Notes under the pieces: generated by a model
The model's database searches: none
Seen by the model: the letters and a program-made list of their open reading frames with translations, nothing else
What the model was told of the DNA's origin: nothing
Translations under genes and position numbers: made by a program
Shown: positions 1-64,000 of the stretch, one piece after another
Position numbering within the stretch: position 1 is the stretch's first letter
How the letters are laid out: every line of letters begins with the position of its first letter
From: Geobacillus stearothermophilus ATCC 12980
GTDB lineage: Bacteria > Bacillota > Bacilli > Bacillales > Anoxybacillaceae
Length of the DNA stretch: 64,000 nt
Assembly (NCBI RefSeq): GCF_030369615.1
Contig: NZ_CP128494.1
Coordinates: 282,001 to 346,000, forward strand
Direction: 5' to 3'

Positions 1-1
1 T

Positions 2-208
2 TTGCAGAGCAAAGCTATCTCAGAACACGCCTTCTCTGCACTTGCAAGGGAAAATCAGTACATCAGATTTTCCGGACACGGAGACTCCAGACTATCCTCG
101 CTTGTCAAGTACGTTCCACCTGAATCCGTGATAGAAGTGTACCCGAAATGCCGGGAAACTCTCAATTATGCAGAGGCCTCTACTCTATTTCGAATGTTCA
201 CCTATTAG
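2..208 (+). CDS. partial hypothetical protein (3' end only)
   Basis: The open frame runs in from the left edge and stops at 208, so only the C-terminal part of about 68 residues can be seen. It has no motif, membrane segment or signal that I recognise. The TTG at position 2 is not supported by a ribosome binding site because the upstream DNA is outside the window. It may be the end of a gene or an unused frame in a decayed region. Confidence 0.25.
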   Translation: MQSKAISEHAFSALARENQYIRFSGHGDSRLSSLVKYVPPESVIEVYPKCRETLNYAEASTLFRMFTY

Positions 209-344
209 GTGAAGAACCGAGATGTAATATTTGGTTGATTGATCAAATTTTCTTGTGGGGGCGTGCACCCGTCTTGATCACCGATTCAAGGTTACAGTGA
301 TGCACCCATTTTGTTTTAATTTTTCGTATTTACTTCTTTTTTTT

Positions 345-353
345 TGTTATAAT
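345..353 (+). promoter_or_regulatory. extended -10 promoter candidate
   Basis: TGTTATAAT is a perfect extended -10 element (TGn followed by TATAAT) after a T-rich tract. No good -35 hexamer lies at 17 bp, which extended -10 promoters do not need. It precedes the small reading frame at 457 and could be the promoter that starts the transcript leading into the ABC exporter operon. Confidence 0.45.
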
Positions 354-456
354 ATCCCATGGGACCGGTCCTGTATTTTAAGGTTCATCACCAAAAGATG
401 TACTTGACTTTTAAAGACAAACATGATAGCAATGTGGGAGCGATTATAAAGCGAAT

Positions 457-639
457 ATGTGGATTCAGCAAGGCTCCACGAAAGTGTCGCCAACCGCGCT
501 GAATGTAACCGATAATGACACGCGTTATTTCACTGTCGACCAAAGCGCTGTTGGCAAAAAAGTTTCATTAGTGGCGGAAAATGCATCCTTCACTTACGTT
601 ACAGTTGATATCGCAGGCAAATTTTACCCCGACAATTGA
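457..639 (+). CDS. small hypothetical protein or gene remnant
   Basis: A 60-residue frame starts with ATG at 457, but the same frame is already open from 430 and no convincing Shine-Dalgarno sequence precedes the ATG. The product is polar and rich in Val, Thr and Asn, suggesting beta structure, with no membrane segment. I do not recognise a family. It may be a small peptide linked to the exporter operon downstream, or the C-terminal remnant of a secreted protein. Confidence 0.3.
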   Translation: MWIQQGSTKVSPTALNVTDNDTRYFTVDQSAVGKKVSLVAENASFTYVTVDIAGKFYPDN

Positions 640-695
640 TCGATTTTATAGATATGTTCAGTCAACTTGGACAAGAGAGAGGTTTTCTTCGTCAG

Positions 696-732
696 GGACG
701 GTCTTCTTCAATTTCAATGAAGAAGACCGTCC
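696..732 (+). terminator. 15-bp perfect hairpin before the ABC operon
   Basis: GGACGGTCTTCTTCA at 696-710 is exactly complementary to the segment at 718-732, with a 7-nt loop. The following bases (TTAAAC) are only weakly T-rich, so it is either a poor terminator or an attenuator between the small frame at 457 and the exporter genes. Confidence 0.5.
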
Positions 733-760
733 TTAAACAGAAGAATTAGGAGATGATTGT

Positions 761-1642
761 ATGTATATGGAATTGCTTAAACTTCTGAAAAATAAGAACT
801 TTTATATCAGCGCAGCTTGCCTGTTGTTGCTCGTCATTGGCGCTGTCGTGTTGGGGGTGAAAGATTACCGTGAAAATGTGCAGTTGCTTGAACGAATTTA
901 CCACGACAATCCAAATGTTTCCGCCTTGGCATCGCCTCACCTTGAATGGGTTGGTCTAGGAGGCTTCCGATTTAACGTACTCTCTTCTTTATATTACTTC
1001 CTTTTTCCACTATTGTTGTCCATTCCATTGGTAGATTCGATTGATCGTGAGCGAAAGAGCGGAAATATTCATTATCAATTGACACGGATGGGAAGGGGAG
1101 TCTATTTTCGAAGGAAATTTGTGTTTTCCTATATCAGCGCTTTCTTCTTATTCCTTCTTCCTCTTGTGCTGGGAGTTGTGCTGGTGAATCTTTTGACGAA
1201 CCATTGGGATTATTCGAGCTTTTCCCAGGCTTATCGGCAATTGGTCCATGGCACGTTGCCGTTGCCGGACAATTCATTTGAAGGGGAAAAGAAAAGCCTT
1301 TTTTCTCCTTTATTGGAGATCTCCCCTTATTGGTATGTTCTCGCGTATTATGTCATTGGCGGGTTGTTTGCCGGTGGCTACGTTTGTCTCGGTTTAGCCT
1401 TTTCTTTATTCTTGAAAAATCGGTATTTGATCACGTTGATGCCACAAATCATTTATATGGTTTGTTGGGCAGCGCTGACCATTACCAACCAATTGGCCTG
1501 GGATCCGTTTAATTTTTTAATCCCTTCACAACCAGTGGAAGGATTGTCCTATTGGAAAATCGTCATCGTGTTTATCCTCCAATTGTTGATCGCGGTAGGG
1601 GTATTTTCATATGGAGTGAAGAAGAGTGAAGATGTTCTCTAG
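761..1642 (+). CDS. ABC-2 type exporter membrane subunit 1
   Basis: This 293-residue integral membrane protein has a first transmembrane segment near residues 17-34, a soluble loop, and then about five more hydrophobic segments. This is the pattern of ABC-2 exporter permeases; the part after the second segment (SIDRERKSG) resembles the usual amphipathic region of that fold. An AGGAG sequence lies upstream of ATG 761; ATG 767 is an alternative start. The stop overlaps the next gene by 17 bp, so the genes are translationally coupled. The operon ends with an ATPase gene, so this is a membrane part of an export or self-immunity transporter. The substrate cannot be read from the sequence. Confidence 0.7.
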   Translation: MYMELLKLLKNKNFYISAACLLLLVIGAVVLGVKDYRENVQLLERIYHDNPNVSALASPHLEWVGLGGFRFNVLSSLYYFLFPLLLSIPLVDSIDRERKSGNIHYQLTRMGRGVYFRRKFVFSYISAFFLFLLPLVLGVVLVNLLTNHWDYSSFSQAYRQLVHGTLPLPDNSFEGEKKSLFSPLLEISPYWYVLAYYVIGGLFAGGYVCLGLAFSLFLKNRYLITLMPQIIYMVCWAALTITNQLAWDPFNFLIPSQPVEGLSYWKIVIVFILQLLIAVGVFSYGVKKSEDVL

Positions 1643-2366
1643 ACAGATTGTTTTTTTTGTTTGGCAAGATTTGCTGTTGCATCGCACCGTTATCCGAATG
1701 ATTTTGGGCGTCATGGCTCTGTTGATGGTGGTGAGCATCTTGCCGCTAGGAATGGTGGTAGTGGGGAAATGGCACAGCCTTAAAGATTTTATCTTGCTCT
1801 ATCGGTATGAGTTTTTTCATCTGCCTGTTTTTTTATTTCTTTTAGGTTCAACACTTCAAACGAACGCGTGGGTGATTTTAAGACGATACCGCACCCGGGG
1901 ACAAATCGGGCTGCATAAAGCGTTGTTGGTCGTCGTTTTGGCGGGGGGCGTGTCCCTTTGGGTTGCTGTAGCAGGAGGATTATGTACAATGTTTGTGAAA
2001 TTCCTCATCTACCCCCATATGCCAAACGCCCATGCGGCTTTTTTGTACGTGCCGCATAGTGAGGATAAAAGTTCGTTTCTCTATTTTCTTGTTATGTATT
2101 TTTTCGTCACCGCTATATACGGATTGCTGTTTATAGCATTCATCGACTTTGGATGGAGTCGCTTTTTTGCCTTCGCTGCCGTCATCATACTGGCTGTATT
2201 GGATATGTTCACGGTGCATATGCTCCCTTATTTGTTTTACATAAGTGAACAGGCGGCTCCTGTTTGGACCATCCTCGTTCTCATTGTGGTGCTGCTGCTG
2301 TTAGTCTATCTCATTTGCCTTTCGTCAAGCCGAAAAAACTATTATGTTCAGGATGATCTGTTATGA
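1626..2366 (+). CDS. ABC exporter operon membrane protein 2
   Basis: The gene encodes 246 residues with about six strongly hydrophobic segments and no catalytic motif. It overlaps the upstream permease by 17 bp and the next gene by 4 bp (ATGA), so the four genes form one unit. It does not clearly resemble its two sister membrane proteins, but hydrophobicity and position make it a second membrane component of the same transporter. Operons with three dissimilar membrane proteins and one ATPase are known among peptide and bacteriocin immunity exporters; that link is inference. Confidence 0.65.
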   Translation: MKMFSRQIVFFVWQDLLLHRTVIRMILGVMALLMVVSILPLGMVVVGKWHSLKDFILLYRYEFFHLPVFLFLLGSTLQTNAWVILRRYRTRGQIGLHKALLVVVLAGGVSLWVAVAGGLCTMFVKFLIYPHMPNAHAAFLYVPHSEDKSSFLYFLVMYFFVTAIYGLLFIAFIDFGWSRFFAFAAVIILAVLDMFTVHMLPYLFYISEQAAPVWTILVLIVVLLLLVYLICLSSSRKNYYVQDDLL

Positions 2367-3064
2367 AACCGATGGATTTGGAGTTTACCTTGATCAAAAT
2401 GGATATCAAAAGAATTGTCATCACCTGCCTCCTGTTCCCGCTGTTGGGCACTTTGATGTGCAGCTGGTCAGAGGCGTTTTCCTCCCAACACCTATCGGAG
2501 TTGTTCGCCCGCTTATTCGGAGCGGTGACGACCTCGAATTGGATGTATTGGCTGATGATTTGCTTCGGCTATGTGGTGTTGCTCCAAATCGTTTGGAAAA
2601 AGCGGGATCAATATTTTGAACATAAACTGTTCATTTTGTTGAGGGATACGACGTCGTACACGATGGCTAGGCTGCTGGCAGGTGTTCTATTTACATTGGT
2701 GTATGTCTTGTCGGTGTTTTTGATCGCTGGCGGCTTCGGTCTCTTTGTGTCGCATATGGCGTTTTCGTTTGACCGTTCGCTCGTGCTCATGTTCGTGGGC
2801 ATCGCCGTGAATTTGTATTGGCACGCCAGCGTGTGGATGTTGTTGAACGTGTATGCAACCCATCACTTGGCGAATGTTGTCATTCTCGCTTTGTTTTTTG
2901 TGGGTGTGAAGATGCCAACGCCTTTTATTCCTTTGTACTACAGCATGGCGGATCTCGTGCGGAGCAGCTCGATGTTCTGGTCGGCGTTGATGGTGGAGCT
3001 CTTGTCGATCGTTGTGTTCGGGTATTGGACGATAAAGAGAGTGAAGCATGCGGATTATATCTAG
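2363..3064 (+). CDS. ABC exporter operon membrane protein 3
   Basis: This 233-residue polytopic membrane protein starts at an ATG overlapping the stop of the previous gene (ATGA). It has about six hydrophobic segments, a short basic N-terminus, and a charged loop after the second segment (IVWKKRDQYFEHK). No enzyme motif is visible. It ends 12 bp before the ATPase gene. Its role is inferred from context as a further membrane part of the same exporter. Confidence 0.65.
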   Translation: MKPMDLEFTLIKMDIKRIVITCLLFPLLGTLMCSWSEAFSSQHLSELFARLFGAVTTSNWMYWLMICFGYVVLLQIVWKKRDQYFEHKLFILLRDTTSYTMARLLAGVLFTLVYVLSVFLIAGGFGLFVSHMAFSFDRSLVLMFVGIAVNLYWHASVWMLLNVYATHHLANVVILALFFVGVKMPTPFIPLYYSMADLVRSSSMFWSALMVELLSIVVFGYWTIKRVKHADYI

Positions 3065-3076
3065 GAGGTTTTCGAT

Positions 3077-3730
3077 ATGAAGGCGATCGTCTTATCCAAT
3101 GTTTCCAAAACAATCAAATCAAGGGAAGTTTTGCGCAATATCAACTTAGAGTTGGAGATAGGCAAGATTTATGGGTTCGTCGGGCCGAACGGATCGGGAA
3201 AAACGATGTTATTCCGAGTCATCAGCGGACTTGTGAAGCCGTCCAGCGGCACGGTGGCGGTATTTGGCCAGACGTTGCACCAAGATGTATCCTTTCCGAG
3301 CGATATTTCTGTTTTGTTGGAAAAACCAGGTTTCCTTGAACAATACTCAGGATTCGATAATTTGCATTTTTTAGCCATGATTCAAAACAAAATCGGCGAA
3401 CGTGAGGTAAAAGAGGCGATCGAGCGAGTGGGGTTGAATCCGCATGATAAAAGGCCGGTGAAAGCGTACTCTCTTGGAATGAGACAAAGACTGGCCATCG
3501 CACAATGCATCATGGAGAAACCGCAGCTGATGTTGCTCGATGAACCGATGAATGCGTTGGATGAAAAATCGGTGGACCAAGTGTACCAAATTATTCGGGA
3601 GGAAAACAAAAGAGGCTGCACCATTTTGTTGACGTCTCACAACAAGGTGGACATTCAGTCATTATGCCATGAAGTATATTCGATGAATGAAGGGGTGATT
3701 ACGGGTATGACCCATATTACGGCAGAATGA
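3077..3730 (+). CDS. ABC transporter ATP-binding protein
   Basis: The 217-residue ATPase has a Walker A motif GPNGSGKT (residues 36-43), the ABC signature YSLGMRQR, a Walker B motif LMLLDEP and a switch histidine in LLTSHN, so it should be catalytically complete. It would power export by the three membrane proteins encoded just upstream. AGGAGG precedes ATG 3077. Its short length is typical of ATPases that pair with separate ABC-2 permeases. Having the ATPase last in the operon is less common than having it first. Confidence 0.9.
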   Translation: MKAIVLSNVSKTIKSREVLRNINLELEIGKIYGFVGPNGSGKTMLFRVISGLVKPSSGTVAVFGQTLHQDVSFPSDISVLLEKPGFLEQYSGFDNLHFLAMIQNKIGEREVKEAIERVGLNPHDKRPVKAYSLGMRQRLAIAQCIMEKPQLMLLDEPMNALDEKSVDQVYQIIREENKRGCTILLTSHNKVDIQSLCHEVYSMNEGVITGMTHITAE

Positions 3731-3773
3731 CTGTCATGTGTGTAATGTCGAAATTCGCGAGGGGGTGGCCATC

Positions 3774-3845
3774 TTGAACAACCAACTGTGCGAAGGTGCC
3801 GCTTCCGTGTTCATGGGACAATCAAAAGATGGGATTATGGAGTGA
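3774..3845 (+). CDS. possible 23-residue peptide after the ABC operon
   Basis: A GAGGGGG sequence stands a suitable distance before TTG 3774, which opens a 23-codon frame ending at 3845, just before the terminator hairpin. The peptide begins MNNQLCEGAA and is mildly polar with one cysteine. I recognise nothing in it. The good ribosome binding site and its position at the end of the operon are the only support. Confidence 0.2.
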   Translation: MNNQLCEGAASVFMGQSKDGIME

Positions 3846-3853
3846 ACCAAAAT

Positions 3854-3886
3854 AGCTCCCTGCATCCTCCTTAGGTGCAGGGAGCT
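3854..3886 (+). terminator. terminator of the ABC exporter operon
   Basis: AGCTCCCTGCA (3854-3864) pairs perfectly with TGCAGGGAGCT (3876-3886). The tail is not a clean T-run, but a stable 11-bp stem at the end of the operon fits transcription termination. Confidence 0.6.
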
Positions 3887-4218
3887 TCAGTGCAGCTATT
3901 CTTTCTTCCTGAAGCCAAATTCGAATTCCCTCATCCCTCTGCTTTCGAACGCGCTGTCATGAAAAGACAAAGATGCTATCTGTTTAGTCGACACCGCCTC
4001 TTGTGCACTCCCACTATCATGGGAAGGATTCATTATAGGCAAGTGGGGGGTTCCCGTGTTTTCACATGCACCAAAATAGCCCGATTTGCTGATTTCTTCC
4101 TTCAACAGAGAGCATGACATGCTTTGAGAGAGTTCGGTACGATCTTCTCCAAAAGGTACATACCGAAACATTAGAAAAATCTTATGATTTTAATCTATTT
4201 TGAATGTGAAAATGTCTC
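3887..4218. other. no convincing gene between ABC operon and IS
   Basis: About 330 bp with a single minus-strand frame of 91 codons that lacks a ribosome binding site and any recognisable motif. I see no RNA gene or repeat here. Confidence 0.4.
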
Positions 4219-4727
4219 TATATAAGTTGAATTAAAGATTTACAACTGAACACACAAACGATCGATCGTTTGTTCTGGTTTCTGGTTGATTCGCTGAATA
4301 AAGGCTTGGACATTCTTTCTATTTCTTGCACACTCGAATAGAACACGTTGTAAATCACGTCTGATTTCAGCCATTTCCATAGCCCTTCAATCAAGTTCAA
4401 TTGCGGACTGTATGGTGGCAAAAAGACGAGCTCTAACCGATCTTCGTGTTCTTTTAAAAATGGCTGAATGAGTTTGGCATGGTGAATTCGAGCGTTATCT
4501 AAAATCATCACTATTTTGCCTGTGGGATAGCGTTCTAACACAAGTTGAAGAAATCGAAGAAATGTTTCCGCGTCATAGCGTTCTTCTTCGATGCAAAACA
4601 CTTCCCCTGTTTCGTAGTTCAACGTGCCAATCAGCTTCAGCCCTTGATGTTTTCCAAACGTCGGAATGATTCGTTGTTTTCCTTTGACAAACCATGTTTT
4701 TTGAATCGCTTGGTAATCACGAATCAT
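4218..4727 (-). CDS. IS630-family transposase, DDE catalytic frame
   Basis: This 169-residue frame holds the catalytic C-terminal half of the transposase: the second Asp lies in MILDNARIHH and the Glu in NLIEGLWKWLK, the usual spacing in IS630. The first Asp (in FQDES) lies just upstream of the annotated ATG, so the natural product must come by slippage from the upstream frame. The stop codon lies at the left terminal repeat. Confidence 0.8.
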   Translation of the reverse strand: MIRDYQAIQKTWFVKGKQRIIPTFGKHQGLKLIGTLNYETGEVFCIEEERYDAETFLRFLQLVLERYPTGKIVMILDNARIHHAKLIQPFLKEHEDRLELVFLPPYSPQLNLIEGLWKWLKSDVIYNVFYSSVQEIERMSKPLFSESTRNQNKRSIVCVFSCKSLIQLI

Positions 4728-5361
4728 CGACTCATCTTGAAAGAGGACATGGGCGATGTTCCCATCTACCAGTTTTTTTTACTTCAGGGAAGGTGATTTC
4801 GACGAATTCTTTTTGTTTCTCTTCATCGGCATTGGCTAGTGTATAGGTCGGTTTCGTATAGCTTAGCCCTAACCGATGCAGAATGTCACTTGTTCCGCGA
4901 AGCGTGTATGTTGGCCCCCACTTTTGTTGAATGAGTTCAGCGATTATCGCAAGCGTCCAATTATATTTTGCTTCGAATCCCACATCTACGGGGAGCTGAT
5001 GTTCAATGATCAAAGCCAGCTCTTTTTCCTGCTCAGGGGTCAATCGACGTGGGGCGCCAGGTGAGTATTTCATCTCCAGTCCATCAAGACCGCGCTGGGC
5101 GTAGGCATGAATATAGTTATAAATAGTTTTCTTGGATCGACCAATAATCGTTGCGATTTCTCCTTTGGTATATCCCTGCAAATGAAGATAAATCGCTTGG
5201 TAGCGTTCATATGCTCGTTTACTTTTTGCTTCTTTCATGGCAGTGGACAACTTTTCGATCTCGTCTTTGTGATTTGGCATCATATTTTCTCTCCGTTCCC
5301 CTATTTTCTCTTTTATTTATTCGCCTTGGAACGGGAGAAAACCTTTATTTCAATTTATATA
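4219..5361 (-). mobile_element. IS630-family element (different from the 17, 21 and 44 kb copies)
   Basis: The element is about 1.14 kb. Its ends are imperfect inverted repeats: the left end begins TATATAAGTTGAATTAAAG and the right end, read inward, TATATAAATTGAAATAAAG. The ends lie in TA-rich sequence, as expected for the TA target of IS630 elements. It carries a two-frame transposase on the minus strand. Its ends and protein differ from the three other IS630 copies in the window, so it is a separate IS species. Confidence 0.8.
4732..5283 (-). CDS. IS630-family transposase, N-terminal frame
   Basis: The 183-residue product contains the helix-turn-helix DNA-binding half of an IS630 transposase (motif GYTKGEIATIIGRSKKT) and a second winged-helix region. 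Near its end the coding strand has a run of A residues (around 4778), after which the continuing catalytic frame is shifted. One-base slippage there would fuse it to the DDE part at 4218-4727. Without slippage the frame ends soon after in unrelated residues. Confidence 0.8.
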   Translation of the reverse strand: MMPNHKDEIEKLSTAMKEAKSKRAYERYQAIYLHLQGYTKGEIATIIGRSKKTIYNYIHAYAQRGLDGLEMKYSPGAPRRLTPEQEKELALIIEHQLPVDVGFEAKYNWTLAIIAELIQQKWGPTYTLRGTSDILHRLGLSYTKPTYTLANADEEKQKEFVEITFPEVKKTGRWEHRPCPLSR

Positions 5362-5427
5362 TATAAATATTCTCGCCCGCTCCGGGGCGAGTAAGCAGGG
5401 GAGAGTGGTGTTCGAATTCTTGTTGGG

Positions 5428-5472
5428 GTGGCGCCAAAGGGCTGATTACAGCTACAGCCCTTTTGGCGCCAC
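5428..5472 (-). terminator. terminator overlapping the end of the permease gene
   Basis: GTGGCGCCAAAGGGCTG (5428-5444) pairs with CAGCCCTTTTGGCGCCAC (5455-5472). The 3' end of the permease gene, including its stop at 5452-5454, lies within this hairpin. Confidence 0.7.
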
Positions 5473-6081
5473 TTTCTTTTCCACTTTGCGCAGCAGCCAG
5501 TCAAAGGCAATCGCTAAGATCGCCGCAGGAATGGCCCCGGCTAAAATCAAGTTTTTATCGGCGATGCGCAAGCCGCGGTCGATCAAGTCACCAAGCCCGC
5601 CGGCGCCGATAAACGTCGCTAAGGCGGCGACGCCGATCGTCAGCACCGTCGCCGTGCGCACGCCAGCCATAATGACGGGAAGCGAGAGAGGAAGCTCGAC
5701 CATCCATAAAATTTGCCGCGATGTCATCCCCATCCCTCGGCCAGCGTCCACCAGCGCCGGGTCGACGCCGAGAATCCCAGTGTACGTGTTGCGCAAAATC
5801 GGAAGCAAGGCGTACAGCGTCAACGCGATGATCGCCGGCAGTTTGCCGATGCCGAAAATCGGAAGCATAAATCCAAGCAAGGCCAGGCTCGGAATCGTCT
5901 GAATGATGGCGGCCACGCCGATGATCGGCTCGGCGAGTTTGCGATACCGCGTCAATACGACGCCAAGCGGCACGGCGATGACGATCGCAATGCCCATGGC
6001 GATAGCGGATAAGAGCACATGCTCTTGAAAGGCGATCCAAATATCATTCTTTCGTTCGATCAACGTTTGCAATAATTCCAT
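5452..6081 (-). CDS. glycine betaine/choline ABC permease (OpuCB/OpuBB-like)
   Basis: The 209-residue protein is a binding-protein-dependent permease of the quaternary ammonium transporters that import betaine, carnitine or choline during osmotic stress. It has about five membrane segments and the permease signature around LVDAGRGMGMTSRQILWMVE that contacts the ATPase. AAGGAGGGG lies 5 bp before ATG 6081, which is preferred to the longer frame from 6207. No gene for the ATPase or binding protein is next to it, and its own terminator overlaps its 3' end, so it is an orphan subunit here. Partners may lie elsewhere, or the operon may have been cut. Confidence 0.8.
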   Translation of the reverse strand: MELLQTLIERKNDIWIAFQEHVLLSAIAMGIAIVIAVPLGVVLTRYRKLAEPIIGVAAIIQTIPSLALLGFMLPIFGIGKLPAIIALTLYALLPILRNTYTGILGVDPALVDAGRGMGMTSRQILWMVELPLSLPVIMAGVRTATVLTIGVAALATFIGAGGLGDLIDRGLRIADKNLILAGAIPAAILAIAFDWLLRKVEKKVAPKGL

Positions 6082-6445
6082 TGTACCCCTCCTTTTTCGG
6101 CTGTTGTCATACAAATAAAGGGGGATGAAAAAAGGCGGCAACAAGACGCGGAGGGGATGAAAAAGCGTCACAAACAAAGGATACCGCAATTTGGGTACAA
6201 ATGGCAAATTTGGTATCAGCCGATATGTTTGCCTCTCGCCTGCTCTCGCGGTGATGATGGCCCTCTCCTCCTTGATCCTAAAAAATGCTCCGGAATGCTG
6301 GCGAATCCTTCAGAATGATCCGAATTCGAGATGTTCGAATAAGCCCGCCGTTTATCCATCAACATGCTGGCTATGCATTCCCCCGCGCCGTTGATCGAAA
6401 GGTTGGCAGGCTCCATGGCGAAGACGAACGGATCAACACGTGAAC
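6082..6445. other. intergenic stretch without a supported gene
   Basis: About 360 bp between two minus-strand genes. A 104-codon frame on the minus strand looks random and lacks a ribosome binding site. The promoter of the permease gene is probably here, but I cannot place it. Confidence 0.4.
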
Positions 6446-6472
6446 AAAAAAAACGGCAGCCCACGGCTGCCG
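6446..6472 (-). terminator. terminator of the coiled-coil protein gene
   Basis: Read on the minus strand, CGGCAGCC and GGCTGCCG form a tight GC stem with a short loop followed by eight T residues, a textbook intrinsic terminator about 45 bp after the stop of the gene at 6517. Confidence 0.85.
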
Positions 6473-6516
6473 GGTGAAAAAGGAATCCGTGTGGAACGTT
6501 TTTTATGGGGAACGCA

Positions 6517-7173
6517 TTAGGCATGAACAAGGCGATGAAGGGTGCTTTCCGTTTTGAAAACGCGGGCGTTCAAGACGTGCAGTCCCGCTTCATGTTCGGC
6601 GAGGGCAGGCAGCACTTTGTCTTCGAGGATGGATGTGATATGGGTGAGGTCGCCTTTCATATGGTGAAGGTCGTGCGCCATCGCCTCGTATTTGGCGGTC
6701 AGCACTTTTTGCCCATGGCGGAGCGCTTCAACGATCGCCTTCGTTTCATTCGTGCGCTCATCCAGCAAGTCGATTTGTTGCGCAAGCGTGGTCGTCTGCT
6801 CGTTCAGTTGAGCGACTTGATGTTCGACAGTGCCTATGCGTTCGTTGAGTTGGGCGACTTGATGTTCGACAGTGCCCATGCGTTCGTTGAGATGAGCAAC
6901 TTGGTGCTCAAGGTTGCTTGTCCGCTCATTCAACTGAGTGAACTGCTGCTCAAGGGCGCTTGTTCGTTCGTTAAGCTGTGCGACCTGGCGTTCGAGAACG
7001 CTCGTGCGCTCATTCAGCTTGGTCATTTGAGCTTCAAGAGCACCTGTTCGTTCATTGAGCTGGGCCACTTGCCCCTCCAAGGCGCCAACCCGCTGCTCGA
7101 GCGACTCGACCGCCGTGCGCGTCGCTTTCACTTCATGCAAAATTTCCCGCAGCAACGCTTCCATTCGTTTCAC
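6517..7173 (-). CDS. coiled-coil repeat protein of unknown function
   Basis: This 218-residue protein has no signal peptide or membrane segment. Residues 31-142 are eight tandem 14-residue repeats close to LExQVAQLNERT, two heptads each, so the protein should form a long regular coiled coil, probably a homo-oligomer. Flanking helices are also coiled-coil-like. AGGTG stands before ATG 7173. It is divergent from the Wadjet operon with about 135 bp between the start codons; no functional link can be shown. Repeat number is likely to vary between strains because the DNA repeat is near-perfect. Confidence 0.65.
   Translation of the reverse strand: MKRMEALLREILHEVKATRTAVESLEQRVGALEGQVAQLNERTGALEAQMTKLNERTSVLERQVAQLNERTSALEQQFTQLNERTSNLEHQVAHLNERMGTVEHQVAQLNERIGTVEHQVAQLNEQTTTLAQQIDLLDERTNETKAIVEALRHGQKVLTAKYEAMAHDLHHMKGDLTHITSILEDKVLPALAEHEAGLHVLNARVFKTESTLHRLVHA
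6748..7083 (-). repeat. 42-bp in-frame tandem repeats
   Basis: Eight consecutive 42-bp units encode the 14-residue coiled-coil repeat. The units share GCGACTTGATGTTCGACAGT-like blocks in the middle and diverge towards the edges, as expected from unequal exchange within a coding repeat. Confidence 0.75.
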
Positions 7174-7309
7174 CTCCTTTTCCCCTCTATTTTACAAAAA
7201 ACGCGCGCCGATGGCGAGAAAAAATAGGAAAACGGTTTTTGCTAGAAAAAGAGCGGAGAAAATCGTTACAATAAACAGTAGGAAAAAACCGAAGCGAAGG
7301 TGGACGGAG

Positions 7310-8800
7310 ATGGATGCCACATGGCTCAAACCCATTGTCGAAACCAAATATTTATCGACCGAAAACGCGCACCGCTACCGTGCGATTTTGCGCTATTTCT
7401 ATATTCAGCACGAGCGGATGCGCCAATATTTGTTTCCAGAAGAAGTGTACGCTTTTTTAAAGCAGCACGAGGAGTTTGCCGATTACACAGAAGATGACTT
7501 GCAGCAAGACCTCGACCAGCTCGTGAAATGGAACAACTTGATCGCCCGTCAAGAGACGTCCCACGTGCGGACGATTGAAGAGTTTAAGAAAAAGCGATTC
7601 CGCTACCAATGCAGTCCGTACACGGTGGAGATCGAGCGGATGATCCGCACGCTTGAGCAGCTTGGGGATTCGTTCGGAGGATCGCTTGAGAAAACGCGGT
7701 TTGACCGCTTGTATGCTTCCCTTTCCCGCATCGAGGCGATCATCGCCTCCGGGTTTCAGGAACAGAGAGATGAAATGTACCAAGTATGGGAAGAGACGTT
7801 CGATTATTTCAAGAAAATCATCCAAAATTCCGCAGACTATATGGCCTATTTACATAGCGAAAACGTGGAAGAGCGGATGACGTCCGAGTCGTTTCTCGTC
7901 TATAAAGAGCAGTTTACGGCGTACTTGCGCGATTTTATCGTCGCCTTGCAAAAAACGTCGATGCAGATTGAACAATTGCTTGAAGATCTGCCGGAAGAAG
8001 GGGTTCGGCAGTTCATCGGGCATGTCGTCGACTATGAGCGGTCGATCCCGCGCTTTGCCGATGCACCGCCGCCGCGCGCTGTGCAGATTGAAGAAAAATG
8101 GGAGACGTGGCGCAGCTTGTGTGAATGGTTTTTAGGCCGCAACGGGCGCGAGAGCGAGCTTTCGTTTTTGCAATACCAGACAAATGAGGCGATTCGCCGT
8201 CTGACGCGCGTCGTGCAGCGGCTTGGCGAGCGGCATCATCATTTTCGCAGCCGCAAAGGCGACTACTTGCATTTGGCGCGCTGGTTTTCCCGCCTTGAAT
8301 CGATTGAAGAGGCGCACTGCCTGTCAGCGGTCGTATTCGGCTGCTTCCATACGAAACATCTCGTCGCTGATGCGGAGGCGACCGACAACATATACCGCGA
8401 CGTATGGGACGAGCCGCCAGCCGAGTGGGTGACGAAGCCGCGCGTCCGCCATTACGGGGAAAAGAAAAAGCCGCAGGCGATTGAAGACAAAGAACGGGAG
8501 AAAGAAGAAGCGCGCCTTCGCTATTTGGAAGAAAAAGAGCGCGAGGAAGCGGCGCTCAGACAGCTTGTGACCGATGGAAAAATCGTGCTGGCTGACCTTC
8601 CCGAGGTGACTCCATATGTACGAAAAACGCTGCTCGGTTGGATCGCCAAGGCGATGGGGCGCGAGGGGCAAGCAATGAAGACGGAAAACGGGTGGGTGGT
8701 CAAAGTGGTGAACAAAGAGGGGACGATTTGCCTTCGTGCAGAAGATGGGGAACTCGTGATGCCGAACTACGAAATTCATGTGCTTTCGGGAGGTGAGTGA
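7310..8800 (+). CDS. jetA: Wadjet type II protein JetA (TIGR02677 family)
   Basis: The 496-residue product has the features of the TIGR02677 family, the kleisin-like JetA subunit of type II Wadjet. JetA and JetB associate with the SMC-like ATPase JetC, and JetD cuts the DNA; the complex extrudes and cleaves closed circular DNA such as plasmids. The protein is mostly helical, with a very acidic and basic segment near residues 410-450. ATG 7310, preceded by GAAGGTGG, gives the usual family length; an ATG at 7211 in the same frame has no ribosome binding site. The gene is followed after 2 bp by jetB and starts the four-gene defence operon. The assignment rests on operon order and recalled family features. 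Confidence 0.85.
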   Translation: MDATWLKPIVETKYLSTENAHRYRAILRYFYIQHERMRQYLFPEEVYAFLKQHEEFADYTEDDLQQDLDQLVKWNNLIARQETSHVRTIEEFKKKRFRYQCSPYTVEIERMIRTLEQLGDSFGGSLEKTRFDRLYASLSRIEAIIASGFQEQRDEMYQVWEETFDYFKKIIQNSADYMAYLHSENVEERMTSESFLVYKEQFTAYLRDFIVALQKTSMQIEQLLEDLPEEGVRQFIGHVVDYERSIPRFADAPPPRAVQIEEKWETWRSLCEWFLGRNGRESELSFLQYQTNEAIRRLTRVVQRLGERHHHFRSRKGDYLHLARWFSRLESIEEAHCLSAVVFGCFHTKHLVADAEATDNIYRDVWDEPPAEWVTKPRVRHYGEKKKPQAIEDKEREKEEARLRYLEEKEREEAALRQLVTDGKIVLADLPEVTPYVRKTLLGWIAKAMGREGQAMKTENGWVVKVVNKEGTICLRAEDGELVMPNYEIHVLSGGE

Positions 8801-8802
8801 GG

Positions 8803-9999
8803 ATGGAAACGGCGTTTGACGACAAGGCGAAAGAAGCGCTCGCCGCGCTGTTTGAGCAGTTTTGGATCATTCGCGACCAAGAGCCGGATTTGTACCAGCT
8901 CGTCCGCGAGCGTGAACATGTGTTGAAACGGTATGTGGAGGAGAAGTTTGGGTATCGACTCATCGTCCACCGCTATTTCGCCAAGCTCGAGAAAATTCCC
9001 GCCGATCCCGAGCCGTGGATGGGCATCGAGTCGTTTCAAGAGCCGCTCGATTATGCGCTGTTTTGCTGCTTGATGGCGTATTTGGAAGGCAAGGCGGTGG
9101 AGGACAAGTTTTTGCTTTCTGACGTATGCGAAGAAATTCGCGCCATGTACCCGGGGGATCTACCAGTCGATTGGACGAACTACGCGCATCGGCGCGCGCT
9201 CATCCGCGTGTTGAAAACGGCGGAACAAATCGGTCTTGTCCGCCGGATGGATGGGGAGATTGAAGCGTTCGCCCAGCATGTGGAGGAAGAAGCGCTGTAC
9301 GAAGTGCCGGTGCTCGCCCGCTATTTTATGCGTACGCATCCGAAAGATTTGTTGCAATATGAATCGATCGACGAATTGCTCGCCGAGGAGTGGAAAGCCT
9401 CGCCGCAAGATTATCGGCGCCATCGCCTGTATCGGAAGCTGTTTTTATCCCCGGCGGTGCATCGGACAGAAGGGGACGAGCAAGATTTTTACTACTTGCG
9501 CAACTTCCGCCATCGGCTGCGCGATGACATCGAAGCGCATACGCCGTTTCGGTACGAGTTGTACAAAAACGCCGCCATGTTGATGTTGCCTGAGCGGCAG
9601 GCGCCGTACACCGTATTTCCTGATCAGAAAGGAACGTCGGAGATCATCCTTCATTTTGCCGCCTTGGTGCGCGAGCGGCTTGGGGAATATCCACCGGATG
9701 AATACGGCCGCATCCGGTTGACGTCTGAACAATTTTCCGCCTGGCTTGCCGATTGCCGCCGCCGTTACGGGGCGGGGTGGGGGAAAACGTACCGCGACAT
9801 GTCGGCTGCCGAGCTTGTCCGCGAAGTGCTTGCGGCGCTCAACGAATGGCGCATGGCCGATGTGGAGCACGACACCGGAATGATCGTCCTTTACCCCCTC
9901 CTCGGGCGGGTGTCGGGACGGTATCCAGATGATTTTGACGCGAAAGAGGGAGGAGAACATGGCGAATCCATGGGTGCTTCATCGTGCGGGGCTGATTAA
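8803..9999 (+). CDS. jetB: Wadjet type II protein JetB (TIGR02678 family)
   Basis: The 398-residue protein belongs by size, position and sequence character to TIGR02678, the JetB (KITE-like, winged-helix) subunit that bridges JetA and JetC. ATG 8803 follows GTGAGG directly after the jetA stop. Its 3' end overlaps jetC by 41 bp, so the two are translationally coupled. No catalytic motif is expected in this subunit. Confidence 0.85.
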   Translation: METAFDDKAKEALAALFEQFWIIRDQEPDLYQLVREREHVLKRYVEEKFGYRLIVHRYFAKLEKIPADPEPWMGIESFQEPLDYALFCCLMAYLEGKAVEDKFLLSDVCEEIRAMYPGDLPVDWTNYAHRRALIRVLKTAEQIGLVRRMDGEIEAFAQHVEEEALYEVPVLARYFMRTHPKDLLQYESIDELLAEEWKASPQDYRRHRLYRKLFLSPAVHRTEGDEQDFYYLRNFRHRLRDDIEAHTPFRYELYKNAAMLMLPERQAPYTVFPDQKGTSEIILHFAALVRERLGEYPPDEYGRIRLTSEQFSAWLADCRRRYGAGWGKTYRDMSAAELVREVLAALNEWRMADVEHDTGMIVLYPLLGRVSGRYPDDFDAKEGGEHGESMGASSCGAD

Positions 10000-12900
10000 T
10001 TTTTGGTATTACGACGAGCAGTATTTTCATTTCGCTGACGGCAAGCTGCTGTTGCGGGGAAGCAACGGGGCGGGCAAGTCGGTGACGATGCAAAGCTTGA
10101 TCCCGGTGCTTTTAGACGGCAAGAAGACGCCCGATCGCCTCGATCCGTTCGGCTCACGGGCGCGGCGCATGGAAGACTACTTGCTTGGGGAAAAAGACGT
10201 CGTCAATCGCGATGAGCGGACGGGGTATTTGTTTTTGGAATACAAACGAAAAGCATCCGACCAATACGTCACAACGGGCATCGGCCTGCGGGCAAAGCGG
10301 CAAAAAAGCCTCGACTTTTGGGGGTTTGTCATGTTCGACAACCGCCGCATCGGCTATGACCTTCAGTTGTATAAACAAGAAAAAACAGGTGAAAAAATCC
10401 CGCTGACGAAACGCGAGCTCGCCGCATTGCTCGGTGCGGGCGGGACGGTCGTCGAGACGCAAAAAGAGTATATGGAGCTCGTCAATAAGCATGTGTTTCG
10501 CTTTGAATCGCTCGAGGCGTTTCAAGAATTGATCGAACTGCTCATTCAACTGCGCAGCCCGAAGCTGTCGAAAGACTTTAAGCCGACGGTGATTTATGAG
10601 ATTTTGGAAAGCTCGCTGCCTCCGTTGACCGATGACGAGCTCCGCCATTTATCCGAAACGATTGAAAACATGGACCAAGCCAAGCAGCAGCTTGAGCAGC
10701 TCGAACGCGACGAACGGGCGTTGAAGCGCCTTTGCGATCAATACCGCCTGTACAACGAATATATGATCGCCGAAAAGGCGGCAGAATACGTAAAAGCGGT
10801 CAAGCAGGCCGAACAGCTCGCCGCCGAGCAACAACGCCTTCACGATGAAGAAGAAAAGACGCGAAAGGCGCTTGATGAGCTTGAGGAGTCCATCACCCGC
10901 CTCGGCCGCGAAGAAGACGTGCTGCGAGCGCGCGAAATCGACTTGGCTGGCCATGAAGTGTTCCAGCAGGCGGAAAAGTATGAACAGCTGAAAGCCGAAC
11001 GGCAGCGCCTAGAGGAACGGCGGGAGCGGCACGAGCAGACGATTGCGGAAAAAGAACGACAGGAACGTCAGCACCGCCGCCGCCTCGATGAAGCGGAAGC
11101 GCGGCTGGATGACCTTGAGCGGAAGCTTGAAGACGAGCTGGAGCAGCTGCGTATGGATGCCGACGAAGGATCCTTTTCCTTGCATGAAACGAACGAAGAC
11201 GATTTTCACCGCCATCGCCAAAAGCAACAAGAGTTTTCGTTTGCCGCGTGGAAACAGGAAGCCGACCGCCATATCGAGCAGCTCGAGGAGTTGGCGCGTC
11301 TTTGGCGCAGGCATGACGAGGTGAAACGACGCTATGAAGAAGCGAGCAGCGAAGCGGGCGAAAGGCGGCGGGAAATGGACGAATGGCGCCACCAGCAATG
11401 GAAATGGGAAGAGCTGTTCGAAGAGGAGAAAGAGCGGTTTGAACAAGCCGTGCTTGCCTGGGTCGAGCAGGGAGGAATCGACGTTTCCGAAACGGACATT
11501 CAGGCGTTTTTGCAACAAATGGGCGCCCTCTATGAACAGTATTCGCTCGATGATTTGAAGCGCCCATTCGTGCAAGCGTATTACGATGCCGTCGGCAAGA
11601 AAAAGGATGAGAAATGGCGGCTCGAGCATGACATCCGTCTGTTGGAAGAAAAACGGGCAGAGCGCGAGGCCGAACTGCGTCAATGGCGGGAACAACGCGA
11701 CCCCGAGCCTGAACGGGATGAACAAACCACTGCCGCCCGGTTGGCGTTGGAGGAGAAAGGCATTCCGTTTGTCCCGCTTTATGCCGCGGTCGAATTTGTC
11801 GACGATGTGCCTGACGATGTGCGCGAGCGAATCGAATCGGCGCTTTCACACGCGGGGCTGCTTGACGCCCTCATTACTGCTCGCGAGATCGACGTCGCCT
11901 GCGACCGTGTGCTCATTCCGAAACCGGTCCATATGGCGCACACGCTTGCTGATTATTTGCGCCCAGATGCCAATGCCCCTGTGTCAATGGAGCGGATTGA
12001 CGAAGTGCTCCGAAGCATCGTCATCACCGATGCCGACCAAGAAGGCGGCATGACGATCGATGAAACGGGGCGCTATTCGCTCGGCCTTGTCCGCGGCCAT
12101 GCGCCGCGGAGATCGAAGGCGATGTTCATTGGCCGTGCGGCGCGCGAACGGTGGCGGCTTGAGAACATCGCAGCGCTGGAAGCCGAGATCGCCGCTGTGG
12201 GGCAAGAGATCGACCGTCTGCGCGGGGCGCATCAGGCGGTGGAAGCGGCCATCCAAGCGCTCGCCGACTGGTTGGCGTCCTTCCCATCGGACCGCGATGT
12301 GCGCACCGCGTTTGACGAAGCGCAAGAAGCGCGCCGCCAAGCCGAAAGCAAAGAACGGGAATGGAAGCGGCAAGAAGAAAAAGCCGCTCTCTTGGCGCGC
12401 GAATGGAAACAAATCAAACAACAGCTCCACGACGAGTCGGCCGAGCTCGATTTGGCCTTTACTTTAGACGGTTGTGAACAAGCCCAGCTCGCCATGAAAT
12501 CGTACGTCCGCCATGTGCACGAACTCGAAGTGCTTTACCGCGAAACGTGCCATACCGAGGCGATGATCGCCCAACAGCGCGAGCGGCTCGCGGCGCTGGA
12601 AACGGAGATCGACGAAGCGAAAGGCGAACGAAATCGGCTTCGGGATGAAACCGAGCGGCTCGCCTTGCGAATCGCGGAGATGGAACGGACGCTCGCGCAA
12701 ATGGGGGCGGATGACATTCGCGCCGAAATCGCCCGCATTCAAGAACGATTGGCGTTTTTGCGCCAAGAAATTCCGCGCCTTGTCAACGAACGGGCGCGGA
12801 CGGAACAGCGGCTCATGCGCTTAGTCGAAGAGCGGGAAAAAGGGGCGCAGCGGGAAGCGTTCGCCCGCGAGCTCGCCGCGATGTGGGAAAAGTCGTTTGC

Positions 12901-14080
12901 CCGTGAAGCGGCGCTTGGGCTTGTGGATCTTGATCGTTCCCGATCCCTCCTGGAGCAGGCGAAAGAAGCGAAACAACGGTACGAAGCAGTGTTAAAAGAG
13001 ACGCGTTCCTCGCTTCTGGCGCGGCTGAACACCGTCTTTTTCCAAGAGTCGTCCAACTTGACCGAATACCGGGCGTCCTTCGAGCCGCTGGAAGAACAAA
13101 CGAAGCCTGAATGGACCGCCGCTGCCCCAGACGATGAGATGGCCATGAAAGCCGCGGACTGGCGGGAGAAACAAGAACGGCACGTCATTTACCTCGACTA
13201 CAAAGGCGAGCGCGCCACGCCGTTTGCGGTGCTGGCGGAAGTGGAGCGCGACATCGTCTTGCAGCACGAGTATATGAAAGAACAAGACCGCGAGCTGTAT
13301 GAGGACGTCATCTTAAAATCAGTCGGCCGCATTTTGCGCAGCCGCATCCAGCGCGCCGAACGGTGGGTGAATGAGATGAACAAGCTGATGGGCGGCCTCG
13401 ACACATCATCAGGGCTTGTGCTGTCCATTCAATGGAAGCCAAAAACGGCGGAGACGGAAGCGGAGCTCGATACGAAAGAATTGGTGCGCCTGTTGCGGCT
13501 TGATCCGCGGCTGCTTAGAGAGGAAGATTTACAGCGAGTGACGAACCATTTCCGCTCGAAAATCGCCCGCGCCCGCGAATTGCTTGAAGAGCGCGGCCAA
13601 GGCAGCACGCTCCATCAAATCATTAAAGAAGTGCTCGACTATCGGAAATGGTTTTCCTTCACTTTGTACTATGAAAAAACAAACGAGCCGAAACGCGAGC
13701 TGACGAACCACCGCTTTTACCAATTCAGCGGTGGGGAAAAGGCGATGGCGATGTACATTCCCCTTTTCGCCGCGGCGTATTCGCGCTACCAAGAAGCGGG
13801 CGATGATGCCCCGTACATCATTTCGCTCGACGAGGCGTTCGCCGGCGTCGATGAAAACAACATCCGCAACCTGTTCGGACTTGTCGAACAGCTCGGCTTT
13901 AACTACATCATGAACTCGCAGGCGCTTTGGGGCGACTACGACACCGTGCCCGCGTTGTCCATTTGCGAACTCGTCCGCCCGCGCAATGCGTCGTTTGTGA
14001 CCGTCATTCATTACCGTTGGAACGGGCGCGTCAAACAGCTCATGGTCGATGACAAAGAATGGGAGATGATCGAAACGTGA
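9959..14080 (+). CDS. jetC: Wadjet type II SMC-like ATPase JetC (TIGR02680 family)
   Basis: This 1373-residue motor subunit has an SMC/Rad50 architecture: N-terminal Walker A GSNGAGKS (residues 34-41), a long charged coiled coil broken by a hinge-like region near residues 590-740, and a C-terminal head with signature FSGGEKA (about residue 1256) and Walker B IISLDEAFAG (about 1287). JetC dimers with JetA and JetB extrude DNA loops using ATP and present small circles for cleavage. ATG 9959 follows AGGGAGGAG; the longer frame from 9929 has no such site. Length, motifs and neighbours agree with type II Wadjet, and both head motifs are intact. Confidence 0.92.
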   Translation: MANPWVLHRAGLINFWYYDEQYFHFADGKLLLRGSNGAGKSVTMQSLIPVLLDGKKTPDRLDPFGSRARRMEDYLLGEKDVVNRDERTGYLFLEYKRKASDQYVTTGIGLRAKRQKSLDFWGFVMFDNRRIGYDLQLYKQEKTGEKIPLTKRELAALLGAGGTVVETQKEYMELVNKHVFRFESLEAFQELIELLIQLRSPKLSKDFKPTVIYEILESSLPPLTDDELRHLSETIENMDQAKQQLEQLERDERALKRLCDQYRLYNEYMIAEKAAEYVKAVKQAEQLAAEQQRLHDEEEKTRKALDELEESITRLGREEDVLRAREIDLAGHEVFQQAEKYEQLKAERQRLEERRERHEQTIAEKERQERQHRRRLDEAEARLDDLERKLEDELEQLRMDADEGSFSLHETNEDDFHRHRQKQQEFSFAAWKQEADRHIEQLEELARLWRRHDEVKRRYEEASSEAGERRREMDEWRHQQWKWEELFEEEKERFEQAVLAWVEQGGIDVSETDIQAFLQQMGALYEQYSLDDLKRPFVQAYYDAVGKKKDEKWRLEHDIRLLEEKRAEREAELRQWREQRDPEPERDEQTTAARLALEEKGIPFVPLYAAVEFVDDVPDDVRERIESALSHAGLLDALITAREIDVACDRVLIPKPVHMAHTLADYLRPDANAPVSMERIDEVLRSIVITDADQEGGMTIDETGRYSLGLVRGHAPRRSKAMFIGRAARERWRLENIAALEAEIAAVGQEIDRLRGAHQAVEAAIQALADWLASFPSDRDVRTAFDEAQEARRQAESKEREWKRQEEKAALLAREWKQIKQQLHDESAELDLAFTLDGCEQAQLAMKSYVRHVHELEVLYRETCHTEAMIAQQRERLAALETEIDEAKGERNRLRDETERLALRIAEMERTLAQMGADDIRAEIARIQERLAFLRQEIPRLVNERARTEQRLMRLVEEREKGAQREAFARELAAMWEKSFAREAALGLVDLDRSRSLLEQAKEAKQRYEAVLKETRSSLLARLNTVFFQESSNLTEYRASFEPLEEQTKPEWTAAAPDDEMAMKAADWREKQERHVIYLDYKGERATPFAVLAEVERDIVLQHEYMKEQDRELYEDVILKSVGRILRSRIQRAERWVNEMNKLMGGLDTSSGLVLSIQWKPKTAETEAELDTKELVRLLRLDPRLLREEDLQRVTNHFRSKIARARELLEERGQGSTLHQIIKEVLDYRKWFSFTLYYEKTNEPKRELTNHRFYQFSGGEKAMAMYIPLFAAAYSRYQEAGDDAPYIISLDEAFAGVDENNIRNLFGLVEQLGFNYIMNSQALWGDYDTVPALSICELVRPRNASFVTVIHYRWNGRVKQLMVDDKEWEMIET

Positions 14081-15297
14081 GCACGGCCAAGGAGGCGGCT
14101 GCCTTTTTCCGATCCGAACCGGGCTTCAAGCGGCTGTTTGCCGAAATGAAACGCAAGTACGAGTCGCTCGGCCGCGTCGGCGGCGCGGTGTCTTTAGAGG
14201 TGTTCACCGATGAAGAGCGGGAGGCGGTGGCCGCCTTTTTCGGCAAAGACGTCTCCCGCGTCTCCCTTATCGCGTTTGAAAAACAGCTCGGACAGACGAG
14301 GTTTGCGGGCGTTGGGCTTGTCGAGCTGCTTGAACAGTACTTCGGCGCCCCGCTTGTCTCAAACAAAGAACGGCGCCAGGCGGAGGAAGAGGAACGGGAT
14401 CGTTTTTTTGCGCGTCTGACCGAGGAGCATCATTGGGTTGAGTCGGTCCGCCCTCAGCGCTTCGTCCAAACGGCGTACGAAACCGACCGCCGCAGCCTGG
14501 AGGAGGCCATCCGCCTTGTCAGCGCGGCTTTGGGCCGCCTCCCGCTCCCGTCATACATGCGCCTCCCGCTCTTTGCCCAGCAAGTGGCGGGCGACCCGCA
14601 TGCGTTCGATTTGTCCACGCTACCGGGGAGATTGTTGCTTTCGGCGTTGCAAGCGACCGTGCCCGGGGATTGGGACATGGCATCTGTAGAGAGCGTCAAC
14701 GAGTTGCTCCAGTCCGTCGGCTTGCTCCGTGAGGATATCCTGAACTTTGTCACATGCGCCAACATTCTTGCTGAAACCAAGGACGGACCGCATCCTGTTT
14801 TCTCCGCTGCCTGGGAGGCGAACACAGCGCTGAACATGCCGCTTAGAGATGTGCTGTCGCTTGTCCGCGCCCGCCCTGCCCATGGGGGGACGGTGTACAT
14901 TGTCGAAAACGCGGGCGTCTTTTCGACGCTGCTTGACACCCGCGCCCCGCTTGTCAGCACGAACGGGCAAATGAACGTGGCGACGATGAAGCTGCTCGAT
15001 CTTCTCGCCTCTTCAGGCGCCAAGCTGTATTACTCCGGCGACTTCGACCCAGAAGGATTGGCCATGGCAGAGCGGCTGCAGGAGCGGTATGGACAGGCCG
15101 TCACCCTTTGGCGCTTTTCCGTCGAGGATTATAGGGCCGCCAACCCTGTCGTCGACCTCACCCCCGAGCGCCTCGCCAAGCTCGCATCCGTAACGTCGAC
15201 GCCGCTGCAGCCGCTGAAAGAGGAGATGGCGGAAACGAAAAAAGCGGGGTATCAAGAGGCAATTATCGGGAGGCTGACAGAGGATATCAACGGGTAG
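14077..15297 (+). CDS. jetD: Wadjet type II nuclease subunit JetD (TIGR02679 family)
   Basis: The 406-residue protein is the JetD subunit, related to topoisomerase VI / Spo11-like Toprim proteins, which cleaves DNA held by the JetABC motor. The Toprim-like acidic motif is seen in YSGDFDPEGLA near residue 320, after a conserved VYIVENAGVFS segment. GTG 14077 overlaps the jetC stop (GTGA) and has GGGAG upstream; an in-frame ATG at 14059 is an alternative. A strong hairpin follows the stop. With all four subunits intact the operon is probably active against plasmids. Confidence 0.88.
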   Translation: MSTAKEAAAFFRSEPGFKRLFAEMKRKYESLGRVGGAVSLEVFTDEEREAVAAFFGKDVSRVSLIAFEKQLGQTRFAGVGLVELLEQYFGAPLVSNKERRQAEEEERDRFFARLTEEHHWVESVRPQRFVQTAYETDRRSLEEAIRLVSAALGRLPLPSYMRLPLFAQQVAGDPHAFDLSTLPGRLLLSALQATVPGDWDMASVESVNELLQSVGLLREDILNFVTCANILAETKDGPHPVFSAAWEANTALNMPLRDVLSLVRARPAHGGTVYIVENAGVFSTLLDTRAPLVSTNGQMNVATMKLLDLLASSGAKLYYSGDFDPEGLAMAERLQERYGQAVTLWRFSVEDYRAANPVVDLTPERLAKLASVTSTPLQPLKEEMAETKKAGYQEAIIGRLTEDING

Positions 15298-15313
15298 TCC
15301 ATCCACGAGCCAG

Positions 15314-15346
15314 AGAAGGAGCCCGGAGCGATCGGGTCTCCTTCTC
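15314..15346 (+). terminator. terminator of the Wadjet operon
   Basis: AGAAGGAG followed by CCCG pairs with CGGG and CTCCTTCT across a short loop, 17 bp after the jetD stop; a T-rich stretch follows at 15355. The hairpin also marks the junction with the truncated Rpn-type remnant. Confidence 0.6.
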
Positions 15347-15730
15347 CAAAAGGAATTTTTGCGCATGCTCGTCCGTCTCGAATTGGATGAAGCGAAACAG
15401 CGGCTGTTGTTCGGTTTTTTCGAGACGTATTTGCGGCGATCTGAAGAGGAGGAAGCAAAACGGCGACACGAGGGGAGCCAAATGGAAACGAAGGAAGCAA
15501 AGCGTGTGATGGAGCTCATCGTCTCATACGAACAGCGGGGGATGGAAAAGGGAATCCAACAAGGAATCGAACAGGGGTTAAAGCAAGGGATGAAGCAAGG
15601 ACGCCAAGAAGGGATCGAGGAAGGGAAGCTCGACGTGGTGAAGAGAATGCTGGCGAAAGGATACGATGTCGACACGATCCACGAACCGACCGGACTGCCG
15701 ATGGAGAAGATTGAAAGGATGAAGGGGTGA
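15347..15730 (+). pseudogene. C-terminal remnant of an Rpn-type PD-(D/E)XK nuclease/transposase
   Basis: The frame from 15359 gives about 120 residues matching the C-terminal third of the Rpn (recombination-promoting nuclease / putative transposase) family: an EAKQRLLFGFFETYL segment, a Gly/Gln-rich repeat (GIEQGLKQGMKQG) and the terminal LDVVKRMLAKGYD domain. The N-terminal nuclease domain is missing; homology begins abruptly after the Wadjet terminator. A nearly identical copy lies at 28.4-28.8 kb, and a related gene is split at 46.0 and 47.9-48.7 kb. Confidence 0.8.
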
Positions 15731-15755
15731 GATGGTCCTTCGCCGTCAAGCCCCA

Positions 15756-15807
15756 CATTGTCGTCGACCTCCAATCGTGCCAAAACCCCGGGGGATCGAC
15801 GACAATG
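15756..15807. repeat. 52-bp palindrome-bounded repeat, copy 1
   Basis: CATTGTCGTCGA at 15756 and its exact complement TCGACGACAATG ending at 15807 bracket a GC-rich core that contains ACCCCGGGGG. The same 52-bp unit occurs at 28865-28916 behind the second Rpn remnant. It may be a REP-like element or a terminator carried with the duplicated segment. Confidence 0.7.
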
Positions 15808-15820
15808 GTTTTATGCGTTT

Positions 15821-15856
15821 GTCATAGTTCCCCTGAGATTATCGCTGTGGTATAAT
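15821..15856 (+). CRISPR. orphan type II-C CRISPR repeat
   Basis: These 36 bases are identical to the repeats of the main array at 22550-23572 and have the same orientation. No second repeat is adjacent: 3 bp downstream an IS630 element begins, and upstream only 13 bp separate it from the palindromic unit. It was split from the main array by transposition, as described in the findings. Confidence 0.97.
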
Positions 15857-15883
15857 CTATATACATGCAACATGAAGAGTTAA

Positions 15884-17251
15884 CTGTAGATGAGCATTTT
15901 TCATTACAATAATTTCCATGGTTAGAGAGACAAACAGTGTACCCCTTACGCGATACGGAGCTGTTTTTTGATCACATCAATGGGAATATCTTGCTTTGCA
16001 GCGTCATAAATGAACTCGACGACGCTGTGGTCTTTCCGCGACCGAAGAAGCTCCAGCCCGGTGGAGAGGTTTTGTCGGGATTCGGCGATGCTGTACACGC
16101 AGGAGAGCAGCACCACCGCCCAATACCGTTTCACCGCCCGAACGTGGTGAACGCGGTATCCATCCAGCTTCAGTTGATCTTTCGCCTGCCGGAAAAAGCA
16201 TTCGATCGTCCAGCGCTGGGCGTAGTAACGCAAGATGTCTTCGTCCCCGAGCTCCCGGTCGGTGCTCAAGACGCAATGGAGATGTTCCGGTGTCATCGGC
16301 TGATCCGCCTTCCAAGCCAGCAGCACCACCGCGTCATCGAGGCCATGGATGGCCCCCTCATAGCGATACACGCGGTAATGCTCCTGACCCACCGTGACGA
16401 GGCGGGTGTCTTGGGGCTCGATATAGCGGGCGAACTGCTTGGCTTGGACGGCGATGCCTTTCGGATAAAGAATCCGGTTCGCCTTGAGCATCGCGATGAC
16501 ATGGAATCCCTGTTTCAGACAGGCTTCGATGAGCTTTTTGGACGGATACCACGAATCCATGAGCACATACACCGGCTGAGCCCGCTTCACCTTGAGCGAG
16601 GAAAGCATCTCGATCGCCAGGTCGATCTTGCTTTTTCCCGCTTTCTTGTCATACAGGCGGAACGCAAATGGGAACGCCTGCGTGAAGGTGTGCACCATCA
16701 GCCAAACGAGCGAATGCCCCCAGACCGATTGATGATCTTTATGCGAGTAGTGCCAGTCGCACCCTTGAATGGCGTGCACAGCCCGTGACGAAGGCTTCGT
16801 TTTTTGGCAAATCGTATCATCAATCGAAACAAAAAGGGGTTGATTCTTCCGTTTGGCCAGTCGTTCGACCTGGGAAAGGATCCACTCTTGAAGCTTCCCA
16901 AGCAGCCTTTCCTCGTTCCAAGGGCTTTTCGTGAAAAAGTGACGGAGCGTCGTTCGATGATTCGGATGAAAGCTCCAGTAATGAATATCAGTCAATGTTC
17001 CCGAGAATCCCTTGGTGGTCAAGGCATCGACAATATGAATGAGATGCTTGATGACCGGTTTGGAAAGCTGCAGCGTCAACCCCAGCGTGAAGAAAAACTT
17101 GTGGATTCCTTGGTGATGTGCTAATCTATTCATGAGACATGAACCTCCTTGTGGATAGTTGGTGGTACATCTATTCTAACCAAGGAATCCGGTTCATGTC
17201 TCCTTTTTTGTTTAGTTGTCAATTTATGTCAGTGAATTTGCTCATCTACAG
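15884..17251 (-). mobile_element. DDE-type IS nested in IS630 copy 1
   Basis: The 1368-bp element begins CTGTAGATGAGCA and ends with the inverse TGCTCATCTACAG. GAGTTAA is present on both sides (15877-15883 and 17252-17258) but only once in the uninterrupted IS630 copy 2, so it is a 7-bp target duplication. It encodes one intact transposase. Confidence 0.9.
15946..17133 (-). CDS. DDE transposase (IS4/IS701-like)
   Basis: The intact 395-residue transposase has a first catalytic Asp probably in FVSIDDTICQK, a second in VYVLMDSWYPS, and a C-terminal YAQRWTIECFFRQAKDQL segment supplying the Glu (Y-x2-R-W-x2-E type). These are features of the IS4 superfamily; SIDDT is also typical of IS701-like proteins. 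The exact family is uncertain because the 7-bp duplication is not diagnostic. AAGGAGG precedes ATG 17133. The gene fills the element. Confidence 0.85.
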   Translation of the reverse strand: MNRLAHHQGIHKFFFTLGLTLQLSKPVIKHLIHIVDALTTKGFSGTLTDIHYWSFHPNHRTTLRHFFTKSPWNEERLLGKLQEWILSQVERLAKRKNQPLFVSIDDTICQKTKPSSRAVHAIQGCDWHYSHKDHQSVWGHSLVWLMVHTFTQAFPFAFRLYDKKAGKSKIDLAIEMLSSLKVKRAQPVYVLMDSWYPSKKLIEACLKQGFHVIAMLKANRILYPKGIAVQAKQFARYIEPQDTRLVTVGQEHYRVYRYEGAIHGLDDAVVLLAWKADQPMTPEHLHCVLSTDRELGDEDILRYYAQRWTIECFFRQAKDQLKLDGYRVHHVRAVKRYWAVVLLSCVYSIAESRQNLSTGLELLRSRKDHSVVEFIYDAAKQDIPIDVIKKQLRIA

Positions 17252-17266
17252 GAGTTAACTTCTCAG

Positions 17267-17806
17267 TCATCCTGCACACCCTAAACGCTGCAGCACTTCC
17301 TCCGGACGTTCGTGGATGTAGTTGACAAACCGAGTAATGGCTTGAATGATATCGTTGCGATCCTTGTGAAATACATTGGCAATCACCGTATCTTTCAGCC
17401 ATTTCCATAAGCGTTCGATCGGGTTCAGCTGTGGCGAATAGGGAGGAAGGTAAATAAAGTGAAAACACTGCCCTTCTTCCCGCAAAAACTCCTTGACCAT
17501 TTTGGCATGGTGAATGCGGGCGTTATCCAACACCAAAACCATGAGACGGTCTAAATAGCGCTCTTTGAGCATTCTCAAGAAATCCAAGAACGTCGCGGCA
17601 TTAGCAGCGGTCGTTTGATGAAGCACCGTTTCACCATCATGGACGTTGACCGCGCCAAACCGCGATACGTGGGCATGATGGCCAAACGTCGGCACTTGTT
17701 TTTGGCGGCCGACTTCCGACCATGTGGACCGCAAGACATGGTAAGAGCGGATATGGGTTTCATCGATGTACAGAAGAACAGCATCTTCTGTCTCCTTGGT
17801 GATCAA
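17267..17806 (-). CDS. IS630 transposase, DDE frame (copy 1)
   Basis: The 179-residue catalytic half has Asp in LYIDETH, Asp in LVLDNARIHH and Glu in NPIERLWKWLK, the complete IS630 DDE triad. It differs from copy 2 by a single visible residue (LDRLM versus LDCLM). Expression needs one-base slippage from the upstream frame at a ten-A run. Confidence 0.85.
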   Translation of the reverse strand: MITKETEDAVLLYIDETHIRSYHVLRSTWSEVGRQKQVPTFGHHAHVSRFGAVNVHDGETVLHQTTAANAATFLDFLRMLKERYLDRLMVLVLDNARIHHAKMVKEFLREEGQCFHFIYLPPYSPQLNPIERLWKWLKDTVIANVFHKDRNDIIQAITRFVNYIHERPEEVLQRLGCAG

Positions 17807-18335
17807 GTTTTTTTTTTATCAGATCCATTTGTTTTTCAAATTGTTTTTGCTCATCCAGATTTCCTTTCGCCAGTGTGTACGTCGGTCGTGTCCACGACAG
17901 CCCTTTGCGGTGCAGGAGTTTTCGCAGCGCTTCGCGGGAAATGGAAACACCGAATTGCTTTGCGACATAGGATTGCAGGAGTTTGGTGTTCCACGCCGAA
18001 GCAACGTCCCAGCCCAGTTCCGCGGGAGTAGTGGTCAACACAAGGTGTTTGATCTCTTCCTGCTGTTCTTCGGTGAGAAACGGCTCCCGCCCGGGGGCGA
18101 AATCCCGATGAAGCAAGAGCTCCAGACCGCCTTCGTTGAACAGCGACACATAATGGGAAACGGTTTGTCGGCACACGTTGACCATGGAAGCCGCCTCTTT
18201 GCCCAAATAGCCTTCCATGACCAGGCGAACCGCCATCACCCGTTGGCGAAGAAGGGTGTTTTTGATTTTCCGTTCCTGTTTGCGAAGTGTCCGAGGTGTC
18301 CATCCGTGATCGTTGGTGATTTTGAGACGTTTCAT
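17760..18335 (-). CDS. IS630 transposase, DNA-binding frame (copy 1)
   Basis: The 191-residue N-terminal half has a helix-turn-helix (GYLGKEAASMVNVCRQT) and a second winged-helix segment. The frame reads into a run of ten A residues after MDLI; removal of one A in the transcript would continue into the DDE frame as KKNLITKE. GGAGC lies upstream of ATG 18335. Confidence 0.85.
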   Translation of the reverse strand: MKRLKITNDHGWTPRTLRKQERKIKNTLLRQRVMAVRLVMEGYLGKEAASMVNVCRQTVSHYVSLFNEGGLELLLHRDFAPGREPFLTEEQQEEIKHLVLTTTPAELGWDVASAWNTKLLQSYVAKQFGVSISREALRKLLHRKGLSWTRPTYTLAKGNLDEQKQFEKQMDLIKKKLDHQGDRRCCSSVHR

Positions 18336-18593
18336 GCAGAATTCTGCTCCTTTTCCATTCTTTTCCTTAGGAGCAGTATAACCGGAGTGGGAACCACTTA
18401 TACGAAGGTTAACTTTTCAATGAGCATATATATAGTTGAGCGTTAAGACTCAACTAGCACCACGGGTTGAATATACTCTTCAAGCTCATTACTCCCCTCT
18501 CTGAAACAGCCTCTGTGGCCATCTCCATCCCCACCTTCCATAAACATACGTTCGTAATCTTCGGTATTAACTATGAAATAAATGTGAACATCA

Positions 18594-18637
18594 TTGACAA
18601 AAGTAATAATCACCTTTAATATACCGTATAGGGTATA
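18594..18637 (+). promoter_or_regulatory. SigA promoter with overlapping CstR/CsoR-type operator
   Basis: TTGACA (18594-18599), a 17-bp spacer and TAATAT (18617-18622) form a strong promoter. Overlapping the -10 is the palindrome TATACCGTATAGGGTATA (18620-18637). This resembles the operator of CstR/CsoR-family repressors, where CstR derepresses sulfide and persulfide genes. The downstream gene encodes a persulfide/CoA-disulfide reductase with a rhodanese domain, a typical CstR target. No cstR gene is in the window. Confidence 0.65.
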
Positions 18638-18738
18638 TTATTAAAGATCATTCAATACGAACAGATAGGATCTTTCATGCTTGCAATAATTAGTCAATAA
18701 ATGCAACTTCGTAATCTATATAATGGAGGGGAATCTTC

Positions 18739-20427
18739 ATGCGAAAAATTGTAATTGTCGGCGGTGTAGCAGGGGGAGCCACCGCAGCGGCCCGATTGCG
18801 CCGGTTAAGCGAAAAATACCAAATTATTATGTTTGAGAGAGGCGAATACATTTCGTTTGCTAACTGCGGCCTGCCGTATTATATCGGCGAAGTCATTACG
18901 GATAGAAACAAACTATTAGTCCAAACGGTTGAAGGAATGGCGAAGCGTTTTCGTATTGATGTTCGCAATTTAAGCGAAGTCACAGCGATTCATCGTGACC
19001 GTAAAACTGTTACAGTAAAAAATATCCGCACTGGCGAGGAATACGAAGAAACATACGATACATTAATTTTGTCACCTGGCGCAAAGCCGATGATACCGCC
19101 AATTCCTGGAATTCATGAAGCCAACGCGTTATTTACGCTTCGTAATCTATCTGATACAGATAAAATAAAAGCGTACGTTGATCACGAAAAACCAAAGAGC
19201 GCCGTAGTCATTGGCGGAGGGTTTATCGGTGTCGAGATGGCAGAAAACTTAGTCAAGCGCGGAGTGAACGTAACGCTTGTGGAAATGGCAAATCAAGTGT
19301 TGGCACCGATTGACTACGAGATGGCATCGATTGTTCACGCGCATATGCGTGAAAATGGCGTAAATTTGATTTTGGAAGATGGCGTGAAAGCTTTCGAAGA
19401 CAACGGCCGACGTATTGTTCTAAATAGCGGCCGCACGCTTGAAACCGATATGATTATTTTGGCCATCGGGGTACAGCCAGAAAGTCAATTAGCGAAAAAT
19501 GCCGGACTTGAACTTGGGGTGCGCGGCACTATCAAAGTCAATGAATATTTGCAAACATCCGATCCGAACATTTACGCCATCGGCGACGCTATCGAAGTAA
19601 AAAACTACATTCATGGTTTTGAGACATTTGTCCCTCTTGCATGGCCGGCGAACCGCCAAGGCCGCTTGGTAGCGGATCATATTCATGGGCTCGATGTGAA
19701 ATACAATGGCACATTAGGAACTGCGATCGTGAAAATTTTCGAATTAACCGTCGCAGCAACAGGAAATAATGAAAAAACCTTGAAACAACTCGGCATCCCA
19801 TATGAAGTTGTCCATGTTCATCCAATGAACCATGCGGGCTATTATCCAAATGCAACACAAATGACATTGAAACTGATTTTTGACAAAGAAACAGGCAAAA
19901 TTTATGGTGCGCAAGCCGTTGGAAAAGACGGCGTCGACAAACGTATCGACGTCATCGCAACCGCTATTAAAGGCGGCTTAACGGTTCGTGATTTACCGGA
20001 TTTAGAGCTTGCCTACGCACCGCCGTTTTCTTCCGCGAAAGATCCAGTGAATATGGCCGGTTACGTTGCTTCGAACATTCTCGATGGAATGGTGGAAACC
20101 GTACAATGGCATGAAATTGATGAAATCATCGCAAACGGAGGCACGCTCATTGACGTTCGTACACCAAAAGAAGTCGCACGTGGAACGATTCCTGGTGCTA
20201 TCAATATTCCGCTTGATGAACTGCGCGAACGTTTAGCGGAACTTCCGAAAGACAAAACCATTTACGTAACATGTCAAGTCGGCTTGCGTGGATATTTAGC
20301 AACACGAATTTTGCACGACAACGGTTTCCGCGCGAAAAATTTAGATGGCGGCTATAAATTGTATTCCTCCGTATTTGGTGCAAAACACCAAGTTCAAAAT
20401 ATGCCGCCGAAATTCGTAGAAAAATAA
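18739..20427 (+). CDS. cdr: CoA-disulfide / persulfide reductase with rhodanese domain
   Basis: This 562-residue flavoprotein joins a CoA-disulfide reductase module to a C-terminal rhodanese domain. The FAD site GGVAGG is at residues 8-13, the redox cysteine at residue 43 (SFANCGLPYY), a second nucleotide-binding GGGFIG near 160, and the rhodanese loop CQVGLRG near 512. Such CoADR-RHD enzymes use NAD(P)H to reduce CoA persulfide, polysulfide or CoA disulfide in sulfide metabolism and redox defence. GGAGGGG precedes ATG 18739. Codon use is more AT-rich than in surrounding Geobacillus genes, and the gene lies between two IS630 copies, which suggests acquisition from another thermophilic bacillus. 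Confidence 0.9.
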   Translation: MRKIVIVGGVAGGATAAARLRRLSEKYQIIMFERGEYISFANCGLPYYIGEVITDRNKLLVQTVEGMAKRFRIDVRNLSEVTAIHRDRKTVTVKNIRTGEEYEETYDTLILSPGAKPMIPPIPGIHEANALFTLRNLSDTDKIKAYVDHEKPKSAVVIGGGFIGVEMAENLVKRGVNVTLVEMANQVLAPIDYEMASIVHAHMRENGVNLILEDGVKAFEDNGRRIVLNSGRTLETDMIILAIGVQPESQLAKNAGLELGVRGTIKVNEYLQTSDPNIYAIGDAIEVKNYIHGFETFVPLAWPANRQGRLVADHIHGLDVKYNGTLGTAIVKIFELTVAATGNNEKTLKQLGIPYEVVHVHPMNHAGYYPNATQMTLKLIFDKETGKIYGAQAVGKDGVDKRIDVIATAIKGGLTVRDLPDLELAYAPPFSSAKDPVNMAGYVASNILDGMVETVQWHEIDEIIANGGTLIDVRTPKEVARGTIPGAINIPLDELRERLAELPKDKTIYVTCQVGLRGYLATRILHDNGFRAKNLDGGYKLYSSVFGAKHQVQNMPPKFVEK

Positions 20428-20433
20428 TGAACC

Positions 20434-20472
20434 ACTCCCACCTTCATTCCATGAAAAGGTGGGAGTTTCTTA
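20434..20472 (+). terminator. terminator of the CoADR-rhodanese gene
   Basis: ACTCCCACCTT (20434-20444) pairs with AAGGTGGGAGT (20456-20466), followed by TTCTTATT. It lies 6 bp after the stop. Confidence 0.85.
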
Positions 20473-20542
20473 TTATCTCCAGCAAAGAAGTTTTGGCATA
20501 GAAAAATTCTTGTATAGAACACATATTTGTTTTTATACAAAA

Positions 20543-20625
20543 AAACCGCTGATCATCTTGCCCTTCCCTTTCGTTTAGAGAAAGGAGGCTTTTCGGGAAA
20601 AAAGGGAAACGATCAGTAGTTTTTG
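20543..20625 (-). terminator. hairpin region between convergent cdr and ybaK genes
   Basis: A-rich sequence with CTGATC and a matching GATCAG followed by a T-run bracket imperfect internal stems (around CCCTTTCG and GAAAGG). It lies between two convergent genes and would terminate ybaK on the minus strand. Confidence 0.4.
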
Positions 20626-20629
20626 GCGT

Positions 20630-21106
20630 TTATTTTACCACTTCATGAAACGTAGCTTCTGTTATGCTTTGTAAATCTTCCACGCTTAGTTCAATTAACA
20701 AACCAATTTTGCCGCCGCTAACGATGATATGCTCAAATTGACAAGCACTGGAATCGATAAAGGTCGGATAATGTTTTATCATCCCTATCGGTGAACACCC
20801 TCCACGAATATAGCCAGTCAATTTTTCGATATCTTTCATCGGCGCCAATGCGACATTTTTCTCTCCCGTTATTTGCGCAGCTTTTTTCAAATCGAGTTCC
20901 GATTCTACAGGGATGACAAACACATAAACGTTTCCGCTTTTCCCCTGTGTTACTAATGTTTTATATACCAATTGAGGGTCTTTCCCAATTTTTTGAGCAA
21001 CCGATATGCCGTCAATTCTCCCATCCTGACTGTCGTAGGTAAAGACATTGTAAGGAATCATTTTTTTATCAAGAACACGCATCGCGTTGGTTTTTTCTGT
21101 CGCCAT
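20630..21106 (-). CDS. ybaK: Cys-tRNA(Pro)/Cys-tRNA(Cys) deacylase YbaK/EbsC
   Basis: The 158-residue YbaK-domain protein hydrolyses Cys mischarged on tRNA(Pro), a trans-editing role in translation accuracy. The conserved Lys and the surrounding KTLVTQGKSG strand and the GYIRGGCSPIG loop typical of the family are seen. Full length for the family. AGGG precedes ATG 21106. Like the reductase gene it faces, it is cargo between the two IS630 elements; its AT-rich codon use also differs from the flanks. Confidence 0.9.
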   Translation of the reverse strand: MATEKTNAMRVLDKKMIPYNVFTYDSQDGRIDGISVAQKIGKDPQLVYKTLVTQGKSGNVYVFVIPVESELDLKKAAQITGEKNVALAPMKDIEKLTGYIRGGCSPIGMIKHYPTFIDSSACQFEHIIVSGGKIGLLIELSVEDLQSITEATFHEVVK

Positions 21107-21354
21107 TTTTCTTCCCTCCAGTTCGTTTCAACAGTAAATGCTGGATAATCAACACACATGGGAACAAATATGTTTTTTAAACATAATCATCAAAAACAAG
21201 TGTTGTATTCCCCTGCAATTATTCTAACTGCCTTGATTTTATTCCTATCGGCGCAAAAAACAACAATCTAGTCACGCCTGAATAGAATGGAAATGTCGAT
21301 CTCATGGTGTTTCCTTTATCTATACACATGCAACATGAAGAGTTAACTTCTCAG

Positions 21355-21894
21355 TCATCCTGCACACCCTAAACGCTGCAGCACTTCCTCCGGACGTTCG
21401 TGGATGTAGTTGACAAACCGAGTAATGGCTTGAATGATATCGTTGCGATCCTTGTGAAATACATTGGCAATCACCGTATCTTTCAGCCATTTCCATAAGC
21501 GTTCGATCGGGTTCAGCTGTGGCGAATAGGGAGGAAGGTAAATAAAGTGAAAACACTGCCCTTCTTCCCGCAAAAACTCCTTGACCATTTTGGCATGGTG
21601 AATGCGGGCGTTATCCAACACCAAAACCATGAGACAGTCTAAATAGCGCTCTTTGAGCATTCTCAAGAAATCCAAGAACGTCGCGGCATTGGCAGCGGTC
21701 GTTTGATGAAGCACCGTTTCACCATCATGGACGTTGACCGCGCCAAACCGCGATACGTGGGCATGATGGCCAAACGTCGGCACTTGTTTTTGGCGGCCGA
21801 CTTCCGACCATGTGGACCGCAAGACATGGTAAGAGCGGATATGGGTTTCATCGATGTACAGAAGAACAGCATCTTCTGTCTCCTTGGTGATCAA
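21355..21894 (-). CDS. IS630 transposase, DDE frame (copy 2)
   Basis: The 179-residue catalytic frame has a full DDE set (LYIDETH, LVLDNARIHH, NPIERLWKWLK). It is almost identical to copy 1, so the two insertions or their duplication are recent. It is joined to the upstream frame by slippage on ten A residues at about 21898-21907. Confidence 0.85.
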   Translation of the reverse strand: MITKETEDAVLLYIDETHIRSYHVLRSTWSEVGRQKQVPTFGHHAHVSRFGAVNVHDGETVLHQTTAANAATFLDFLRMLKERYLDCLMVLVLDNARIHHAKMVKEFLREEGQCFHFIYLPPYSPQLNPIERLWKWLKDTVIANVFHKDRNDIIQAITRFVNYIHERPEEVLQRLGCAG

Positions 21895-22423
21895 GTTTTT
21901 TTTTTATCAGATCCATTTGTTTTTCAAATTGTTTTTGCTCATCCAGATTTCCTTTCGCCAGTGTGTACGTCGGTCGTGTCCACGACAGCCCTTTGCGGTG
22001 CAGGAGTTTTCGCAGCGCTTCGCGGGAAATGGAAACACCGAATTGCTTTGCGACATAGGATTGCAGGAGTTTGGTGTTCCACGCCGAAGCAACGTCCCAG
22101 CCCAGTTCCGCGGGAGTAGTGGTCAACACAAGGTGTTTGATCTCTTCCTGCTGTTCTTCGGTGAGAAACGGCTCCCGCCCGGGGGCGAAATCCCGATGAA
22201 GCAAGAGCTCCAGACCGCCTTCGTTGAACAGCGACACATAATGGGAAACGGTTTGTCGGCACACGTTGACCATGGAAGCCGCCTCTTTGCCCAAATAGCC
22301 TTCCATGACCAGGCGAACCGCCATCACCCGTTGGCGAAGAAGGGTGTTTTTGATTTTCCGTTCCTGTTTGCGAAGTGTCCGAGGTGTCCATCCGTGATCA
22401 TTGGTGATTTTGAGACGTTTCAT
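21848..22423 (-). CDS. IS630 transposase, DNA-binding frame (copy 2)
   Basis: The 191-residue N-terminal half is identical to that of copy 1 at the protein level. The helix-turn-helix lies near residues 42-65. The last residues after MDLIKKK come from reading through the A-run in the zero frame and are not part of the functional fusion. Confidence 0.85.
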   Translation of the reverse strand: MKRLKITNDHGWTPRTLRKQERKIKNTLLRQRVMAVRLVMEGYLGKEAASMVNVCRQTVSHYVSLFNEGGLELLLHRDFAPGREPFLTEEQQEEIKHLVLTTTPAELGWDVASAWNTKLLQSYVAKQFGVSISREALRKLLHRKGLSWTRPTYTLAKGNLDEQKQFEKQMDLIKKKLDHQGDRRCCSSVHR

Positions 22424-22549
22424 GCAGAATTCCGCTCCTTTTCCATGCTTTTCCTTAGGAGCAGTATAACCGGAGTGGGAACCACTTATACGAAGGTTAA
22501 CTTTTCAATGAGCATATATATAGAAGCCTTTCTGACGGCCTTTTCACGC

Positions 22550-23572
22550 GTCATAGTTCCCCTGAGATTATCGCTGTGGTATAATTACATGGGCTGAGTA
22601 TTTTTCGAGCATTGCGTCATAGTTCCCCTGAGATTATCGCTGTGGTATAATAAAAAAAGCACGTAACCAATAAGGATAAAGTCATAGTTCCCCTGAGATT
22701 ATCGCTGTGGTATAATATATCCGCCTTGCGCAATATCCTGAAAAACGTCATAGTTCCCCTGAGATTATCGCTGTGGTATAATCCGCGTTGGCTCGCAAAA
22801 TCGCCAACACTGTCATAGTTCCCCTGAGATTATCGCTGTGGTATAATCGCTGGCGGCATTGGAGTTTTTCGAAGATGGTCATAGTTCCCCTGAGATTATC
22901 GCTGTGGTATAATTAACTGACGTACATTTCGCCGCATCGGGCGGTCATAGTTCCCCTGAGATTATCGCTGTGGTATAATACAAGAATTTATTCTTATTCC
23001 GGGCGTTCGGTCATAGTTCCCCTGAGATTATCGCTGTGGTATAATAGAGGAACGATAGTCAAAACCCTTAACACGGTCATAGTTCCCCTGAGATTATCGC
23101 TGTGGTATAATTTCACCGCAAGATGAACGAATATTTAGCAGGTCATAGTTCCCCTGAGATTATCGCTGTGGTATAATCATTCCTTTTCACTGGTGATGCG
23201 GAGGCAAGTCATAGTTCCCCTGAGATTATCGCTGTGGTATAATCGAAGGAATGACGGGTGGAGTTCCCTTCGGTCATAGTTCCCCTGAGATTATCGCTGT
23301 GGTATAATTGGTATGCGGCTCAACATGGCTATGATGCCGTCATAGTTCCCCTGAGATTATCGCTGTGGTATAATCGCACCGATTGAACAACACGCGCTTT
23401 CTCAGTCATAGTTCCCCTGAGATTATCGCTGTGGTATAATTATGACACCTTATTAGGTGCCTGGGTGAAAGTCATAGTTCCCCTGAGATTATCGCTGTGG
23501 TATAATCAACGTAAGGAAGTGGAGCTATATAGAGAGGTCATAGTTCCCCTGAGATTATCGCTGTGGTATAAT
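22550..23572 (+). CRISPR. type II-C CRISPR array, 16 repeats and 15 spacers
   Basis: Sixteen identical 36-bp repeats begin GTCATAGTTCCCC and end GTGGTATAAT. The 15 spacers are 30 bp except three of 29 bp (at 22652, 22783 and 23244). Repeats are complementary to the anti-repeat at 28236-28271. Each ends in TGGTATAAT, a perfect extended -10 promoter, so every spacer can be transcribed from its own start on the plus strand, as described for Neisseria type II-C arrays. The array converges on the cas genes. No repeat is degenerate, so the leader end cannot be deduced from decay. A further repeat of this array is stranded at 15821. Confidence 0.99.
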
Positions 23573-23580
23573 ACGTATCC

Positions 23581-23617
23581 AAAAAAGCCTGCAATCTCAA
23601 GGATCGCAGGCTTTTTT
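23581..23617. terminator. bidirectional terminator between array and cas operon
   Basis: AAAAAAGCCTGC and GCAGGCTTTTTT frame a hairpin with a T-run on either strand. It lies 8 bp after the last repeat and 56 bp beyond the cas2 stop, so it ends both the crRNA transcripts and the cas mRNA. Confidence 0.92.
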
Positions 23618-23672
23618 GCTTTCAAAAAATGCAAAGGCGCTTATGCAAAAAGAGGAACCATTTCTGTTTTTT

Positions 23673-23993
23673 TTAAAAAAGCGTCAGCTGGGTGGATGTC
23701 ACTTTCTTTTCTTGCGCCGTTGGTTCCCCGAGAAGCAGCTGCATTTTTGCGTACTGCTTTTCCGTTACGACCATCGCCCGAATCGATCCTCGAGGGGGCA
23801 AGTTGCGTTTTAATCTTGCCAAATGTTTGTCCGTTGCTTCATGTCCGTGGCAGACGCGGCTGTAGACCGAAAATTGCAACATATCGTACCCTTCGTTCAG
23901 CAGGAATGTGCGAAATCGCCGGTATTCGCGCTTCTCCCGGTTGGTCACGACGGGAAGATCGAAAAAGACGAGCAACCGCATAAACTTACTCAT
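23673..23993 (-). CDS. cas2: CRISPR-associated endonuclease Cas2
   Basis: The 106-residue Cas2 (type II form) has the start MRLLVFFDLPV with the conserved Asp in the first beta strand, followed by RRFRTFLLNEGY. Cas2 dimers with Cas1 make the spacer-integration complex. ATG 23993 lies inside the end of cas1 (8-bp overlap), so it is coupled to cas1. Full length. Confidence 0.97.
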   Translation of the reverse strand: MSKFMRLLVFFDLPVVTNREKREYRRFRTFLLNEGYDMLQFSVYSRVCHGHEATDKHLARLKRNLPPRGSIRAMVVTEKQYAKMQLLLGEPTAQEKKVTSTQLTLF

Positions 23994-24885
23994 ACACGTG
24001 CAGTTGCAACGGGAGAAGTTCCGGCAATTTCAACAACGAAGGGTCTTGGCTTCGGCTTGCCGTGACGAAGCTTTTTATCATTTCTTCCACCGCGTTCACG
24101 ACGGTCAGTTTTTCTCCATTCACTAGTATGTCCATGTTGGCTAAATTATATAAGTCTGCCCGAATGGATGGAGAAAATTCATCATCCGGTTGAATATGTT
24201 GAGCCACGTATAGGTCAACGAGCGGACGCAATACTTCCATAAAGTCGTCGGCGAGATTAAATTTGTTCAACTCGTTATCATGGTAAATTCCTAAGCATGG
24301 GAAAAAACCATACCCAACGAGAGAGCGGGCGACGAGTCCCCGCATAATGGCGTATCCGTAATTTAAAGAAGCGTTCACCACGGAGTCGCTTCGTCGGGTA
24401 AATTCACTGCCAAATAAATACTGGAAATACTTTTTGGCTCCATACGCTTCACGGTTATTGCTGTCTCCAGAGTCGACGGTTTTGCTGATGCGGTATAGCT
24501 CGTCGGCCCCTTCTTTGTTCAGGAACTCCAAACACTTTCCTTGATTGATGAGTTTTTGGATCACGACCCGCTGCCAAATTCGCTTTTTAAAAGGCTTGGA
24601 GTAGGCGTACTGCATGTGCAGCACGCCCACTTGGCGGGAATGTTTTTGGAACGGCTGCAGCACCCCATTGGGAAGCCGTTTTTGGTCACAGGTGAATAAT
24701 GCAATGTTATGTTCGGCCATTTTGCTTAAAGCGGCTACTGTCACGCTGACAGCTTGTTCCTCGATGATAATGGAACAAATATCCTCGAGCGGGATCGAAA
24801 CTTTTTCTTCCTGTTCAATCACGAGTTGATTGTAACGGACGGATAGTTTTCCCGGGTTTCGAATGAGCAGATGACGCCAACCCAA
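23986..24885 (-). CDS. cas1: CRISPR-associated integrase Cas1 (type II)
   Basis: The 299-residue type II-C Cas1 integrates new spacers together with Cas2. It begins MGWRHLLIRNPGKLS, as type II Cas1 proteins do, and has the catalytic region around NASLNYGYAIMRG and the metal-binding GIYHDNELNKFNLADDF segment. Its start lies 71 bp inside the cas9 gene in another frame. No csn2 or cas4 gene follows, which defines subtype II-C. Confidence 0.97.
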   Translation of the reverse strand: MGWRHLLIRNPGKLSVRYNQLVIEQEEKVSIPLEDICSIIIEEQAVSVTVAALSKMAEHNIALFTCDQKRLPNGVLQPFQKHSRQVGVLHMQYAYSKPFKKRIWQRVVIQKLINQGKCLEFLNKEGADELYRISKTVDSGDSNNREAYGAKKYFQYLFGSEFTRRSDSVVNASLNYGYAIMRGLVARSLVGYGFFPCLGIYHDNELNKFNLADDFMEVLRPLVDLYVAQHIQPDDEFSPSIRADLYNLANMDILVNGEKLTVVNAVEEMIKSFVTASRSQDPSLLKLPELLPLQLHVYE

Positions 24886-27800
24886 CTCTCTTTTCCCCTC
24901 TCACTTTGTAGATGTTGCCGAGCACATCTACTTGATATTTCTCGAATCGTTTGAGGGTTCTTGAACCGACGCCGCGGAGCGAGAAACGGTGGTCATGGCT
25001 GATCAACTCTAATCCTCCGTTGGCTGAGTCAATCGTTTTGTAGTAGACAAATACATCCTTAACGTTGATCTCTTCGCCTGCGGCTGTTTTCACTGTTTTT
25101 TCCCGCGGAAGCTCAATGCGAATGAGATCATTCGGGTACAGGCTAAATCGGAACGTATAGTCCTCCGTCATTTCCTTCCACTCAGAGTACGGCTTGTTCG
25201 GCTCGATGGCTTTGTTTGGCAAAATCCCTTTCATGATGTCCATGGTGTAGACAGGGACACAATAATATTTCCCATCTTTTTCAAATACGTCAACCCGAAC
25301 GATGTTGCTGTTGTAGGCGACGGTTTTGCCGTCATTGAGCGGGATGACCTGGTTTTTTGTGTCGATGATTTTTACGGTCCGAATGACAGGCCCGGGTTCG
25401 CCGTTCTTTTTCGGCTTGTACAAAGGTTCTTGGAATGCCTTTTTCGGGTCATTGTTATGTTCAAGCAGACGCTGGCGGATCGCTTCGTATGTCCTTGGGT
25501 CGCTTTCTTTGCCGTACATCGGAAAATGCCCGCTCGCATCCAACTTGATTTCGGACAGTTTCGTTTTGACAACAGTTTGGATTTTCCCGCTCCGTTCATC
25601 GATACCGACGTAGCGCCGTAATGTTTCTTGATGAGCCGCCCCTGTAACGCTCCGCTTCGGCATTCGGGATACAAAAACCGGCTGTAGCGATTCGAGTTTC
25701 TGATCATCATAATTTCCAAGATTGAGAGCTTTTATACTCTCTTTTGGATGTTTGGATAAACGCGCCCGCAGTTCGTCGGCGAAGTGCGGCCAAGGCTGCG
25801 GGAAGTGCGGTTCTGTCTTTTTGGCCAGTTCTTTGTTTTGTTCGCGCCGTTGGTAAAAGGCGGTGACTTTGGCGATATCGCTTGGCGTTGTGCAAGCGAC
25901 GATCACGGCATCGACGGCATGATGCAAATCCGATTCTTCACGGTTTTTGTTAAACTCCCAGCGGCTTCGTAAATGGGCGGTAACGCGGCCGTTGACCGTA
26001 TAGACTTTTTGCTTGTCATCACTTTCGGCGAATTTCAGATGTTCGCGAATAAAGTTGGCGAAAAAGCGTGAAATATACCGGGTGTCATTTAAATTTCGAT
26101 TTTTAAATTCTGTTTCTTCATTTTCATCATAATGGAGTCGGAGCAGCCGATCCCGTTTCTTTTTGGAAAACTGCTTGTTCGTTAACACAAACGTTTCAAA
26201 CTGTTGCCAGCGTTCGGTTCCGACGCCTAAATATTCGGCAGGAATGCGGTTGCCTTTTTCGCGGTTTTCTCTTGTCAATACCAACACTTTATTGGTATAA
26301 CTGTCGTCCAAGCTTCGGCTATACGGGATGACGTGATCCACTTCTACATACCCCGGTTCAAGCAGCCGCTCGATTTCGATCGGTTGAAGCGAGTAGGCGC
26401 TCCTCCCATTTTGCTCACTCCAAAGTTTGAACTTGACAATGTCATGGCCGGTTGGGTTTAGCGTCAAGCCATACTCCATGAGTTGGCGGATGGCGGTTTC
26501 GTTTTTCTTCCGGTTTTCGTCTTGTTCTTTTTTTGTTTTCCGCCGTTCGTCAAACGTTTGTGATAAATCGCGGGCCAACTCGATATGAATGGATACCGGC
26601 GAACCGTACTTTTTAATAATAGCATTCACCACTTTCCGCGCCTGTGTCAATGCACGCATGACGACCGGATTGGCGATCGGCGGAATATTTGGTAGCAACA
26701 TTGTTTTTTGTTTCTTCTTTGGCCCTGTAAATGTGTATCCCGCCCGCTCACAAGCCGAAGAGTAGACTTCTCCTTGTTCCATGTACGGGAGAATGCTGCG
26801 AAGCGCCTTTAGCGACAAATGGCCGAATTTGGTGAATGACAAGTTCAATAGTTCCTCAATTAGCTCGTTGTCATATACCTTGTTCGCTAAATTTGGCATC
26901 CGTTTTCCGTTTTGTTCATATTCGTTTCGCAAGTAGCTGTGAATGTCAGCATCATCTTTAAACAATGTCAGGGCGTAACCGAATGTATCAAAATCGATTG
27001 GGAGAAATGAACTTGACTTCTCTTTTCCATACACTTTATCGACGGCTTTCCGAATTTGATGATAGGCGTCGAGTTCAAGGAATCGGATGTTTTCATTTTG
27101 CTTTCGTGATTCGCCTCGATCATACACAATGCCTTTAAAGTAAGTGTCATCAGGCAAATGGAGCAACGTCCGTATATCATGGTAGGTGATTTTGTTTTTT
27201 TGGAATGCCTGTTCATACAAAAGGCGTCGTTCCTCATCGGTGAGCCCTCGTGCGCCTGATGGGGAGATGAGCCGCAATTTATTGATGTGCTCCCAGGCGA
27301 TGAACGATTGGAATGTATAAGTTGCTTTTGGCGCCCGTTTTTCTTTCGGTTCAAAGGCACAAAAGCCGACCTTTTTCTCGATGTCATCTTTGGAAGCGAC
27401 AGGACGCTGGGAAGCCCAAATGGCGATATATTCATTCTCAAACTCTTCCGTGCAACTCATGTTTCCAAACTCACGCTGTTTGGAGAAAATGAGTCGGATC
27501 TCGCGTTCTAAGTCATCGCGGGCGATTGTGTTTGTATAATTTTCTCCTTTATTGCGCTTATGGAGCGCAAACTTTGGATCTTTCACAATCATTTCGCCGA
27601 CGGTCCGGTAGCTTGAGAGAATGGCCCGGTTTTCTTCGATATGTTTGAGCATCGTGCTGTTTTCTTTGTTGCTGCGCTCGCTTTTGCGGTTGGATTTGAA
27701 GCCGCGCCGCTTGGCTAGATGAAGGAGGACGCGAGCCAGCTCGTCGTTGTTTAATTTTCGATCCAATGCCTCAACACGCAGCTGCCAGACGTCGATTTCG

Positions 27801-28078
27801 TGTTTTTCCTCGAATAGTTTGTCCAGTTCCTCTTTCGTTAAAATTCCTTCGCGAATGACCAGACGGCGAATGCGCTCCAGCCGATGCTTGCGGCGGCGCA
27901 ATCGACGCCGGGCGGAGCGGGCGAGGCGTCGGGGAAGAGCTAGGGATTCTCCCGTCTGCGGATTTTCGGCTCTGTCAAAAATGCGGACGCCCAAATCTTC
28001 GATGCGGGGAATATCCAAGTTCATGACTGCCCAACCTACAGAGGTAATGCCGATATCAAGGCCGATTTTGTATCTCAT
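24815..28078 (-). CDS. cas9: Cas9 endonuclease, type II-C (GeoCas9-like)
   Basis: The compact 1087-residue Cas9 has RuvC-I GLDIGITSVGW with Asp8, a bridge helix rich in Arg near residues 50-70, RuvC-II IHIELARD, an HNH domain with EVDHVIPYSRS (His near 582), RuvC-III HHAVDAVIVA, and a C-terminal PAM-interacting domain. With a tracrRNA and crRNA it cleaves DNA matching the spacers next to a PAM. From memory it is nearly identical to the thermostable GeoCas9 of G. stearothermophilus, whose PAM is N4CRAA. A Cys that is usual near the start of the HNH region (GRC-Y) is Ser here. GGGAGGGG precedes ATG 28078. The last 71 bp overlap cas1. Confidence 0.98.
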   Translation of the reverse strand: MRYKIGLDIGITSVGWAVMNLDIPRIEDLGVRIFDRAENPQTGESLALPRRLARSARRRLRRRKHRLERIRRLVIREGILTKEELDKLFEEKHEIDVWQLRVEALDRKLNNDELARVLLHLAKRRGFKSNRKSERSNKENSTMLKHIEENRAILSSYRTVGEMIVKDPKFALHKRNKGENYTNTIARDDLEREIRLIFSKQREFGNMSCTEEFENEYIAIWASQRPVASKDDIEKKVGFCAFEPKEKRAPKATYTFQSFIAWEHINKLRLISPSGARGLTDEERRLLYEQAFQKNKITYHDIRTLLHLPDDTYFKGIVYDRGESRKQNENIRFLELDAYHQIRKAVDKVYGKEKSSSFLPIDFDTFGYALTLFKDDADIHSYLRNEYEQNGKRMPNLANKVYDNELIEELLNLSFTKFGHLSLKALRSILPYMEQGEVYSSACERAGYTFTGPKKKQKTMLLPNIPPIANPVVMRALTQARKVVNAIIKKYGSPVSIHIELARDLSQTFDERRKTKKEQDENRKKNETAIRQLMEYGLTLNPTGHDIVKFKLWSEQNGRSAYSLQPIEIERLLEPGYVEVDHVIPYSRSLDDSYTNKVLVLTRENREKGNRIPAEYLGVGTERWQQFETFVLTNKQFSKKKRDRLLRLHYDENEETEFKNRNLNDTRYISRFFANFIREHLKFAESDDKQKVYTVNGRVTAHLRSRWEFNKNREESDLHHAVDAVIVACTTPSDIAKVTAFYQRREQNKELAKKTEPHFPQPWPHFADELRARLSKHPKESIKALNLGNYDDQKLESLQPVFVSRMPKRSVTGAAHQETLRRYVGIDERSGKIQTVVKTKLSEIKLDASGHFPMYGKESDPRTYEAIRQRLLEHNNDPKKAFQEPLYKPKKNGEPGPVIRTVKIIDTKNQVIPLNDGKTVAYNSNIVRVDVFEKDGKYYCVPVYTMDIMKGILPNKAIEPNKPYSEWKEMTEDYTFRFSLYPNDLIRIELPREKTVKTAAGEEINVKDVFVYYKTIDSANGGLELISHDHRFSLRGVGSRTLKRFEKYQVDVLGNIYKVRGEKRVGLASSAHSKPGKTIRPLQSTRD

Positions 28079-28111
28079 GTCGATCCCCTCCCGTTAATAG
28101 AGATATGTAGT

Positions 28112-28143
28112 AAAAAAGACCTTAGCGTTTTCCGCCAAGGTCT
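28112..28143 (-). terminator. tracrRNA terminator
   Basis: On the minus strand AGACCTTGGCG pairs with CGCTAAGGTCT around a short A-rich loop and is followed by six T residues. It lies between the tracrRNA and the cas9 start, so cas9 is transcribed by read-through or from a promoter within about 70 bp. Confidence 0.9.
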
Positions 28144-28275
28144 GAGTTTGCGCAAGGATGGGGAATGCCCGCCAAAAGCGGGCGACAGGCGATCCCCAAC
28201 GCCGCGGGTCAGTCTGCCTTAGGCAGAAAGCCCTTATCATAGTAACCCTGAGATCATTGCTGTGGTATGATCCTA
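28112..28275 (-). ncRNA. tracrRNA
   Basis: The anti-repeat at 28236-28271 pairs along the full 36-nt CRISPR repeat with few mismatches or wobbles. It is followed by a GGGCTTTCTGCCTAAGGCAG stem, a GCGTTGGGGATCGCC segment and a CGCCCGCTTTTGGCGGGC hairpin, the layout of GeoCas9 tracrRNA. A promoter with TTGCGT and TATTAT 17 bp apart ends just before the predicted 5' end near 28275. The RNA is needed for crRNA binding and Cas9 activation. The 3' end is set by the terminator; published single-guide versions end near 28155. Confidence 0.95.
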
Positions 28276-28276
28276 T

Positions 28277-28306
28277 TACTATAATAATGGGGAATTTTAG
28301 AAAACG
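28277..28306 (-). promoter_or_regulatory. tracrRNA promoter
   Basis: On the minus strand TTGCGT, a 17-bp spacer and TATTAT lie immediately upstream of the anti-repeat. Spacing is optimal and the hexamers match consensus at 4 and 5 positions. Confidence 0.6.
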
Positions 28307-28385
28307 CAAGCATTTTTTTCAAAAGTTAGATCATTTTGAGTGGAGGGAAACCCACTCGTATGGGTCTGCCCTAGCGCTGCATCCA

Positions 28386-28839
28386 CCAAATAATTCGGTT
28401 GCCACCATCTTGCTAAGCAAAATGGGGTATAATGAAGAGGAGAAAGTCGACGTGAAAAAGGAATTTTTGCGCATGCTCATCCGTCTCGAGCTGGATGAAG
28501 CGAAACAGCGGCTATTGTTCGGTTTTTTTCGAGACGTATTTGCGGCGATCCGAAGAGGAGGAAGCAAAACGGCGACACGAGGGGAGCCAAATGGAAACGA
28601 AGGAAGCAAAGCGTGTGATGGAGCTCATCGTCTCATACGAACAGCGGGGGATGGAAAAGGGAATCCAACAAGGAATCGAACAGGGGTTAAAGCAAGGGAT
28701 GAAGCAAGGACGCCAAGAAGGGATCGAGGAAGGGAAGCTCGACGTGGTGAAGAGAATGCTGGCGAAAGGATACGATGTCGACACGATCCACGAACTGACC
28801 GGACTGCCGATGGAGAAGATTGAAAGGATGAAGGGGTGA
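28386..28839 (+). pseudogene. Rpn-type nuclease/transposase remnant, frameshifted copy
   Basis: The remnant starts within VATILLSKMGYNEEEK, the middle of the Rpn family protein, and runs to the natural C-terminus at 28839. An extra T in the run near 28530 shifts the frame between LFGF and FETYL. From 28450 it is nearly identical to the remnant at 15347-15730 and has the same orientation. The upstream nuclease domain is absent. Confidence 0.85.
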
Positions 28840-28864
28840 GACGGCCCTTCGCCGTCAAGCCCCA

Positions 28865-28916
28865 CATTGTCGTCGACCTCCAATCGTGCCAAAACCCCGG
28901 GGGATCGACGACAATG
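28865..28916. repeat. 52-bp palindrome-bounded repeat, copy 2
   Basis: Identical in its arms (CATTGTCGTCGA and TCGACGACAATG) and nearly so throughout to the unit at 15756-15807. It lies the same distance behind the second Rpn remnant. Confidence 0.7.
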
Positions 28917-29035
28917 TTCTTTTGCGCCAAAATCCTACAGCCAACACGGCTGAACGATATTGACAGAATATTTGAAACGTGATATTCTGAAAACAGCCAA
29001 AAGGGGAAAAGCTTGATTTTATGCGCATTGTGTGG

Positions 29036-29065
29036 GTTTTTATCGTACCTATGAGGGATTAAAAC
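29036..29065 (+). CRISPR. lone 30-bp repeat of a type I/III-like CRISPR
   Basis: The sequence begins GTTTTTATCGTACCTATGAG and ends GGATTAAAAC. From memory this closely resembles 30-bp repeats of type I-B and type III arrays in thermophilic bacilli, which end ATTGAAAC; the altered end is what a terminal degenerate repeat would show. No second copy lies within several hundred bases and no matching cas gene is present. Confidence 0.65.
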
Positions 29066-29354
29066 TTATCCAACTCCCCGTCTTCTACACATATCTGAAT
29101 CGCGTTTTCACCCGCGCAATTTGGTGATCTTTTCACCTCTTGTGCTGTCTTCGCTGGCAATGTGGAGATGACCCACCATCTTTCCTTGATCCTCGCCACG
29201 TGCAAAACTTCTTCTTCGTTCTGTTTTTCTCGCGGTAGCTTTGTTCGATGCGCTATACTTGGATAGAAGGAGCAACATTTGTTTGCTTCCGGATGGGCGT
29301 TTGTTTTTGCTTTTTCACGATGGGGGCAAGCAAAGGAAAGAAAGGGGAACGGTT
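29066..29354. other. intergenic stretch upstream of the P1 peptidase gene
   Basis: About 290 bp with no gene. It may contain the last spacer or leader belonging to the lone CRISPR repeat at 29036, and a possible -10 TATACT near 29256. Confidence 0.35.
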
Positions 29355-30401
29355 ATGCGCTGCAAGCTTCGCGATCTCGGTTTTTCCATCGGCACGCTTC
29401 CGACAGGGGAGCGCAATCAAGTCACCGATGTGCCTGGGGTGCGGGTCGGTCATGTGACGATTCGGGAAGATATGAATGAGCGGACAGTGATCCGCACTGG
29501 GGTGACGGCGGTGTTGCCGCATGGGGGCAACTGGTTTTTGGAGAAGGTGCCCGCGGCTTGTTTTGTTTTGAACGGTTTTGGGAAAACGGTCGGGTTGGTG
29601 CAGGTCGAGGAACTTGGGTTGATCGAGTCGCCGATTATGCTGACCAATACGTTCAGTGTCGGCGCTGTCTGGCAAGGGACGCTTGAGTATATGCTTGCGA
29701 TGACGCCGGAGATCGGAGATACGACCGGGTCGGTCAACATTGTCGTCGGGGAATGCAATGACAGCTATTTGAATACGGCGCGGGCGCTTTCGGTGACGAA
29801 GGAGCATGCGAAAGAGGCGATTGCCGCGGCGCGGGTGGAGATGGAAGAAGGGGCGATCGGCGCGGGGACGGGTATGATGTGCTTCGGCTGGAAAGGGGGC
29901 GTTGGCAGCTCGTCGCGGGTCGTGAGTAGGGGATATACGGTCGGGGCGCTGGTCGTGAGCAATTTCGGCCGGCGTGAGGAGTTGCGGTTCGTGCCGTATG
30001 TGCCGCCGTCGTTTGATGAACGGGATGTGCCGCCTGGTTCGATTATGATGATCGTCGCGACCGATGCGCCGCTTGATGCGCGGCAGTTGAAGCGGCTGGC
30101 GAAGCGGGCGGCGGTGGGGCTCGGGCGGACGGGAAGCTGCGTCCATCACGGGAGCGGCGACATTGTCATTGCGTTTTCCAATGCTTATACCATTCCCCAT
30201 TTTTCGGATTCTGCTCTTCAACCGTTCCCTCCGCTCGTCCGTGATGACGCGCCGCTCATGAATGAGCTGTTCCAGGCGGCGATTGAGGCGACCGAGGAAG
30301 CGATTTGGAATTCGCTTACGATGGCCGAGACGACGGCCGGGCGCAACGGGCGGGTGGGGGAGGCGATTCCGTATTCGCTGCTTCGACGGATGGGAGAATG
30401 A
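29355..30401 (+). CDS. P1 family (DmpA-like) aminopeptidase
   Basis: The 348-residue protein belongs to peptidase family S58 (DmpA/P1), which self-cleaves before a nucleophilic Ser and releases N-terminal residues from peptides, often D- or beta-amino acids. Visible family features are an N-terminal ITDVPGVRVGH-like segment (here VTDVPGVRVGHVT), the GAGTGM loop, the GGVGSSSRV cleavage region with its Ser, and GDIVIAFS near the C-terminus. ATG 29355 with AAGGGGA upstream gives the usual length; an earlier in-frame ATG at 29241 has no such site. It is monocistronic. Confidence 0.88.
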   Translation: MRCKLRDLGFSIGTLPTGERNQVTDVPGVRVGHVTIREDMNERTVIRTGVTAVLPHGGNWFLEKVPAACFVLNGFGKTVGLVQVEELGLIESPIMLTNTFSVGAVWQGTLEYMLAMTPEIGDTTGSVNIVVGECNDSYLNTARALSVTKEHAKEAIAAARVEMEEGAIGAGTGMMCFGWKGGVGSSSRVVSRGYTVGALVVSNFGRREELRFVPYVPPSFDERDVPPGSIMMIVATDAPLDARQLKRLAKRAAVGLGRTGSCVHHGSGDIVIAFSNAYTIPHFSDSALQPFPPLVRDDAPLMNELFQAAIEATEEAIWNSLTMAETTAGRNGRVGEAIPYSLLRRMGE

Positions 30402-30405
30402 TCGA

Positions 30406-30439
30406 AAACGGCCTGAAAGGGATTCCTCTCAGGTCGTTT
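30406..30439. terminator. terminator between P1 peptidase and MFS genes
   Basis: AAACGGCCTGA and TCAGGTCGTTT form a stem with one wobble, lying between convergent genes and able to act for both. Confidence 0.65.
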
Positions 30440-30461
30440 ATTTATGATCTTGGCCGCGCTG

Positions 30462-31694
30462 TCAGTGGCGGATGTGAAGGCGGTGCGCCCAGGCGGCGAT
30501 TTTTTCTTTCATGTCTTCACGCCATGCGCGGTCGTGGGTGGTGGATCCGACCAAAGCCCCTGTGGCGATGAGGAGCAGCCCTGACAAGGCGAAAATGGCC
30601 GAAATGGATGCGAATCCTGCGATGGCTCCCGCTGCCGTCGGACCAGCGAGGTTGCCGAGAAAGCGGGAGCTGGCTGTGACGCCGAACACGCGGCCTTGGA
30701 TGCGGCGCGGGCATTGCGCGTTGATCAGCGCTTGAAGGGCAGGCCATACCCCGCCGACGACAAGCCCTTGCAAGAAGCGCCAGACGTACAATTCATAAAG
30801 ATGGTCCGTCCATACTTGCGGCAAGGCGAACAAGCCGGACAGCACAAGCAGTATCGGTAATGTTTTCTCCTGCCCGATCCGGTCGCCGAGTTTCCCTAAG
30901 TACGGTGCGCCGATGATCGTCGCGATGCCGGTGATCGACGAGGCGAGGCCGGATAGAAAGGCGAGATTGCGAGAATGGCCGACGAGCGACTGGACAAAAA
31001 TCGTCATCATCGAGTTGACGCCAAGAACCGCAATTTGCACGAGAAACGTGGCGATAAATAAGACGATGAGCGGCCGGTGTCTGAATACTTCTTTGAAGCT
31101 GGCCTTGTTTTCTTTTGTCTGCGGCACGACGGGATCTTTTTCGAGCCAAAAAATGACCGGTAAGAGCGTCAGTAAAATGCAAAGCCCGGTCACGAGAAAC
31201 ACCGGGCGGAAGCCGAACAGGTCGGATAAGGCGCCGCCGATGAGAGGTCCGATGATGTTGCCGGCGATGCTTCCCGTCTGCAGCGTCCCGAGAGCCTCGC
31301 CGCTATGGTCTCTCGGCACAACGCGGGCCAAGTATGAAAACGAGACAGTGATAAATCCAGAGAAAAAGCCGACAAGAAATCGGAGAGCAAGCAGCGCCAT
31401 CGGTGAGGCGGCGAACGCCATGCATCCGGTGATCAAGCCCATGCCGATCCCCGCGCGGATGAGGTTGGCGCGCTGGCCGTACTTGTCGGCGAACATGCCC
31501 CAAATCGGCGCCATGATGGCCGCCGACAAAAACGTCGCCGAAAAGACAAGACCGGTCCAGACGCTCAACGAATGGTGCTCGGTGACGCCCATTTCCCACA
31601 ACAGCAGCGACAAAAACGGAATGACCATCGTCATTCCCGCCGACACCATGAAATTGCACAGCCAAAGAACGCGGACGCTTCGCTTCCAGTTCAT
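30462..31694 (-). CDS. MFS multidrug exporter
   Basis: This 410-residue major facilitator protein has 12 predicted membrane segments. The loop between segments 2 and 3 has the antiporter-type motif GMFADKYGQR, and a matching G-KLGDRIGQ motif starts the second half. The NIIGPLIGGALSD stretch is motif C, typical of drug/H+ antiporters. It is probably a drug efflux pump. AGGAGGT lies before ATG 31694. Substrate unknown. Confidence 0.85.
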   Translation of the reverse strand: MNWKRSVRVLWLCNFMVSAGMTMVIPFLSLLLWEMGVTEHHSLSVWTGLVFSATFLSAAIMAPIWGMFADKYGQRANLIRAGIGMGLITGCMAFAASPMALLALRFLVGFFSGFITVSFSYLARVVPRDHSGEALGTLQTGSIAGNIIGPLIGGALSDLFGFRPVFLVTGLCILLTLLPVIFWLEKDPVVPQTKENKASFKEVFRHRPLIVLFIATFLVQIAVLGVNSMMTIFVQSLVGHSRNLAFLSGLASSITGIATIIGAPYLGKLGDRIGQEKTLPILLVLSGLFALPQVWTDHLYELYVWRFLQGLVVGGVWPALQALINAQCPRRIQGRVFGVTASSRFLGNLAGPTAAGAIAGFASISAIFALSGLLLIATGALVGSTTHDRAWREDMKEKIAAWAHRLHIRH

Positions 31695-31842
31695 AGGAGG
31701 TCATCTCCTATATTATTTCGTTTCTATAATGATTTTACCACGATGGGAAAACAAAGGAAACGATTTTGCTTCCGAACGGGGAAAGCGAGAGTCAGGCCGT
31801 GCGACGGTGGGGAGCGGTGTCATTTCCCTGAACAAACACCAT

Positions 31843-31867
31843 CCCCCTTGCCTGCCCGGCAAGGGGG
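31843..31867 (-). terminator. hairpin after the pspA-like gene
   Basis: CCCCCTTGCC and GGCAAGGGGG form a 10-bp GC-rich stem with a tiny loop, 26 bp beyond the pspA stop. The T-run is poor. Confidence 0.6.
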
Positions 31868-31892
31868 TCATCTATGTCAAAGGGGGAGGAGA

Positions 31893-32546
31893 TTAGGCGT
31901 TATTGGCTTGGGCTTCTTTCCACTTGGCTAACTCACGTTCGACTTCTTCATCAAATGGCACAGGGGACAACACGACGTTCGTTCCGAATCGGACAGCGGC
32001 TGCCTCGGCTTCTAAGGCGATGACGCGCTCTTCTATGCGGACAAAGCCGCGCAGCGCCTCGTCGGCGGAAAAGGAGGCGAGCGCCGAGTCGATTTGCTTC
32101 AACGCTTGCGCGGCGTTAACGCGGGTAGCGAGCTCCAGCTGCTTAGCTGCGAGCTCGTCGTACCGCTCGCGCAGTTGGTTTAGACGGTTGGCGACTTCGG
32201 CTGTTTTCGCTTTGATGGCGTCGTATTGTTGTTTGTACGCCTCCAGTTTTTTCTCATACAACAGCTTGTCGCGCAAGGCGAGTTTGGCGACGGCTTCTTC
32301 GTTGCGCTCGAGCGCCAGTTTCGCTTGGCGGCTCCGTTTTTCAATCGTCGCCTCCGCTTGGGCGATGAGCGTCTCATAGCGCTGCTCGGCGACCCATTGC
32401 TGGGCGAGCGCCTGGCGCCGTCGTTCGAGCTGTTCTTCAAGTTCGCGCAAATATTGTTTCGTCATGGCGACAGGGTCTTCCCAGCGGTCGATTTGTTCGT
32501 TCACTTCAGCGAGAACGATCGTCTTCATTCGGCGAAAAATGCCCAT
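31893..32546 (-). CDS. PspA/IM30 (LiaH-like) membrane stress protein
   Basis: The 217-residue PspA/IM30 protein begins with an amphipathic helix (MGIFRRMKTIVLAEVNE) and continues as a long coiled coil, the ESCRT-III-like fold that polymerises on damaged membranes. AAGGAGG precedes ATG 32546; the longer frame from 32588 has no supporting site. It overlaps the upstream membrane-protein gene by 41 bp, an arrangement like liaIH of bacilli. Envelope-stress induction is likely from family knowledge. Confidence 0.88.
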   Translation of the reverse strand: MGIFRRMKTIVLAEVNEQIDRWEDPVAMTKQYLRELEEQLERRRQALAQQWVAEQRYETLIAQAEATIEKRSRQAKLALERNEEAVAKLALRDKLLYEKKLEAYKQQYDAIKAKTAEVANRLNQLRERYDELAAKQLELATRVNAAQALKQIDSALASFSADEALRGFVRIEERVIALEAEAAAVRFGTNVVLSPVPFDEEVERELAKWKEAQANNA

Positions 32547-33039
32547 TTGTTTGTGCCTCCTTTTGAATCGTTTTTTTCCATTCATCAAGCCAATCGGTGG
32601 AAACGAATGGCGCCGCTGGCATCAACACCTCAACAGCAGATGGTTTGCGCGCTTGGCGACGTCCCAAGGCGTACACCGCGGCCAGTGCAAGCAAAAGCAA
32701 CACCCATTTCGGCAGCAACGCCGCAATTCCGAGCGTGACGAGCACCCAGCCGATCCAGCGCTTCGACCGCGCCGCGGCGAGCCATACGGCCCCGGCAGCG
32801 GCAAGCAAAAGAGGGATGAGCCACTTTAGGAACAACATCGGCATCATCCAGCCTCCACGCTGCTCCATGATGAACTCCCGATGGGGATGACCGAATCCGC
32901 CCGGCATGCCGTCAAACGGAGCGCCCGGCCGCCCGTGCGCCATCACTTCATGCGGAGTGAGAATGTGAAACAGGCTGACCCCTGCAAGGGCAACAAGGGC
33001 GAGCAGAAAAACTGCCCGAGCTTTCTTCAATCTCGTCAC
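32506..33039 (-). CDS. small membrane protein encoded with PspA homologue
   Basis: The 177-residue protein has an N-terminal segment at residues 9-28 (signal anchor), a Gly/Pro/His-rich extracytoplasmic stretch (HGRPGAPFDGMPGGFGHP), then two close membrane segments around residues 70-88 and 95-122, and a polar tail. Its gene ends inside the pspA gene. By analogy to LiaI it may anchor the PspA protein at the membrane; sequence alone does not prove this. AAAGGAGGTGACGAG precedes ATG 33039. Confidence 0.7.
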   Translation of the reverse strand: MTRLKKARAVFLLALVALAGVSLFHILTPHEVMAHGRPGAPFDGMPGGFGHPHREFIMEQRGGWMMPMLFLKWLIPLLLAAAGAVWLAAARSKRWIGWVLVTLGIAALLPKWVLLLLALAAVYALGRRQARKPSAVEVLMPAAPFVSTDWLDEWKKTIQKEAQTNGHFSPNEDDRSR

Positions 33040-33209
33040 CTCCTTTTGTGTGGTGGACTGGCTTACGGTTTGTATTGTAGAAGGGGAAGGAGAAAATTAG
33101 GTGAAAAGCGAATGTTTTTTGAAGGGGTTTTGAGCATATCATCCATTAGGGGGGAGCCGCGAGATGAACGGTGATGTTCGCATGACATGACGGGGGAGGA
33201 AGGAAAGAC

Positions 33210-33557
33210 GTGGTTCGGTCGTATGGGGTTGATGTGGGCGGCGCTTTGTTGGTGTTGTGGTTTTCCTTTTTGTTTCCGACGTTTTATGTTGGATATTATG
33301 CGTACGGCTCGTTTTTGGGGGTTGCCATCGGTTCGTTGATCGTCGGCCTATCGAGAATTCGATGGCATCCGCAGGCGCGGTTCGGCGGTACTCTGATCGG
33401 TTCGTTCCCCATCATCGCGGTGTCTGTCCTCATCATCCGCCTGTTTCCCATCGAAATCCGCGATGTCGGAGACTTGGTTATGCAGTATATCAACGCGGTT
33501 GTGAATGCGTTGATATATTTGGCATTCTCCACGCCCTCCACCTGTTGCATCGCCTGA
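33210..33557 (+). CDS. small hypothetical membrane protein
   Basis: The 115-residue protein starts at GTG 33210 behind GGAGGAAGG and has three or four membrane segments (near residues 11-31, 35-50, 60-80 and 88-108). No family recognised. The end (STPSTCCIA) could reflect a late frameshift of a longer gene. Confidence 0.5.
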   Translation: MVRSYGVDVGGALLVLWFSFLFPTFYVGYYAYGSFLGVAIGSLIVGLSRIRWHPQARFGGTLIGSFPIIAVSVLIIRLFPIEIRDVGDLVMQYINAVVNALIYLAFSTPSTCCIA

Positions 33558-33738
33558 AGCAGGGCGACGTTCCGTTTGCGAAAAAACGCTGAAGCGGCTC
33601 ATAACGCCTGTCTCACCGTTCAAGAATCATTAGTTGAAATGTGAGGAAGAACATGAAAAACTGTTCTCCATCATCGTCCCTTGCATCGGAGAAACATCAT
33701 GAAAGAATGATAACGATGGCAAGGGTCGATAGAAAAAA

Positions 33739-33774
33739 ACAAGCTTCTGAAGCAATTACGCTTCAGAAGCTTGT
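33739..33774 (-). terminator. terminator of the yhgE gene
   Basis: ACAAGCTTCTGAAGC and GCTTCAGAAGCTTGT form a 15-bp stem followed on the minus strand by seven T residues; the last codons of the gene lie in the stem. Confidence 0.9.
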
Positions 33775-36065
33775 TCGATGACTGTTGCAAATTGGCGGCG
33801 ATGTTGGATAGTCAAATAAACGAGTGTTCCCATCATCATGGCAACAACAAATAGAAGCAGCTTGCTGAGGTTTTCCCACATAAACGAGAAATCACCGCTT
33901 GAGATGACCGCTTTCAATCCGAAAATCGAATACGTCATCGGAAGCCATGCGTTAAAGTGTTGCAACGAGTGTGGAATCAGTTCGAGTGGGAATGTTCCCG
34001 CGCTTGTTGTCAATTGCAAAATCAGCACGACAATCGCGATAAATCTTCCTGGATCGCCGAACACGGTAACAAGAAATTGAATGACAGATAAAAATGTGAT
34101 GCTAGTGACAATGCTAAACACGATAAAGAGCGGGACGCTTTTTACGTGTAAATCGAGTCCAACCAGCAACACGACATCCGCCAGCAGTGCTTGCAAAATC
34201 CCAACGCCGATCAAGACGCCGAATTTAGCCAAAAACCAATGCAATGGCGAACGTGGAACCCCTGCTGGTTCGCGAAGCGGAAAGACGATGGAAAGCAACA
34301 GCGCACCCACAAACAATCCGAGTGACAAGAAGTACGGCGTAAACCCTGTTCCGTAGTTCGGCACTTTATTGATTTCTTCCTTGTGGAGATTCACTGGTTG
34401 GGCAAACATGTCGTAGACAGCCTCATTGGCCTTGACATCGCTTGCTTGTTCGGCTCCTTCTTTCAACTTATTCGCCAATTCTTTTGAGCCGTCTGTCAGT
34501 TGGTTGACACCATCTTGCAAATGTTTTGTCCCGTTCGTTAATTTCTTCGTTCCATCCGCTACTTGTTGTGAACCGTTTGCCAACCGACGCGTGCCATCTT
34601 GAAGCTGATCTGCTCCTTGAGCCAATGTTTGCAGGCCTGAAGAAAGTGTTCCACTGCCATGGGCAAGCTGGCTTGCTCCTTGTGCAGCTTCTTGCATTTT
34701 TTCATACATTGTGTTCATGCCGCTGACGAGTTGTTCTTGGCCATTCGCCAGTGCGTCTGCGCCATTGACAAGTTGTTGTTGACCGGCAAGCAGTTTGTCG
34801 ACTCCGCGATCGAGAGCGATATGCCCTTCGTGCAGCCGTCGGGCTCCTTCGTGCAAAGAAGAGGCTCCAGAGTGCAACGATTGGGCGCTGCTATTTAACT
34901 GTGCAATGCCGTTTTCGACTTGTTTGCTTCCGAATGATAATTCCCCAACATTTTCCTTTAGCTGCTTATACACCGCCTTTTGTGTCGGATCGGGGGTTTG
35001 AGCAATGAGTGCATCAAGCTGCGCCGCTAACTGTTCAAGCCCGCCTGTTACTTGGGTCGCCCCTGTTTGAACCCGAGCCGCCCCTTGTTGCCATTGCGCA
35101 AGCGACGATGCTAGCTTTTCGGCTCCCCCGCTTAATTGTTCCGAACCCTGCAAAAGTTGCGGAATGCGGGCGTCGAGCGCTTGCATCCCCTCATATACGC
35201 GTCTTGTCCCTGAAGCAAGATTCGCTGTTCCTTGTTGAGCCTGCTTGGCTCCGGAGAGGAGTTTCTCTTGCCCAGTGGTCATTTGTTTCATCCCGTTGTA
35301 AAGCGTTTCGATTCCGGTTTGAACTTGCAATGAGCCACTGGCAGCTTGGTGCAGTCCGTCAGTAAAGCTCACGGATTTTTCCGCGAGTGTCGCTAAATGG
35401 TGATATAACGTTTCACTTCCGTCTTGTGCTTTTTTCATGCCATCATACAGTCGGTTTGTTCCGTTTTGTGCTTGGCTGAGTCCGTCATGCAGTCGTGCGG
35501 CTCCGTCGCTCGCTTTTGTCAATCCGTCAGCGACGGTTTGAATCGTATCAAACATGCTTTCGGCATATGTTTCTGTTATGGCGTTCGCTACTTCGTTTTT
35601 TATTTTTTCAACTGCAGTTTGACCGATTTGTGCCGATAGAAAGTTAAATCCCTCATTCGGTTTGTAAATGAGCTCCAGTTTTTTCGGATGATCGTCTTGC
35701 AGCGTTGTCGCATTCCGGGAAAAATCGTCAGGGATTTGAATGAGCATATAATATTTTTGTTCTTTTAACCCTTTTTCCCCTTCATGTTCGGTTACAAAAT
35801 GCCAGTCAAACTGTTTGTTCTCTTTTAACTTCTCGACGAGATCTTTTCCAAGATGAATCTCCTTTCCGTCGAGCATTGCCCCTTTGTCTTGGTTGACTAC
35901 AGCGACGGGAAGTTCATCCAAATGATTGTATGGATCCCAAAATGCCCATAGAAACATGCCGCTGTATAGAAGAGGGATGAATAATACAGCTATGACAGGA
36001 ATCAGTACTTTGCGGTTGGTCAGAATGGCCTTCCATTCTTTCAACCATAATTGAAATGCGTGCAT
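33756..36065 (-). CDS. yhgE: YhgE/Pip family membrane protein
   Basis: The 769-residue protein has an N-terminal membrane segment (VLIPVIAVLFIPLLYSGMF, near residue 20), a large extracytoplasmic part, and five or six C-terminal segments of ABC-2 type from about residue 590. The middle (residues 180-560) is built of many short repeats of the kind LxxGxxQLxxGxxxLxxG, the YhgE/Pip coiled-coil region. Relatives include the phage infection protein of lactococci and proteins linked to type VII secretion. AGGAGG precedes ATG 36065. Its promoter carries the same 23-bp operator as the adjacent TetR gene, so it is almost certainly controlled by that repressor. Confidence 0.88.
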   Translation of the reverse strand: MHAFQLWLKEWKAILTNRKVLIPVIAVLFIPLLYSGMFLWAFWDPYNHLDELPVAVVNQDKGAMLDGKEIHLGKDLVEKLKENKQFDWHFVTEHEGEKGLKEQKYYMLIQIPDDFSRNATTLQDDHPKKLELIYKPNEGFNFLSAQIGQTAVEKIKNEVANAITETYAESMFDTIQTVADGLTKASDGAARLHDGLSQAQNGTNRLYDGMKKAQDGSETLYHHLATLAEKSVSFTDGLHQAASGSLQVQTGIETLYNGMKQMTTGQEKLLSGAKQAQQGTANLASGTRRVYEGMQALDARIPQLLQGSEQLSGGAEKLASSLAQWQQGAARVQTGATQVTGGLEQLAAQLDALIAQTPDPTQKAVYKQLKENVGELSFGSKQVENGIAQLNSSAQSLHSGASSLHEGARRLHEGHIALDRGVDKLLAGQQQLVNGADALANGQEQLVSGMNTMYEKMQEAAQGASQLAHGSGTLSSGLQTLAQGADQLQDGTRRLANGSQQVADGTKKLTNGTKHLQDGVNQLTDGSKELANKLKEGAEQASDVKANEAVYDMFAQPVNLHKEEINKVPNYGTGFTPYFLSLGLFVGALLLSIVFPLREPAGVPRSPLHWFLAKFGVLIGVGILQALLADVVLLVGLDLHVKSVPLFIVFSIVTSITFLSVIQFLVTVFGDPGRFIAIVVLILQLTTSAGTFPLELIPHSLQHFNAWLPMTYSIFGLKAVISSGDFSFMWENLSKLLLFVVAMMMGTLVYLTIQHRRQFATVIEQASEA

Positions 36066-36091
36066 GCCCGAACCTCCTTTGTGTATAATTA

Positions 36092-36114
36092 TGACTGATT
36101 CGTCCATTTAGTCA
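36092..36114. promoter_or_regulatory. TetR-family operator in the yhgE promoter
   Basis: A 23-bp dyad begins TGACT and ends AGTCA, with CGTCCATTT inside. Its reverse complement matches the site at 36731-36753 at nearly every position. It overlaps the region just upstream of the yhgE ribosome binding site. Confidence 0.75.
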
Positions 36115-36140
36115 TTTTTAGCCCAAAAAGTGAAGGATTA

Positions 36141-36710
36141 TCATGGAGACAATCCTTTCAGCAAATACAGATCAAACAGTTCGGCAATGGTTTGTTGAGA
36201 CAATGGTTCGTGCTCTTTTTCCCATTCAATGCTTAGTGCGATGTACATTTTAAACATGAAAAATGCCGTCAACTCAGGATCGCAAGGGCGAATTTCCCCT
36301 TTTGCCATCGCTTCTTCAATTTTTTCGCGAATATAGGCAATCATTTCGCGATCAAGGCGTTTCATCACCTCTCGTACAGCTGCGGTGCCAATATCGCGAA
36401 CTTCCTGCAAAAGTTTGATGGTTAATTCATGTTCCTGGCGGAACGTAAAAATACGTTGCAAGGCGCGTTGGACGTTTTCGCTGAACGACAAACGATCATC
36501 CATAGCCGCATCCGCTTCATGCTTAATTTCGGATATAACAGAGGAAACGATATGGTCAAGCAGCTCTTCTTTGCTTTTGAAAAATGTATAAATCGTTCCT
36601 TTCCCGACATTAGCCATCTTCGCTACTTGATCCATTGTCGTTGCTTTGTAGCCGAACAGCGAAAATGATTTGGTGGCGGCATCAATAATTTGTTGTTTTT
36701 TATCCGACAT
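36141..36710 (-). CDS. TetR/AcrR family repressor
   Basis: The 189-residue regulator has the N-terminal TetR helix-turn-helix (TTMDQVAKMANVGKGTIYTFFKSKEEL, residues about 24-50) and a C-terminal ligand-binding domain typical of AcrR-type repressors. ATG 36710 is favoured over 36716 by its distance to AAAGGAT. It lies upstream of yhgE in the same direction. Matching operators precede both genes, indicating autoregulation and control of yhgE. The inducer is unknown. Confidence 0.88.
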   Translation of the reverse strand: MSDKKQQIIDAATKSFSLFGYKATTMDQVAKMANVGKGTIYTFFKSKEELLDHIVSSVISEIKHEADAAMDDRLSFSENVQRALQRIFTFRQEHELTIKLLQEVRDIGTAAVREVMKRLDREMIAYIREKIEEAMAKGEIRPCDPELTAFFMFKMYIALSIEWEKEHEPLSQQTIAELFDLYLLKGLSP

Positions 36711-36730
36711 GGGCATTCATCCTTTGTTTT

Positions 36731-36753
36731 GACTAAATGGACGATTTGGTCAT
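36731..36753. promoter_or_regulatory. TetR-family operator in its own promoter
   Basis: The 23-bp dyad begins TGACTAAATGGACGA and ends GGTCA, and is the counterpart of the site at 36092-36114 in inverse orientation. It lies about 20 bp upstream of the repressor start codon. Confidence 0.75.
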
Positions 36754-36880
36754 CACGTTTTAAATCATAACATGAATACGTTCGATTCGCAACAGCAATA
36801 TTTATGTTTCATTTTTCTCACTCGACGGCGCGTTCTGTTGGGGGAAGGAAGCCTTGGCCTTGCTGTTTTGTCCCCCGGAT

Positions 36881-38290
36881 TTAGCAAGGAAGACGAACAA
36901 GAAATTCGGTTCCTTCCCCGATTTGACTATGGACGTGGATCGCGCCGCCGTGGGCGTCGACGATCCATTTGGCGATCGACAGCCCGAGGCCGTGGCCGCC
37001 TTGTTGGCGCGAGCGCGCTTTGTCGACGCGGTAAAAGCGGTCGAAAATGCGGCCGATGTCTTCCGGCGGGATGCCGATGCCGGTGTCTTTGACGGAAAGG
37101 AACACGTGCTTTGGCTCGGTGCGGATCGACAGCGTCACCTCGCCGCCTTCGGGGGTGTATTTGATCGCGTTGTCGAGCAAAATGTACAATAGCTGCGTCA
37201 ATTTGTCCGGGTCAGCGGTGACGAGCGCTTGCTCGGGAGCGTGAAAATGCATTGTAATCTGTTTTTTCGCCGCCAGTTCCGACATGAGCTGGAACGTGCG
37301 CTCGGCGTGCGGGCGGAAATCGAACGTTTGTTTTGAAAGCTCCAGCGCGGCGTGTTTCGCATCCGCGCGGGCGAGCGTCAACAAGTCGTTCATCAGTTTC
37401 GTGATTCGCTTCAATTCGTCACGCAGGCGGTCGAGCAGGCGGTGGGCAAAGTCGTTTTTCATCACATCCTCCTCAAGCGCAAGCGCCTCGACGGACGAGA
37501 AGACGACGCTGAGCGGCGTCCGCAGCTCATGAGAGGCGTCGGCGACGAACTGGCGCTGCCGCTCGTACGCTTCTTCAATCGGTGCGAGCGCGCGCTTGGA
37601 CATAAAGAAGCTGAGCGCCACGCCGACGGCAAGAAACAGCACCGATAAGCCGATGAGCACAATGAGCAGCCAATGGAACACGCCGAAAAACGACGTGACG
37701 TCCATGCCGATATACAGCATGCCCACGAAATCGCCGTGGATGACGAGCGGACGGGCGGCGGCGAGCACGCGCCAGTCGCGGGCCGCTTCGCGCGCGAGGC
37801 CAGGCATATGCTCGGGCAGCGACACGGTCACATATACAGGGGTGCGCTCGCCTGTGTCCATACGGGACAAGACGTTCAAAAAATACGGGCGCAGGCGCGG
37901 ATGAATTTCATCCCCAGCAAGCAGATCGCCGTTTGGGCCGATTACGTAAAAGAAAAGTTGATCTTCACTAAGCAGGACGACGCTTTCGTCATGAAACAAG
38001 TCAAAATCGCTCTGCTTCAGTAAAAACTGCTCGATCGTATTCGCCTCTTGCTCGGCGAGGCGGCTGATGCGCCGCTCTTGGTCAGAGGTAGCAATCCAGT
38101 AAAACAAGGCCGCGGCGATCATGACAAACAAGGCGAGAAACAACGTGAAAATGCCGCTGTAGAGCGCTGTCAGCCGCCAATGGGCGCGGCGGAACAAGTC
38201 GGCGCTTCCTAGGCGGCGCAGCCAGCCGCGCCATTCCCTCCAGTTATTTTTCAATTTTATACCCCACTCCTCGAACGGTTTGGATGACAT
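36881..38290 (-). CDS. sensor histidine kinase
   Basis: The 469-residue kinase has a first membrane segment near residues 42-66, an extracytoplasmic sensor of about 130 residues (PDC-like), a second segment near 203-228, a HAMP-like linker, H-box DASHELRTPLS with His254, an N-box DNAIKYTPEG, and G-boxes DTGIGIP and GGHGLGLSI. It should autophosphorylate and pass phosphate to the response regulator encoded just upstream. The frame opens at ATG 38290 inside the regulator gene; TTG 38254 with GGAGTGGGG upstream is at least as likely. The operon is divergent from a PepSY-like gene and htrA. Confidence 0.9.
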   Translation of the reverse strand: MSSKPFEEWGIKLKNNWREWRGWLRRLGSADLFRRAHWRLTALYSGIFTLFLALFVMIAAALFYWIATSDQERRISRLAEQEANTIEQFLLKQSDFDLFHDESVVLLSEDQLFFYVIGPNGDLLAGDEIHPRLRPYFLNVLSRMDTGERTPVYVTVSLPEHMPGLAREAARDWRVLAAARPLVIHGDFVGMLYIGMDVTSFFGVFHWLLIVLIGLSVLFLAVGVALSFFMSKRALAPIEEAYERQRQFVADASHELRTPLSVVFSSVEALALEEDVMKNDFAHRLLDRLRDELKRITKLMNDLLTLARADAKHAALELSKQTFDFRPHAERTFQLMSELAAKKQITMHFHAPEQALVTADPDKLTQLLYILLDNAIKYTPEGGEVTLSIRTEPKHVFLSVKDTGIGIPPEDIGRIFDRFYRVDKARSRQQGGHGLGLSIAKWIVDAHGGAIHVHSQIGEGTEFLVRLPC

Positions 38291-38906
38291 CGTCTTTCAA
38301 CTTTTTGCGCAATAGCTTGATTGTCGCGTCGATCGTTTTCATTGACACATCGGCATCCCACCCCCAAACGCGGTCCAATATCGTTTCGCGCGGCACGACT
38401 TGCCCTTGGTTTTGCACGAGCAAATCGAGAAGCTGAAACTCGCGTGGAGTGAGGAAAATCTCTTCATCGCCGCGATGGAGCGTATGGCTTGTCCGGTTTA
38501 AGGTGAAGCCGTGAAACGCCACTTTTTCCTCTTGGAGCGGGACGAACGTGCGCCGTGCGAGCGCCTTGAGCCGCGCGACGAGCTCGTCGATTTCAAACGG
38601 TTTGACCAAGTAATCGTCCGCTCCCGCCTCAAGCCCGGTGACGCGGTCGTGGACGGCGTCTTTCGCCGTCAGCATCAAAATCGCGCCTGTGTAGCCGTTT
38701 TGCCTCAACCGTCGACAAATGTCCACCCCATCGCCGTTTGGAAGCATCCAATCGAGCACGACGACATCGTAAAACTCGGCGAGCGCGTAGTCGTACGCAT
38801 CTTCCCCTTCCTGCACCCAATCGATATGGTCGATCCCTTTCTTTTTCAATAAGTGAACGATCAGCTCCCCTAGGTGAAGATCGTCCTCGGCCAGCAAAAT
38901 TTTCAT
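38244..38906 (-). CDS. OmpR-family response regulator
   Basis: The 220-residue regulator has a receiver domain (acidic pair EDD at 7-9, phosphorylated Asp52 in VVVLDWMLP, Lys in DDYLVKPF) and a C-terminal winged helix ending TVRGVGYKIEK. ATG 38906 is chosen because GGGAGGA abuts the alternative ATG at 38912. It is the first gene of the two-component operon. Inverted TTTTCACC-type sequences in the divergent intergenic region are likely binding sites for it. Confidence 0.92.
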   Translation of the reverse strand: MKILLAEDDLHLGELIVHLLKKKGIDHIDWVQEGEDAYDYALAEFYDVVVLDWMLPNGDGVDICRRLRQNGYTGAILMLTAKDAVHDRVTGLEAGADDYLVKPFEIDELVARLKALARRTFVPLQEEKVAFHGFTLNRTSHTLHRGDEEIFLTPREFQLLDLLVQNQGQVVPRETILDRVWGWDADVSMKTIDATIKLLRKKLKDDVIQTVRGVGYKIEK

Positions 38907-38958
38907 CGCCATTCCTCCCGTTCTGTCTCTCTTCCTTCTTAATCATATCAAATCGTTC

Positions 38959-38977
38959 GTGAAAAAACGGTGAAAAC
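38959..38977. promoter_or_regulatory. candidate response-regulator site, proximal
   Basis: GTGAAAAAACGGTGAAAAC contains two GTGAAAA half-sites spaced as OmpR-type direct repeats. It lies about 50 bp before the response-regulator start and is the inverse of the site at 39020. Confidence 0.6.
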
Positions 38978-39019
38978 GCAGCCCATTCGCCGCGCAGAAG
39001 GCTGTTCTCTCAAAAAGAA

Positions 39020-39038
39020 TTTTCACCATTTTTTCACC
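39020..39038. promoter_or_regulatory. candidate response-regulator site, distal
   Basis: TTTTCACCATTTTTTCACC is a direct repeat of TTTTCACC with 11-bp periodicity, near one helical turn, placed about 50 bp before the PepSY-like gene. The pair suggests the regulator controls both divergent units. Confidence 0.6.
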
Positions 39039-39085
39039 TTCCTTGGCTATCATGATGGACGAAGAGGAAAAGGAGGCAAACGGCG

Positions 39086-39511
39086 ATGAGGAAAATGAGG
39101 AATTTGCATCTTTGGATTGGGCTGATCAGTTCGATCTTTTTGCTTGTTGAGGCGGTGACGGGGCTCCTTCTATCCGAGCCGTGGCTGATCGGTCAGGCGG
39201 AGCGCGGCGAGATGCACCGCGCCGCGCAGGAAAGAATGAACGCGTTCGGGGCGGGGCAGACGTCGGGAGCGGGGGCATCTACGGCCCCGATGGCACCGCG
39301 CGCCGAGGGAGGCGGATCGTCGCTCATGATGTTCGTCCGCCAGCTGCACGAAGGGAGAATCGGTTCGCTTGACATCCGCTGGGCGGTTGATGTCGCGGCG
39401 GTGGCGATGATCATTTTGACCGCGACGGGGATTTTCCTGTCGATCCGCACGCTCGCAGCGGGACGGAGGCGGAAGCAGAAGCGGATGACGCCAGCGCCGG
39501 AGACAACATAA
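39086..39511 (+). CDS. PepSY-associated-type membrane protein
   Basis: The 141-residue protein begins with a membrane helix (LHLWIGLISSIFLLVEAVTGLLL, residues 8-30), the typical start of PepSY-associated TM proteins, then an extracytoplasmic stretch rich in Gly, Ala and Ser, and a second helix (residues 104-125) with a basic cytoplasmic tail. AAAGGAGG precedes ATG 39086. It lies between the two-component system and an htrA gene and is probably in their regulon. The exact role is unknown. Confidence 0.65.
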   Translation: MRKMRNLHLWIGLISSIFLLVEAVTGLLLSEPWLIGQAERGEMHRAAQERMNAFGAGQTSGAGASTAPMAPRAEGGGSSLMMFVRQLHEGRIGSLDIRWAVDVAAVAMIILTATGIFLSIRTLAAGRRRKQKRMTPAPETT

Positions 39512-39700
39512 CGTATGCAGGAAGGGATGAAACGATGCATCAGAACAACCGGAAGAAACAGCGACGCTGGTCTTCTCTTTATGCAAGGCCGATCGATGTC
39601 GGTGGCATCGTCGTATTTCGCCCGCCATTTCACTGCTTGGCGGCCATTCGCTCGAAGATGCTGCATATTCCATCATGGATCATGAAGGAGGAGAGGACAA

Positions 39701-40906
39701 ATGGACATGATGCCATTTGAACCAACCCCAACGCCAGAACCGAAACGCCGCGGCCGCTTCGTATCGTGGCTCGCCGCTTCCGTCGCAGGGGCGGTGATTG
39801 GGAGCGCGGCGACGTGGTATGTGGCGCCGAAATGGATGCATGAAGAAACGAATTCCCAAACGGAAACAGCGGAAACGACCGCAAAAAGCGAGGCGCTGCC
39901 GCTGCAGCCGACGGCGAACGTCAACACGAACATGATCGCTGCCATTAATAAAGTGGCCGATGCGGTCGTCGGCGTCGTCAACATTCAAAAACAAGTCGAC
40001 TTTTTCTCCGAACAAGCGCAAGATACGGAAGCGGGGACGGGGTCGGGCGTCATCTTTAAAAAAGAAGGCAATGCGGCCTACATTGTGACGAACAACCATG
40101 TCATTGAAGGGGCAAACAAAGTCGAAGTGGCGCTTCCGAACGGCAAAAAAGTGAAAGCCGACATCGTCGGCGCGGATGCACTCACCGACCTTGCCGTCTT
40201 GAAAATCCCCGTTGAAGGGGTGACGAAAGTGGCGAGCTTCGGCGACTCGTCGAAGGTGAAAATCGGCGAGCCTGTCGCGGCAATCGGCAACCCGCTCGGC
40301 CTTGATTTGTCGCGGACGGTGACGGAAGGGATCGTCAGCGGCAAGCGGACGATGCCTGTTTCGACCTCAGCGGGCGATTGGGAAATTGACGTCATCCAAA
40401 CGGACGCCGCGATCAACCCGGGCAACAGCGGTGGGGCGCTCATCAACAGCGCGGGGCAAGTGATCGGCATCAACAGCATGAAAATCGCCGAAACGGGCGT
40501 CGAAGGGCTCGGCTTTGCGATCCCGAGCGAAAACGTCAAACCGATCGTCCAACAGCTCATGAAAGACGGGAAAATCAAACGCCCGTACCTTGGCGTCCAG
40601 CTTGTCGATGTGGCGGATTTGTCCGATGATGTCCGCACGAATGAATTGAAATTGCCGTCGAACATCACAAGCGGGGCGGCCGTCACGTCCGTCGAACCGT
40701 TCTCCCCAGCCGCCGAGGCCGGATTGAAATCGAAAGACGTCATCACGGCGATCAACGGGGAGAAAATCGACAGCGTCAGCGCGTTGCGCAACTATTTGTA
40801 CACGAAAACAGCGGTCGGTGATCGCATCAAACTGACGATCTATCGCGACGGGTTTGAGACGACCGTATCCGTCACCTTAAAATCGAGAGACAGCAGACAG
40901 TCATAA
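39701..40906 (+). CDS. HtrA/DegP-type serine protease (S1C)
   Basis: This 401-residue membrane-anchored protease has one membrane segment at residues 23-44 after a basic start, a trypsin-like domain with His near 133 (TNNHVIEG), Asp near 163 (ALTDLAVLK) and Ser near 242 (NPGNSGGAL), and a C-terminal PDZ domain from about 300. HtrA proteases degrade misfolded exported proteins. GGAGGAGAGG precedes ATG 39701. The nearby two-component system and its divergent layout recall the secretion-stress cssRS-htrB locus of B. subtilis, though the regulator sequence is not clearly CssR. About 190 bp separate it from the PepSY-like gene. Confidence 0.9.
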   Translation: MDMMPFEPTPTPEPKRRGRFVSWLAASVAGAVIGSAATWYVAPKWMHEETNSQTETAETTAKSEALPLQPTANVNTNMIAAINKVADAVVGVVNIQKQVDFFSEQAQDTEAGTGSGVIFKKEGNAAYIVTNNHVIEGANKVEVALPNGKKVKADIVGADALTDLAVLKIPVEGVTKVASFGDSSKVKIGEPVAAIGNPLGLDLSRTVTEGIVSGKRTMPVSTSAGDWEIDVIQTDAAINPGNSGGALINSAGQVIGINSMKIAETGVEGLGFAIPSENVKPIVQQLMKDGKIKRPYLGVQLVDVADLSDDVRTNELKLPSNITSGAAVTSVEPFSPAAEAGLKSKDVITAINGEKIDSVSALRNYLYTKTAVGDRIKLTIYRDGFETTVSVTLKSRDSRQS

Positions 40907-40914
40907 GAAGACAT

Positions 40915-40956
40915 CGCCTCTTTTCCAGCGAATCGGCGGGGAAGGGGCGCTGTTTT
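40915..40956 (+). terminator. possible terminator of htrA
   Basis: CGCCTCTTTTCC can pair with GGAAGGGGCG using wobbles and one bulge, followed by TGTTTTT. It lies just after the htrA stop. Confidence 0.45.
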
Positions 40957-41037
40957 TACGTTTGGCATTTCGACCATGTATATCGGCTTGTCCGCTGCTT
41001 GTTCATGGAATGCCGCTGTTGGTCTGTTTGTTTCGCT

Positions 41038-41165
41038 ATAGTGAACTACCCACCACCTACGCTTCGCTTAGAGGTGGGGGCTTCAAGCGACTTGTGTGTG
41101 TTCGCTGAACGGTAAGCCACACACAAGAACCCTTTACGCTTCCCTTCGTTCCGAAGGTGTCCGTT
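41038..41165 (-). mobile_element. right-end remnant of an IS200/IS605 (tnpB-type) element
   Basis: On the minus strand the sequence forms two hairpins, TTGTGTGTGGC with a matching ACACACAAG, and CCCCCACCTC with GGTGGTGGG, then ends GTAGTTCAC. This resembles right ends of tnpB-carrying IS200/IS605 elements in Geobacillus, which also encode the omega RNA. No tnpB or tnpA frame is present, so it is a remnant or a non-autonomous end. The identification is from memory. Confidence 0.45.
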
Positions 41166-41254
41166 CTAGCCATATTCTATCTGAATTCGTGCAATTTATG
41201 AAAGTTTCTATAACGATAAATGAGCCAACTATCTAATCGATTTACAACTAAAAA

Positions 41255-41385
41255 CATTCATGAGCAAGCCTTGCTCCCCACTCTGGCATGAAAATGACTG
41301 ATCAAGGCGGCGCATTTTCACGGAAAAGATCCATGGGCAGCACGCTTTGCCCTCCATCCGGGGATGAAAATCACGCGTCAGTTCT
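41255..41385 (-). repeat. dispersed copy of the 74-bp stem-loop repeat
   Basis: Read on the minus strand, this region repeats the unit found in tandem at 47668-47950, including GGAGGGCAAAGCGTGCTGCC and CATGGATCTTTTCCGTGAAA, followed by a second, more diverged half unit. The two loci are in opposite orientation. Confidence 0.8.
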
Positions 41386-41542
41386 GTATTTTGAAAAAGA
41401 GACACGAACCGAATTCCTTGGCTAGAATAGGCGTGCCTACTACGAGCCACAAGGACGTTCGTGCCTCATATGTACAACAGCGAAGTCTCACGAAGGGATC
41501 TCAGTTGTCCATGGAGATGAGTAAGTTTGCTCACCTACGGTT

Positions 41543-43261
41543 TCAATTGGGCAACGACTCTCGGAAGCGGCTGCACCACCATAATTTGATTTTCCTGATG
41601 CTCCATTCGGTTTCTGTTGTTTGAAGCGCATGAACACGCCAATACATGGGCGGATGGGGCATAAACTGGAATTCCAAAAATCTAAAAAACCAAGAATCTC
41701 TTTCTAAGGAAGAGATTTTTTTGTCCTTTTTATTTGCTTCTTGCTCGTTTTTAAAATCAATGTGGTATCCTACAGACTTTTCCAATGCTCGATCTTGATA
41801 TTCACACAGGATCGTCAAACTGTTAGCCATTTGAGCATTCCCACCGTCCAACAGCGTTGCTCCTAAATGATCTGCCCGGACTTCCATCCACTGTGTGAAT
41901 AGAGATTGGAAAGCAGGAAGCAGAAAAATCAAGAGCCATAGGCCGAGAAAAACAAAGATTTGATTATGTTCTAGCCAATTTGGAAAGGCTTCATGGATAA
42001 GGAAAACACCAGCAAAAACTAACCCAATCAACGCAAATCGCAATAACTGTCCTATCAAGACATCTCGCTTTTTCACATGAATCGCCTCATGAGCCAAAAT
42101 GCCTTCAATGGCTTCATGGGGAAGTTTCAGCGTTTCTGAAGTTAACGCTACCAATGATCGACCAATATTCGCACCTATCGCAAAACCGTTATATTCGGCC
42201 GATTCCGTAACATAAATATCAACATGAGAAAGGCCGGCACGTGAAAAGACTTTCTCGATGATGGGCAGCAAATCGGGATCGTCTATTTTCCTCATATCTA
42301 AAGCGATTTTCAATACGCGATCCGAAATCCATAGATTGAATATCCAAAATAGTATAATAACAGCGGTTGTTGCGATCGGCCCGATCCCCAGCAAAGTAAA
42401 CAGTGTGAGAAGGGCTGCATAAGCTCCCACCCCTTTCACCGTTGCTGCAAAATACCATTTTCCTAAAAGTCGTTTCCAATTTTTCGGATGATAAAAAGGC
42501 TTTACTTCGAACTCTTCCATTTTATGTATTTCTCCTTTAAGGAGAAAATCCATCGATTCTAATGGATCAGGGGTGAGATAAACTTTTTCACCGGAAAAAG
42601 ATAACTTCCACGTTTTCCCCATGCTGGTCGTATAGTCGATATTAGGAGAGAACAAAGAAAAAAGCTGGAATAGTTGCAACACATCCGGCCTTGTCTGAAC
42701 GCTTACTTCTGAAAGTTCCTTCAATGGATATTTTTTGGTTTCAAACAAAGATACAGCATATAATGCTTCTTCGTGTTCTGCGTAAAAAAGGCGGAGAGAG
42801 CGAAGCAGTCCCACTCTTTTTGTCAGCCCAACAAAAAGAGAGATGAAGCTATATAAAAGGATGAACGTAATCGCGGAATTCGGCCCGAAAAGGAAATAAA
42901 GAACAGCAATGACGATGAAAAATCCGGAAAATAACAAATCCGCTAATAGGCGCTCTTTATTTTTAGACAAGACTATTTCTCTCGCACCTTGTTCTTTTAG
43001 TTGATCGATGATCTCTTTCAATTGGGTTTTGCTTCTTTCCGGTACCGGAGAGCTAAAAAAGCTAAATCCAAATATAAAAAAAATGGGCACCGTTTTTATA
43101 AACCCTTGATCTAAGAACACATAGACGATCCATCCGATTCCGAGTATCGCAGTGAGGATATGTACATATAAAGAAGGACACCATTTTTTAAAAAAGTATG
43201 CCAAGAAACCGAGAAAAAAGCCGATTGCAGCAGTCCAAATCGATATAGTCACATCTGGCAT
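41543..43261 (-). CDS. M48 family membrane metalloprotease (HtpX-like)
   Basis: The 572-residue protease has about six to eight membrane segments. The zinc motif HEAIH lies near residue 390 (EGILAHEAIHVKK) and the third ligand in WMEVRADHLGA near 460. The preceding GFAIGANIGRSLVALT segment is typical of the M48 catalytic domain. The N-terminal 330 residues, a membrane region plus a soluble insert, are longer than in HtpX. Members of this family degrade membrane proteins. It is monocistronic; no clear terminator was found. Confidence 0.85.
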   Translation of the reverse strand: MPDVTISIWTAAIGFFLGFLAYFFKKWCPSLYVHILTAILGIGWIVYVFLDQGFIKTVPIFFIFGFSFFSSPVPERSKTQLKEIIDQLKEQGAREIVLSKNKERLLADLLFSGFFIVIAVLYFLFGPNSAITFILLYSFISLFVGLTKRVGLLRSLRLFYAEHEEALYAVSLFETKKYPLKELSEVSVQTRPDVLQLFQLFSLFSPNIDYTTSMGKTWKLSFSGEKVYLTPDPLESMDFLLKGEIHKMEEFEVKPFYHPKNWKRLLGKWYFAATVKGVGAYAALLTLFTLLGIGPIATTAVIILFWIFNLWISDRVLKIALDMRKIDDPDLLPIIEKVFSRAGLSHVDIYVTESAEYNGFAIGANIGRSLVALTSETLKLPHEAIEGILAHEAIHVKKRDVLIGQLLRFALIGLVFAGVFLIHEAFPNWLEHNQIFVFLGLWLLIFLLPAFQSLFTQWMEVRADHLGATLLDGGNAQMANSLTILCEYQDRALEKSVGYHIDFKNEQEANKKDKKISSLERDSWFFRFLEFQFMPHPPMYWRVHALQTTETEWSIRKIKLWWCSRFRESLPN

Positions 43262-43738
43262 CTGTTGCTCCCCCTGTCTAGTTGAAAAAGTGCAAGAAAA
43301 CCCCTAGTCATTATTTATCACTTAAGTAAATCCACTAACACCCATTGGTAACGAAATTCGTCCATTCTACATGTAGGTGGTTGACAATGGCATGTTGTTG
43401 AACGTTCATGAACGTTTTTCTCCAATATTGGTTCTTTTTTCAATTGACATTATAGCAGGAACAGGTTCGTTTTGTATATCTTTTTCTTTTTTCACTCCAC
43501 TGCGCTTGTTGGGGAACATGAATATGACCTACAATATTTTCCTCACATGTAACGGATAACGATCATTCATGTAGGAGAGGAACCGTATGATTAAGAGACC
43601 CGTTTTTGTGTGACTCATGTTGTTGTCTTCCGCATGATTCGTGATTTACGCTTACGAAAGCGAGCGGTCAGTGTCCTGGTATGTTCGTTGCATGAATGGA
43701 TCAGCAGATTGTTGCTGATGTTTTGACCATTCATTGTA
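43262..43738. other. intergenic stretch before IS630 copy 3
   Basis: About 475 bp with only short unsupported frames. It may be remnant sequence; the TA at 43737-43738 is the IS630 target. Confidence 0.4.
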
Positions 43739-44838
43739 TATACATGCTCATTGAAAAGTTAACCTTCGCATAAGCGGTGCCCACTCCGGTTATACTGCTC
43801 CTAAGGAAAAGCATGGAAAAGGAGCGGAATTCTGCATGAAACGTCTCAAAATCACCAACGATCACGGATGGACACCTCGGACACTTCGCAAACAGGAACG
43901 GAAAATCAAAAACACCCTTCTTCGCCAACGGGTGATGGCGGTTCGCCTCGTCATGGAAGGCTATTTGGGCAAAGAGGTGGCCTCCATGGTCAACGTGTGC
44001 CGACAAACCGTTTCCCATTATGTGTCGCTGTTCAACGAAGGCGGTCTGGAGCTCTTGCTTCATCGGGATTTCGCCCCCGGGCGGGAGCCGTTTCTCACCG
44101 AAGAACAGCAGGAAGAGATCAAACAGCTTGTGTTGACCACTACTCCCGCGGAACTGGGCTGGGACGTTGCTTCGGCGTGGAACACCAAACTCCTGCAATC
44201 CTATGTCGCAAAGCAATTCGGTGTTTCCATTTCCCGCGAAGCGCTGCGAAAACTCCTGCACCGCAAAGGGCTGTCGTGGACACGACCGACGTACACACTG
44301 GCGAAAGGAAATCTGGATGAGCAAAAACAATTTGAAAAACAAATGGATCTGATAAAAAAAACTTGATCACCAAGGAGACAGAAGATGCTGTTCTTCTGTA
44401 CATCGATGAAACCCATATCCGCTCTTACCATGTCTTGCGGTCCACATGGTCGGAAGTCGGCCGCCAAAAACAAGTGCCGACGTTCGGCCATCATGCCCAC
44501 GTATCGCGGTTTGGCGCGGTCAACATCCACGATGGCGAAACGGTGCTTCATCAAACGACTGCCGCGCCAATGCCGCGACGTTCTTGAATTTCTTGAGAAT
44601 GCTCAAAGAGCGCTATCCAGACCGTCTCATCGTCTTGGTGTTGGATCACGCCCGCATTCAGCTTGTGGAAATGGCTGAAAGACACCGTGATCGCCAATGT
44701 GTTTCACAAACATCGAAACGATATCGTCCAGGCCATTGCTCGGTTTGCGGACGACATCCACGAACGTCCGCAGGAAGTGCTGCAACGCTTAGAGTGTGCA
44801 GGATGACTGAGAAGTTAACTCTTCATGTTGCATGTATA
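43739..44838 (+). mobile_element. IS630-family element copy 3, defective
   Basis: Same element as copies 1 and 2 but in opposite orientation, with both terminal repeats and flanking TA (43737-43738 and 44839-44840). It is 1.1 kb, about 100 bp shorter than copy 2, because of an internal deletion in the DDE region. It has inserted into the gene whose 3' part follows. Confidence 0.92.
43836..44366 (+). CDS. IS630 transposase, DNA-binding frame (copy 3)
   Basis: The 176-residue frame is nearly identical to the N-terminal frames of copies 1 and 2 (one visible change, GKEVASM for GKEAASM). The A-run after MDLI has eight A residues here instead of ten, so the zero frame ends immediately at IKKT. 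Confidence 0.8.
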   Translation: MKRLKITNDHGWTPRTLRKQERKIKNTLLRQRVMAVRLVMEGYLGKEVASMVNVCRQTVSHYVSLFNEGGLELLLHRDFAPGREPFLTEEQQEEIKQLVLTTTPAELGWDVASAWNTKLLQSYVAKQFGVSISREALRKLLHRKGLSWTRPTYTLAKGNLDEQKQFEKQMDLIKKT

Positions 44839-44841
44839 TAG
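44363..44841 (+). pseudogene. IS630 transposase DDE frame, decayed (copy 3)
   Basis: The frame begins as in the intact copies (LYIDETH with the first Asp), but two extra bases near 44571 shift it, and about 100 bp around the DNARIHH-to-NPIER segment are missing. The catalytic Glu region is lost. This copy cannot make an active transposase. Confidence 0.9.
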
Positions 44842-45455
44842 AAGTCCGGAAAGGGGGAAAATTGCTATTTTCGAAGCGGTTCCCTCCTTACATTCTTCAA
44901 GTTTTGCGCGCAGGGCCGCATTTCTATGTGTTTGCTGATGTGATGGAACAGGAGCACGGTGTATTGTATGTGTTGGATCAGCGCGGTTCCGTAGTGAAGG
45001 AAATTTCGTTGCCTACGTCCTTCGCGCGCTCCATGGCGGTCTTTCACGGCCGCCTTGTCATCGCCACGAAACCTCGCCTCACCATCGTGGATCCGCATTC
45101 ATGGCGAGTGGCCTATTGGGGCATGGGGCAAGAAGAGACGCAGTTCGATCAGCTTTACGTGAAGGGAGACACGCTGTGGGTGAGCTATGTCCAAAGGGGA
45201 AAGTCAGGATGGCTTGCGCTGAATGATCAGTTTAAGGTGATGGAGAAGCATGAGCTGCCGTCGGTATACTGGGAAGCGCGGTTTTACGGCGACTATGTGT
45301 ATGCATTGTTTGAGCCGCAGGAGGGGAACAAGGCGGACCATGCTGGAGAAATGAACATTTTCCATCTTCGTACAGGCCAACTTGCCGCCAAGTTTACCGT
45401 GCCGAAGCAAAAGCACAACTTGCAGACATTTCAGGTGATGGATGAAATACAATAG
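44839..45455 (+). pseudogene. 5'-truncated beta-propeller-like gene
   Basis: About 205 codons follow the IS630 right end directly; the only ATG upstream (44832) lies in the IS terminus. The visible part has repeated strands of the kind HFYVFADV, LVIATKPRLTIVD and LWVSYVQRGKSG, suggesting a propeller-like protein, perhaps exported. The 5' part is not at the left side of the IS, so sequence was also lost. Confidence 0.6.
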
Positions 45456-45482
45456 GAGTAGGGGATAACGATAGGTCCGAGC

Positions 45483-45623
45483 ATGCCGTTATGGATGTTG
45501 ATTGGATACTGGGCTGTCGGCATCGCCACGTTCATCGCTGGCGTGGCGGCGCGCCGCATCCGTCGAAGGGGGAAAGGGAGATGGAATTCCGCGATTATGA
45601 AGAGTTTTGGCCCTTTTATTTGA
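45483..45623 (+). CDS. possible small single-pass membrane protein
   Basis: A 46-codon frame begins MPLWMLIGYWAVGIA, one hydrophobic segment followed by a very basic RRIRRRGKGR stretch, and overlaps the next gene. It lacks a strong ribosome binding site (GGGGATAACG is distant). It could be real and coupled to the DUF962 gene, or chance. Confidence 0.3.
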   Translation: MPLWMLIGYWAVGIATFIAGVAARRIRRRGKGRWNSAIMKSFGPFI

Positions 45624-45910
45624 CCCAGCACCGGAAACGAGCGACAAGGCGTTGGCATTTTGTCGGAACGAGCTTCGTGTTTTTGTTTGTGATCATCGCG
45701 ATCGCGACGAGGAATGCGTGGTGGTTGCTCGGCGCGCCAATCGCCGCCTATGCGCTCGCCTGGTTCAGCCACTTTTTCATCGAAGGAAACAAGCCCGCCA
45801 CCTTCGGCCATCCGTTTGGGTCGCTTCGGGCCGATTTTCGCATGTACAGGCTCATGCTTACGGGGCAGCTTGGGCGGGAATTGGAGCGGCTGGGGATTTC
45901 AGAGGAATAA
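45581..45910 (+). CDS. DUF962/Mpo1-like membrane protein
   Basis: The 109-residue protein has two central hydrophobic segments and the motifs FWPFYLTQH near the start and WFSHFFIEGNKPATF in the middle, characteristic of the DUF962 (Mpo1-like) family. Yeast Mpo1 is a dioxygenase acting on 2-hydroxy fatty acids; the bacterial function is unproven. ATG 45581 follows GGGGGAAAGGGAG; the longer frame from 45491 has no such site. Confidence 0.75.
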   Translation: MEFRDYEEFWPFYLTQHRKRATRRWHFVGTSFVFLFVIIAIATRNAWWLLGAPIAAYALAWFSHFFIEGNKPATFGHPFGSLRADFRMYRLMLTGQLGRELERLGISEE

Positions 45911-46010
45911 AGCGAAGAACGATGAAAAGGCCTTCTCCCTGAAGATGTTTCAAAGTTCGAAGGAGTGGGGGCGGCCATTCGAATGATTCAGGGAGAAGGG
46001 GTTTGCCTTC

Positions 46011-46178
46011 TCATGGCTTCAATTGTTCAATCGTTTCTAGCGGCAGTCCGGTCAGTTCATGGATCGTGTCAGCATCAAATCCTTTTGCCAACATTCGTTT
46101 CGCAACATCTAGCTTTGCTTTCTCCATTCCTTTCTCTATTCCTTTTTCCATTCCTTTTTCCGTGAAAATCCCCACCAC
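46011..46178 (-). pseudogene. C-terminal half of a split Rpn-type nuclease gene
   Basis: The segment encodes GMEKGIEKGMEKAKLDVAKRML and the terminal domain AKGFDADTIHELTGLPLETIEQLKP in parts, equal to the end of the Rpn family proteins. Upstream it runs into a fragment of the stem-loop repeat (ATTTTCACGGAAAA). The N-terminal half is at 47896-48666 on the same strand, so the two were probably one gene separated by an IS110 element and repeats. Confidence 0.75.
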
Positions 46179-46299
46179 TTGGTGAGTGCGGTATACGCTC
46201 CTGATCCGTGAGGGTATACTGAAAATGGCCAAAAAAGGCAATAGGAAAGCAGAGGTGCCCGATTTTAGGCATCTCGTATAACCTGTCTGCCTTTTGGCT

Positions 46300-47640
46300 A
46301 GACTAAATAAGTTGTGGTTGGCGGAACGGCTCTTTGCGGGAGATCATGCAAAAGATGATCACCAACATCCGCCGAGCAATGGCGATGAGGGCTTTTTTCT
46401 TCCCGCACCGGGCCGCCAACGACCAAAACTTTCGGGACAAGGGATGCGTCTTGGATCGAGCTGCTGACCATGCCGCCTCGCATAACGCCGATCGGAGATG
46501 GGGATTGCCTTTTGTCGTGCGCGTGCTCTTTCGCTTTCCGGCGCTTTCATGGTTGCCGGGGGACAATCCAGTCCATGAAGCCGCCCGTTCCGGCGTTTCA
46601 AAGACGCTCATGTCGGTTCCCATCTCGGCTATGATGACGGCGGCGGTTTGTTTTTTCACTCCGGGCATGGTCATCAGCAGGTTCACTTCCTCGCGATACG
46701 GCTCGAGCAGGCGGTCGATGTGTTGGTCGACTTCTTCGATGAGCCGCTCCAATTCCTCAACGTGTTTCCACAAGAGGCGAAGGAGACGGAGCTCGTGTTC
46801 GGTCAAGGTGCCGAGCAGCGAATCGTACACCGCTTGCTTTTTCTTTTTGAGCCTGCCGCGCAGGCATTCATCCAACTCGTCCTTGTCCACGTATCCCTTC
46901 TCGAGCAGCCGGGCGAGGATGTCTTTTCCGGAAACGCCGAAGAGATCGGAGAGGACCGAGCCGAGTTTGACATTGGAAGACTCGAGCACTTTTTGAATCC
47001 GGTTTTTCTCCGAAGTCAGCTGTCCGACCCACTTTTTGCGGAGGCGGGTAAAATCCCGCAATTCGCGAATATCCGCTGGGGGGACGAAACTTTTTTCAAC
47101 GAGTCCATGGCGGAGCAGCTTGGCGATCCACTCGGCGTCCGAGACATCGGTTTTTCTTCCCGGGACATTTTTGATCCGCTGCGGATTGGCCAGTGTCAAG
47201 TCGACATAGCCCTCGAGGAAGGCGAAGACCGGTTTCCAATACACGCCGGTGGATTCCATGGCGACATGGGTGACCCCATGTTCTTCGAGCCACTCAAGCA
47301 GGTCGCCAAGTCCCTTCGAGAACGTGGAGAAGGTTTGAATGTCCTTTTGAATGTGTCCATCTTCTTCCCATAGCGCGCAGGCGACGATGGTTTCGGCATG
47401 AACATCCAATCCTGCGCAGCGAGGATAGATGACATCCATGATGAAAATCCTCCTTTTCGATGATCGAGTGCGCAAACAGTGAATCCACGGGAGAAATGCG
47501 GCAGTTTTCCGTTCGTCGTCACCTTTCCTGTGCATCGGGAAAGGGCGGACAATGGGTGGTGCACCCAGTGGATTCAAACACTTTTCCGTACAGGGTCTAA
47601 GCCACCATTAAGCATAACGTCCTGTTAAACTGTTTGCGCC
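46300..47640 (-). mobile_element. IS110-family element (ends approximate)
   Basis: An intact IS110 transposase gene is followed upstream by about 200 bp of non-coding DNA with several short hairpins, including GGGTGGTGCACCC near 47551. IS110 elements lack inverted repeats and target duplications, so the ends cannot be fixed from this sequence alone. Confidence 0.6.
46303..47439 (-). CDS. IS110-family transposase (DEDD recombinase)
   Basis: The 378-residue transposase has an N-terminal RuvC-like DEDD domain beginning YPRCAGLDVHAETIVAC, with an acidic residue in VAMESTGVYW and a KTDVSDAEWIAKLL segment. A coiled coil follows. The C-terminal Tnp domain has MTMPGVKKQTAAVIIAEMG and the Ser-containing AASWTGLSPGNHES. 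ATG 47439 follows GGAGGATT; the upstream frame to 47577 is likely not translated. IS110 recombinases are guided by a bridge RNA made from the element's non-coding end. Confidence 0.92.
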   Translation of the reverse strand: MDVIYPRCAGLDVHAETIVACALWEEDGHIQKDIQTFSTFSKGLGDLLEWLEEHGVTHVAMESTGVYWKPVFAFLEGYVDLTLANPQRIKNVPGRKTDVSDAEWIAKLLRHGLVEKSFVPPADIRELRDFTRLRKKWVGQLTSEKNRIQKVLESSNVKLGSVLSDLFGVSGKDILARLLEKGYVDKDELDECLRGRLKKKKQAVYDSLLGTLTEHELRLLRLLWKHVEELERLIEEVDQHIDRLLEPYREEVNLLMTMPGVKKQTAAVIIAEMGTDMSVFETPERAASWTGLSPGNHESAGKRKSTRTTKGNPHLRSALCEAAWSAARSKTHPLSRKFWSLAARCGKKKALIAIARRMLVIIFCMISRKEPFRQPQLI

Positions 47641-47667
47641 TATTCTTCATTATGGGAAGAAAAGGGG

Positions 47668-47950
47668 GATTTTCATCCCTGGGTGGAGGGCAAACCATTG
47701 CCCATGGATCTTTTCCGTGAAAATGCAGGACTGACGCGAGATTTTCATCCCTGGGTGGAGGGCAAAGCGTGCTGCCCATGGATCTTTTCCGTGAAAATGC
47801 AGGACTGACGCGAGATTTTCATCCCTGGGTGGAGGGCAAAGCGTGCTGCCCATGGATCTTTTCCGTGAAAATACATGCGCCTTCAGCGGTCATTTTCATG
47901 CCCGGGTGGAGAGCAAAAATTGCTCATGGAACTTTTCCATGCCTTTCTGT
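47668..47950. repeat. tandem 72-74 bp stem-loop repeats
   Basis: Three close units (47668-47739, 47740-47813, 47814 to about 47872) and a fourth diverged one to 47950. Each contains ATTTTCA and, near its end, the complement TGAAAAT, and an inner hairpin GGGCAAAGCGTGCTGCCC, so each can fold into a stem-loop. The last unit fuses with the 3' end of the Rpn fragment. A related locus is at 41255-41385. Confidence 0.88.
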
Positions 47951-48666
47951 TCGTATGACACGATGAGTTCCATGACTTTGGCAGCCTCCTTTTCCTCCAT
48001 GGTCTTCACCTCATCTCGCAGTCGGACTTCTTCTTCCTCCGATAACCGCAAATACGTTTCGAAAAAGCCGAACAACAGACGCTGTCTCGCCTCATCGAGC
48101 TCGAGGCGGGTGAGCATGCGCAAAAATTCCTTTTTCACTTCCACCTTCTCCTCTTCATTATACCCCATTTTGCTTAACAGGGCGGCGGCGACCGGGTTGT
48201 CATGGCGGATGTATGTGCGCCATGGGAGTTTGGACAATTCCACCGTCAAAAAACGGAAATCGAGAACGGTCAAAAACGGAAACGAAACGGTGAATGAAGA
48301 TGGTTCATCGCGGATGGCATCATAGCTGAAGATGGCGATCGGAAGAATGCGGCGGCGGTGTTTTTGAAACAAGCGGCTGAAATAAATGAACATTCGCTCT
48401 GAAAACGAGGATTGGATGTAGCTTTGATGTTCGATGTGGACGACGATCAGTCCATCTTCTCCTCTCAGCTTCGTCTCGACCAATAAATCGACTCGATGTT
48501 TTTCACCCGCGGTGACATCGGTCAGCACTTCTTCTGATAAAAAGGAAAGGTAGTGAAAGTCAATCTGTTCGTGTACGTGAGGAAAGAAGAGGAGAACAAA
48601 TTCTTCAAAAAAGGTGCTCAACAACTCTTTAAACAGCCGATCGTGGTCAATGCGCGTTTCTGACAT
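47896..48666 (-). pseudogene. Rpn-type PD-(D/E)XK nuclease, 3'-truncated
   Basis: The 256-residue frame carries the full N-terminal nuclease domain (DHDRLFKELLSTFFEEF, VDLLVETKLRGEDGLIVVHIEHQS with the PD-(D/E)XK acidic and Gln/Lys residues) and the middle region. The C-terminal repeat-and-tail domain is replaced after KGMEK by residues read from a stem-loop repeat. Its own tail lies at 46.0-46.2 kb. Rpn proteins promote RecA-independent recombination in E. coli. The nuclease domain may still be made. Confidence 0.75.
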
Positions 48667-48813
48667 GGTCTTCCTCCCGATATGTTTTTAGATTCGCATA
48701 GCTTGATTCGCCTTGCACTATGCAAAATCCTGCCGGTCTCCCTGCATTTTTTCTGCTGTTAGAAGAAGGAAATCAGGGAGGATTGTCGAATTTTGATGAC
48801 ATTGGAAAAATGA

Positions 48814-48839
48814 TGAAACCAACGGCTGCCTTCGCCGTA
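48814..48839 (+). promoter_or_regulatory. SigW-type promoter of yuaF-floT
   Basis: TGAAAC (48814-48819), exactly 16 bp, and CGTA (48836-48839) match the SigW consensus. The B. subtilis yuaF-floT operon is SigW-dependent, so this site is very likely functional. Its predicted start site places translation at TTG 48872. Confidence 0.85.
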
Positions 48840-48871
48840 TGTATAAGCGAAGGGGAAAGGAGGGAGGGGAG

Positions 48872-49408
48872 TTGTTCAGCCATTCGCCTGAAGTTGTGTA
48901 CGGATGGGTGCTTGTCGTCAGTGCGTTGTTGACGGTTTTGTATTTTTTCTTCAGCGATGTGCTTGACGGTTTGTTCGATGTGGCTGATCATCCGCTGTTC
49001 AGTCCGCAGTTAGTTTTATCGTTTTTCATTGTTGGCAGCGCGGTCGGATTGCTGGCGGAATGGTACACAGACTGGGCATCGAGCTTGGTTCTGTGGCTTG
49101 CCATCGGCGTGGCGCTTGTTGCTGTGTTGCTGTTGCACTTTTTCGTTTTTTTGCCGCTCCGTTCGGCTGAGGCGTCACTTGGGTATACGGACGCCGATTT
49201 GGAGGGGGCGCTTGCTAAAGTGATCGTCTCGGTGCCGCCTGACGGGTTGGGCGAAATTCTCATCTCCCGTAAAAGCGGCGCGGTGGCCAAAGCGGCGAAA
49301 AGCGCAAATAATGAGGCCATTCCGTCAGGGGAAGAGGTCATCATCGTACAAATGGAAAACGGCGTCGCTGTGGTGGCGAGGCACGATCCGTATCACCTTT
49401 CCATCTAA
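48872..49408 (+). CDS. yuaF: NfeD-like membrane protein YuaF
   Basis: The 178-residue protein has three membrane segments (around residues 10-28, 48-62 and 68-92) and a C-terminal OB-fold NfeD domain (GALAKVIVSVPPDGLGEI). NfeD proteins accompany flotillins and affect membrane fluidity and detergent-resistant domains. TTG 48872 directly follows AAAGGAGGGAGGGGAG and lies downstream of the SigW promoter; an upstream ATG at 48839 would overlap the promoter and is rejected. The flotillin gene follows after 21 bp. Confidence 0.88.
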   Translation: MFSHSPEVVYGWVLVVSALLTVLYFFFSDVLDGLFDVADHPLFSPQLVLSFFIVGSAVGLLAEWYTDWASSLVLWLAIGVALVAVLLLHFFVFLPLRSAEASLGYTDADLEGALAKVIVSVPPDGLGEILISRKSGAVAKAAKSANNEAIPSGEEVIIVQMENGVAVVARHDPYHLSI

Positions 49409-49429
49409 AACAAAGAAAGGGGACTTGTC

Positions 49430-50947
49430 ATGGTTGCGCCATGGTTGATGGTCATTGGTGTCGTCGTCTTGCTTCTTGTCGGCCTTATTGCCATTTTTAT
49501 CGCCCGCTACCGCACCGTCGGGCCGGACGAGGCGCTCATTGTGACGGGCAGCTACTTAGGAAGCAAAAACGTTCATGTCGATGAATCGGGAAACAAAATC
49601 AAAATCGTCCGCGGCGGCGGCACGTTCGTCGTGCCGATTTTCCAACAGGCTGAGCCGCTGAGCCTATTGTCGATCAAGCTTGACGTGCAAACGCCCGAGG
49701 TGTACACCGAACAAGGCGTGCCCGTGATGGCGGACGGGGTGGCCATTATTAAAGTCGGCAGCTCAATCGGCGAAATCGCGACCGCGGCCGAGCAGTTTTT
49801 AGGGAAAACACGCCAAGATATGGAAAACGAAGCGCGTGAAGTGCTTGAAGGCCATCTTCGCTCCATTCTCGGGTCGATGACGGTTGAAGAAATTTATAAA
49901 AACCGCGACAAGTTTTCGCAAGAAGTGCAGCGTGTCGCCTCGCAAGATTTGGCGAAAATGGGGCTTGTCATCGTCTCGTTCACGATCAAAGACGTGCGCG
50001 ACAAAAACGGTTACCTCGATGCGCTCGGGAAGCCGCGCATCGCCCAAGTGAAGCGCGATGCTGACATCGCCACGGCCGAGGCGGAAAAAGAGACGCGCAT
50101 CAAGCGGGCTGAAGCAGACAAGGAAGCGCGCAAGGCGGAGCTCGAGCGGCTAACGGAAATCGCGGAGGCGGAGAAAATCAACCAGTTGAAGCTCGCTGAG
50201 TTCCGCCGCGAGCAAGACATCGCCAAAGCGCGAGCCGATCAGGCGTATCATTTGGAGGAAGCGAAGGCGAAACAAGAAGTGATGGCCCAACAAATGCAAA
50301 TCAAAATCATCGAGCGGCAAAAACAAATCGAGCTCGAAGAAAAAGAAATTTTGCGCCGCGAGCGCCAATACGACTCGGAAGTGAAGAAAAAAGCCGATGC
50401 CGAGCGCTATGCGATCGAACAAAAAGCGGCGGCGGAAAAGGCGAAGCAAATCGCCGAAGCCGATGCGCAAAAATACCGCGTCGAAACGCTGGCGAAAGCG
50501 GAAGCGGAGCGCATCCGTCTCGACGGGCTGGCGAAAGCCGAGGCGGAGAAAGCGAAAGGGGAAGCGGAAGCGGAAATCATCCGACTGAAAGGCCTCGCCG
50601 AAGCGGAAGCGAAACAAAAGATCGCCGAAGCGTTCGAGCGCTACGGCCAGGCTGCGGTGCTCGACATGATCATCAAGATGCTTCCGGAGTATGCGAAGCA
50701 AGTGGCGAGCCCGCTTGCGAACATCGAGAAGCTGACGATCGTCGACACCGGCTCAGGAGCGGGAGGCGGCGCCAACCGCGTCACGGGCTATGCGACGAAC
50801 TTAATGGCGAGCTTGCAGGAGACGTTAAAAGCTTCGACGGGCATCGATGTGAAGCAGCTGCTCGAGAGCGTCGCCCAGGGTGGAGCGGCCCATGTCCAGC
50901 CGCTCGGTGCGCCAGCATCGTCCCAACAGGCGAAGACAACAGAATGA
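49430..50947 (+). CDS. floT: flotillin-like protein FloT
   Basis: The 505-residue protein has an N-terminal hydrophobic hairpin (residues 5-27), an SPFH/PHB domain up to about residue 190, and a long Glu/Ala/Lys-rich flotillin coiled coil (190-420) with many AEAE repeats, ending with a Gln/Ala-rich tail. FloT scaffolds functional membrane microdomains. AAAGGGGAC precedes ATG 49430. Second gene of the SigW-controlled operon. Confidence 0.93.
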   Translation: MVAPWLMVIGVVVLLLVGLIAIFIARYRTVGPDEALIVTGSYLGSKNVHVDESGNKIKIVRGGGTFVVPIFQQAEPLSLLSIKLDVQTPEVYTEQGVPVMADGVAIIKVGSSIGEIATAAEQFLGKTRQDMENEAREVLEGHLRSILGSMTVEEIYKNRDKFSQEVQRVASQDLAKMGLVIVSFTIKDVRDKNGYLDALGKPRIAQVKRDADIATAEAEKETRIKRAEADKEARKAELERLTEIAEAEKINQLKLAEFRREQDIAKARADQAYHLEEAKAKQEVMAQQMQIKIIERQKQIELEEKEILRRERQYDSEVKKKADAERYAIEQKAAAEKAKQIAEADAQKYRVETLAKAEAERIRLDGLAKAEAEKAKGEAEAEIIRLKGLAEAEAKQKIAEAFERYGQAAVLDMIIKMLPEYAKQVASPLANIEKLTIVDTGSGAGGGANRVTGYATNLMASLQETLKASTGIDVKQLLESVAQGGAAHVQPLGAPASSQQAKTTE

Positions 50948-50960
50948 TGCCTATCCTCCC

Positions 50961-50992
50961 ACAGCGCCCTTCGTTTGAACCCGAGGGCGCTG
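50961..50992 (+). terminator. terminator of yuaF-floT
   Basis: ACAGCGCCCT pairs with AGGGCGCTGT, followed by TTCTCG, 14 bp after the floT stop. Confidence 0.8.
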
Positions 50993-51096
50993 TTTCTCGT
51001 CGCCTTGTTCACGACATTCGTCGGAGTTGCGCATCAAGCGTTGTTTCGTTATGATGGGAACGGGTGGAATGGAAAAAAGGAAGTAGGTTGAGAATA

Positions 51097-52017
51097 ATGA
51101 AACGAGCTCGAATTATTTATAACCCGACATCGGGTCGCGAGTTGTTTAAGCGCCATTTGCCTGATGTGCTCGTGCGGTTGGAAAAGGCGGGCTATGAAAC
51201 GTCGTGCCACGCCACCGAAGGGCCGGGGGATGCGACGGAAGCAGCGCGCCAGGCCGTCCTGCGGGAATTTGATCTCGTTGTCGCCGCAGGGGGCGACGGA
51301 ACGATCAATGAAGTCGTCAACGGCATCGCCGATCAGCCGTATCGGCCGACACTGGGCGTCATTCCTGTCGGGACGACGAACGATTTCGCCCGCGCCATCG
51401 GCGTGCCCCGTTCGATTGAAGGGGCGTGCGACGTGATCGCCACGGGCGAGCCCGTCCCGATTGACATCGGCTGTGTGACGAACGAAGACAAAACGCACTA
51501 TTTCATCAACATCGCGGGCGGCGGGCGCCTGACCGAGCTCACCTACGAAGTGCCGAGCAAGCTGAAAACGATGCTTGGCCAGCTCGCCTATTACTTGAAA
51601 GGGATCGAGATGTTGCCGTCCATCAAGGCGACCGAAGCGCAAATTGAGTATGACGGCAAACTGTTCGAAGGCGAGATTATGATGTTTTTAGTTTCGCTCA
51701 CGAACTCGGTCGGCGGGTTTGAAAAACTGGCGCCCGATTCGTCGCTCAATGACGGCCTGTTCGATTTTATCATCGTCAAGAAAACGAACTTGGCCGAATT
51801 CATCCGCCTTGTCACCCTCGCGGCGCGCGGCGAGCACATCAACGACCCGCACGTCATTTACACGAAAGCGAACCGGGTGAAAGTGCACTCGCCGATGCAG
51901 CTGAACTTAGACGGCGAATTCGGCGGCATGCTTCCAGGGGAGTTCGTCAATTTGCGCCGCCATATTGACGTATTGATGCCAAAAGAAAAGGCAGAACAAG
52001 TGAGAACAGGAAGATAA
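51097..52017 (+). CDS. dagK: diacylglycerol kinase DagK
   Basis: The 306-residue lipid kinase phosphorylates diacylglycerol from lipoteichoic acid synthesis back to phosphatidic acid. It has the DAGKc motif GGDGTINE (residues 65-72), [12 protein letters not shown], and the C-terminal [11 protein letters not shown] region that belongs to the soluble DgkB type. ATG 51097 with AGGAAGTAGG upstream is preferred to the in-frame ATG 51064. It lies upstream of rlmCD as in many bacilli. Confidence 0.92.
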
Positions 52018-52030
52018 GCCTGTTCTTTTC
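52004..52030 (+). terminator. terminator of dagK
   Basis: GAACAGG pairs with CCTGTTC across the stop codon, then TTTTCTT follows. Confidence 0.8.
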
Positions 52031-52093
52031 TTATGCCTTTCCCCTATAAAGGGCACGCTACATATACAGAGGAACGGCAGAAAGGAGAACGAC

Positions 52094-53467
52094 ATGACGA
52101 AGCAGCAAGCACCAGTCGCCAAAAACGAGTATTATGACGTCACATTCACCGATTTGACCCACGACGGGCTCGGGGTGGCGAAAGTCGACGGTTTTCCGTT
52201 GTTTGTGAAACACGCGCTTCCCGGCGAGCGGGCGAAGGTGAAAGCGATCAAAGTGAAAAAAGGGTATGGGTACGGCCGCCTCGTGGAGCTGTACGAACCA
52301 AGCCCCGACCGCGTTGAGCCGCCGTGCCCCGTCTATCGCCAATGCGGCGGCTGCCAGCTGCAACACCTCAGCTACGAAGGCCAGCTGAAAGCGAAGGAAA
52401 AGCAGGTGAAAGAAGTGCTCGCCCGCATCGGCAAGCTTGACGGCGTCACCGTCCATCCCGTCATCGGGATGAAGAACCCATGGCGCTACCGCAACAAGGC
52501 GCAAGTGCCCGTTGGCGAGCGCGAAGGGGGCTTGGTGGCGGGCTTTTACAAGGAGCGGACGCATGAAATCATCGATATGGACGCCTGCCTCATCCAGCAA
52601 GAGGCGAACGATGTCGTCGTCCAGGCCGTGAAGCGCATCGCCGAGCGCTATGGTATTCCCCCATACGACGAAACCACGCACAAGGGCGTTCTTCGCCATA
52701 TTGTCGCCCGCTACGGCGCGTCAACTGGCGAGGTGATGGTCGTGCTCGTCACCCGCACGGACCATCTGCCCCACGAACAGGACATTGTCCGTGACATCGT
52801 CCGCGCCATTCCGGGCGTGAAATCGATCGTGCAAAACGTCAACCCCGAGCGGACGAACGTCATTTTCGGCGCCAAAACGCGGGTGTTATGGGGGAGCGAG
52901 TTCATCACCGATCGCATCGGCGACATCCAATTCGCCATCTCGGCCCGCTCGTTTTATCAAGTTAACCCGGAACAGACGAAAGTGCTGTATGACAAAGCGC
53001 TCGAATACGCGGAGTTGACCGGGCGGGAGACGGTGATCGACGCCTACTGCGGCATCGGCACGATCTCGCTCTTTTTGGCGCGTAAAGCGAAACACGTCTA
53101 CGGCGTCGAAATCGTCCCCGAAGCGATCGAAGACGCCAAGCGCAACGCCAAACTCAACGGCATCCAAAACGTCACCTTCGAAGTCGGCGCCGCCGAAGAC
53201 GTCATCCCGCGTTGGTATCAAGAAGGCATCCGCGCCGACTGCTTGGTCGTTGACCCGCCGCGCAAAGGCTGTGACGCCGCGCTGCTTGAGACGATCATCG
53301 CCATGAAACCGCCGCGCGTCGTCTACGTCTCGTGCAACCCGGCGACGCTCGCCCGCGACTTGCGCATCCTAGAAGACGGCGGCTACGAAACGATCGAAGT
53401 CCAGCCAGTGGACATGTTTCCGCACACGGCGCATGTGGAGTGTGTGGCGAAAATTCGGTTGAGATAA
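52094..53467 (+). CDS. rlmCD: 23S rRNA (uracil-5-)-methyltransferase RlmCD
   Basis: The 457-residue RumA-type enzyme makes m5U in 23S rRNA using SAM. It has an N-terminal TRAM domain (residues 8-70), an iron-sulfur cluster set [10 protein letters not shown] with a further Cys in MDACLIQ, SAM motif [12 protein letters not shown] near 315, catalytic Cys in [14 protein letters not shown] near 413, and base-type HTAHVECV near the end. AAAGGAG precedes ATG 52094. By length and neighbour dagK it corresponds to the YefA orthologue of B. subtilis. Confidence 0.9.
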
Positions 53468-53468
53468 G

Positions 53469-53500
53469 ACAACGGGCCGGTGGATCCGGCCTTGTTGTTT
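53469..53500 (+). terminator. terminator of rlmCD
   Basis: ACAACGGGCCGG and CCGGCCTTGTTGT form a stable stem directly after the stop, ending in TTG. Confidence 0.75.
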
Positions 53501-53805
53501 GCAGTCGAATTGGGCAAACGGCCATGACGACACGAATGACATGATAAAGATTTCATCCGCCTGCAAAACTGGGGGCTGGATGAGATCCATCCTATTGAGA
53601 ATCCACAACACTTGCAAGTGTTCCTCGAACGGTTATGGTGAACGACTCCCGCTTCATGCAAAGCACAGTCGGAGTTTCTTTGCCCCAAATGTCACCCTCT
53701 GTCTTCCTGAGCGTCAACCGGCATAAAACATATTTTTCTTCCCCCTTTTGTACCGAAAACCGTATATAATGGAGATTGGAAATCACAAGGAGGTACATAG
53801 AAGCC

Positions 53806-53907
53806 ATGCTCACAGGCGAATTGCGCCATAAAGTCGATAAAATATGGGAAACGTTTTGGACAGGCGGCATTACGAACCCGCTGACGGTCATTGAACAGTT
53901 TACGTAG
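53806..53907 (+). pseudogene. hsdM: hsdM 5' remnant (type I restriction-modification)
   Basis: Behind AAGGAGG, ATG 53806 opens 33 codons that match the conserved start of HsdM methyltransferases ([20 protein letters not shown], then LTVIEQ), then a stop. The promoter-proximal -10 TATAAT at 53765 survives. The catalytic NPPF domain is gone. Confidence 0.75.
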
Positions 53908-54092
53908 CCAAATTGATCGTCGATTACTTTGTGAAAAACGGAGTCATGGACAAGCGGGTGCTGCAGGAAGAACCGTTTAAAACCGTCGGCAGCATTGTTG
54001 AACTCTTTCAAGACAACATGGATGACGCGCGGAAGATTATTCGCATTATCGATGAGATTAACCGAAATTCGGAAGAAATTGCGGGGGCGTGA
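53895..54092 (+). pseudogene. hsdR: hsdR 3' remnant (type I restriction)
   Basis: In another frame, 65 codons (AKLIVDYFVKNGVMDKRVLQ and VGSIVELFQDNMDDARKI) match the C-terminal end of HsdR subunits. It touches the hsdM fragment directly, so almost the whole hsdM-hsdS-hsdR locus was deleted between these points. Confidence 0.7.
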
Positions 54093-54095
54093 GCG

Positions 54096-54185
54096 ATGGG
54101 CGGCATCAACCGGGAAGAGGTTCTCGCGGGAATGGATCAATCGCTGGTTGTGATGGCACGGATGGAGATGCGCTGTTTTTCCTAG
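54096..54185 (+). CDS. possible 29-residue peptide
   Basis: A short frame begins MGGINREEVLAGMD immediately after the hsdR remnant. It may be the broken start of another gene. No family recognised. Confidence 0.2.
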   Translation: MGGINREEVLAGMDQSLVVMARMEMRCFS

Positions 54186-54213
54186 GGGCAGTGCACGATA
54201 AGGAGCGCTGAAC

Positions 54214-54378
54214 GTGAGCATTTCGTCTCTCATTTTGCTTTTGTTGGTCATGTCGATCGTGTTGTTCGTGTATGGTGTTGTCCAAAAGAGCAAAGCCGCG
54301 AAACGGATCGCCTTTGGCCTCTTCATCGCATCGGTCGGATTGGCCGGTTTTGTCGTGTTTCTCATCGGCTATATGTAA
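54214..54378 (+). CDS. small two-helix membrane protein
   Basis: GTG 54214 follows AAGGAG at good spacing and opens a 54-codon frame with two hydrophobic helices (SSLILLLLVMSIVLFVYGVV and RIAFGLFIASVGLAGFVVFL) around a basic loop KSKAAK. Orientation of charges suggests both ends outside or a hairpin. Short membrane proteins of this kind are common in bacilli. A hairpin follows. No known function. Confidence 0.55.
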   Translation: MSISSLILLLLVMSIVLFVYGVVQKSKAAKRIAFGLFIASVGLAGFVVFLIGYM

Positions 54379-54391
54379 CAACAGTCAAAGA

Positions 54392-54416
54392 CGAACACGC
54401 TGTTCTGTGTGTTCGG
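54392..54416 (+). terminator. hairpin after the small membrane protein
   Basis: CGAACAC and GTGTTCG pair over a 10-nt loop, followed by GCTTTG. Confidence 0.5.
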
Positions 54417-54742
54417 CTTTGCGTTTGCGGCGATTCAGATGGGGATCATTGGGGGAGATGGGGCTCGCGCTCAAGGCCTCAAGGACTGGCATTAGGGGAC
54501 CGTTCGAGGCGGATTTCTCTGTCTTGCCTCATCTATCATTTTTGGGCTTCAAAGTTATTTTTAAAAAAAGCGAAGAAAGTCGTTCATTTTTCTACACGAG
54601 GACAAGCGCAGGAAATATAAAGAAAATGCAGAAAAGAATGATATATAAAAAAATTATTGAAGCAGAAGTGTGTAGTATTTATAATATTATTTGGTTATGT
54701 GTTATACAACAAAAGTAATCAGCTGGCATAGGAGGGATTGGA
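54417..54742. other. AT-rich intergenic stretch before the AGCS gene
   Basis: About 325 bp without a gene; AT content is much higher than in the flanks from 54540 to 54720. It may hold the promoter of the symporter gene. I found no riboswitch fold. Confidence 0.4.
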
Positions 54743-56212
54743 TTGATTGAAAAGCTCGTGGAAACGGTGAACGGGTGGCTGTGGAGCCCTTTCTTAATTG
54801 CTTTTATTGTCTGTTGTGGTTTGTATTTTAGCATTCGCACCCGCTTCCTGCAAATCCGCCACGTGAAAGAGATGATCCGGCTTGTGACGACGGGGAAGGG
54901 CTCTGAGGCCGGGGTGTCTTCTTTCCAGGCGTTGACGATGTCGTTGTCCGGCCGCATTGGCGTTGGGAACGTGGCAGGGACGGCGACGGGGATTGCGTAC
55001 GGGGGGCCGGGCGCTGTCTTTTGGATGTGGGTCATCACCTTTATCGGAGCGGCGACGGCGTATGTCGAGTCGACGCTGGCGCAAATTTATAAAGAGGAAC
55101 AAGACGGACAATACCGCGGCGGTCCGGCTTTTTATATTGAAAAGGGCCTTGGCTGGAAATGGTTTGCGGTTGTGATTGCCGGGGCGATCATTCTCTCGAT
55201 GGCGGTGCTGATGCCGGGAATTCAAGCAAACTCGATTGCCGACAGCTTTTCGAATGCGTTTGGCATTCCGAAATTGGTGACGGGAATTTTCGTGATTGCC
55301 CTTCTTGGCTTTACGATTTTTGGCGGAGTGAAGCGGATCGCGAAAACGGCGGAAATTGTCGTGCCGTTTATGGCAGTTGGCTATTTGTTGGTCGCGATTG
55401 CCATTATTGCGGCCAATATTGAAAAAGTCCCGGATGTGTTTGGCCTGATTTTCAAAAGCGCGTTTGGCGCTGATCAAGTGTTTGGCGGCATTCTTGGTTC
55501 GGCGGTGATGTGGGGGGTCAAACGCGGCCTTTATGCGAATGAAGCGGGGCAAGGGACGGGCGCCCACCCGGCAGCGGCGGCGGAAGTGTCCCACCCGGCG
55601 AAGCAGGGGCTTGTGCAGGCGTTTTCGATTTATTTGGACGTGTTCTTGGTCGTGACGGCGACGGCGCTGATGATTTTGTTTACAGGTCAATACAATGTGA
55701 TCAATGAAAAAACGGGAGAGACGATTGTCGAGCATTTGAAAGGGGTGGAACCGGGCGCAGGGTATACGCAGGCGGCGGTGGACACGCTCTTCCCGGGATT
55801 CGGGTCGGCCTTTATTGCGATCGCTCTGTTCTTCTTCGCGTTTACGACGATGTACGCGTATTACTATATTGCCGAGACGAACCTCGCCTATTTGGTGCGC
55901 AGTGAAAAGAGGGGAACGGCCTTCTTTGCCTTGAAGCTCGTCTTTTTGGCGGCCACGTTCTATGGAACGGTCAAAACGGCGACGACGGCGTGGGCGATGG
56001 GCGACATCGGGCTTGGCATCATGGTGTGGCTCAACTTGATTGCGATCTTGTTGTTGTTTAAACCGGCCTATATGGCCTTGAAAGATTATGAAGAACAGCT
56101 GAAGCAAGGGAAAGATCCGGAGTTCAACGCGTCGAAATACGGAATCAAGAACGCGAAATTCTGGGAAAATGGATATAAGAGATGGGAAGAAAAGAAAGAG
56201 AAGACATTGTAA
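54743..56212 (+). CDS. sodium:alanine/glycine symporter (AGCS family)
   Basis: The 489-residue transporter has about 11 membrane segments. The family signature is seen in SLSGRIGVGNVAGTATGIAYGGPGA in parts near residue 70, and in GVKRGLYANEAGQGTGAHPAA in parts near 255. AGCS proteins import Ala, Gly or Gln with Na+ or H+. TTG 54743 behind AGGAGGGA is the start. Closest well-known relatives are AlsT/GlnT-type proteins; the substrate is not certain. Confidence 0.9.
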   Translation: MIEKLVETVNGWLWSPFLIAFIVCCGLYFSIRTRFLQIRHVKEMIRLVTTGKGSEAGVSSFQALTMSLSGRIGVGNVAGTATGIAYGGPGAVFWMWVITFIGAATAYVESTLAQIYKEEQDGQYRGGPAFYIEKGLGWKWFAVVIAGAIILSMAVLMPGIQANSIADSFSNAFGIPKLVTGIFVIALLGFTIFGGVKRIAKTAEIVVPFMAVGYLLVAIAIIAANIEKVPDVFGLIFKSAFGADQVFGGILGSAVMWGVKRGLYANEAGQGTGAHPAAAAEVSHPAKQGLVQAFSIYLDVFLVVTATALMILFTGQYNVINEKTGETIVEHLKGVEPGAGYTQAAVDTLFPGFGSAFIAIALFFFAFTTMYAYYYIAETNLAYLVRSEKRGTAFFALKLVFLAATFYGTVKTATTAWAMGDIGLGIMVWLNLIAILLLFKPAYMALKDYEEQLKQGKDPEFNASKYGIKNAKFWENGYKRWEEKKEKTL

Positions 56213-56235
56213 CAGGTTGATTGGTTGGAGTCGAC

Positions 56236-56268
56236 GGTGTCCCGGATGCAGCGGGACACCCTTTTTTC
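56236..56268 (+). terminator. terminator of the AGCS gene
   Basis: GGTGTCCCG and CGGGACACC form a tight stem followed by CTTTTTT. Confidence 0.9.
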
Positions 56269-56351
56269 ATCATCATCTATATGGATAAGGAACACTTTCG
56301 TTAGACATTCTCTAGGATGGGCATCCTCGAACCATCTTGCCCCCCGTGAAT

Positions 56352-56693
56352 TCATGCGATTTTGCCATTATGATGGCTCCTCATCCGCTTCCACCATACG
56401 CTTGAGAGCCGCAAGCCGTTCATCCAATACCCTTCAAAGAAGGAAAGCCACGTTTTCAGTTCGACGAGAGGTTCGGGCTCCAGCCTGTACCTTGTTTCGC
56501 GTCCCGTTTTCCGACAGCTGCCCAACCTTGCTTCCGAAAGCACACGAAGATGTTTATTGACAGCTGTGCGGCTGATCGGGAAGGATTTGGCAATCGCGGC
56601 AATCGACAATTCGTTGTCCGCGAGCAGCTGCAACATCTGGCGGCGGGTTGGATTGGCGATGGTGTGAAACACATCGTGCTTCGGCGTGGAAAC
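56352..56693 (-). pseudogene. ArsR-family repressor gene, frameshifted
   Basis: The frame encodes an ArsR winged helix (HTIANPTRRQMLQLLADNELS and SRTAVNKHLRVLSEA), then leaves the family after FEGYW because one G is missing (TGGATGAA where TGGGATGAA would read WDERLAALKRMVEAD to a stop at 56368). At the expected start, GTTTCCACG, the usual ATG or GTG is also lost. It is most likely inactive. Confidence 0.75.
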
Positions 56694-56700
56694 GGTTCGT

Positions 56701-56856
56701 TTATCCTTCGAGATATGTGGAAAGTTTTTGGTTGACAATGTTCTCCCACCCGTCATCCATAATCTTGCGAACGACTGTGTGAGGCTGCCCAAATTCGGTT
56801 GCTTTGTCCGCATCCCATCCGGAATGAATCAAGGTGAATTCCGTTTTTCCGTCTTC
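56701..56856 (-). pseudogene. SRPBCC/AHSA1-domain protein, C-terminal remnant
   Basis: On the minus strand about 50 codons (KTEFTLIHSGWDADK and MDDGWENIVNQKLSTYLEG) match the C-terminal end of AHSA1/SRPBCC proteins, which are often encoded with ArsR regulators. The N-terminal part is absent. With the neighbouring repressor it is the decayed relic of an ArsR-SRPBCC pair. Confidence 0.65.
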
Positions 56857-56972
56857 CAATGCTTTTCATTCCCAATCTTTTCCCCTGCGCGAAGTTTCTT
56901 TGGATTCGTCCACTGATCGTGTACAATACATAAAGGGTGACAACATCGTTCATCTCGGAAGGAGGAAAGCCG

Positions 56973-58361
56973 TTGACAGACAGCGCAAAACAATCATTCA
57001 TTACGGACATTCAACAGTTAGATAAAAAAGGAGCCGGGCAAGCGGTCGTTTGGCATGAAGAGGAGGGAAAGAGAAAAAAGCTCAAACTCACTGTTCCGTC
57101 CACGCTTCCTGGTGAAAGGGTGCGGGTTTTGATCGATTGGCCGAAACGCCGGAGGGCCCATGCCCGAGTGGAAGAAGTGATCGAGCGGCATCCAGAGCGG
57201 CTCGATCCGCCGTGTCCGCACTTTGACCGCTGCGGCGGCTGTGTCTGGCAGCACTGGCGCTATGAGGGACAGCTGCGGCATAAGACCGAACAGGTGAAGG
57301 CGCTGCTTGCCCAGCACGGATTTGATCCGGACGTTGTGCGCGAGACGATCGGGATGGAACATCCGTGGCATTACCGCAATAAAATGGAGTTTACGTTCTC
57401 TCCTGAGGGCCTGCTTGGACTGCACGAGCAAGGGAATTTCCGGCAAGTGGTTTCGTTGGAGACATGTCTCATTGCCGGCGAGAAGATCGTCAAAGCCGCT
57501 ATGGAAGTGGCGCGTTGGGCGCGCGATCATCAGCTGCCTGGGTATCACAAAGACACCCATGAAGGGCTGCTTCGCCACGTCATGGTGCGCGAGTCGTTTG
57601 CGACAGGAGAGGTGATGGTGGCGCTCTTTGCGACCGAGGCGCCGGAAGGGGAGTTGAAAGAAGCGGAGGCTGATTTGACGGAGCGGATCACGAAGGCGCT
57701 CCCGGACGTGAAAAGTTTGCTTTGGCTGGAGAATCGGGCGTGGGCCGACCGCACCCAGGCGGAACGAACGCACGTGCTGGCCGGACGGGATTTCATTTAC
57801 GATGAATTGTGCGGGTTCCGCTACCGTCTTTGGTTTGATACGTTTTTCCAAACGAACCCGGTGCAGGCGGCCAAATTGGTTGAACTGGCGTTGGAGATGG
57901 GCGAGCCCAAGCCCCATGAGAAAATGATCGATCTCTTCTGCGGAGTCGGCACGTTTTCCTTGCCGTTCGCCAAGCGGGTGAAGGCGTTGGCGGGCATTGA
58001 AATTGTGGAAACGTCGATCGAGTCGGCGAAACGAAACGCGAAAGACAACGGCGTTGACAATACGTACTTTTTGGCACGGGATGCGCGGCGCGGGATTGAT
58101 GACGTGTTGGAGCAGTTCGGGCGGCCGGAGCTGCTGCTTTTGGATCCTCCACGTTCTGGCGCAGGCGGAAAAGTGATGCGCAAAATCGGCCGAGCGCAAC
58201 CGAAGCGGGTGGTGTATGTCTCCTGCAATCCGGAGACGTTTGTGGCTGATATTGCGGAGCTAGCCCCGTTTGGCTATGTGTTGAAAACTGTCCAACCGGT
58301 GGACATGTTTCCGCATACGGCGCATGTCGAGTGCTGTGCGTTGCTTGTCAAATCATCATAA
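56973..58361 (+). CDS. second RumA-type RNA (uracil-5-)-methyltransferase
   Basis: The 462-residue enzyme has a TRAM-like start (residues 5-70), Cys cluster CPHFDRCGGC, a SAM motif DLFCGVGTFSLP, and catalytic Cys in VYVSCNPETFVADI. It is a paralogue of RlmCD at 52.1 kb with about the same domain order but low identity in the N-terminal half. B. subtilis also has two such proteins (YefA and YfjO); this one would be the YfjO-like type. TTG 56973 behind GGAAGGAGG is preferred over 56937. Confidence 0.87.
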   Translation: MTDSAKQSFITDIQQLDKKGAGQAVVWHEEEGKRKKLKLTVPSTLPGERVRVLIDWPKRRRAHARVEEVIERHPERLDPPCPHFDRCGGCVWQHWRYEGQLRHKTEQVKALLAQHGFDPDVVRETIGMEHPWHYRNKMEFTFSPEGLLGLHEQGNFRQVVSLETCLIAGEKIVKAAMEVARWARDHQLPGYHKDTHEGLLRHVMVRESFATGEVMVALFATEAPEGELKEAEADLTERITKALPDVKSLLWLENRAWADRTQAERTHVLAGRDFIYDELCGFRYRLWFDTFFQTNPVQAAKLVELALEMGEPKPHEKMIDLFCGVGTFSLPFAKRVKALAGIEIVETSIESAKRNAKDNGVDNTYFLARDARRGIDDVLEQFGRPELLLLDPPRSGAGGKVMRKIGRAQPKRVVYVSCNPETFVADIAELAPFGYVLKTVQPVDMFPHTAHVECCALLVKSS

Positions 58362-58367
58362 ATCAGG

Positions 58368-58405
58368 AAAAGCCCGTTCCCCCAAGTGAGAGGGAAACGG
58401 GCTTT
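58368..58405. terminator. bidirectional terminator between methyltransferase and sstT
   Basis: AAAAGCCCGTT and AACGGGCTTT, with an inner CCC/GGG, form a stem between convergent genes. Confidence 0.85.
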
Positions 58406-58419
58406 ATACAAGAAGGGTT

Positions 58420-59682
58420 TCAGTTGCCACCCGCTCGTTTTGCATGAAATTCAGATTCGATGATGACGGCGGTTTTTTCTTTGCGTCTCTTCGCATATTC
58501 CGCTGTTGCGGTGAAAAGAACATCGGAAGAGGAGTTCAGGGCCGTTTCACATGAATCTTGCAACACGCCAATGATAAAACCAACCCCTACTACTTGCATG
58601 GCAATATCATTTGGGATGCCAAACAAACTGCATGCCAACGGGATAAGGAGAAGCGAGCCGCCCGCGACGCCGGATGCCCCTGTAGCGGCGATGGTGGAAA
58701 GAATGCTAAGAATCAGCGCTGTACCTAGATCGACTTCAATCCCCAATGTGTGAACCGCAGCAAGCGTCAACACGGAAATCGTAACGGCGGCGCCAGCCAT
58801 ATTAATCGTTGCACCGAGAGGGATCGAGACCGAATACGTATCTTTGTTTAATCCGAGTTTTTCAGCCAAATTCATATTCACCGGAATGTTTGCGGCCGAG
58901 CTGCGCGTAAAGAAGGCGGTCATTCCGCTTTCCCGAATGCATCTCCACACGAGCGGGTACGGATTTTGGCGAATGTTCACAAAGACAATCAGCGGATTTA
59001 TGACGAATGCCACGAAAAACATCGTCCCAAGAAGAACGGCCAATAACTTTCCGTATTCGATGAAAGCGGAAAGCCCGTTGGTGACCATCGCGTCAAAAAC
59101 AAGCCCCATGATTCCGATGGGTGCCAAATTGATGACCCATGTGACAATTTTTGAAATGGCGTCAGAAAAACTGGCGATGACGTTTTTGACCGTCTCCGGC
59201 GCAGGTCTTAATGCGATGCCAAGCAGCACCGCCCAAGTCAGGATACCGATATAATTCGCATTGATCAGTGCATGAATAGGGTTATCAACAATATTAAGCA
59301 ACAATGACTGAAGTACCTCTGTTATGCCGCTAGGGGGAGAGATATCTTTCATCCCTTCAGCTAAAGATAAATGAACCGGAAAGATGAAGCTGGCCACGAC
59401 GGCGGTAAGACCGGCTAAGAACGTGCTGGCCCCGTATAGGACAAGAATGTGTTGGATATTTGTTTTTTGGCCGCTTTGATGGCGGGAAATGGCGGAGACC
59501 ACGAGAAAGAACACCAATACGGGTGCGACGGCCTTTAGAGCGCTGACAAACAAGGAACCAAAAATGGACACCCATTTTGTTGATTCCGGGACGGCCATGG
59601 CGAGGACAATCCCGATGATGATACCGACAAGGATACGTCTGACAAGGCTAAGCTGATTCCACCTTACAATGAGTTGCTTCAT
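58420..59682 (-). CDS. sstT: serine/threonine:sodium symporter SstT
   Basis: This 420-residue member of the dicarboxylate/amino acid:cation (DAACS) family has eight membrane segments and re-entrant loops; key motifs [14 protein letters not shown] and the [15 protein letters not shown] stretch are present, with [12 protein letters not shown] in the last part. This combination is typical of SstT, which imports Ser and Thr with Na+. ATG 59682 follows AGGAGGA; the frame upstream to 59703 is not used. Confidence 0.9.
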
Positions 59683-59703
59683 AACGTTCCTCCTGACACT
59701 CAT

Positions 59704-60066
59704 GGATGATCAAGAATGAAATTCACCGTACATGCACAAGTGTTTTCCAGTGGTGAACAAACACTATTTTAGCATGAATATTAGTGATTAACGAATAGAT
59801 TGTTATATTAGAATAGTTTGAATTGTCCAAACGTTGCATTGCCTTTTGCGCTTATGGCAAGGTCGAAAAAGAAGCCAGCCGCGATGGGGCTGACATCGGT
59901 TGCAAAGCAAAAAGCTCACTGAATCCTAGCCGTATGAATCAAAATAAACAAAAGGAGTGTGTGGTGCAATTTGAAATTGTAGTAATGTGGTTTTTGCAGA
60001 ACAGTTGGATCGACTGCAGGGAAGATAGACAAGCTTTTCACTGCATCCGTATAGCACATAGTACAA
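59704..60066. other. intergenic stretch with no supported gene
   Basis: About 360 bp between sstT and the convergent-side terminator. A 93-codon plus-strand frame starting at 59823 has no ribosome binding site or motif. The sstT promoter is presumably within 59704-59820, which is AT-rich. Confidence 0.4.
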
Positions 60067-60096
60067 AAGGGCCGAGTGGCCCCTTCGTTTTTTGCC
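60067..60096. terminator. terminator downstream of spo0M
   Basis: AAGGGCC and GGCCCCTT form a stem with T6 on the plus strand and T-rich sequence on the minus strand, 10 bp after the spo0M stop. Confidence 0.65.
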
Positions 60097-60105
60097 CCTT
60101 TTAGC

Positions 60106-60870
60106 TCAGCTATACCGGCTAATTGCTTTCGCCAACCATTGCGCCAATGAAGCGACATCGCTCGGCCCATAGGTGAACCGGACAAGCGTTTCGTCCATAT
60201 CAAGCGCCTCGGAAAGCAATCCAGCAAACCCGCGCGCTTTGCGGTCAATCTCTAAAATGGCTTCAACCCCATGCTCGGAGACAAAGAAAATGGCCTCCAG
60301 TTCGTCAAGTCGGCCTTTAAACGGTCCGCTTGCCGGCTTGAATTCAAACTCTTGGATAAACGGCAGCCGCTGTTGCCAATAGCGCGGCGCTTGTTCGCAT
60401 TGCACATGGCGAAGGCGGAAACCTAATTGGCGGGCCGCCTCGAGAAACGCGGCGACAAGCGGGTGCGGTTCGATGGCGAGATGGTCGCAGTCTTGCGGGT
60501 CGAGCGCCATTTTAATGTCAAGGCCGGTTTGCAGCCATACCCGCGAAGAACCGAGCGTGACCGGTACGTCGTACGGCAAGGCGAATTGAAACGGGATCGT
60601 TTTCGTTTCGTTCGGCGCGATCGTCAGCGGGCCGCTCACTTTGTAGCGCGCCAGCACGGCTTTTTCTTCAAATTTCTTATCATCGATTTCGCGGATGTAC
60701 GTTGTGACTAATGCCAAATAAATTTCATCAATGTGCTGTTCGACGCTGCCGCCGCGAATGTCGACAACCCCTTCGACGGTTTCGCCTTGGACATATTGCG
60801 CTTTGGCGAGCTTCGTATCAACAGTGGCGGCACCGATGCCGATCGAACTTAACAGTTTTTTGAACAACAC
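60106..60870 (-). CDS. spo0M: sporulation-control protein Spo0M
   Basis: The 254-residue arrestin-like protein begins MLFKKLLSSIGIGAATVDTKL and has the ESKEI-type beta sandwich with PYDVPVTLG, all typical of Spo0M. It influences early sporulation and, in B. subtilis, is under SigW and SigH control. No SigW site was found. AGGGGGAGAAC precedes ATG 60870. Confidence 0.9.
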   Translation of the reverse strand: MLFKKLLSSIGIGAATVDTKLAKAQYVQGETVEGVVDIRGGSVEQHIDEIYLALVTTYIREIDDKKFEEKAVLARYKVSGPLTIAPNETKTIPFQFALPYDVPVTLGSSRVWLQTGLDIKMALDPQDCDHLAIEPHPLVAAFLEAARQLGFRLRHVQCEQAPRYWQQRLPFIQEFEFKPASGPFKGRLDELEAIFFVSEHGVEAILEIDRKARGFAGLLSEALDMDETLVRFTYGPSDVASLAQWLAKAISRYS

Positions 60871-61033
60871 GTTCTCCCCCTTGTCAGCGATTTCAGTTGA
60901 GAATACGGAGCACCTGGTGAAAAGGTTCTGCTCTTCTTTAAAGTAACATAACGCCTAAAGGGGTTTCACTGTTTTGGAAAGCGAGACGGTTTTTGCTAAA
61001 ATGGCGTATATGGATGAGAAGGGCGGGTCATGA

Positions 61034-61483
61034 ATGAAACGGGTCATTCATGTTGTCGGGGCAGCCATCTTCAATGAACAGAGGGATGTGTTATGTGCGT
61101 TGCGCGCGCCGAACATGTCGCTGCCCAACGTGTGGGAGTTTCCGGGCGGCAAAGTGGAAGAGGGGGAGCGGCCCGAAGACGCTTTAGTTCGGGAAATTCG
61201 CGAGGAGCTTGGCTGCACCATTTCGGTCGGTGAGTTGTTGGCTGATGTGTTCCATGAGTATGAACACGCCATCGTGCATTTGCGGACGTATGAAGCCCGC
61301 TTAGTCGATGGGGAGCCGCGGGCGCGGGAGCATGCTGAGCTTCGGTGGGTGCCGCTTCAAGCATTGCGCTCTCTTGAGTGGGCGCCGGCGGACATTCCGA
61401 CTGTTGAGGCGTTGTTGGTTGAGGGGGAAGCGCAGAAGGGCGTTTTGGACGTTCTGATGAGACCGAGATCTATCGACGATTGA
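61034..61483 (+). CDS. Nudix hydrolase (MutT-like)
   Basis: The 149-residue protein has a complete Nudix box in the pattern GX5EX7REX2EEXG starting at GGKVEEGERPEDA. The start KRVIHVVGAAIFNEQRDVL resembles 8-oxo-dGTP diphosphatases and CTP pyrophosphohydrolases of the MutT/NudG group. It probably sanitises the nucleotide pool; exact substrate not known. Confidence 0.88.
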   Translation: MKRVIHVVGAAIFNEQRDVLCALRAPNMSLPNVWEFPGGKVEEGERPEDALVREIREELGCTISVGELLADVFHEYEHAIVHLRTYEARLVDGEPRAREHAELRWVPLQALRSLEWAPADIPTVEALLVEGEAQKGVLDVLMRPRSIDD

Positions 61484-61492
61484 GGTGAAGAA

Positions 61493-61538
61493 AGCCTGGT
61501 TGCGGCCGTTTGCCATGTGGCCGCACCAGGCTCTTTTG
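61493..61538. terminator. bidirectional terminator between Nudix and Gfo/Idh genes
   Basis: AGCCTGGTTGCGGCC pairs with GGCCGCACCAGGCT (one mismatch) and is followed by CTTTTGG; it lies between convergent genes. Confidence 0.85.
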
Positions 61539-61548
61539 GTGTCAGCAG

Positions 61549-62727
61549 TTAGCGGATGTCAAGTGGGTCGTCTGCTTTATCCGTCACGGTGCACGCTTCC
61601 GCCAAAGCGAGGTCGGCGGCGGCGTCTTCGGCGGTGACGAGGACGCGCCAGCTCGGGTTCTCGATCAAACGGCAAAAATCAAGAAAGCGCGTTTGAGCGA
61701 TCGCTTCGTACCACCCGTGGCGGTCCGAGAGCACCACGGTGCGCTCGTATGGGCGGCGCGGAGCGGCTGAAGGTTCCGTGGGCGGCAACAGCCGGTCGGC
61801 CGCTTGCTGCAGTTGTTCGATAGCGTCAGCCGACGGCTTTGTCGGGATGGCGTCAAGAAAGGCGTCAATGCAGGCTGCCTCCTCGTCAGTGACGAGGCCG
61901 GAGACGGACAGCTGCGTCGGAATCCAGCCGTCAAGCACGATGCGGCCGCGTTTCGTATGAATGTCCCAGTGCGTCGATTCTGAAGCGGCTGGGTCCATCG
62001 TAAAGCCGTGGTAATAATGAACGGGGATGCGCCGTCCGTTGCCTTCATGAATCACCGTGGCGCCGACGCGCGGCCGTGTGCCGTCTGTTTCCTGAAGCGC
62101 GAATCCGTGGGCGGAAACCGCTTCGCCAAACCAATCGCGGCCGACTTCAAAAAAGTGGACGCCGTGCTCAATGAGAATGCCGCCGCTTCGCCGCTCGTCC
62201 CAAAACCAATGGCCTTTGGCGACGCGGTGAGCCGCGTTGTGAAGGCTTGCGTAGTCCACTGGTCCAAGAAGCGCGCGGTGGATGAGTTGCTTGACAGCTT
62301 CTGTGAGCGGATGGTAGCGCAAGACGAGATTGACCGCCAACGCCCGGTTCTGGCGGGCGGCGAGCTGGATGTTCGCCCGCAGCGCCTCGGCGGTGAGGCC
62401 GCCTGGCTTTTCAAGGAGCACATGTTTTCCTTCCTCAAGCGCCCGCTTGGCAAGCGGGGCGTGCAAATGCGGAGGGGTGGTGAGAATGACGATGTCAACA
62501 TGCGGGTCAACGATCAATTGTTCAGCTTCGCGGTATTCGCGCACGTCGCCCGCCTGCGGCTGACGGCGGCGATAGGCGTCGATGACGCGCTGGCGCTTTG
62601 CGTCCGTTCGGCCAGCGACGGCAGCAAGCTGAAAGGAAGGAAGCGGTGCGAGCGCGCCGGATAAAAATTCAGCGAATGCACCGGCGCCGGCGATGCCGAC
62701 ACGGTAACGGAAAAATGAAGAAATCAT
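61549..62727 (-). CDS. Gfo/Idh/MocA family oxidoreductase
   Basis: The 392-residue protein has a Rossmann start YRVGIAGAGAFAEF, the EKPGGLT motif with the catalytic Lys (HVLLEKPGGL), and an IEHGVHFFEVGRDWFGE segment containing the conserved His. These NAD(P)-dependent dehydrogenases act on sugars or sugar derivatives. ATG 62727 follows GGAGGAGAA. A sugar-nucleotidyltransferase gene follows divergently; a shared role in glycan synthesis is possible but not shown. Confidence 0.85.
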   Translation of the reverse strand: MISSFFRYRVGIAGAGAFAEFLSGALAPLPSFQLAAVAGRTDAKRQRVIDAYRRRQPQAGDVREYREAEQLIVDPHVDIVILTTPPHLHAPLAKRALEEGKHVLLEKPGGLTAEALRANIQLAARQNRALAVNLVLRYHPLTEAVKQLIHRALLGPVDYASLHNAAHRVAKGHWFWDERRSGGILIEHGVHFFEVGRDWFGEAVSAHGFALQETDGTRPRVGATVIHEGNGRRIPVHYYHGFTMDPAASESTHWDIHTKRGRIVLDGWIPTQLSVSGLVTDEEAACIDAFLDAIPTKPSADAIEQLQQAADRLLPPTEPSAAPRRPYERTVVLSDRHGWYEAIAQTRFLDFCRLIENPSWRVLVTAEDAAADLALAEACTVTDKADDPLDIR

Positions 62728-63019
62728 GGCGTATTCTCCTCCTCCCTCACATATATATAGCATTAACGATGTTCATTATACCGCAAAGAAAAAGAAGAAC
62801 GAGAAAATGAAAGTTTTGAAATTGGCAAGCATCAATCATTCCTCATCGACACCATCCGACAATCATTTCGCTTGCGCAACAGAAGGAATATTATGTATAT
62901 TATTATTAGCAACCATCACAGCCGAGTGCTAGCAATCTATGAATCACTTTCATTTTCTCGTTCATCCATCAAGAATCGTGTCTAGTTTTGTGAAAAAAAT
63001 CGTATGGAGGGATGACGAA
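62728..63019. other. divergent intergenic region
   Basis: About 290 bp of AT-rich DNA between divergent genes; probably holds both promoters, which I cannot place exactly. Confidence 0.4.
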
Positions 63020-64000
63020 ATGAAAGCATTGTTGCTGGCAGGAGGATTAGGTACGCGTCTTCGTCCATTGACCGAAAACATCCCCAAACCGATGGCCCCG
63101 ATTGCGAATCGGCCATGGCTTGAGCACCTCATCATTCATCTTCGCGACCAAGGAGTCAACGAATTTGTCATCGCTGCCCATCACTGCTCTCACGTGATCC
63201 GCCGTTATTTCGGCGACGGAAAACGTTTCAATGTGAACATTACATACGCGCTTGAGCCGTCTCCGCTCGGAACGGCCGGGGCGATTAAAAATGCCGAACG
63301 TTTTCTGAATGAACGTTTTCTTGTGTTTAACGCCGACATTGTGCATTTGCCGCAATTGATCCCGCTGCTTGATTTCCATCGTCAACATGGCGGTTTGGCG
63401 ACCATTGTTTTAACGGAAGTAGACGATCCTTCTTCCTATGGAGTCGTAGAACAAGACGACAGCGGGCGAATTTTGCGCTTTATCGAAAAGCCGCGCCGCG
63501 AAGAAGCGCCATCGAACCGGATCAACGCCGGCATGTATATTTTGGAGCCAGAGGTGATGCGCTATATCCCGGCGGAGCGGGAAGTGTCGATTGAACGCGA
63601 AACATTCCCGCTGCTGATCGAAAGGAATGTCGGTGTCTATGGCATCGTCAGTGACGGATACTGGCGTGATATGGGGACGCCGGCCCGCTACCGCCAAGTT
63701 CACTGGGATGCGTTGCGTCGGGAGTTTCCGATTCCGCTGAAAGGCCGTGAAATCCAGCCAGGGGTATTTGTCGGCGAACATGTCGAGATTGGGTCGGGCG
63801 TCTTGTTTGTACCGCCTGTGCTCATCGGCGACCATGTGAAAATCGGACCGCAGGCTGTGATCGGCCCGAATGCGGTCATCGGCGACCGCTGCCAAATTGG
63901 CGCCCGCGTCCATTGCGCGCAGACCATCGTTTGGGACCGCTCTGTCATTCGTGACCGCAGCCGTTTGCAAAACAGCATTTTCGGCTATCGGACGGTGACG
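63020..64000 (+). CDS. sugar-phosphate nucleotidyltransferase (partial, 3' end outside)
   Basis: The frame is open from ATG 63020 to the window edge (327 codons). It has the nucleotidyltransferase signature LLAGGLGTRLRPLT, followed by KPM, FNADIV and a GYWRDMGTP motif, then a left-handed beta-helix of hexapeptide repeats (VGEHVEIGSGVLFVPP, IGDHVKIGPQAVIGPN). This is the layout of mannose-1-phosphate guanylyltransferase-like or glucose-1-phosphate-type enzymes that make NDP-sugars for cell-envelope glycans. GGAGGGA lies upstream. Confidence 0.88.
   Translation, partial: MKALLLAGGLGTRLRPLTENIPKPMAPIANRPWLEHLIIHLRDQGVNEFVIAAHHCSHVIRRYFGDGKRFNVNITYALEPSPLGTAGAIKNAERFLNERFLVFNADIVHLPQLIPLLDFHRQHGGLATIVLTEVDDPSSYGVVEQDDSGRILRFIEKPRREEAPSNRINAGMYILEPEVMRYIPAEREVSIERETFPLLIERNVGVYGIVSDGYWRDMGTPARYRQVHWDALRREFPIPLKGREIQPGVFVGEHVEIGSGVLFVPPVLIGDHVKIGPQAVIGPNAVIGDRCQIGARVHCAQTIVWDRSVIRDRSRLQNSIFGYRTVT

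Follow-up and report, generated by a model that had tools for sequence, protein, structure and literature searches.

The window analysed here, a 64,000-nucleotide stretch of contig NZ_CP128494.1 of Geobacillus stearothermophilus ATCC 12980, contains a type II-C CRISPR array of 16 repeats and 15 spacers on the plus strand (22550..23572), next to cas2, cas1 and cas9 on the minus strand (23673..28078). Over about 957 of 1,087 residues, the encoded Cas9 is identical to GeoCas9 (chain 8jtj_A) except at two positions, and the locus displays the GeoCas9 type II-C traits of cas9-cas1-cas2 and repeats with an embedded promoter motif; transcription of the array opposite to cas is described in PMC5681539. 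Two of the spacers, 3 and 4, have matches in Geobacillus virus E2 and thermophilic phage D6E. A reading of the cas-distal end as the acquisition leader was dropped: the cas2-proximal flank is conserved (100 bp, 88–99% alike in 15/15 pairs from six genomes, excluding G009, whose cas2-side flank is only 50–52% like the others), and the cas-distal flank is not (100 bp, 38–48% alike in 19 of 21 pairs from seven genomes, with 72% and 100% in the other two). Acquisition at the cas2/3' end is reported for published II-C systems (PMC12638026, PMC6008519), and II-C arrays may form groups differing in acquisition end, as stated in the first of these sources.

Beyond the cas-distal end of the array, across a gap of 6,693 bp, lies a stranded type II-C repeat on the plus strand (15821..15856), which is identical at 36/36 positions to all 16 array repeats and is probably the oldest. 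A genome-wide search allowing up to 3 mismatches recovered 17 repeat copies, all at the CRISPR locus and in a single orientation, and the reversed repeat pattern used as a control gave 0 matches. An earlier sequence-only reading had proposed that one IS630-bounded cargo block is inserted here within one spacer, and the flank layout that it gave holds base by base: the stranded repeat is followed by C (15857), TA (15858-15859) and an IS630 end, and on the other side an IS630 end is followed by TA (22521..22522) and 27 nt (22523..22549). All of these flanks were read directly on the plus strand; C and TA form the left spacer remnant (15857..15859), the 27 nt the right remnant and the two TAs the target duplication. 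With the insert and one target duplication omitted, C + TA + 27 nt sum to 30 nt, which is also, as had been claimed, the usual spacer length: among 73 spacers counted in six Geobacillus arrays, 56 measure 30 nt, 15 measure 29 nt, and one each 28 and 31 nt, a count that excludes the long gap here and one of 597 bp in G001. Under a simple null in which the outer distances are unrelated and uniform between 0 and 40 nt, the chance that they add to 29 or 30 is ~3%.

In the restored sequence the insertion point is the TA within CTAG at spacer positions 1–4. CTAG is the commonest target of the IS630 group (10/17 two-sided sites), the flanks of which carry C on the left in 16/19 cases and G on the right in 17/22; these counts include copy 2 as well as copy 1's right end, and the right flanks of L012 and L114 are alike. 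CTAG is absent from the remaining array (22550-23573), and with the interrupted spacer restored the present array would hold a single CTAG, which suggests why this spacer was hit. TA also occurs inside the IS630 ends (TATA), and the duplication therefore rests on the comparison of flanks; likewise, the preference for C on the left and G on the right would be expected with two insertions as well, so that CTAG alone is no proof of a single site. The interruption of a single spacer by one inserted block is supported by the flanks and by the restored CTAG, which fits the IS630 group's own target preference, and this part of the sequence-only reading holds. The reconstructed spacer, for which the same reading had proposed a search of other Geobacillus genomes, did not reappear elsewhere: among 397 genomes of the order, one per species, searches for the 30-mer as spacer or protospacer with ≤3 mismatches returned solely the window's own remnant. 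The best phage match covers 22 nt at 91% (E 2), and IMG/VR holds no exact match to the last 20 nt; because no protospacer was found, the left end of the spacer lacks confirmation by a source.

The inserted block is bounded by two minus-strand copies of the same IS630 element that bracket non-IS genes. Both copies claimed earlier are present, but copy 1 is not intact, being split by an IS701-family element into a left end with the terminal repeat (15860..15883; positions 15856-15885 equal copy 2 at 29/30 nt) and a remainder (17252..18432) with transposase frames at 17267-17806 and 17760-18335 and DDE_3 and winged-helix domains. Copy 2 (21323..22520) has transposase frames at 21355-21894 and 21848-22423. 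The copies show 5 differences in 1,183 nt plus 1 in 30 at the left end, and group as sisters (support 0.999) when 21 IS630 copies are placed in a tree; elsewhere in the genome the closest copies reach 95% (full) and 97% (partial). An A10 run splits the transposase gene of each copy, and a long open frame occurs in only two of the 21 compared copies (L110, 382 codons; L116, 362 codons), none of the others exceeding 285; judging from these frames, the composite may have required slippage or a helper for transposition. The IS701-family insertion, which had been missed in the sequence-only reading, spans 1,368 bp on the minus strand (15884..17251; transposase 15946-17133 with a DDE_Tnp_1 domain; ends CTGTAGATGAGC/GCTCATCTACAG), is flanked by a 7-bp duplication, GAGTTAA, repeated at 17252, and was assigned from plasmid matches to the IS701 / ISBsm1 family. 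Five further full-length copies, 97–98% identical, are present in the same genome.

Between the IS630 copies lies a cargo segment (18468..21160), the gene content of which is confirmed by domains: a plus-strand CoA-disulfide/persulfide reductase with a C-terminal rhodanese domain (18739..20427) and a minus-strand ybaK-type aminoacyl-tRNA editing protein (20630..21106; PF04073, 86.5 bits). Comparison of the cargo with other genomes, as had been proposed, revealed that its 2,693 bp share 99.48% identity with a segment of the chromosome of G033, a genome assigned to Parageobacillus toebii by inference. The G033 counterpart is without IS630 boundaries, and the IS630 query gave a best match of E 8e-34 in that genome. 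Among the best 120 of 741 protein clusters, the closest to the reductase is Parageobacillus-named (97%), while Geobacillus-named clusters reach up to 81%; no second match in the present genome spans the whole protein. Both cargo genes look imported from this related genus, from a P. toebii-like source. The foreign origin of the cargo had gone unnoticed in the sequence-only reading.

The inner flanks of the block bear on how it was assembled. Copy 1 adjoins the 35-bp tip of an IS982-family element (18433..18467), left over from the donor site; this tip opens with the TA that borders copy 1. A 34-mer of this tip occurs with ≤2 mismatches in 16/41 family genomes, the present one included, and adjoins annotated IS982 genes in plasmid records; an assignment of this 34-mer (starting at 18433) to an IS605-type end was dropped, since those records annotate the neighbouring gene as IS982. 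In uninterrupted IS982 copies, C immediately precedes TAGTTGAG in 11/11 places, and the bases to its left read GGGC in 10/11 and ATGC in one, but TTTATC, the right inner flank of the block, in none. The two inner flanks are thus unlike the two sides of one site, and the two IS630 copies most likely had separate donor sites, which is what a composite transposon demands. Loss of DNA next to one IS could imitate two-site inner flanks, though C + TA would then be unexpected. The 160 bp between the cargo and copy 2 (21161..21320) were not traced to a source: they have no match in the 40 other family genomes and just one 52-bp match in plasmid records (81%, E 9e-4).

We consider it probable that a composite transposon, IS630-cargo-IS630, moved as a unit into the most cas-distal spacer of the GeoCas9 array. 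In a P. toebii-like donor, one IS630 would have inserted into an IS982 element beside the cargo, while the other landed at a different site. The composite, about 5.3 kb long without the IS701-family element, would then have transposed as one unit to CTAG and duplicated its TA; the IS701-family element would have landed in copy 1, at its left end, afterwards. No second site of the same block was listed among 41 family genomes (7 candidates scored in each) and the plasmid collection, nor was an intact spacer or the same composite found elsewhere in the order and family genomes or that collection. The sequence-only reading had left the mechanism between a composite transposon, which is favoured here, and a circle; inner flanks that do not come from one site speak against a circle formed around a single original IS630 insertion. 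A two-step course, in which an IS630 entered the spacer and a circle of cargo plus one IS630, itself formed when two IS630 copies recombined in the donor, later recombined with the resident copy and duplicated it, seems unlikely. Such a course predicts the same inner and outer flanks and agrees with the near identity of the copies, but it requires two events and a resident IS630 99.6% identical to that of the cargo, and the genome's other IS630 copies, with no more than 97% identity, group apart from copies 1 and 2 in the tree. We regard as highly improbable that repeat and array were never one spacer apart, whether the repeat arose separately by ectopic acquisition or duplication or the flanks come from two spacers: neither the empty site nor a source sequence for the reconstructed spacer was found in the collections searched, but the identical 36-nt repeat in the same orientation and a sum of 1+2+27 = 30 nt, seldom reached by chance under the simple null, argue against it. 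An assembly artefact, with a single IS630 in the spacer and a cargo flanked by other IS copies wrongly joined, is just as remote: in its favour, short reads cannot span the 1.2 kb direct repeats that the IS copies form, but the genome is in 2 contigs and 99.95% complete, and cargo and IS copies occur nowhere else in it at such identity.

The insertion parts the guide remnant from the repeat bearing its promoter motif. The 27-nt remnant is longer than the mature GeoCas9 guide, given as 23 nt in PMC5681539, but the interrupted spacer is probably silent, because the guide is separated from that repeat. The other 15 spacers retain their own repeats. The earlier suggestion that promoters within the repeats spare these 15 is plausible on motif grounds: the repeat terminates in an extended -10 motif, TGGTATAAT, but the best -35 match is 3/6 and a promoter scan made no call there. 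A new promoter at the IS630/spacer junction was rejected, with ≤4/6 matches per hexamer and none called by the scan. It is doubtful, and we think improbable, that the IS630 right end (TTAACT-16-TATAGA) replaces the lost repeat promoter, with the 27-nt remnant yielding a working crRNA and the stranded repeat driving RNA antisense to the transposases; if true, a spacer would survive a transposon landing because just its last 23 nt are needed. The insertion amounts to a naturally occurring test of promoter loss for a single guide in a GeoCas9 array, and small-RNA reads of this strain could reveal whether the crRNAs each require the promoter motif carried by their own repeat; reads of an ATCC G. 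stearothermophilus are deposited under PRJNA413627, named in PMC5681539.

The locus records a cross-genus gene transfer with three nested IS families, and the insertion mechanism itself is ordinary. Similar published insertions had been overlooked in the sequence-only reading. An IS630-associated composite transposon with the target TA in 5'-CTAG-3' was reported by Tenzen and Ohtsubo in 1991, a work known here by its title as cited in PMC2170065; going by that title, it shares IS630-family ends, a composite with cargo and TA in CTAG with the present case, which differs in its Geobacillus IS630 group, in a cargo that stems from a different genus and in its landing in a CRISPR spacer. In Xanthomonas citri LG097, an IS21-family element in spacer Xcc_18 likewise places a mobile element in a spacer and splits the array, but as described in PMC6889575 it is a lone IS without cargo, with 4 bp of the spacer lost, whereas the array here is type II-C. 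IS6110 in the M. tuberculosis CRISPR locus, found in repeats and spacers, also splits the array, and recombination between its copies can delete spacers; the cases given in PMC7708916 are single ISs without imported genes. Arrays disrupted by mobile DNA are further described for E. coli, where ATCC 8739 has an IS in CRISPR2 and SMS35 lost CRISPR2 via a sucrose operon insertion, and where the authors suggested that the IS may supply promoter signals to distal spacers (PMC2886076); unlike those cases as reported there, the present array is of another CRISPR type, has a promoter-like motif in each repeat and has been kept. Mobile DNA that carries cargo within an array is also mentioned, in one sentence, in a published paper. 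With ISs in spacers and IS630 composites moving to CTAG both already published, the insertion is a known kind of accident rather than a new system.

The type II-C CRISPR array of this locus (22550–23572, 16 repeats) is preceded at a distance by a stranded repeat (15821–15856) that is complete, in the right orientation and identical to the 16 array repeats; all 17 copies recovered by a genome search (≤3 mismatches) lie here. The stranded repeat is followed by a C (15857), a TA and IS630 copy 1, whose left end (15860–15883) is parted from its remainder (17252–18432) by an IS701-family element (15884–17251). Next come the 35-bp tip of an IS982 element (18433–18467), the first two bases of which are the TA adjoining copy 1, a cargo segment (18468–21160) with a CoA-disulfide/persulfide reductase gene and ybaK (20630–21106), 160 bp of untraced origin (21161–21320), a TA and IS630 copy 2 (21323–22520), which has TA on both sides. 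A 27-nt remnant (22523–22549) after the right TA leads into the array. The sequence-only reading had joined C, TA and these 27 bases into one interrupted 30-nt spacer, and each part was confirmed at its position. The IS701-family element, with five additional full-length copies in the genome (97–98%), is flanked by a 7-bp duplication (GAGTTAA) in line with the 4–9 bp reported for G. kaustophilus IS701 elements (PMC8024623). Immediately upstream of the stranded repeat lies a full Wadjet type II set (JetA, JetB, JetC and JetD by PADLOC models; 7055–15297), and in two other Geobacillus genomes (G002 and G010) the 150 bp preceding the array resemble, by eye, the end of jetD.

Spacers in six Geobacillus arrays (n = 73) are mostly 30 nt (56) or 29 nt (15) long, with one each of 28 and 31 nt, and two unrelated distances of 0–40 nt would sum to 29 or 30 nt with a chance of about 3%. 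The rebuilt target of the insertion is CTAG, found at 10 of 17 IS630-group sites with both flanks readable; the left flank is C in 16/19 and the right G in 17/22, counts that include copy 2 and the right end of copy 1. ISY100, also of the IS630 family, inserts almost exclusively at TA with TA duplication (PMC2170065). CTAG shows a genuine IS630 landing, yet it would be expected too if the flanks derived from two separate insertions, and the single-spacer claim thus depends on the repeat together with the spacer length. CTAG is absent from the remaining array and occurs in 2 of the 73 spacers, both from other species. The array of G001 (L059) has a 597-bp gap (2645–3241) with a visible partial repeat between exact repeat matches 1 and 2. 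In G010 (L064) the locus equivalent to the present one is an array emptied of spacers, with one repeat (at 9806) between the upstream and conserved cas2-side flanks. In G005 (L062) one A-to-C change (GTCATC) recurs in 3 of 28 repeats, scattered as the first, fourth and eighth counted from the cas-distal end.

The two IS630 copies differ at 5 of 1,183 nt, with one further mismatch among 30 nt of the left end, and a tree of 21 fetched copies pairs them as sisters (support 0.999), while other copies in the genome reach at best 95% (full length) or 97% (partial); transposition of the composite as a single unit is therefore favoured. The 34-base stretch to the right of copy 1 is present in 16 of 41 family genomes including this one (≤2 mismatches) and adjoins IS982 genes in plasmid records. 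C precedes TAG at all 11 distinct places read, 10 of which have GGGC followed by TAGTTGAG, so that copy 1 most likely sat formerly in the CTAG of an IS982 adjoining the cargo; copy 2, preceded by TTTATC, most likely came from a different site. The sequence-only reading had left open a composite transposon or a cargo circle recombining with an IS in the spacer. A circle formed by recombination of two donor copies and then entering an IS630 resident in the spacer is the surviving rival, but it requires one event more and a resident nearly matching the incoming copies. A circle carrying one original insertion is disfavoured, since its flanks should share one site but differ, a mismatch that would have to be explained by a further deletion next to the IS. 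An IS630-associated composite transposon that moves to CTAG was reportedly the subject of a 1991 paper, going by its title as cited in PMC2170065. As for how the composite was mobilised, the transposase of both copies is in two frames, split at an A10 run. Among 21 near full-length IS630 copies (loci L009–L015 and L110–L124), both of these included, the longest stop-to-stop frames are 382 codons (L110) and 362 codons (L116); the other 19 do not exceed 285, and A/T run lengths vary among copies. Short frames and variable runs may reflect slippage or decay, and the composite may have moved via slippage or a helper transposase.

Comparison of the cargo with other genomes placed a chromosomal segment of G033 closest (99.48% identity over 2,693 bp, gap-free), ahead of relatives at up to 92%. 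We infer G033 to be Parageobacillus toebii because the IS982-tip 34-mer lies at coordinate 38991 in both its second contig and plasmid record NZ_CP049704.1. There the reductase and ybaK genes have different flanks, with no transposase among reading frames ≥110 aa in the surrounding 17 kb, and an IS630 query against the genome gave a best match of E 8e-34. The closest reductase cluster among the matches listed is Parageobacillus-named (97% identity, 50 members), with Geobacillus-named clusters reaching 81% among the 120 of 741 matches listed, and cargo DNA in other Geobacillus genomes reaches 71–73% at best, confined to the reductase gene. By these identities, the cargo looks foreign to this genome. 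Homology runs exactly to 21160 in G033 and three other relatives and stops 11 and 29 bases earlier in two more; the adjoining 160 bp matched none of 40 other family genomes. The reductase, for which 3ICR is the best match among solved structures, includes a rhodanese domain. No second whole-length homologue was found in the genome, where the longest partial matches span ~340 and ~360 residues (28% and 31%) and free-standing rhodanese domains show up to 54%. The reductase gene (18739–20427) encodes 562 aa versus 550 in G033, extending 12 residues beyond the G033 stop, and ybaK has a 69% DNA homologue at C1:1542490.

The alignment of this Cas9 with GeoCas9 chain 8jtj_A covers all 1,087 residues, and two differences occur in the ~957 residues compared. 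Beyond the cas9 gene, position 29036 holds a lone copy (≤2 mismatches) of what we take to be another Geobacillus CRISPR repeat. Small RNAs of G. stearothermophilus reportedly indicate array transcription opposite to cas and a 23-nt spacer part in the crRNA (PMC5681539), and the 27-nt remnant therefore retains a full guide. The remnant lacks the preceding repeat, which bears an extended −10 (TGGTATAAT). Each repeat had been proposed to carry its own promoter, which could spare the remaining 15 spacers; the extended −10 agrees with this, but the best −35 match is 3/6 and a promoter scan made no call at the repeat site, so that the putative promoter role is drawn by analogy from other II-C systems (PMC12638026). 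If true, one spacer would be silenced and the other 15 not. The stranded repeat lies at the cas-distal end, and the conserved flank lies on the cas2 side in 6 of 7 genomes, where II-C arrays are reported to grow (PMC12638026, PMC6008519); the interrupted spacer is thus probably the oldest and acquisition was probably not cut off by the insertion. The acquisition end may vary between II-C groups (PMC12638026). Spacers 3 and 4 have full-length matches to Geobacillus virus E2 and thermophilic phage D6E. CTAA lies in the 3' flanks of the matched sites, in the PAM position for E2 and shifted from it by one base for D6E, in line with the natural PAM consensus NNNNCNAA rather than the optimum CRAA (both PMC5681539).

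Among the matches listed in literature on composite transposons and CRISPR, or on array and spacer insertions, no title describes a composite transposon with cargo lodged in a spacer, which is not proof that none has been reported. Mobile elements within spacers have been described in Xanthomonas citri (PMC6889575) and M. tuberculosis (PMC7708916), an array split by an IS in E. coli (PMC2886076), and prophage integration into CRISPR arrays is cited in the literature. Insertion of mobile DNA into spacers and arrays is thus already known, and the present locus is a further case.
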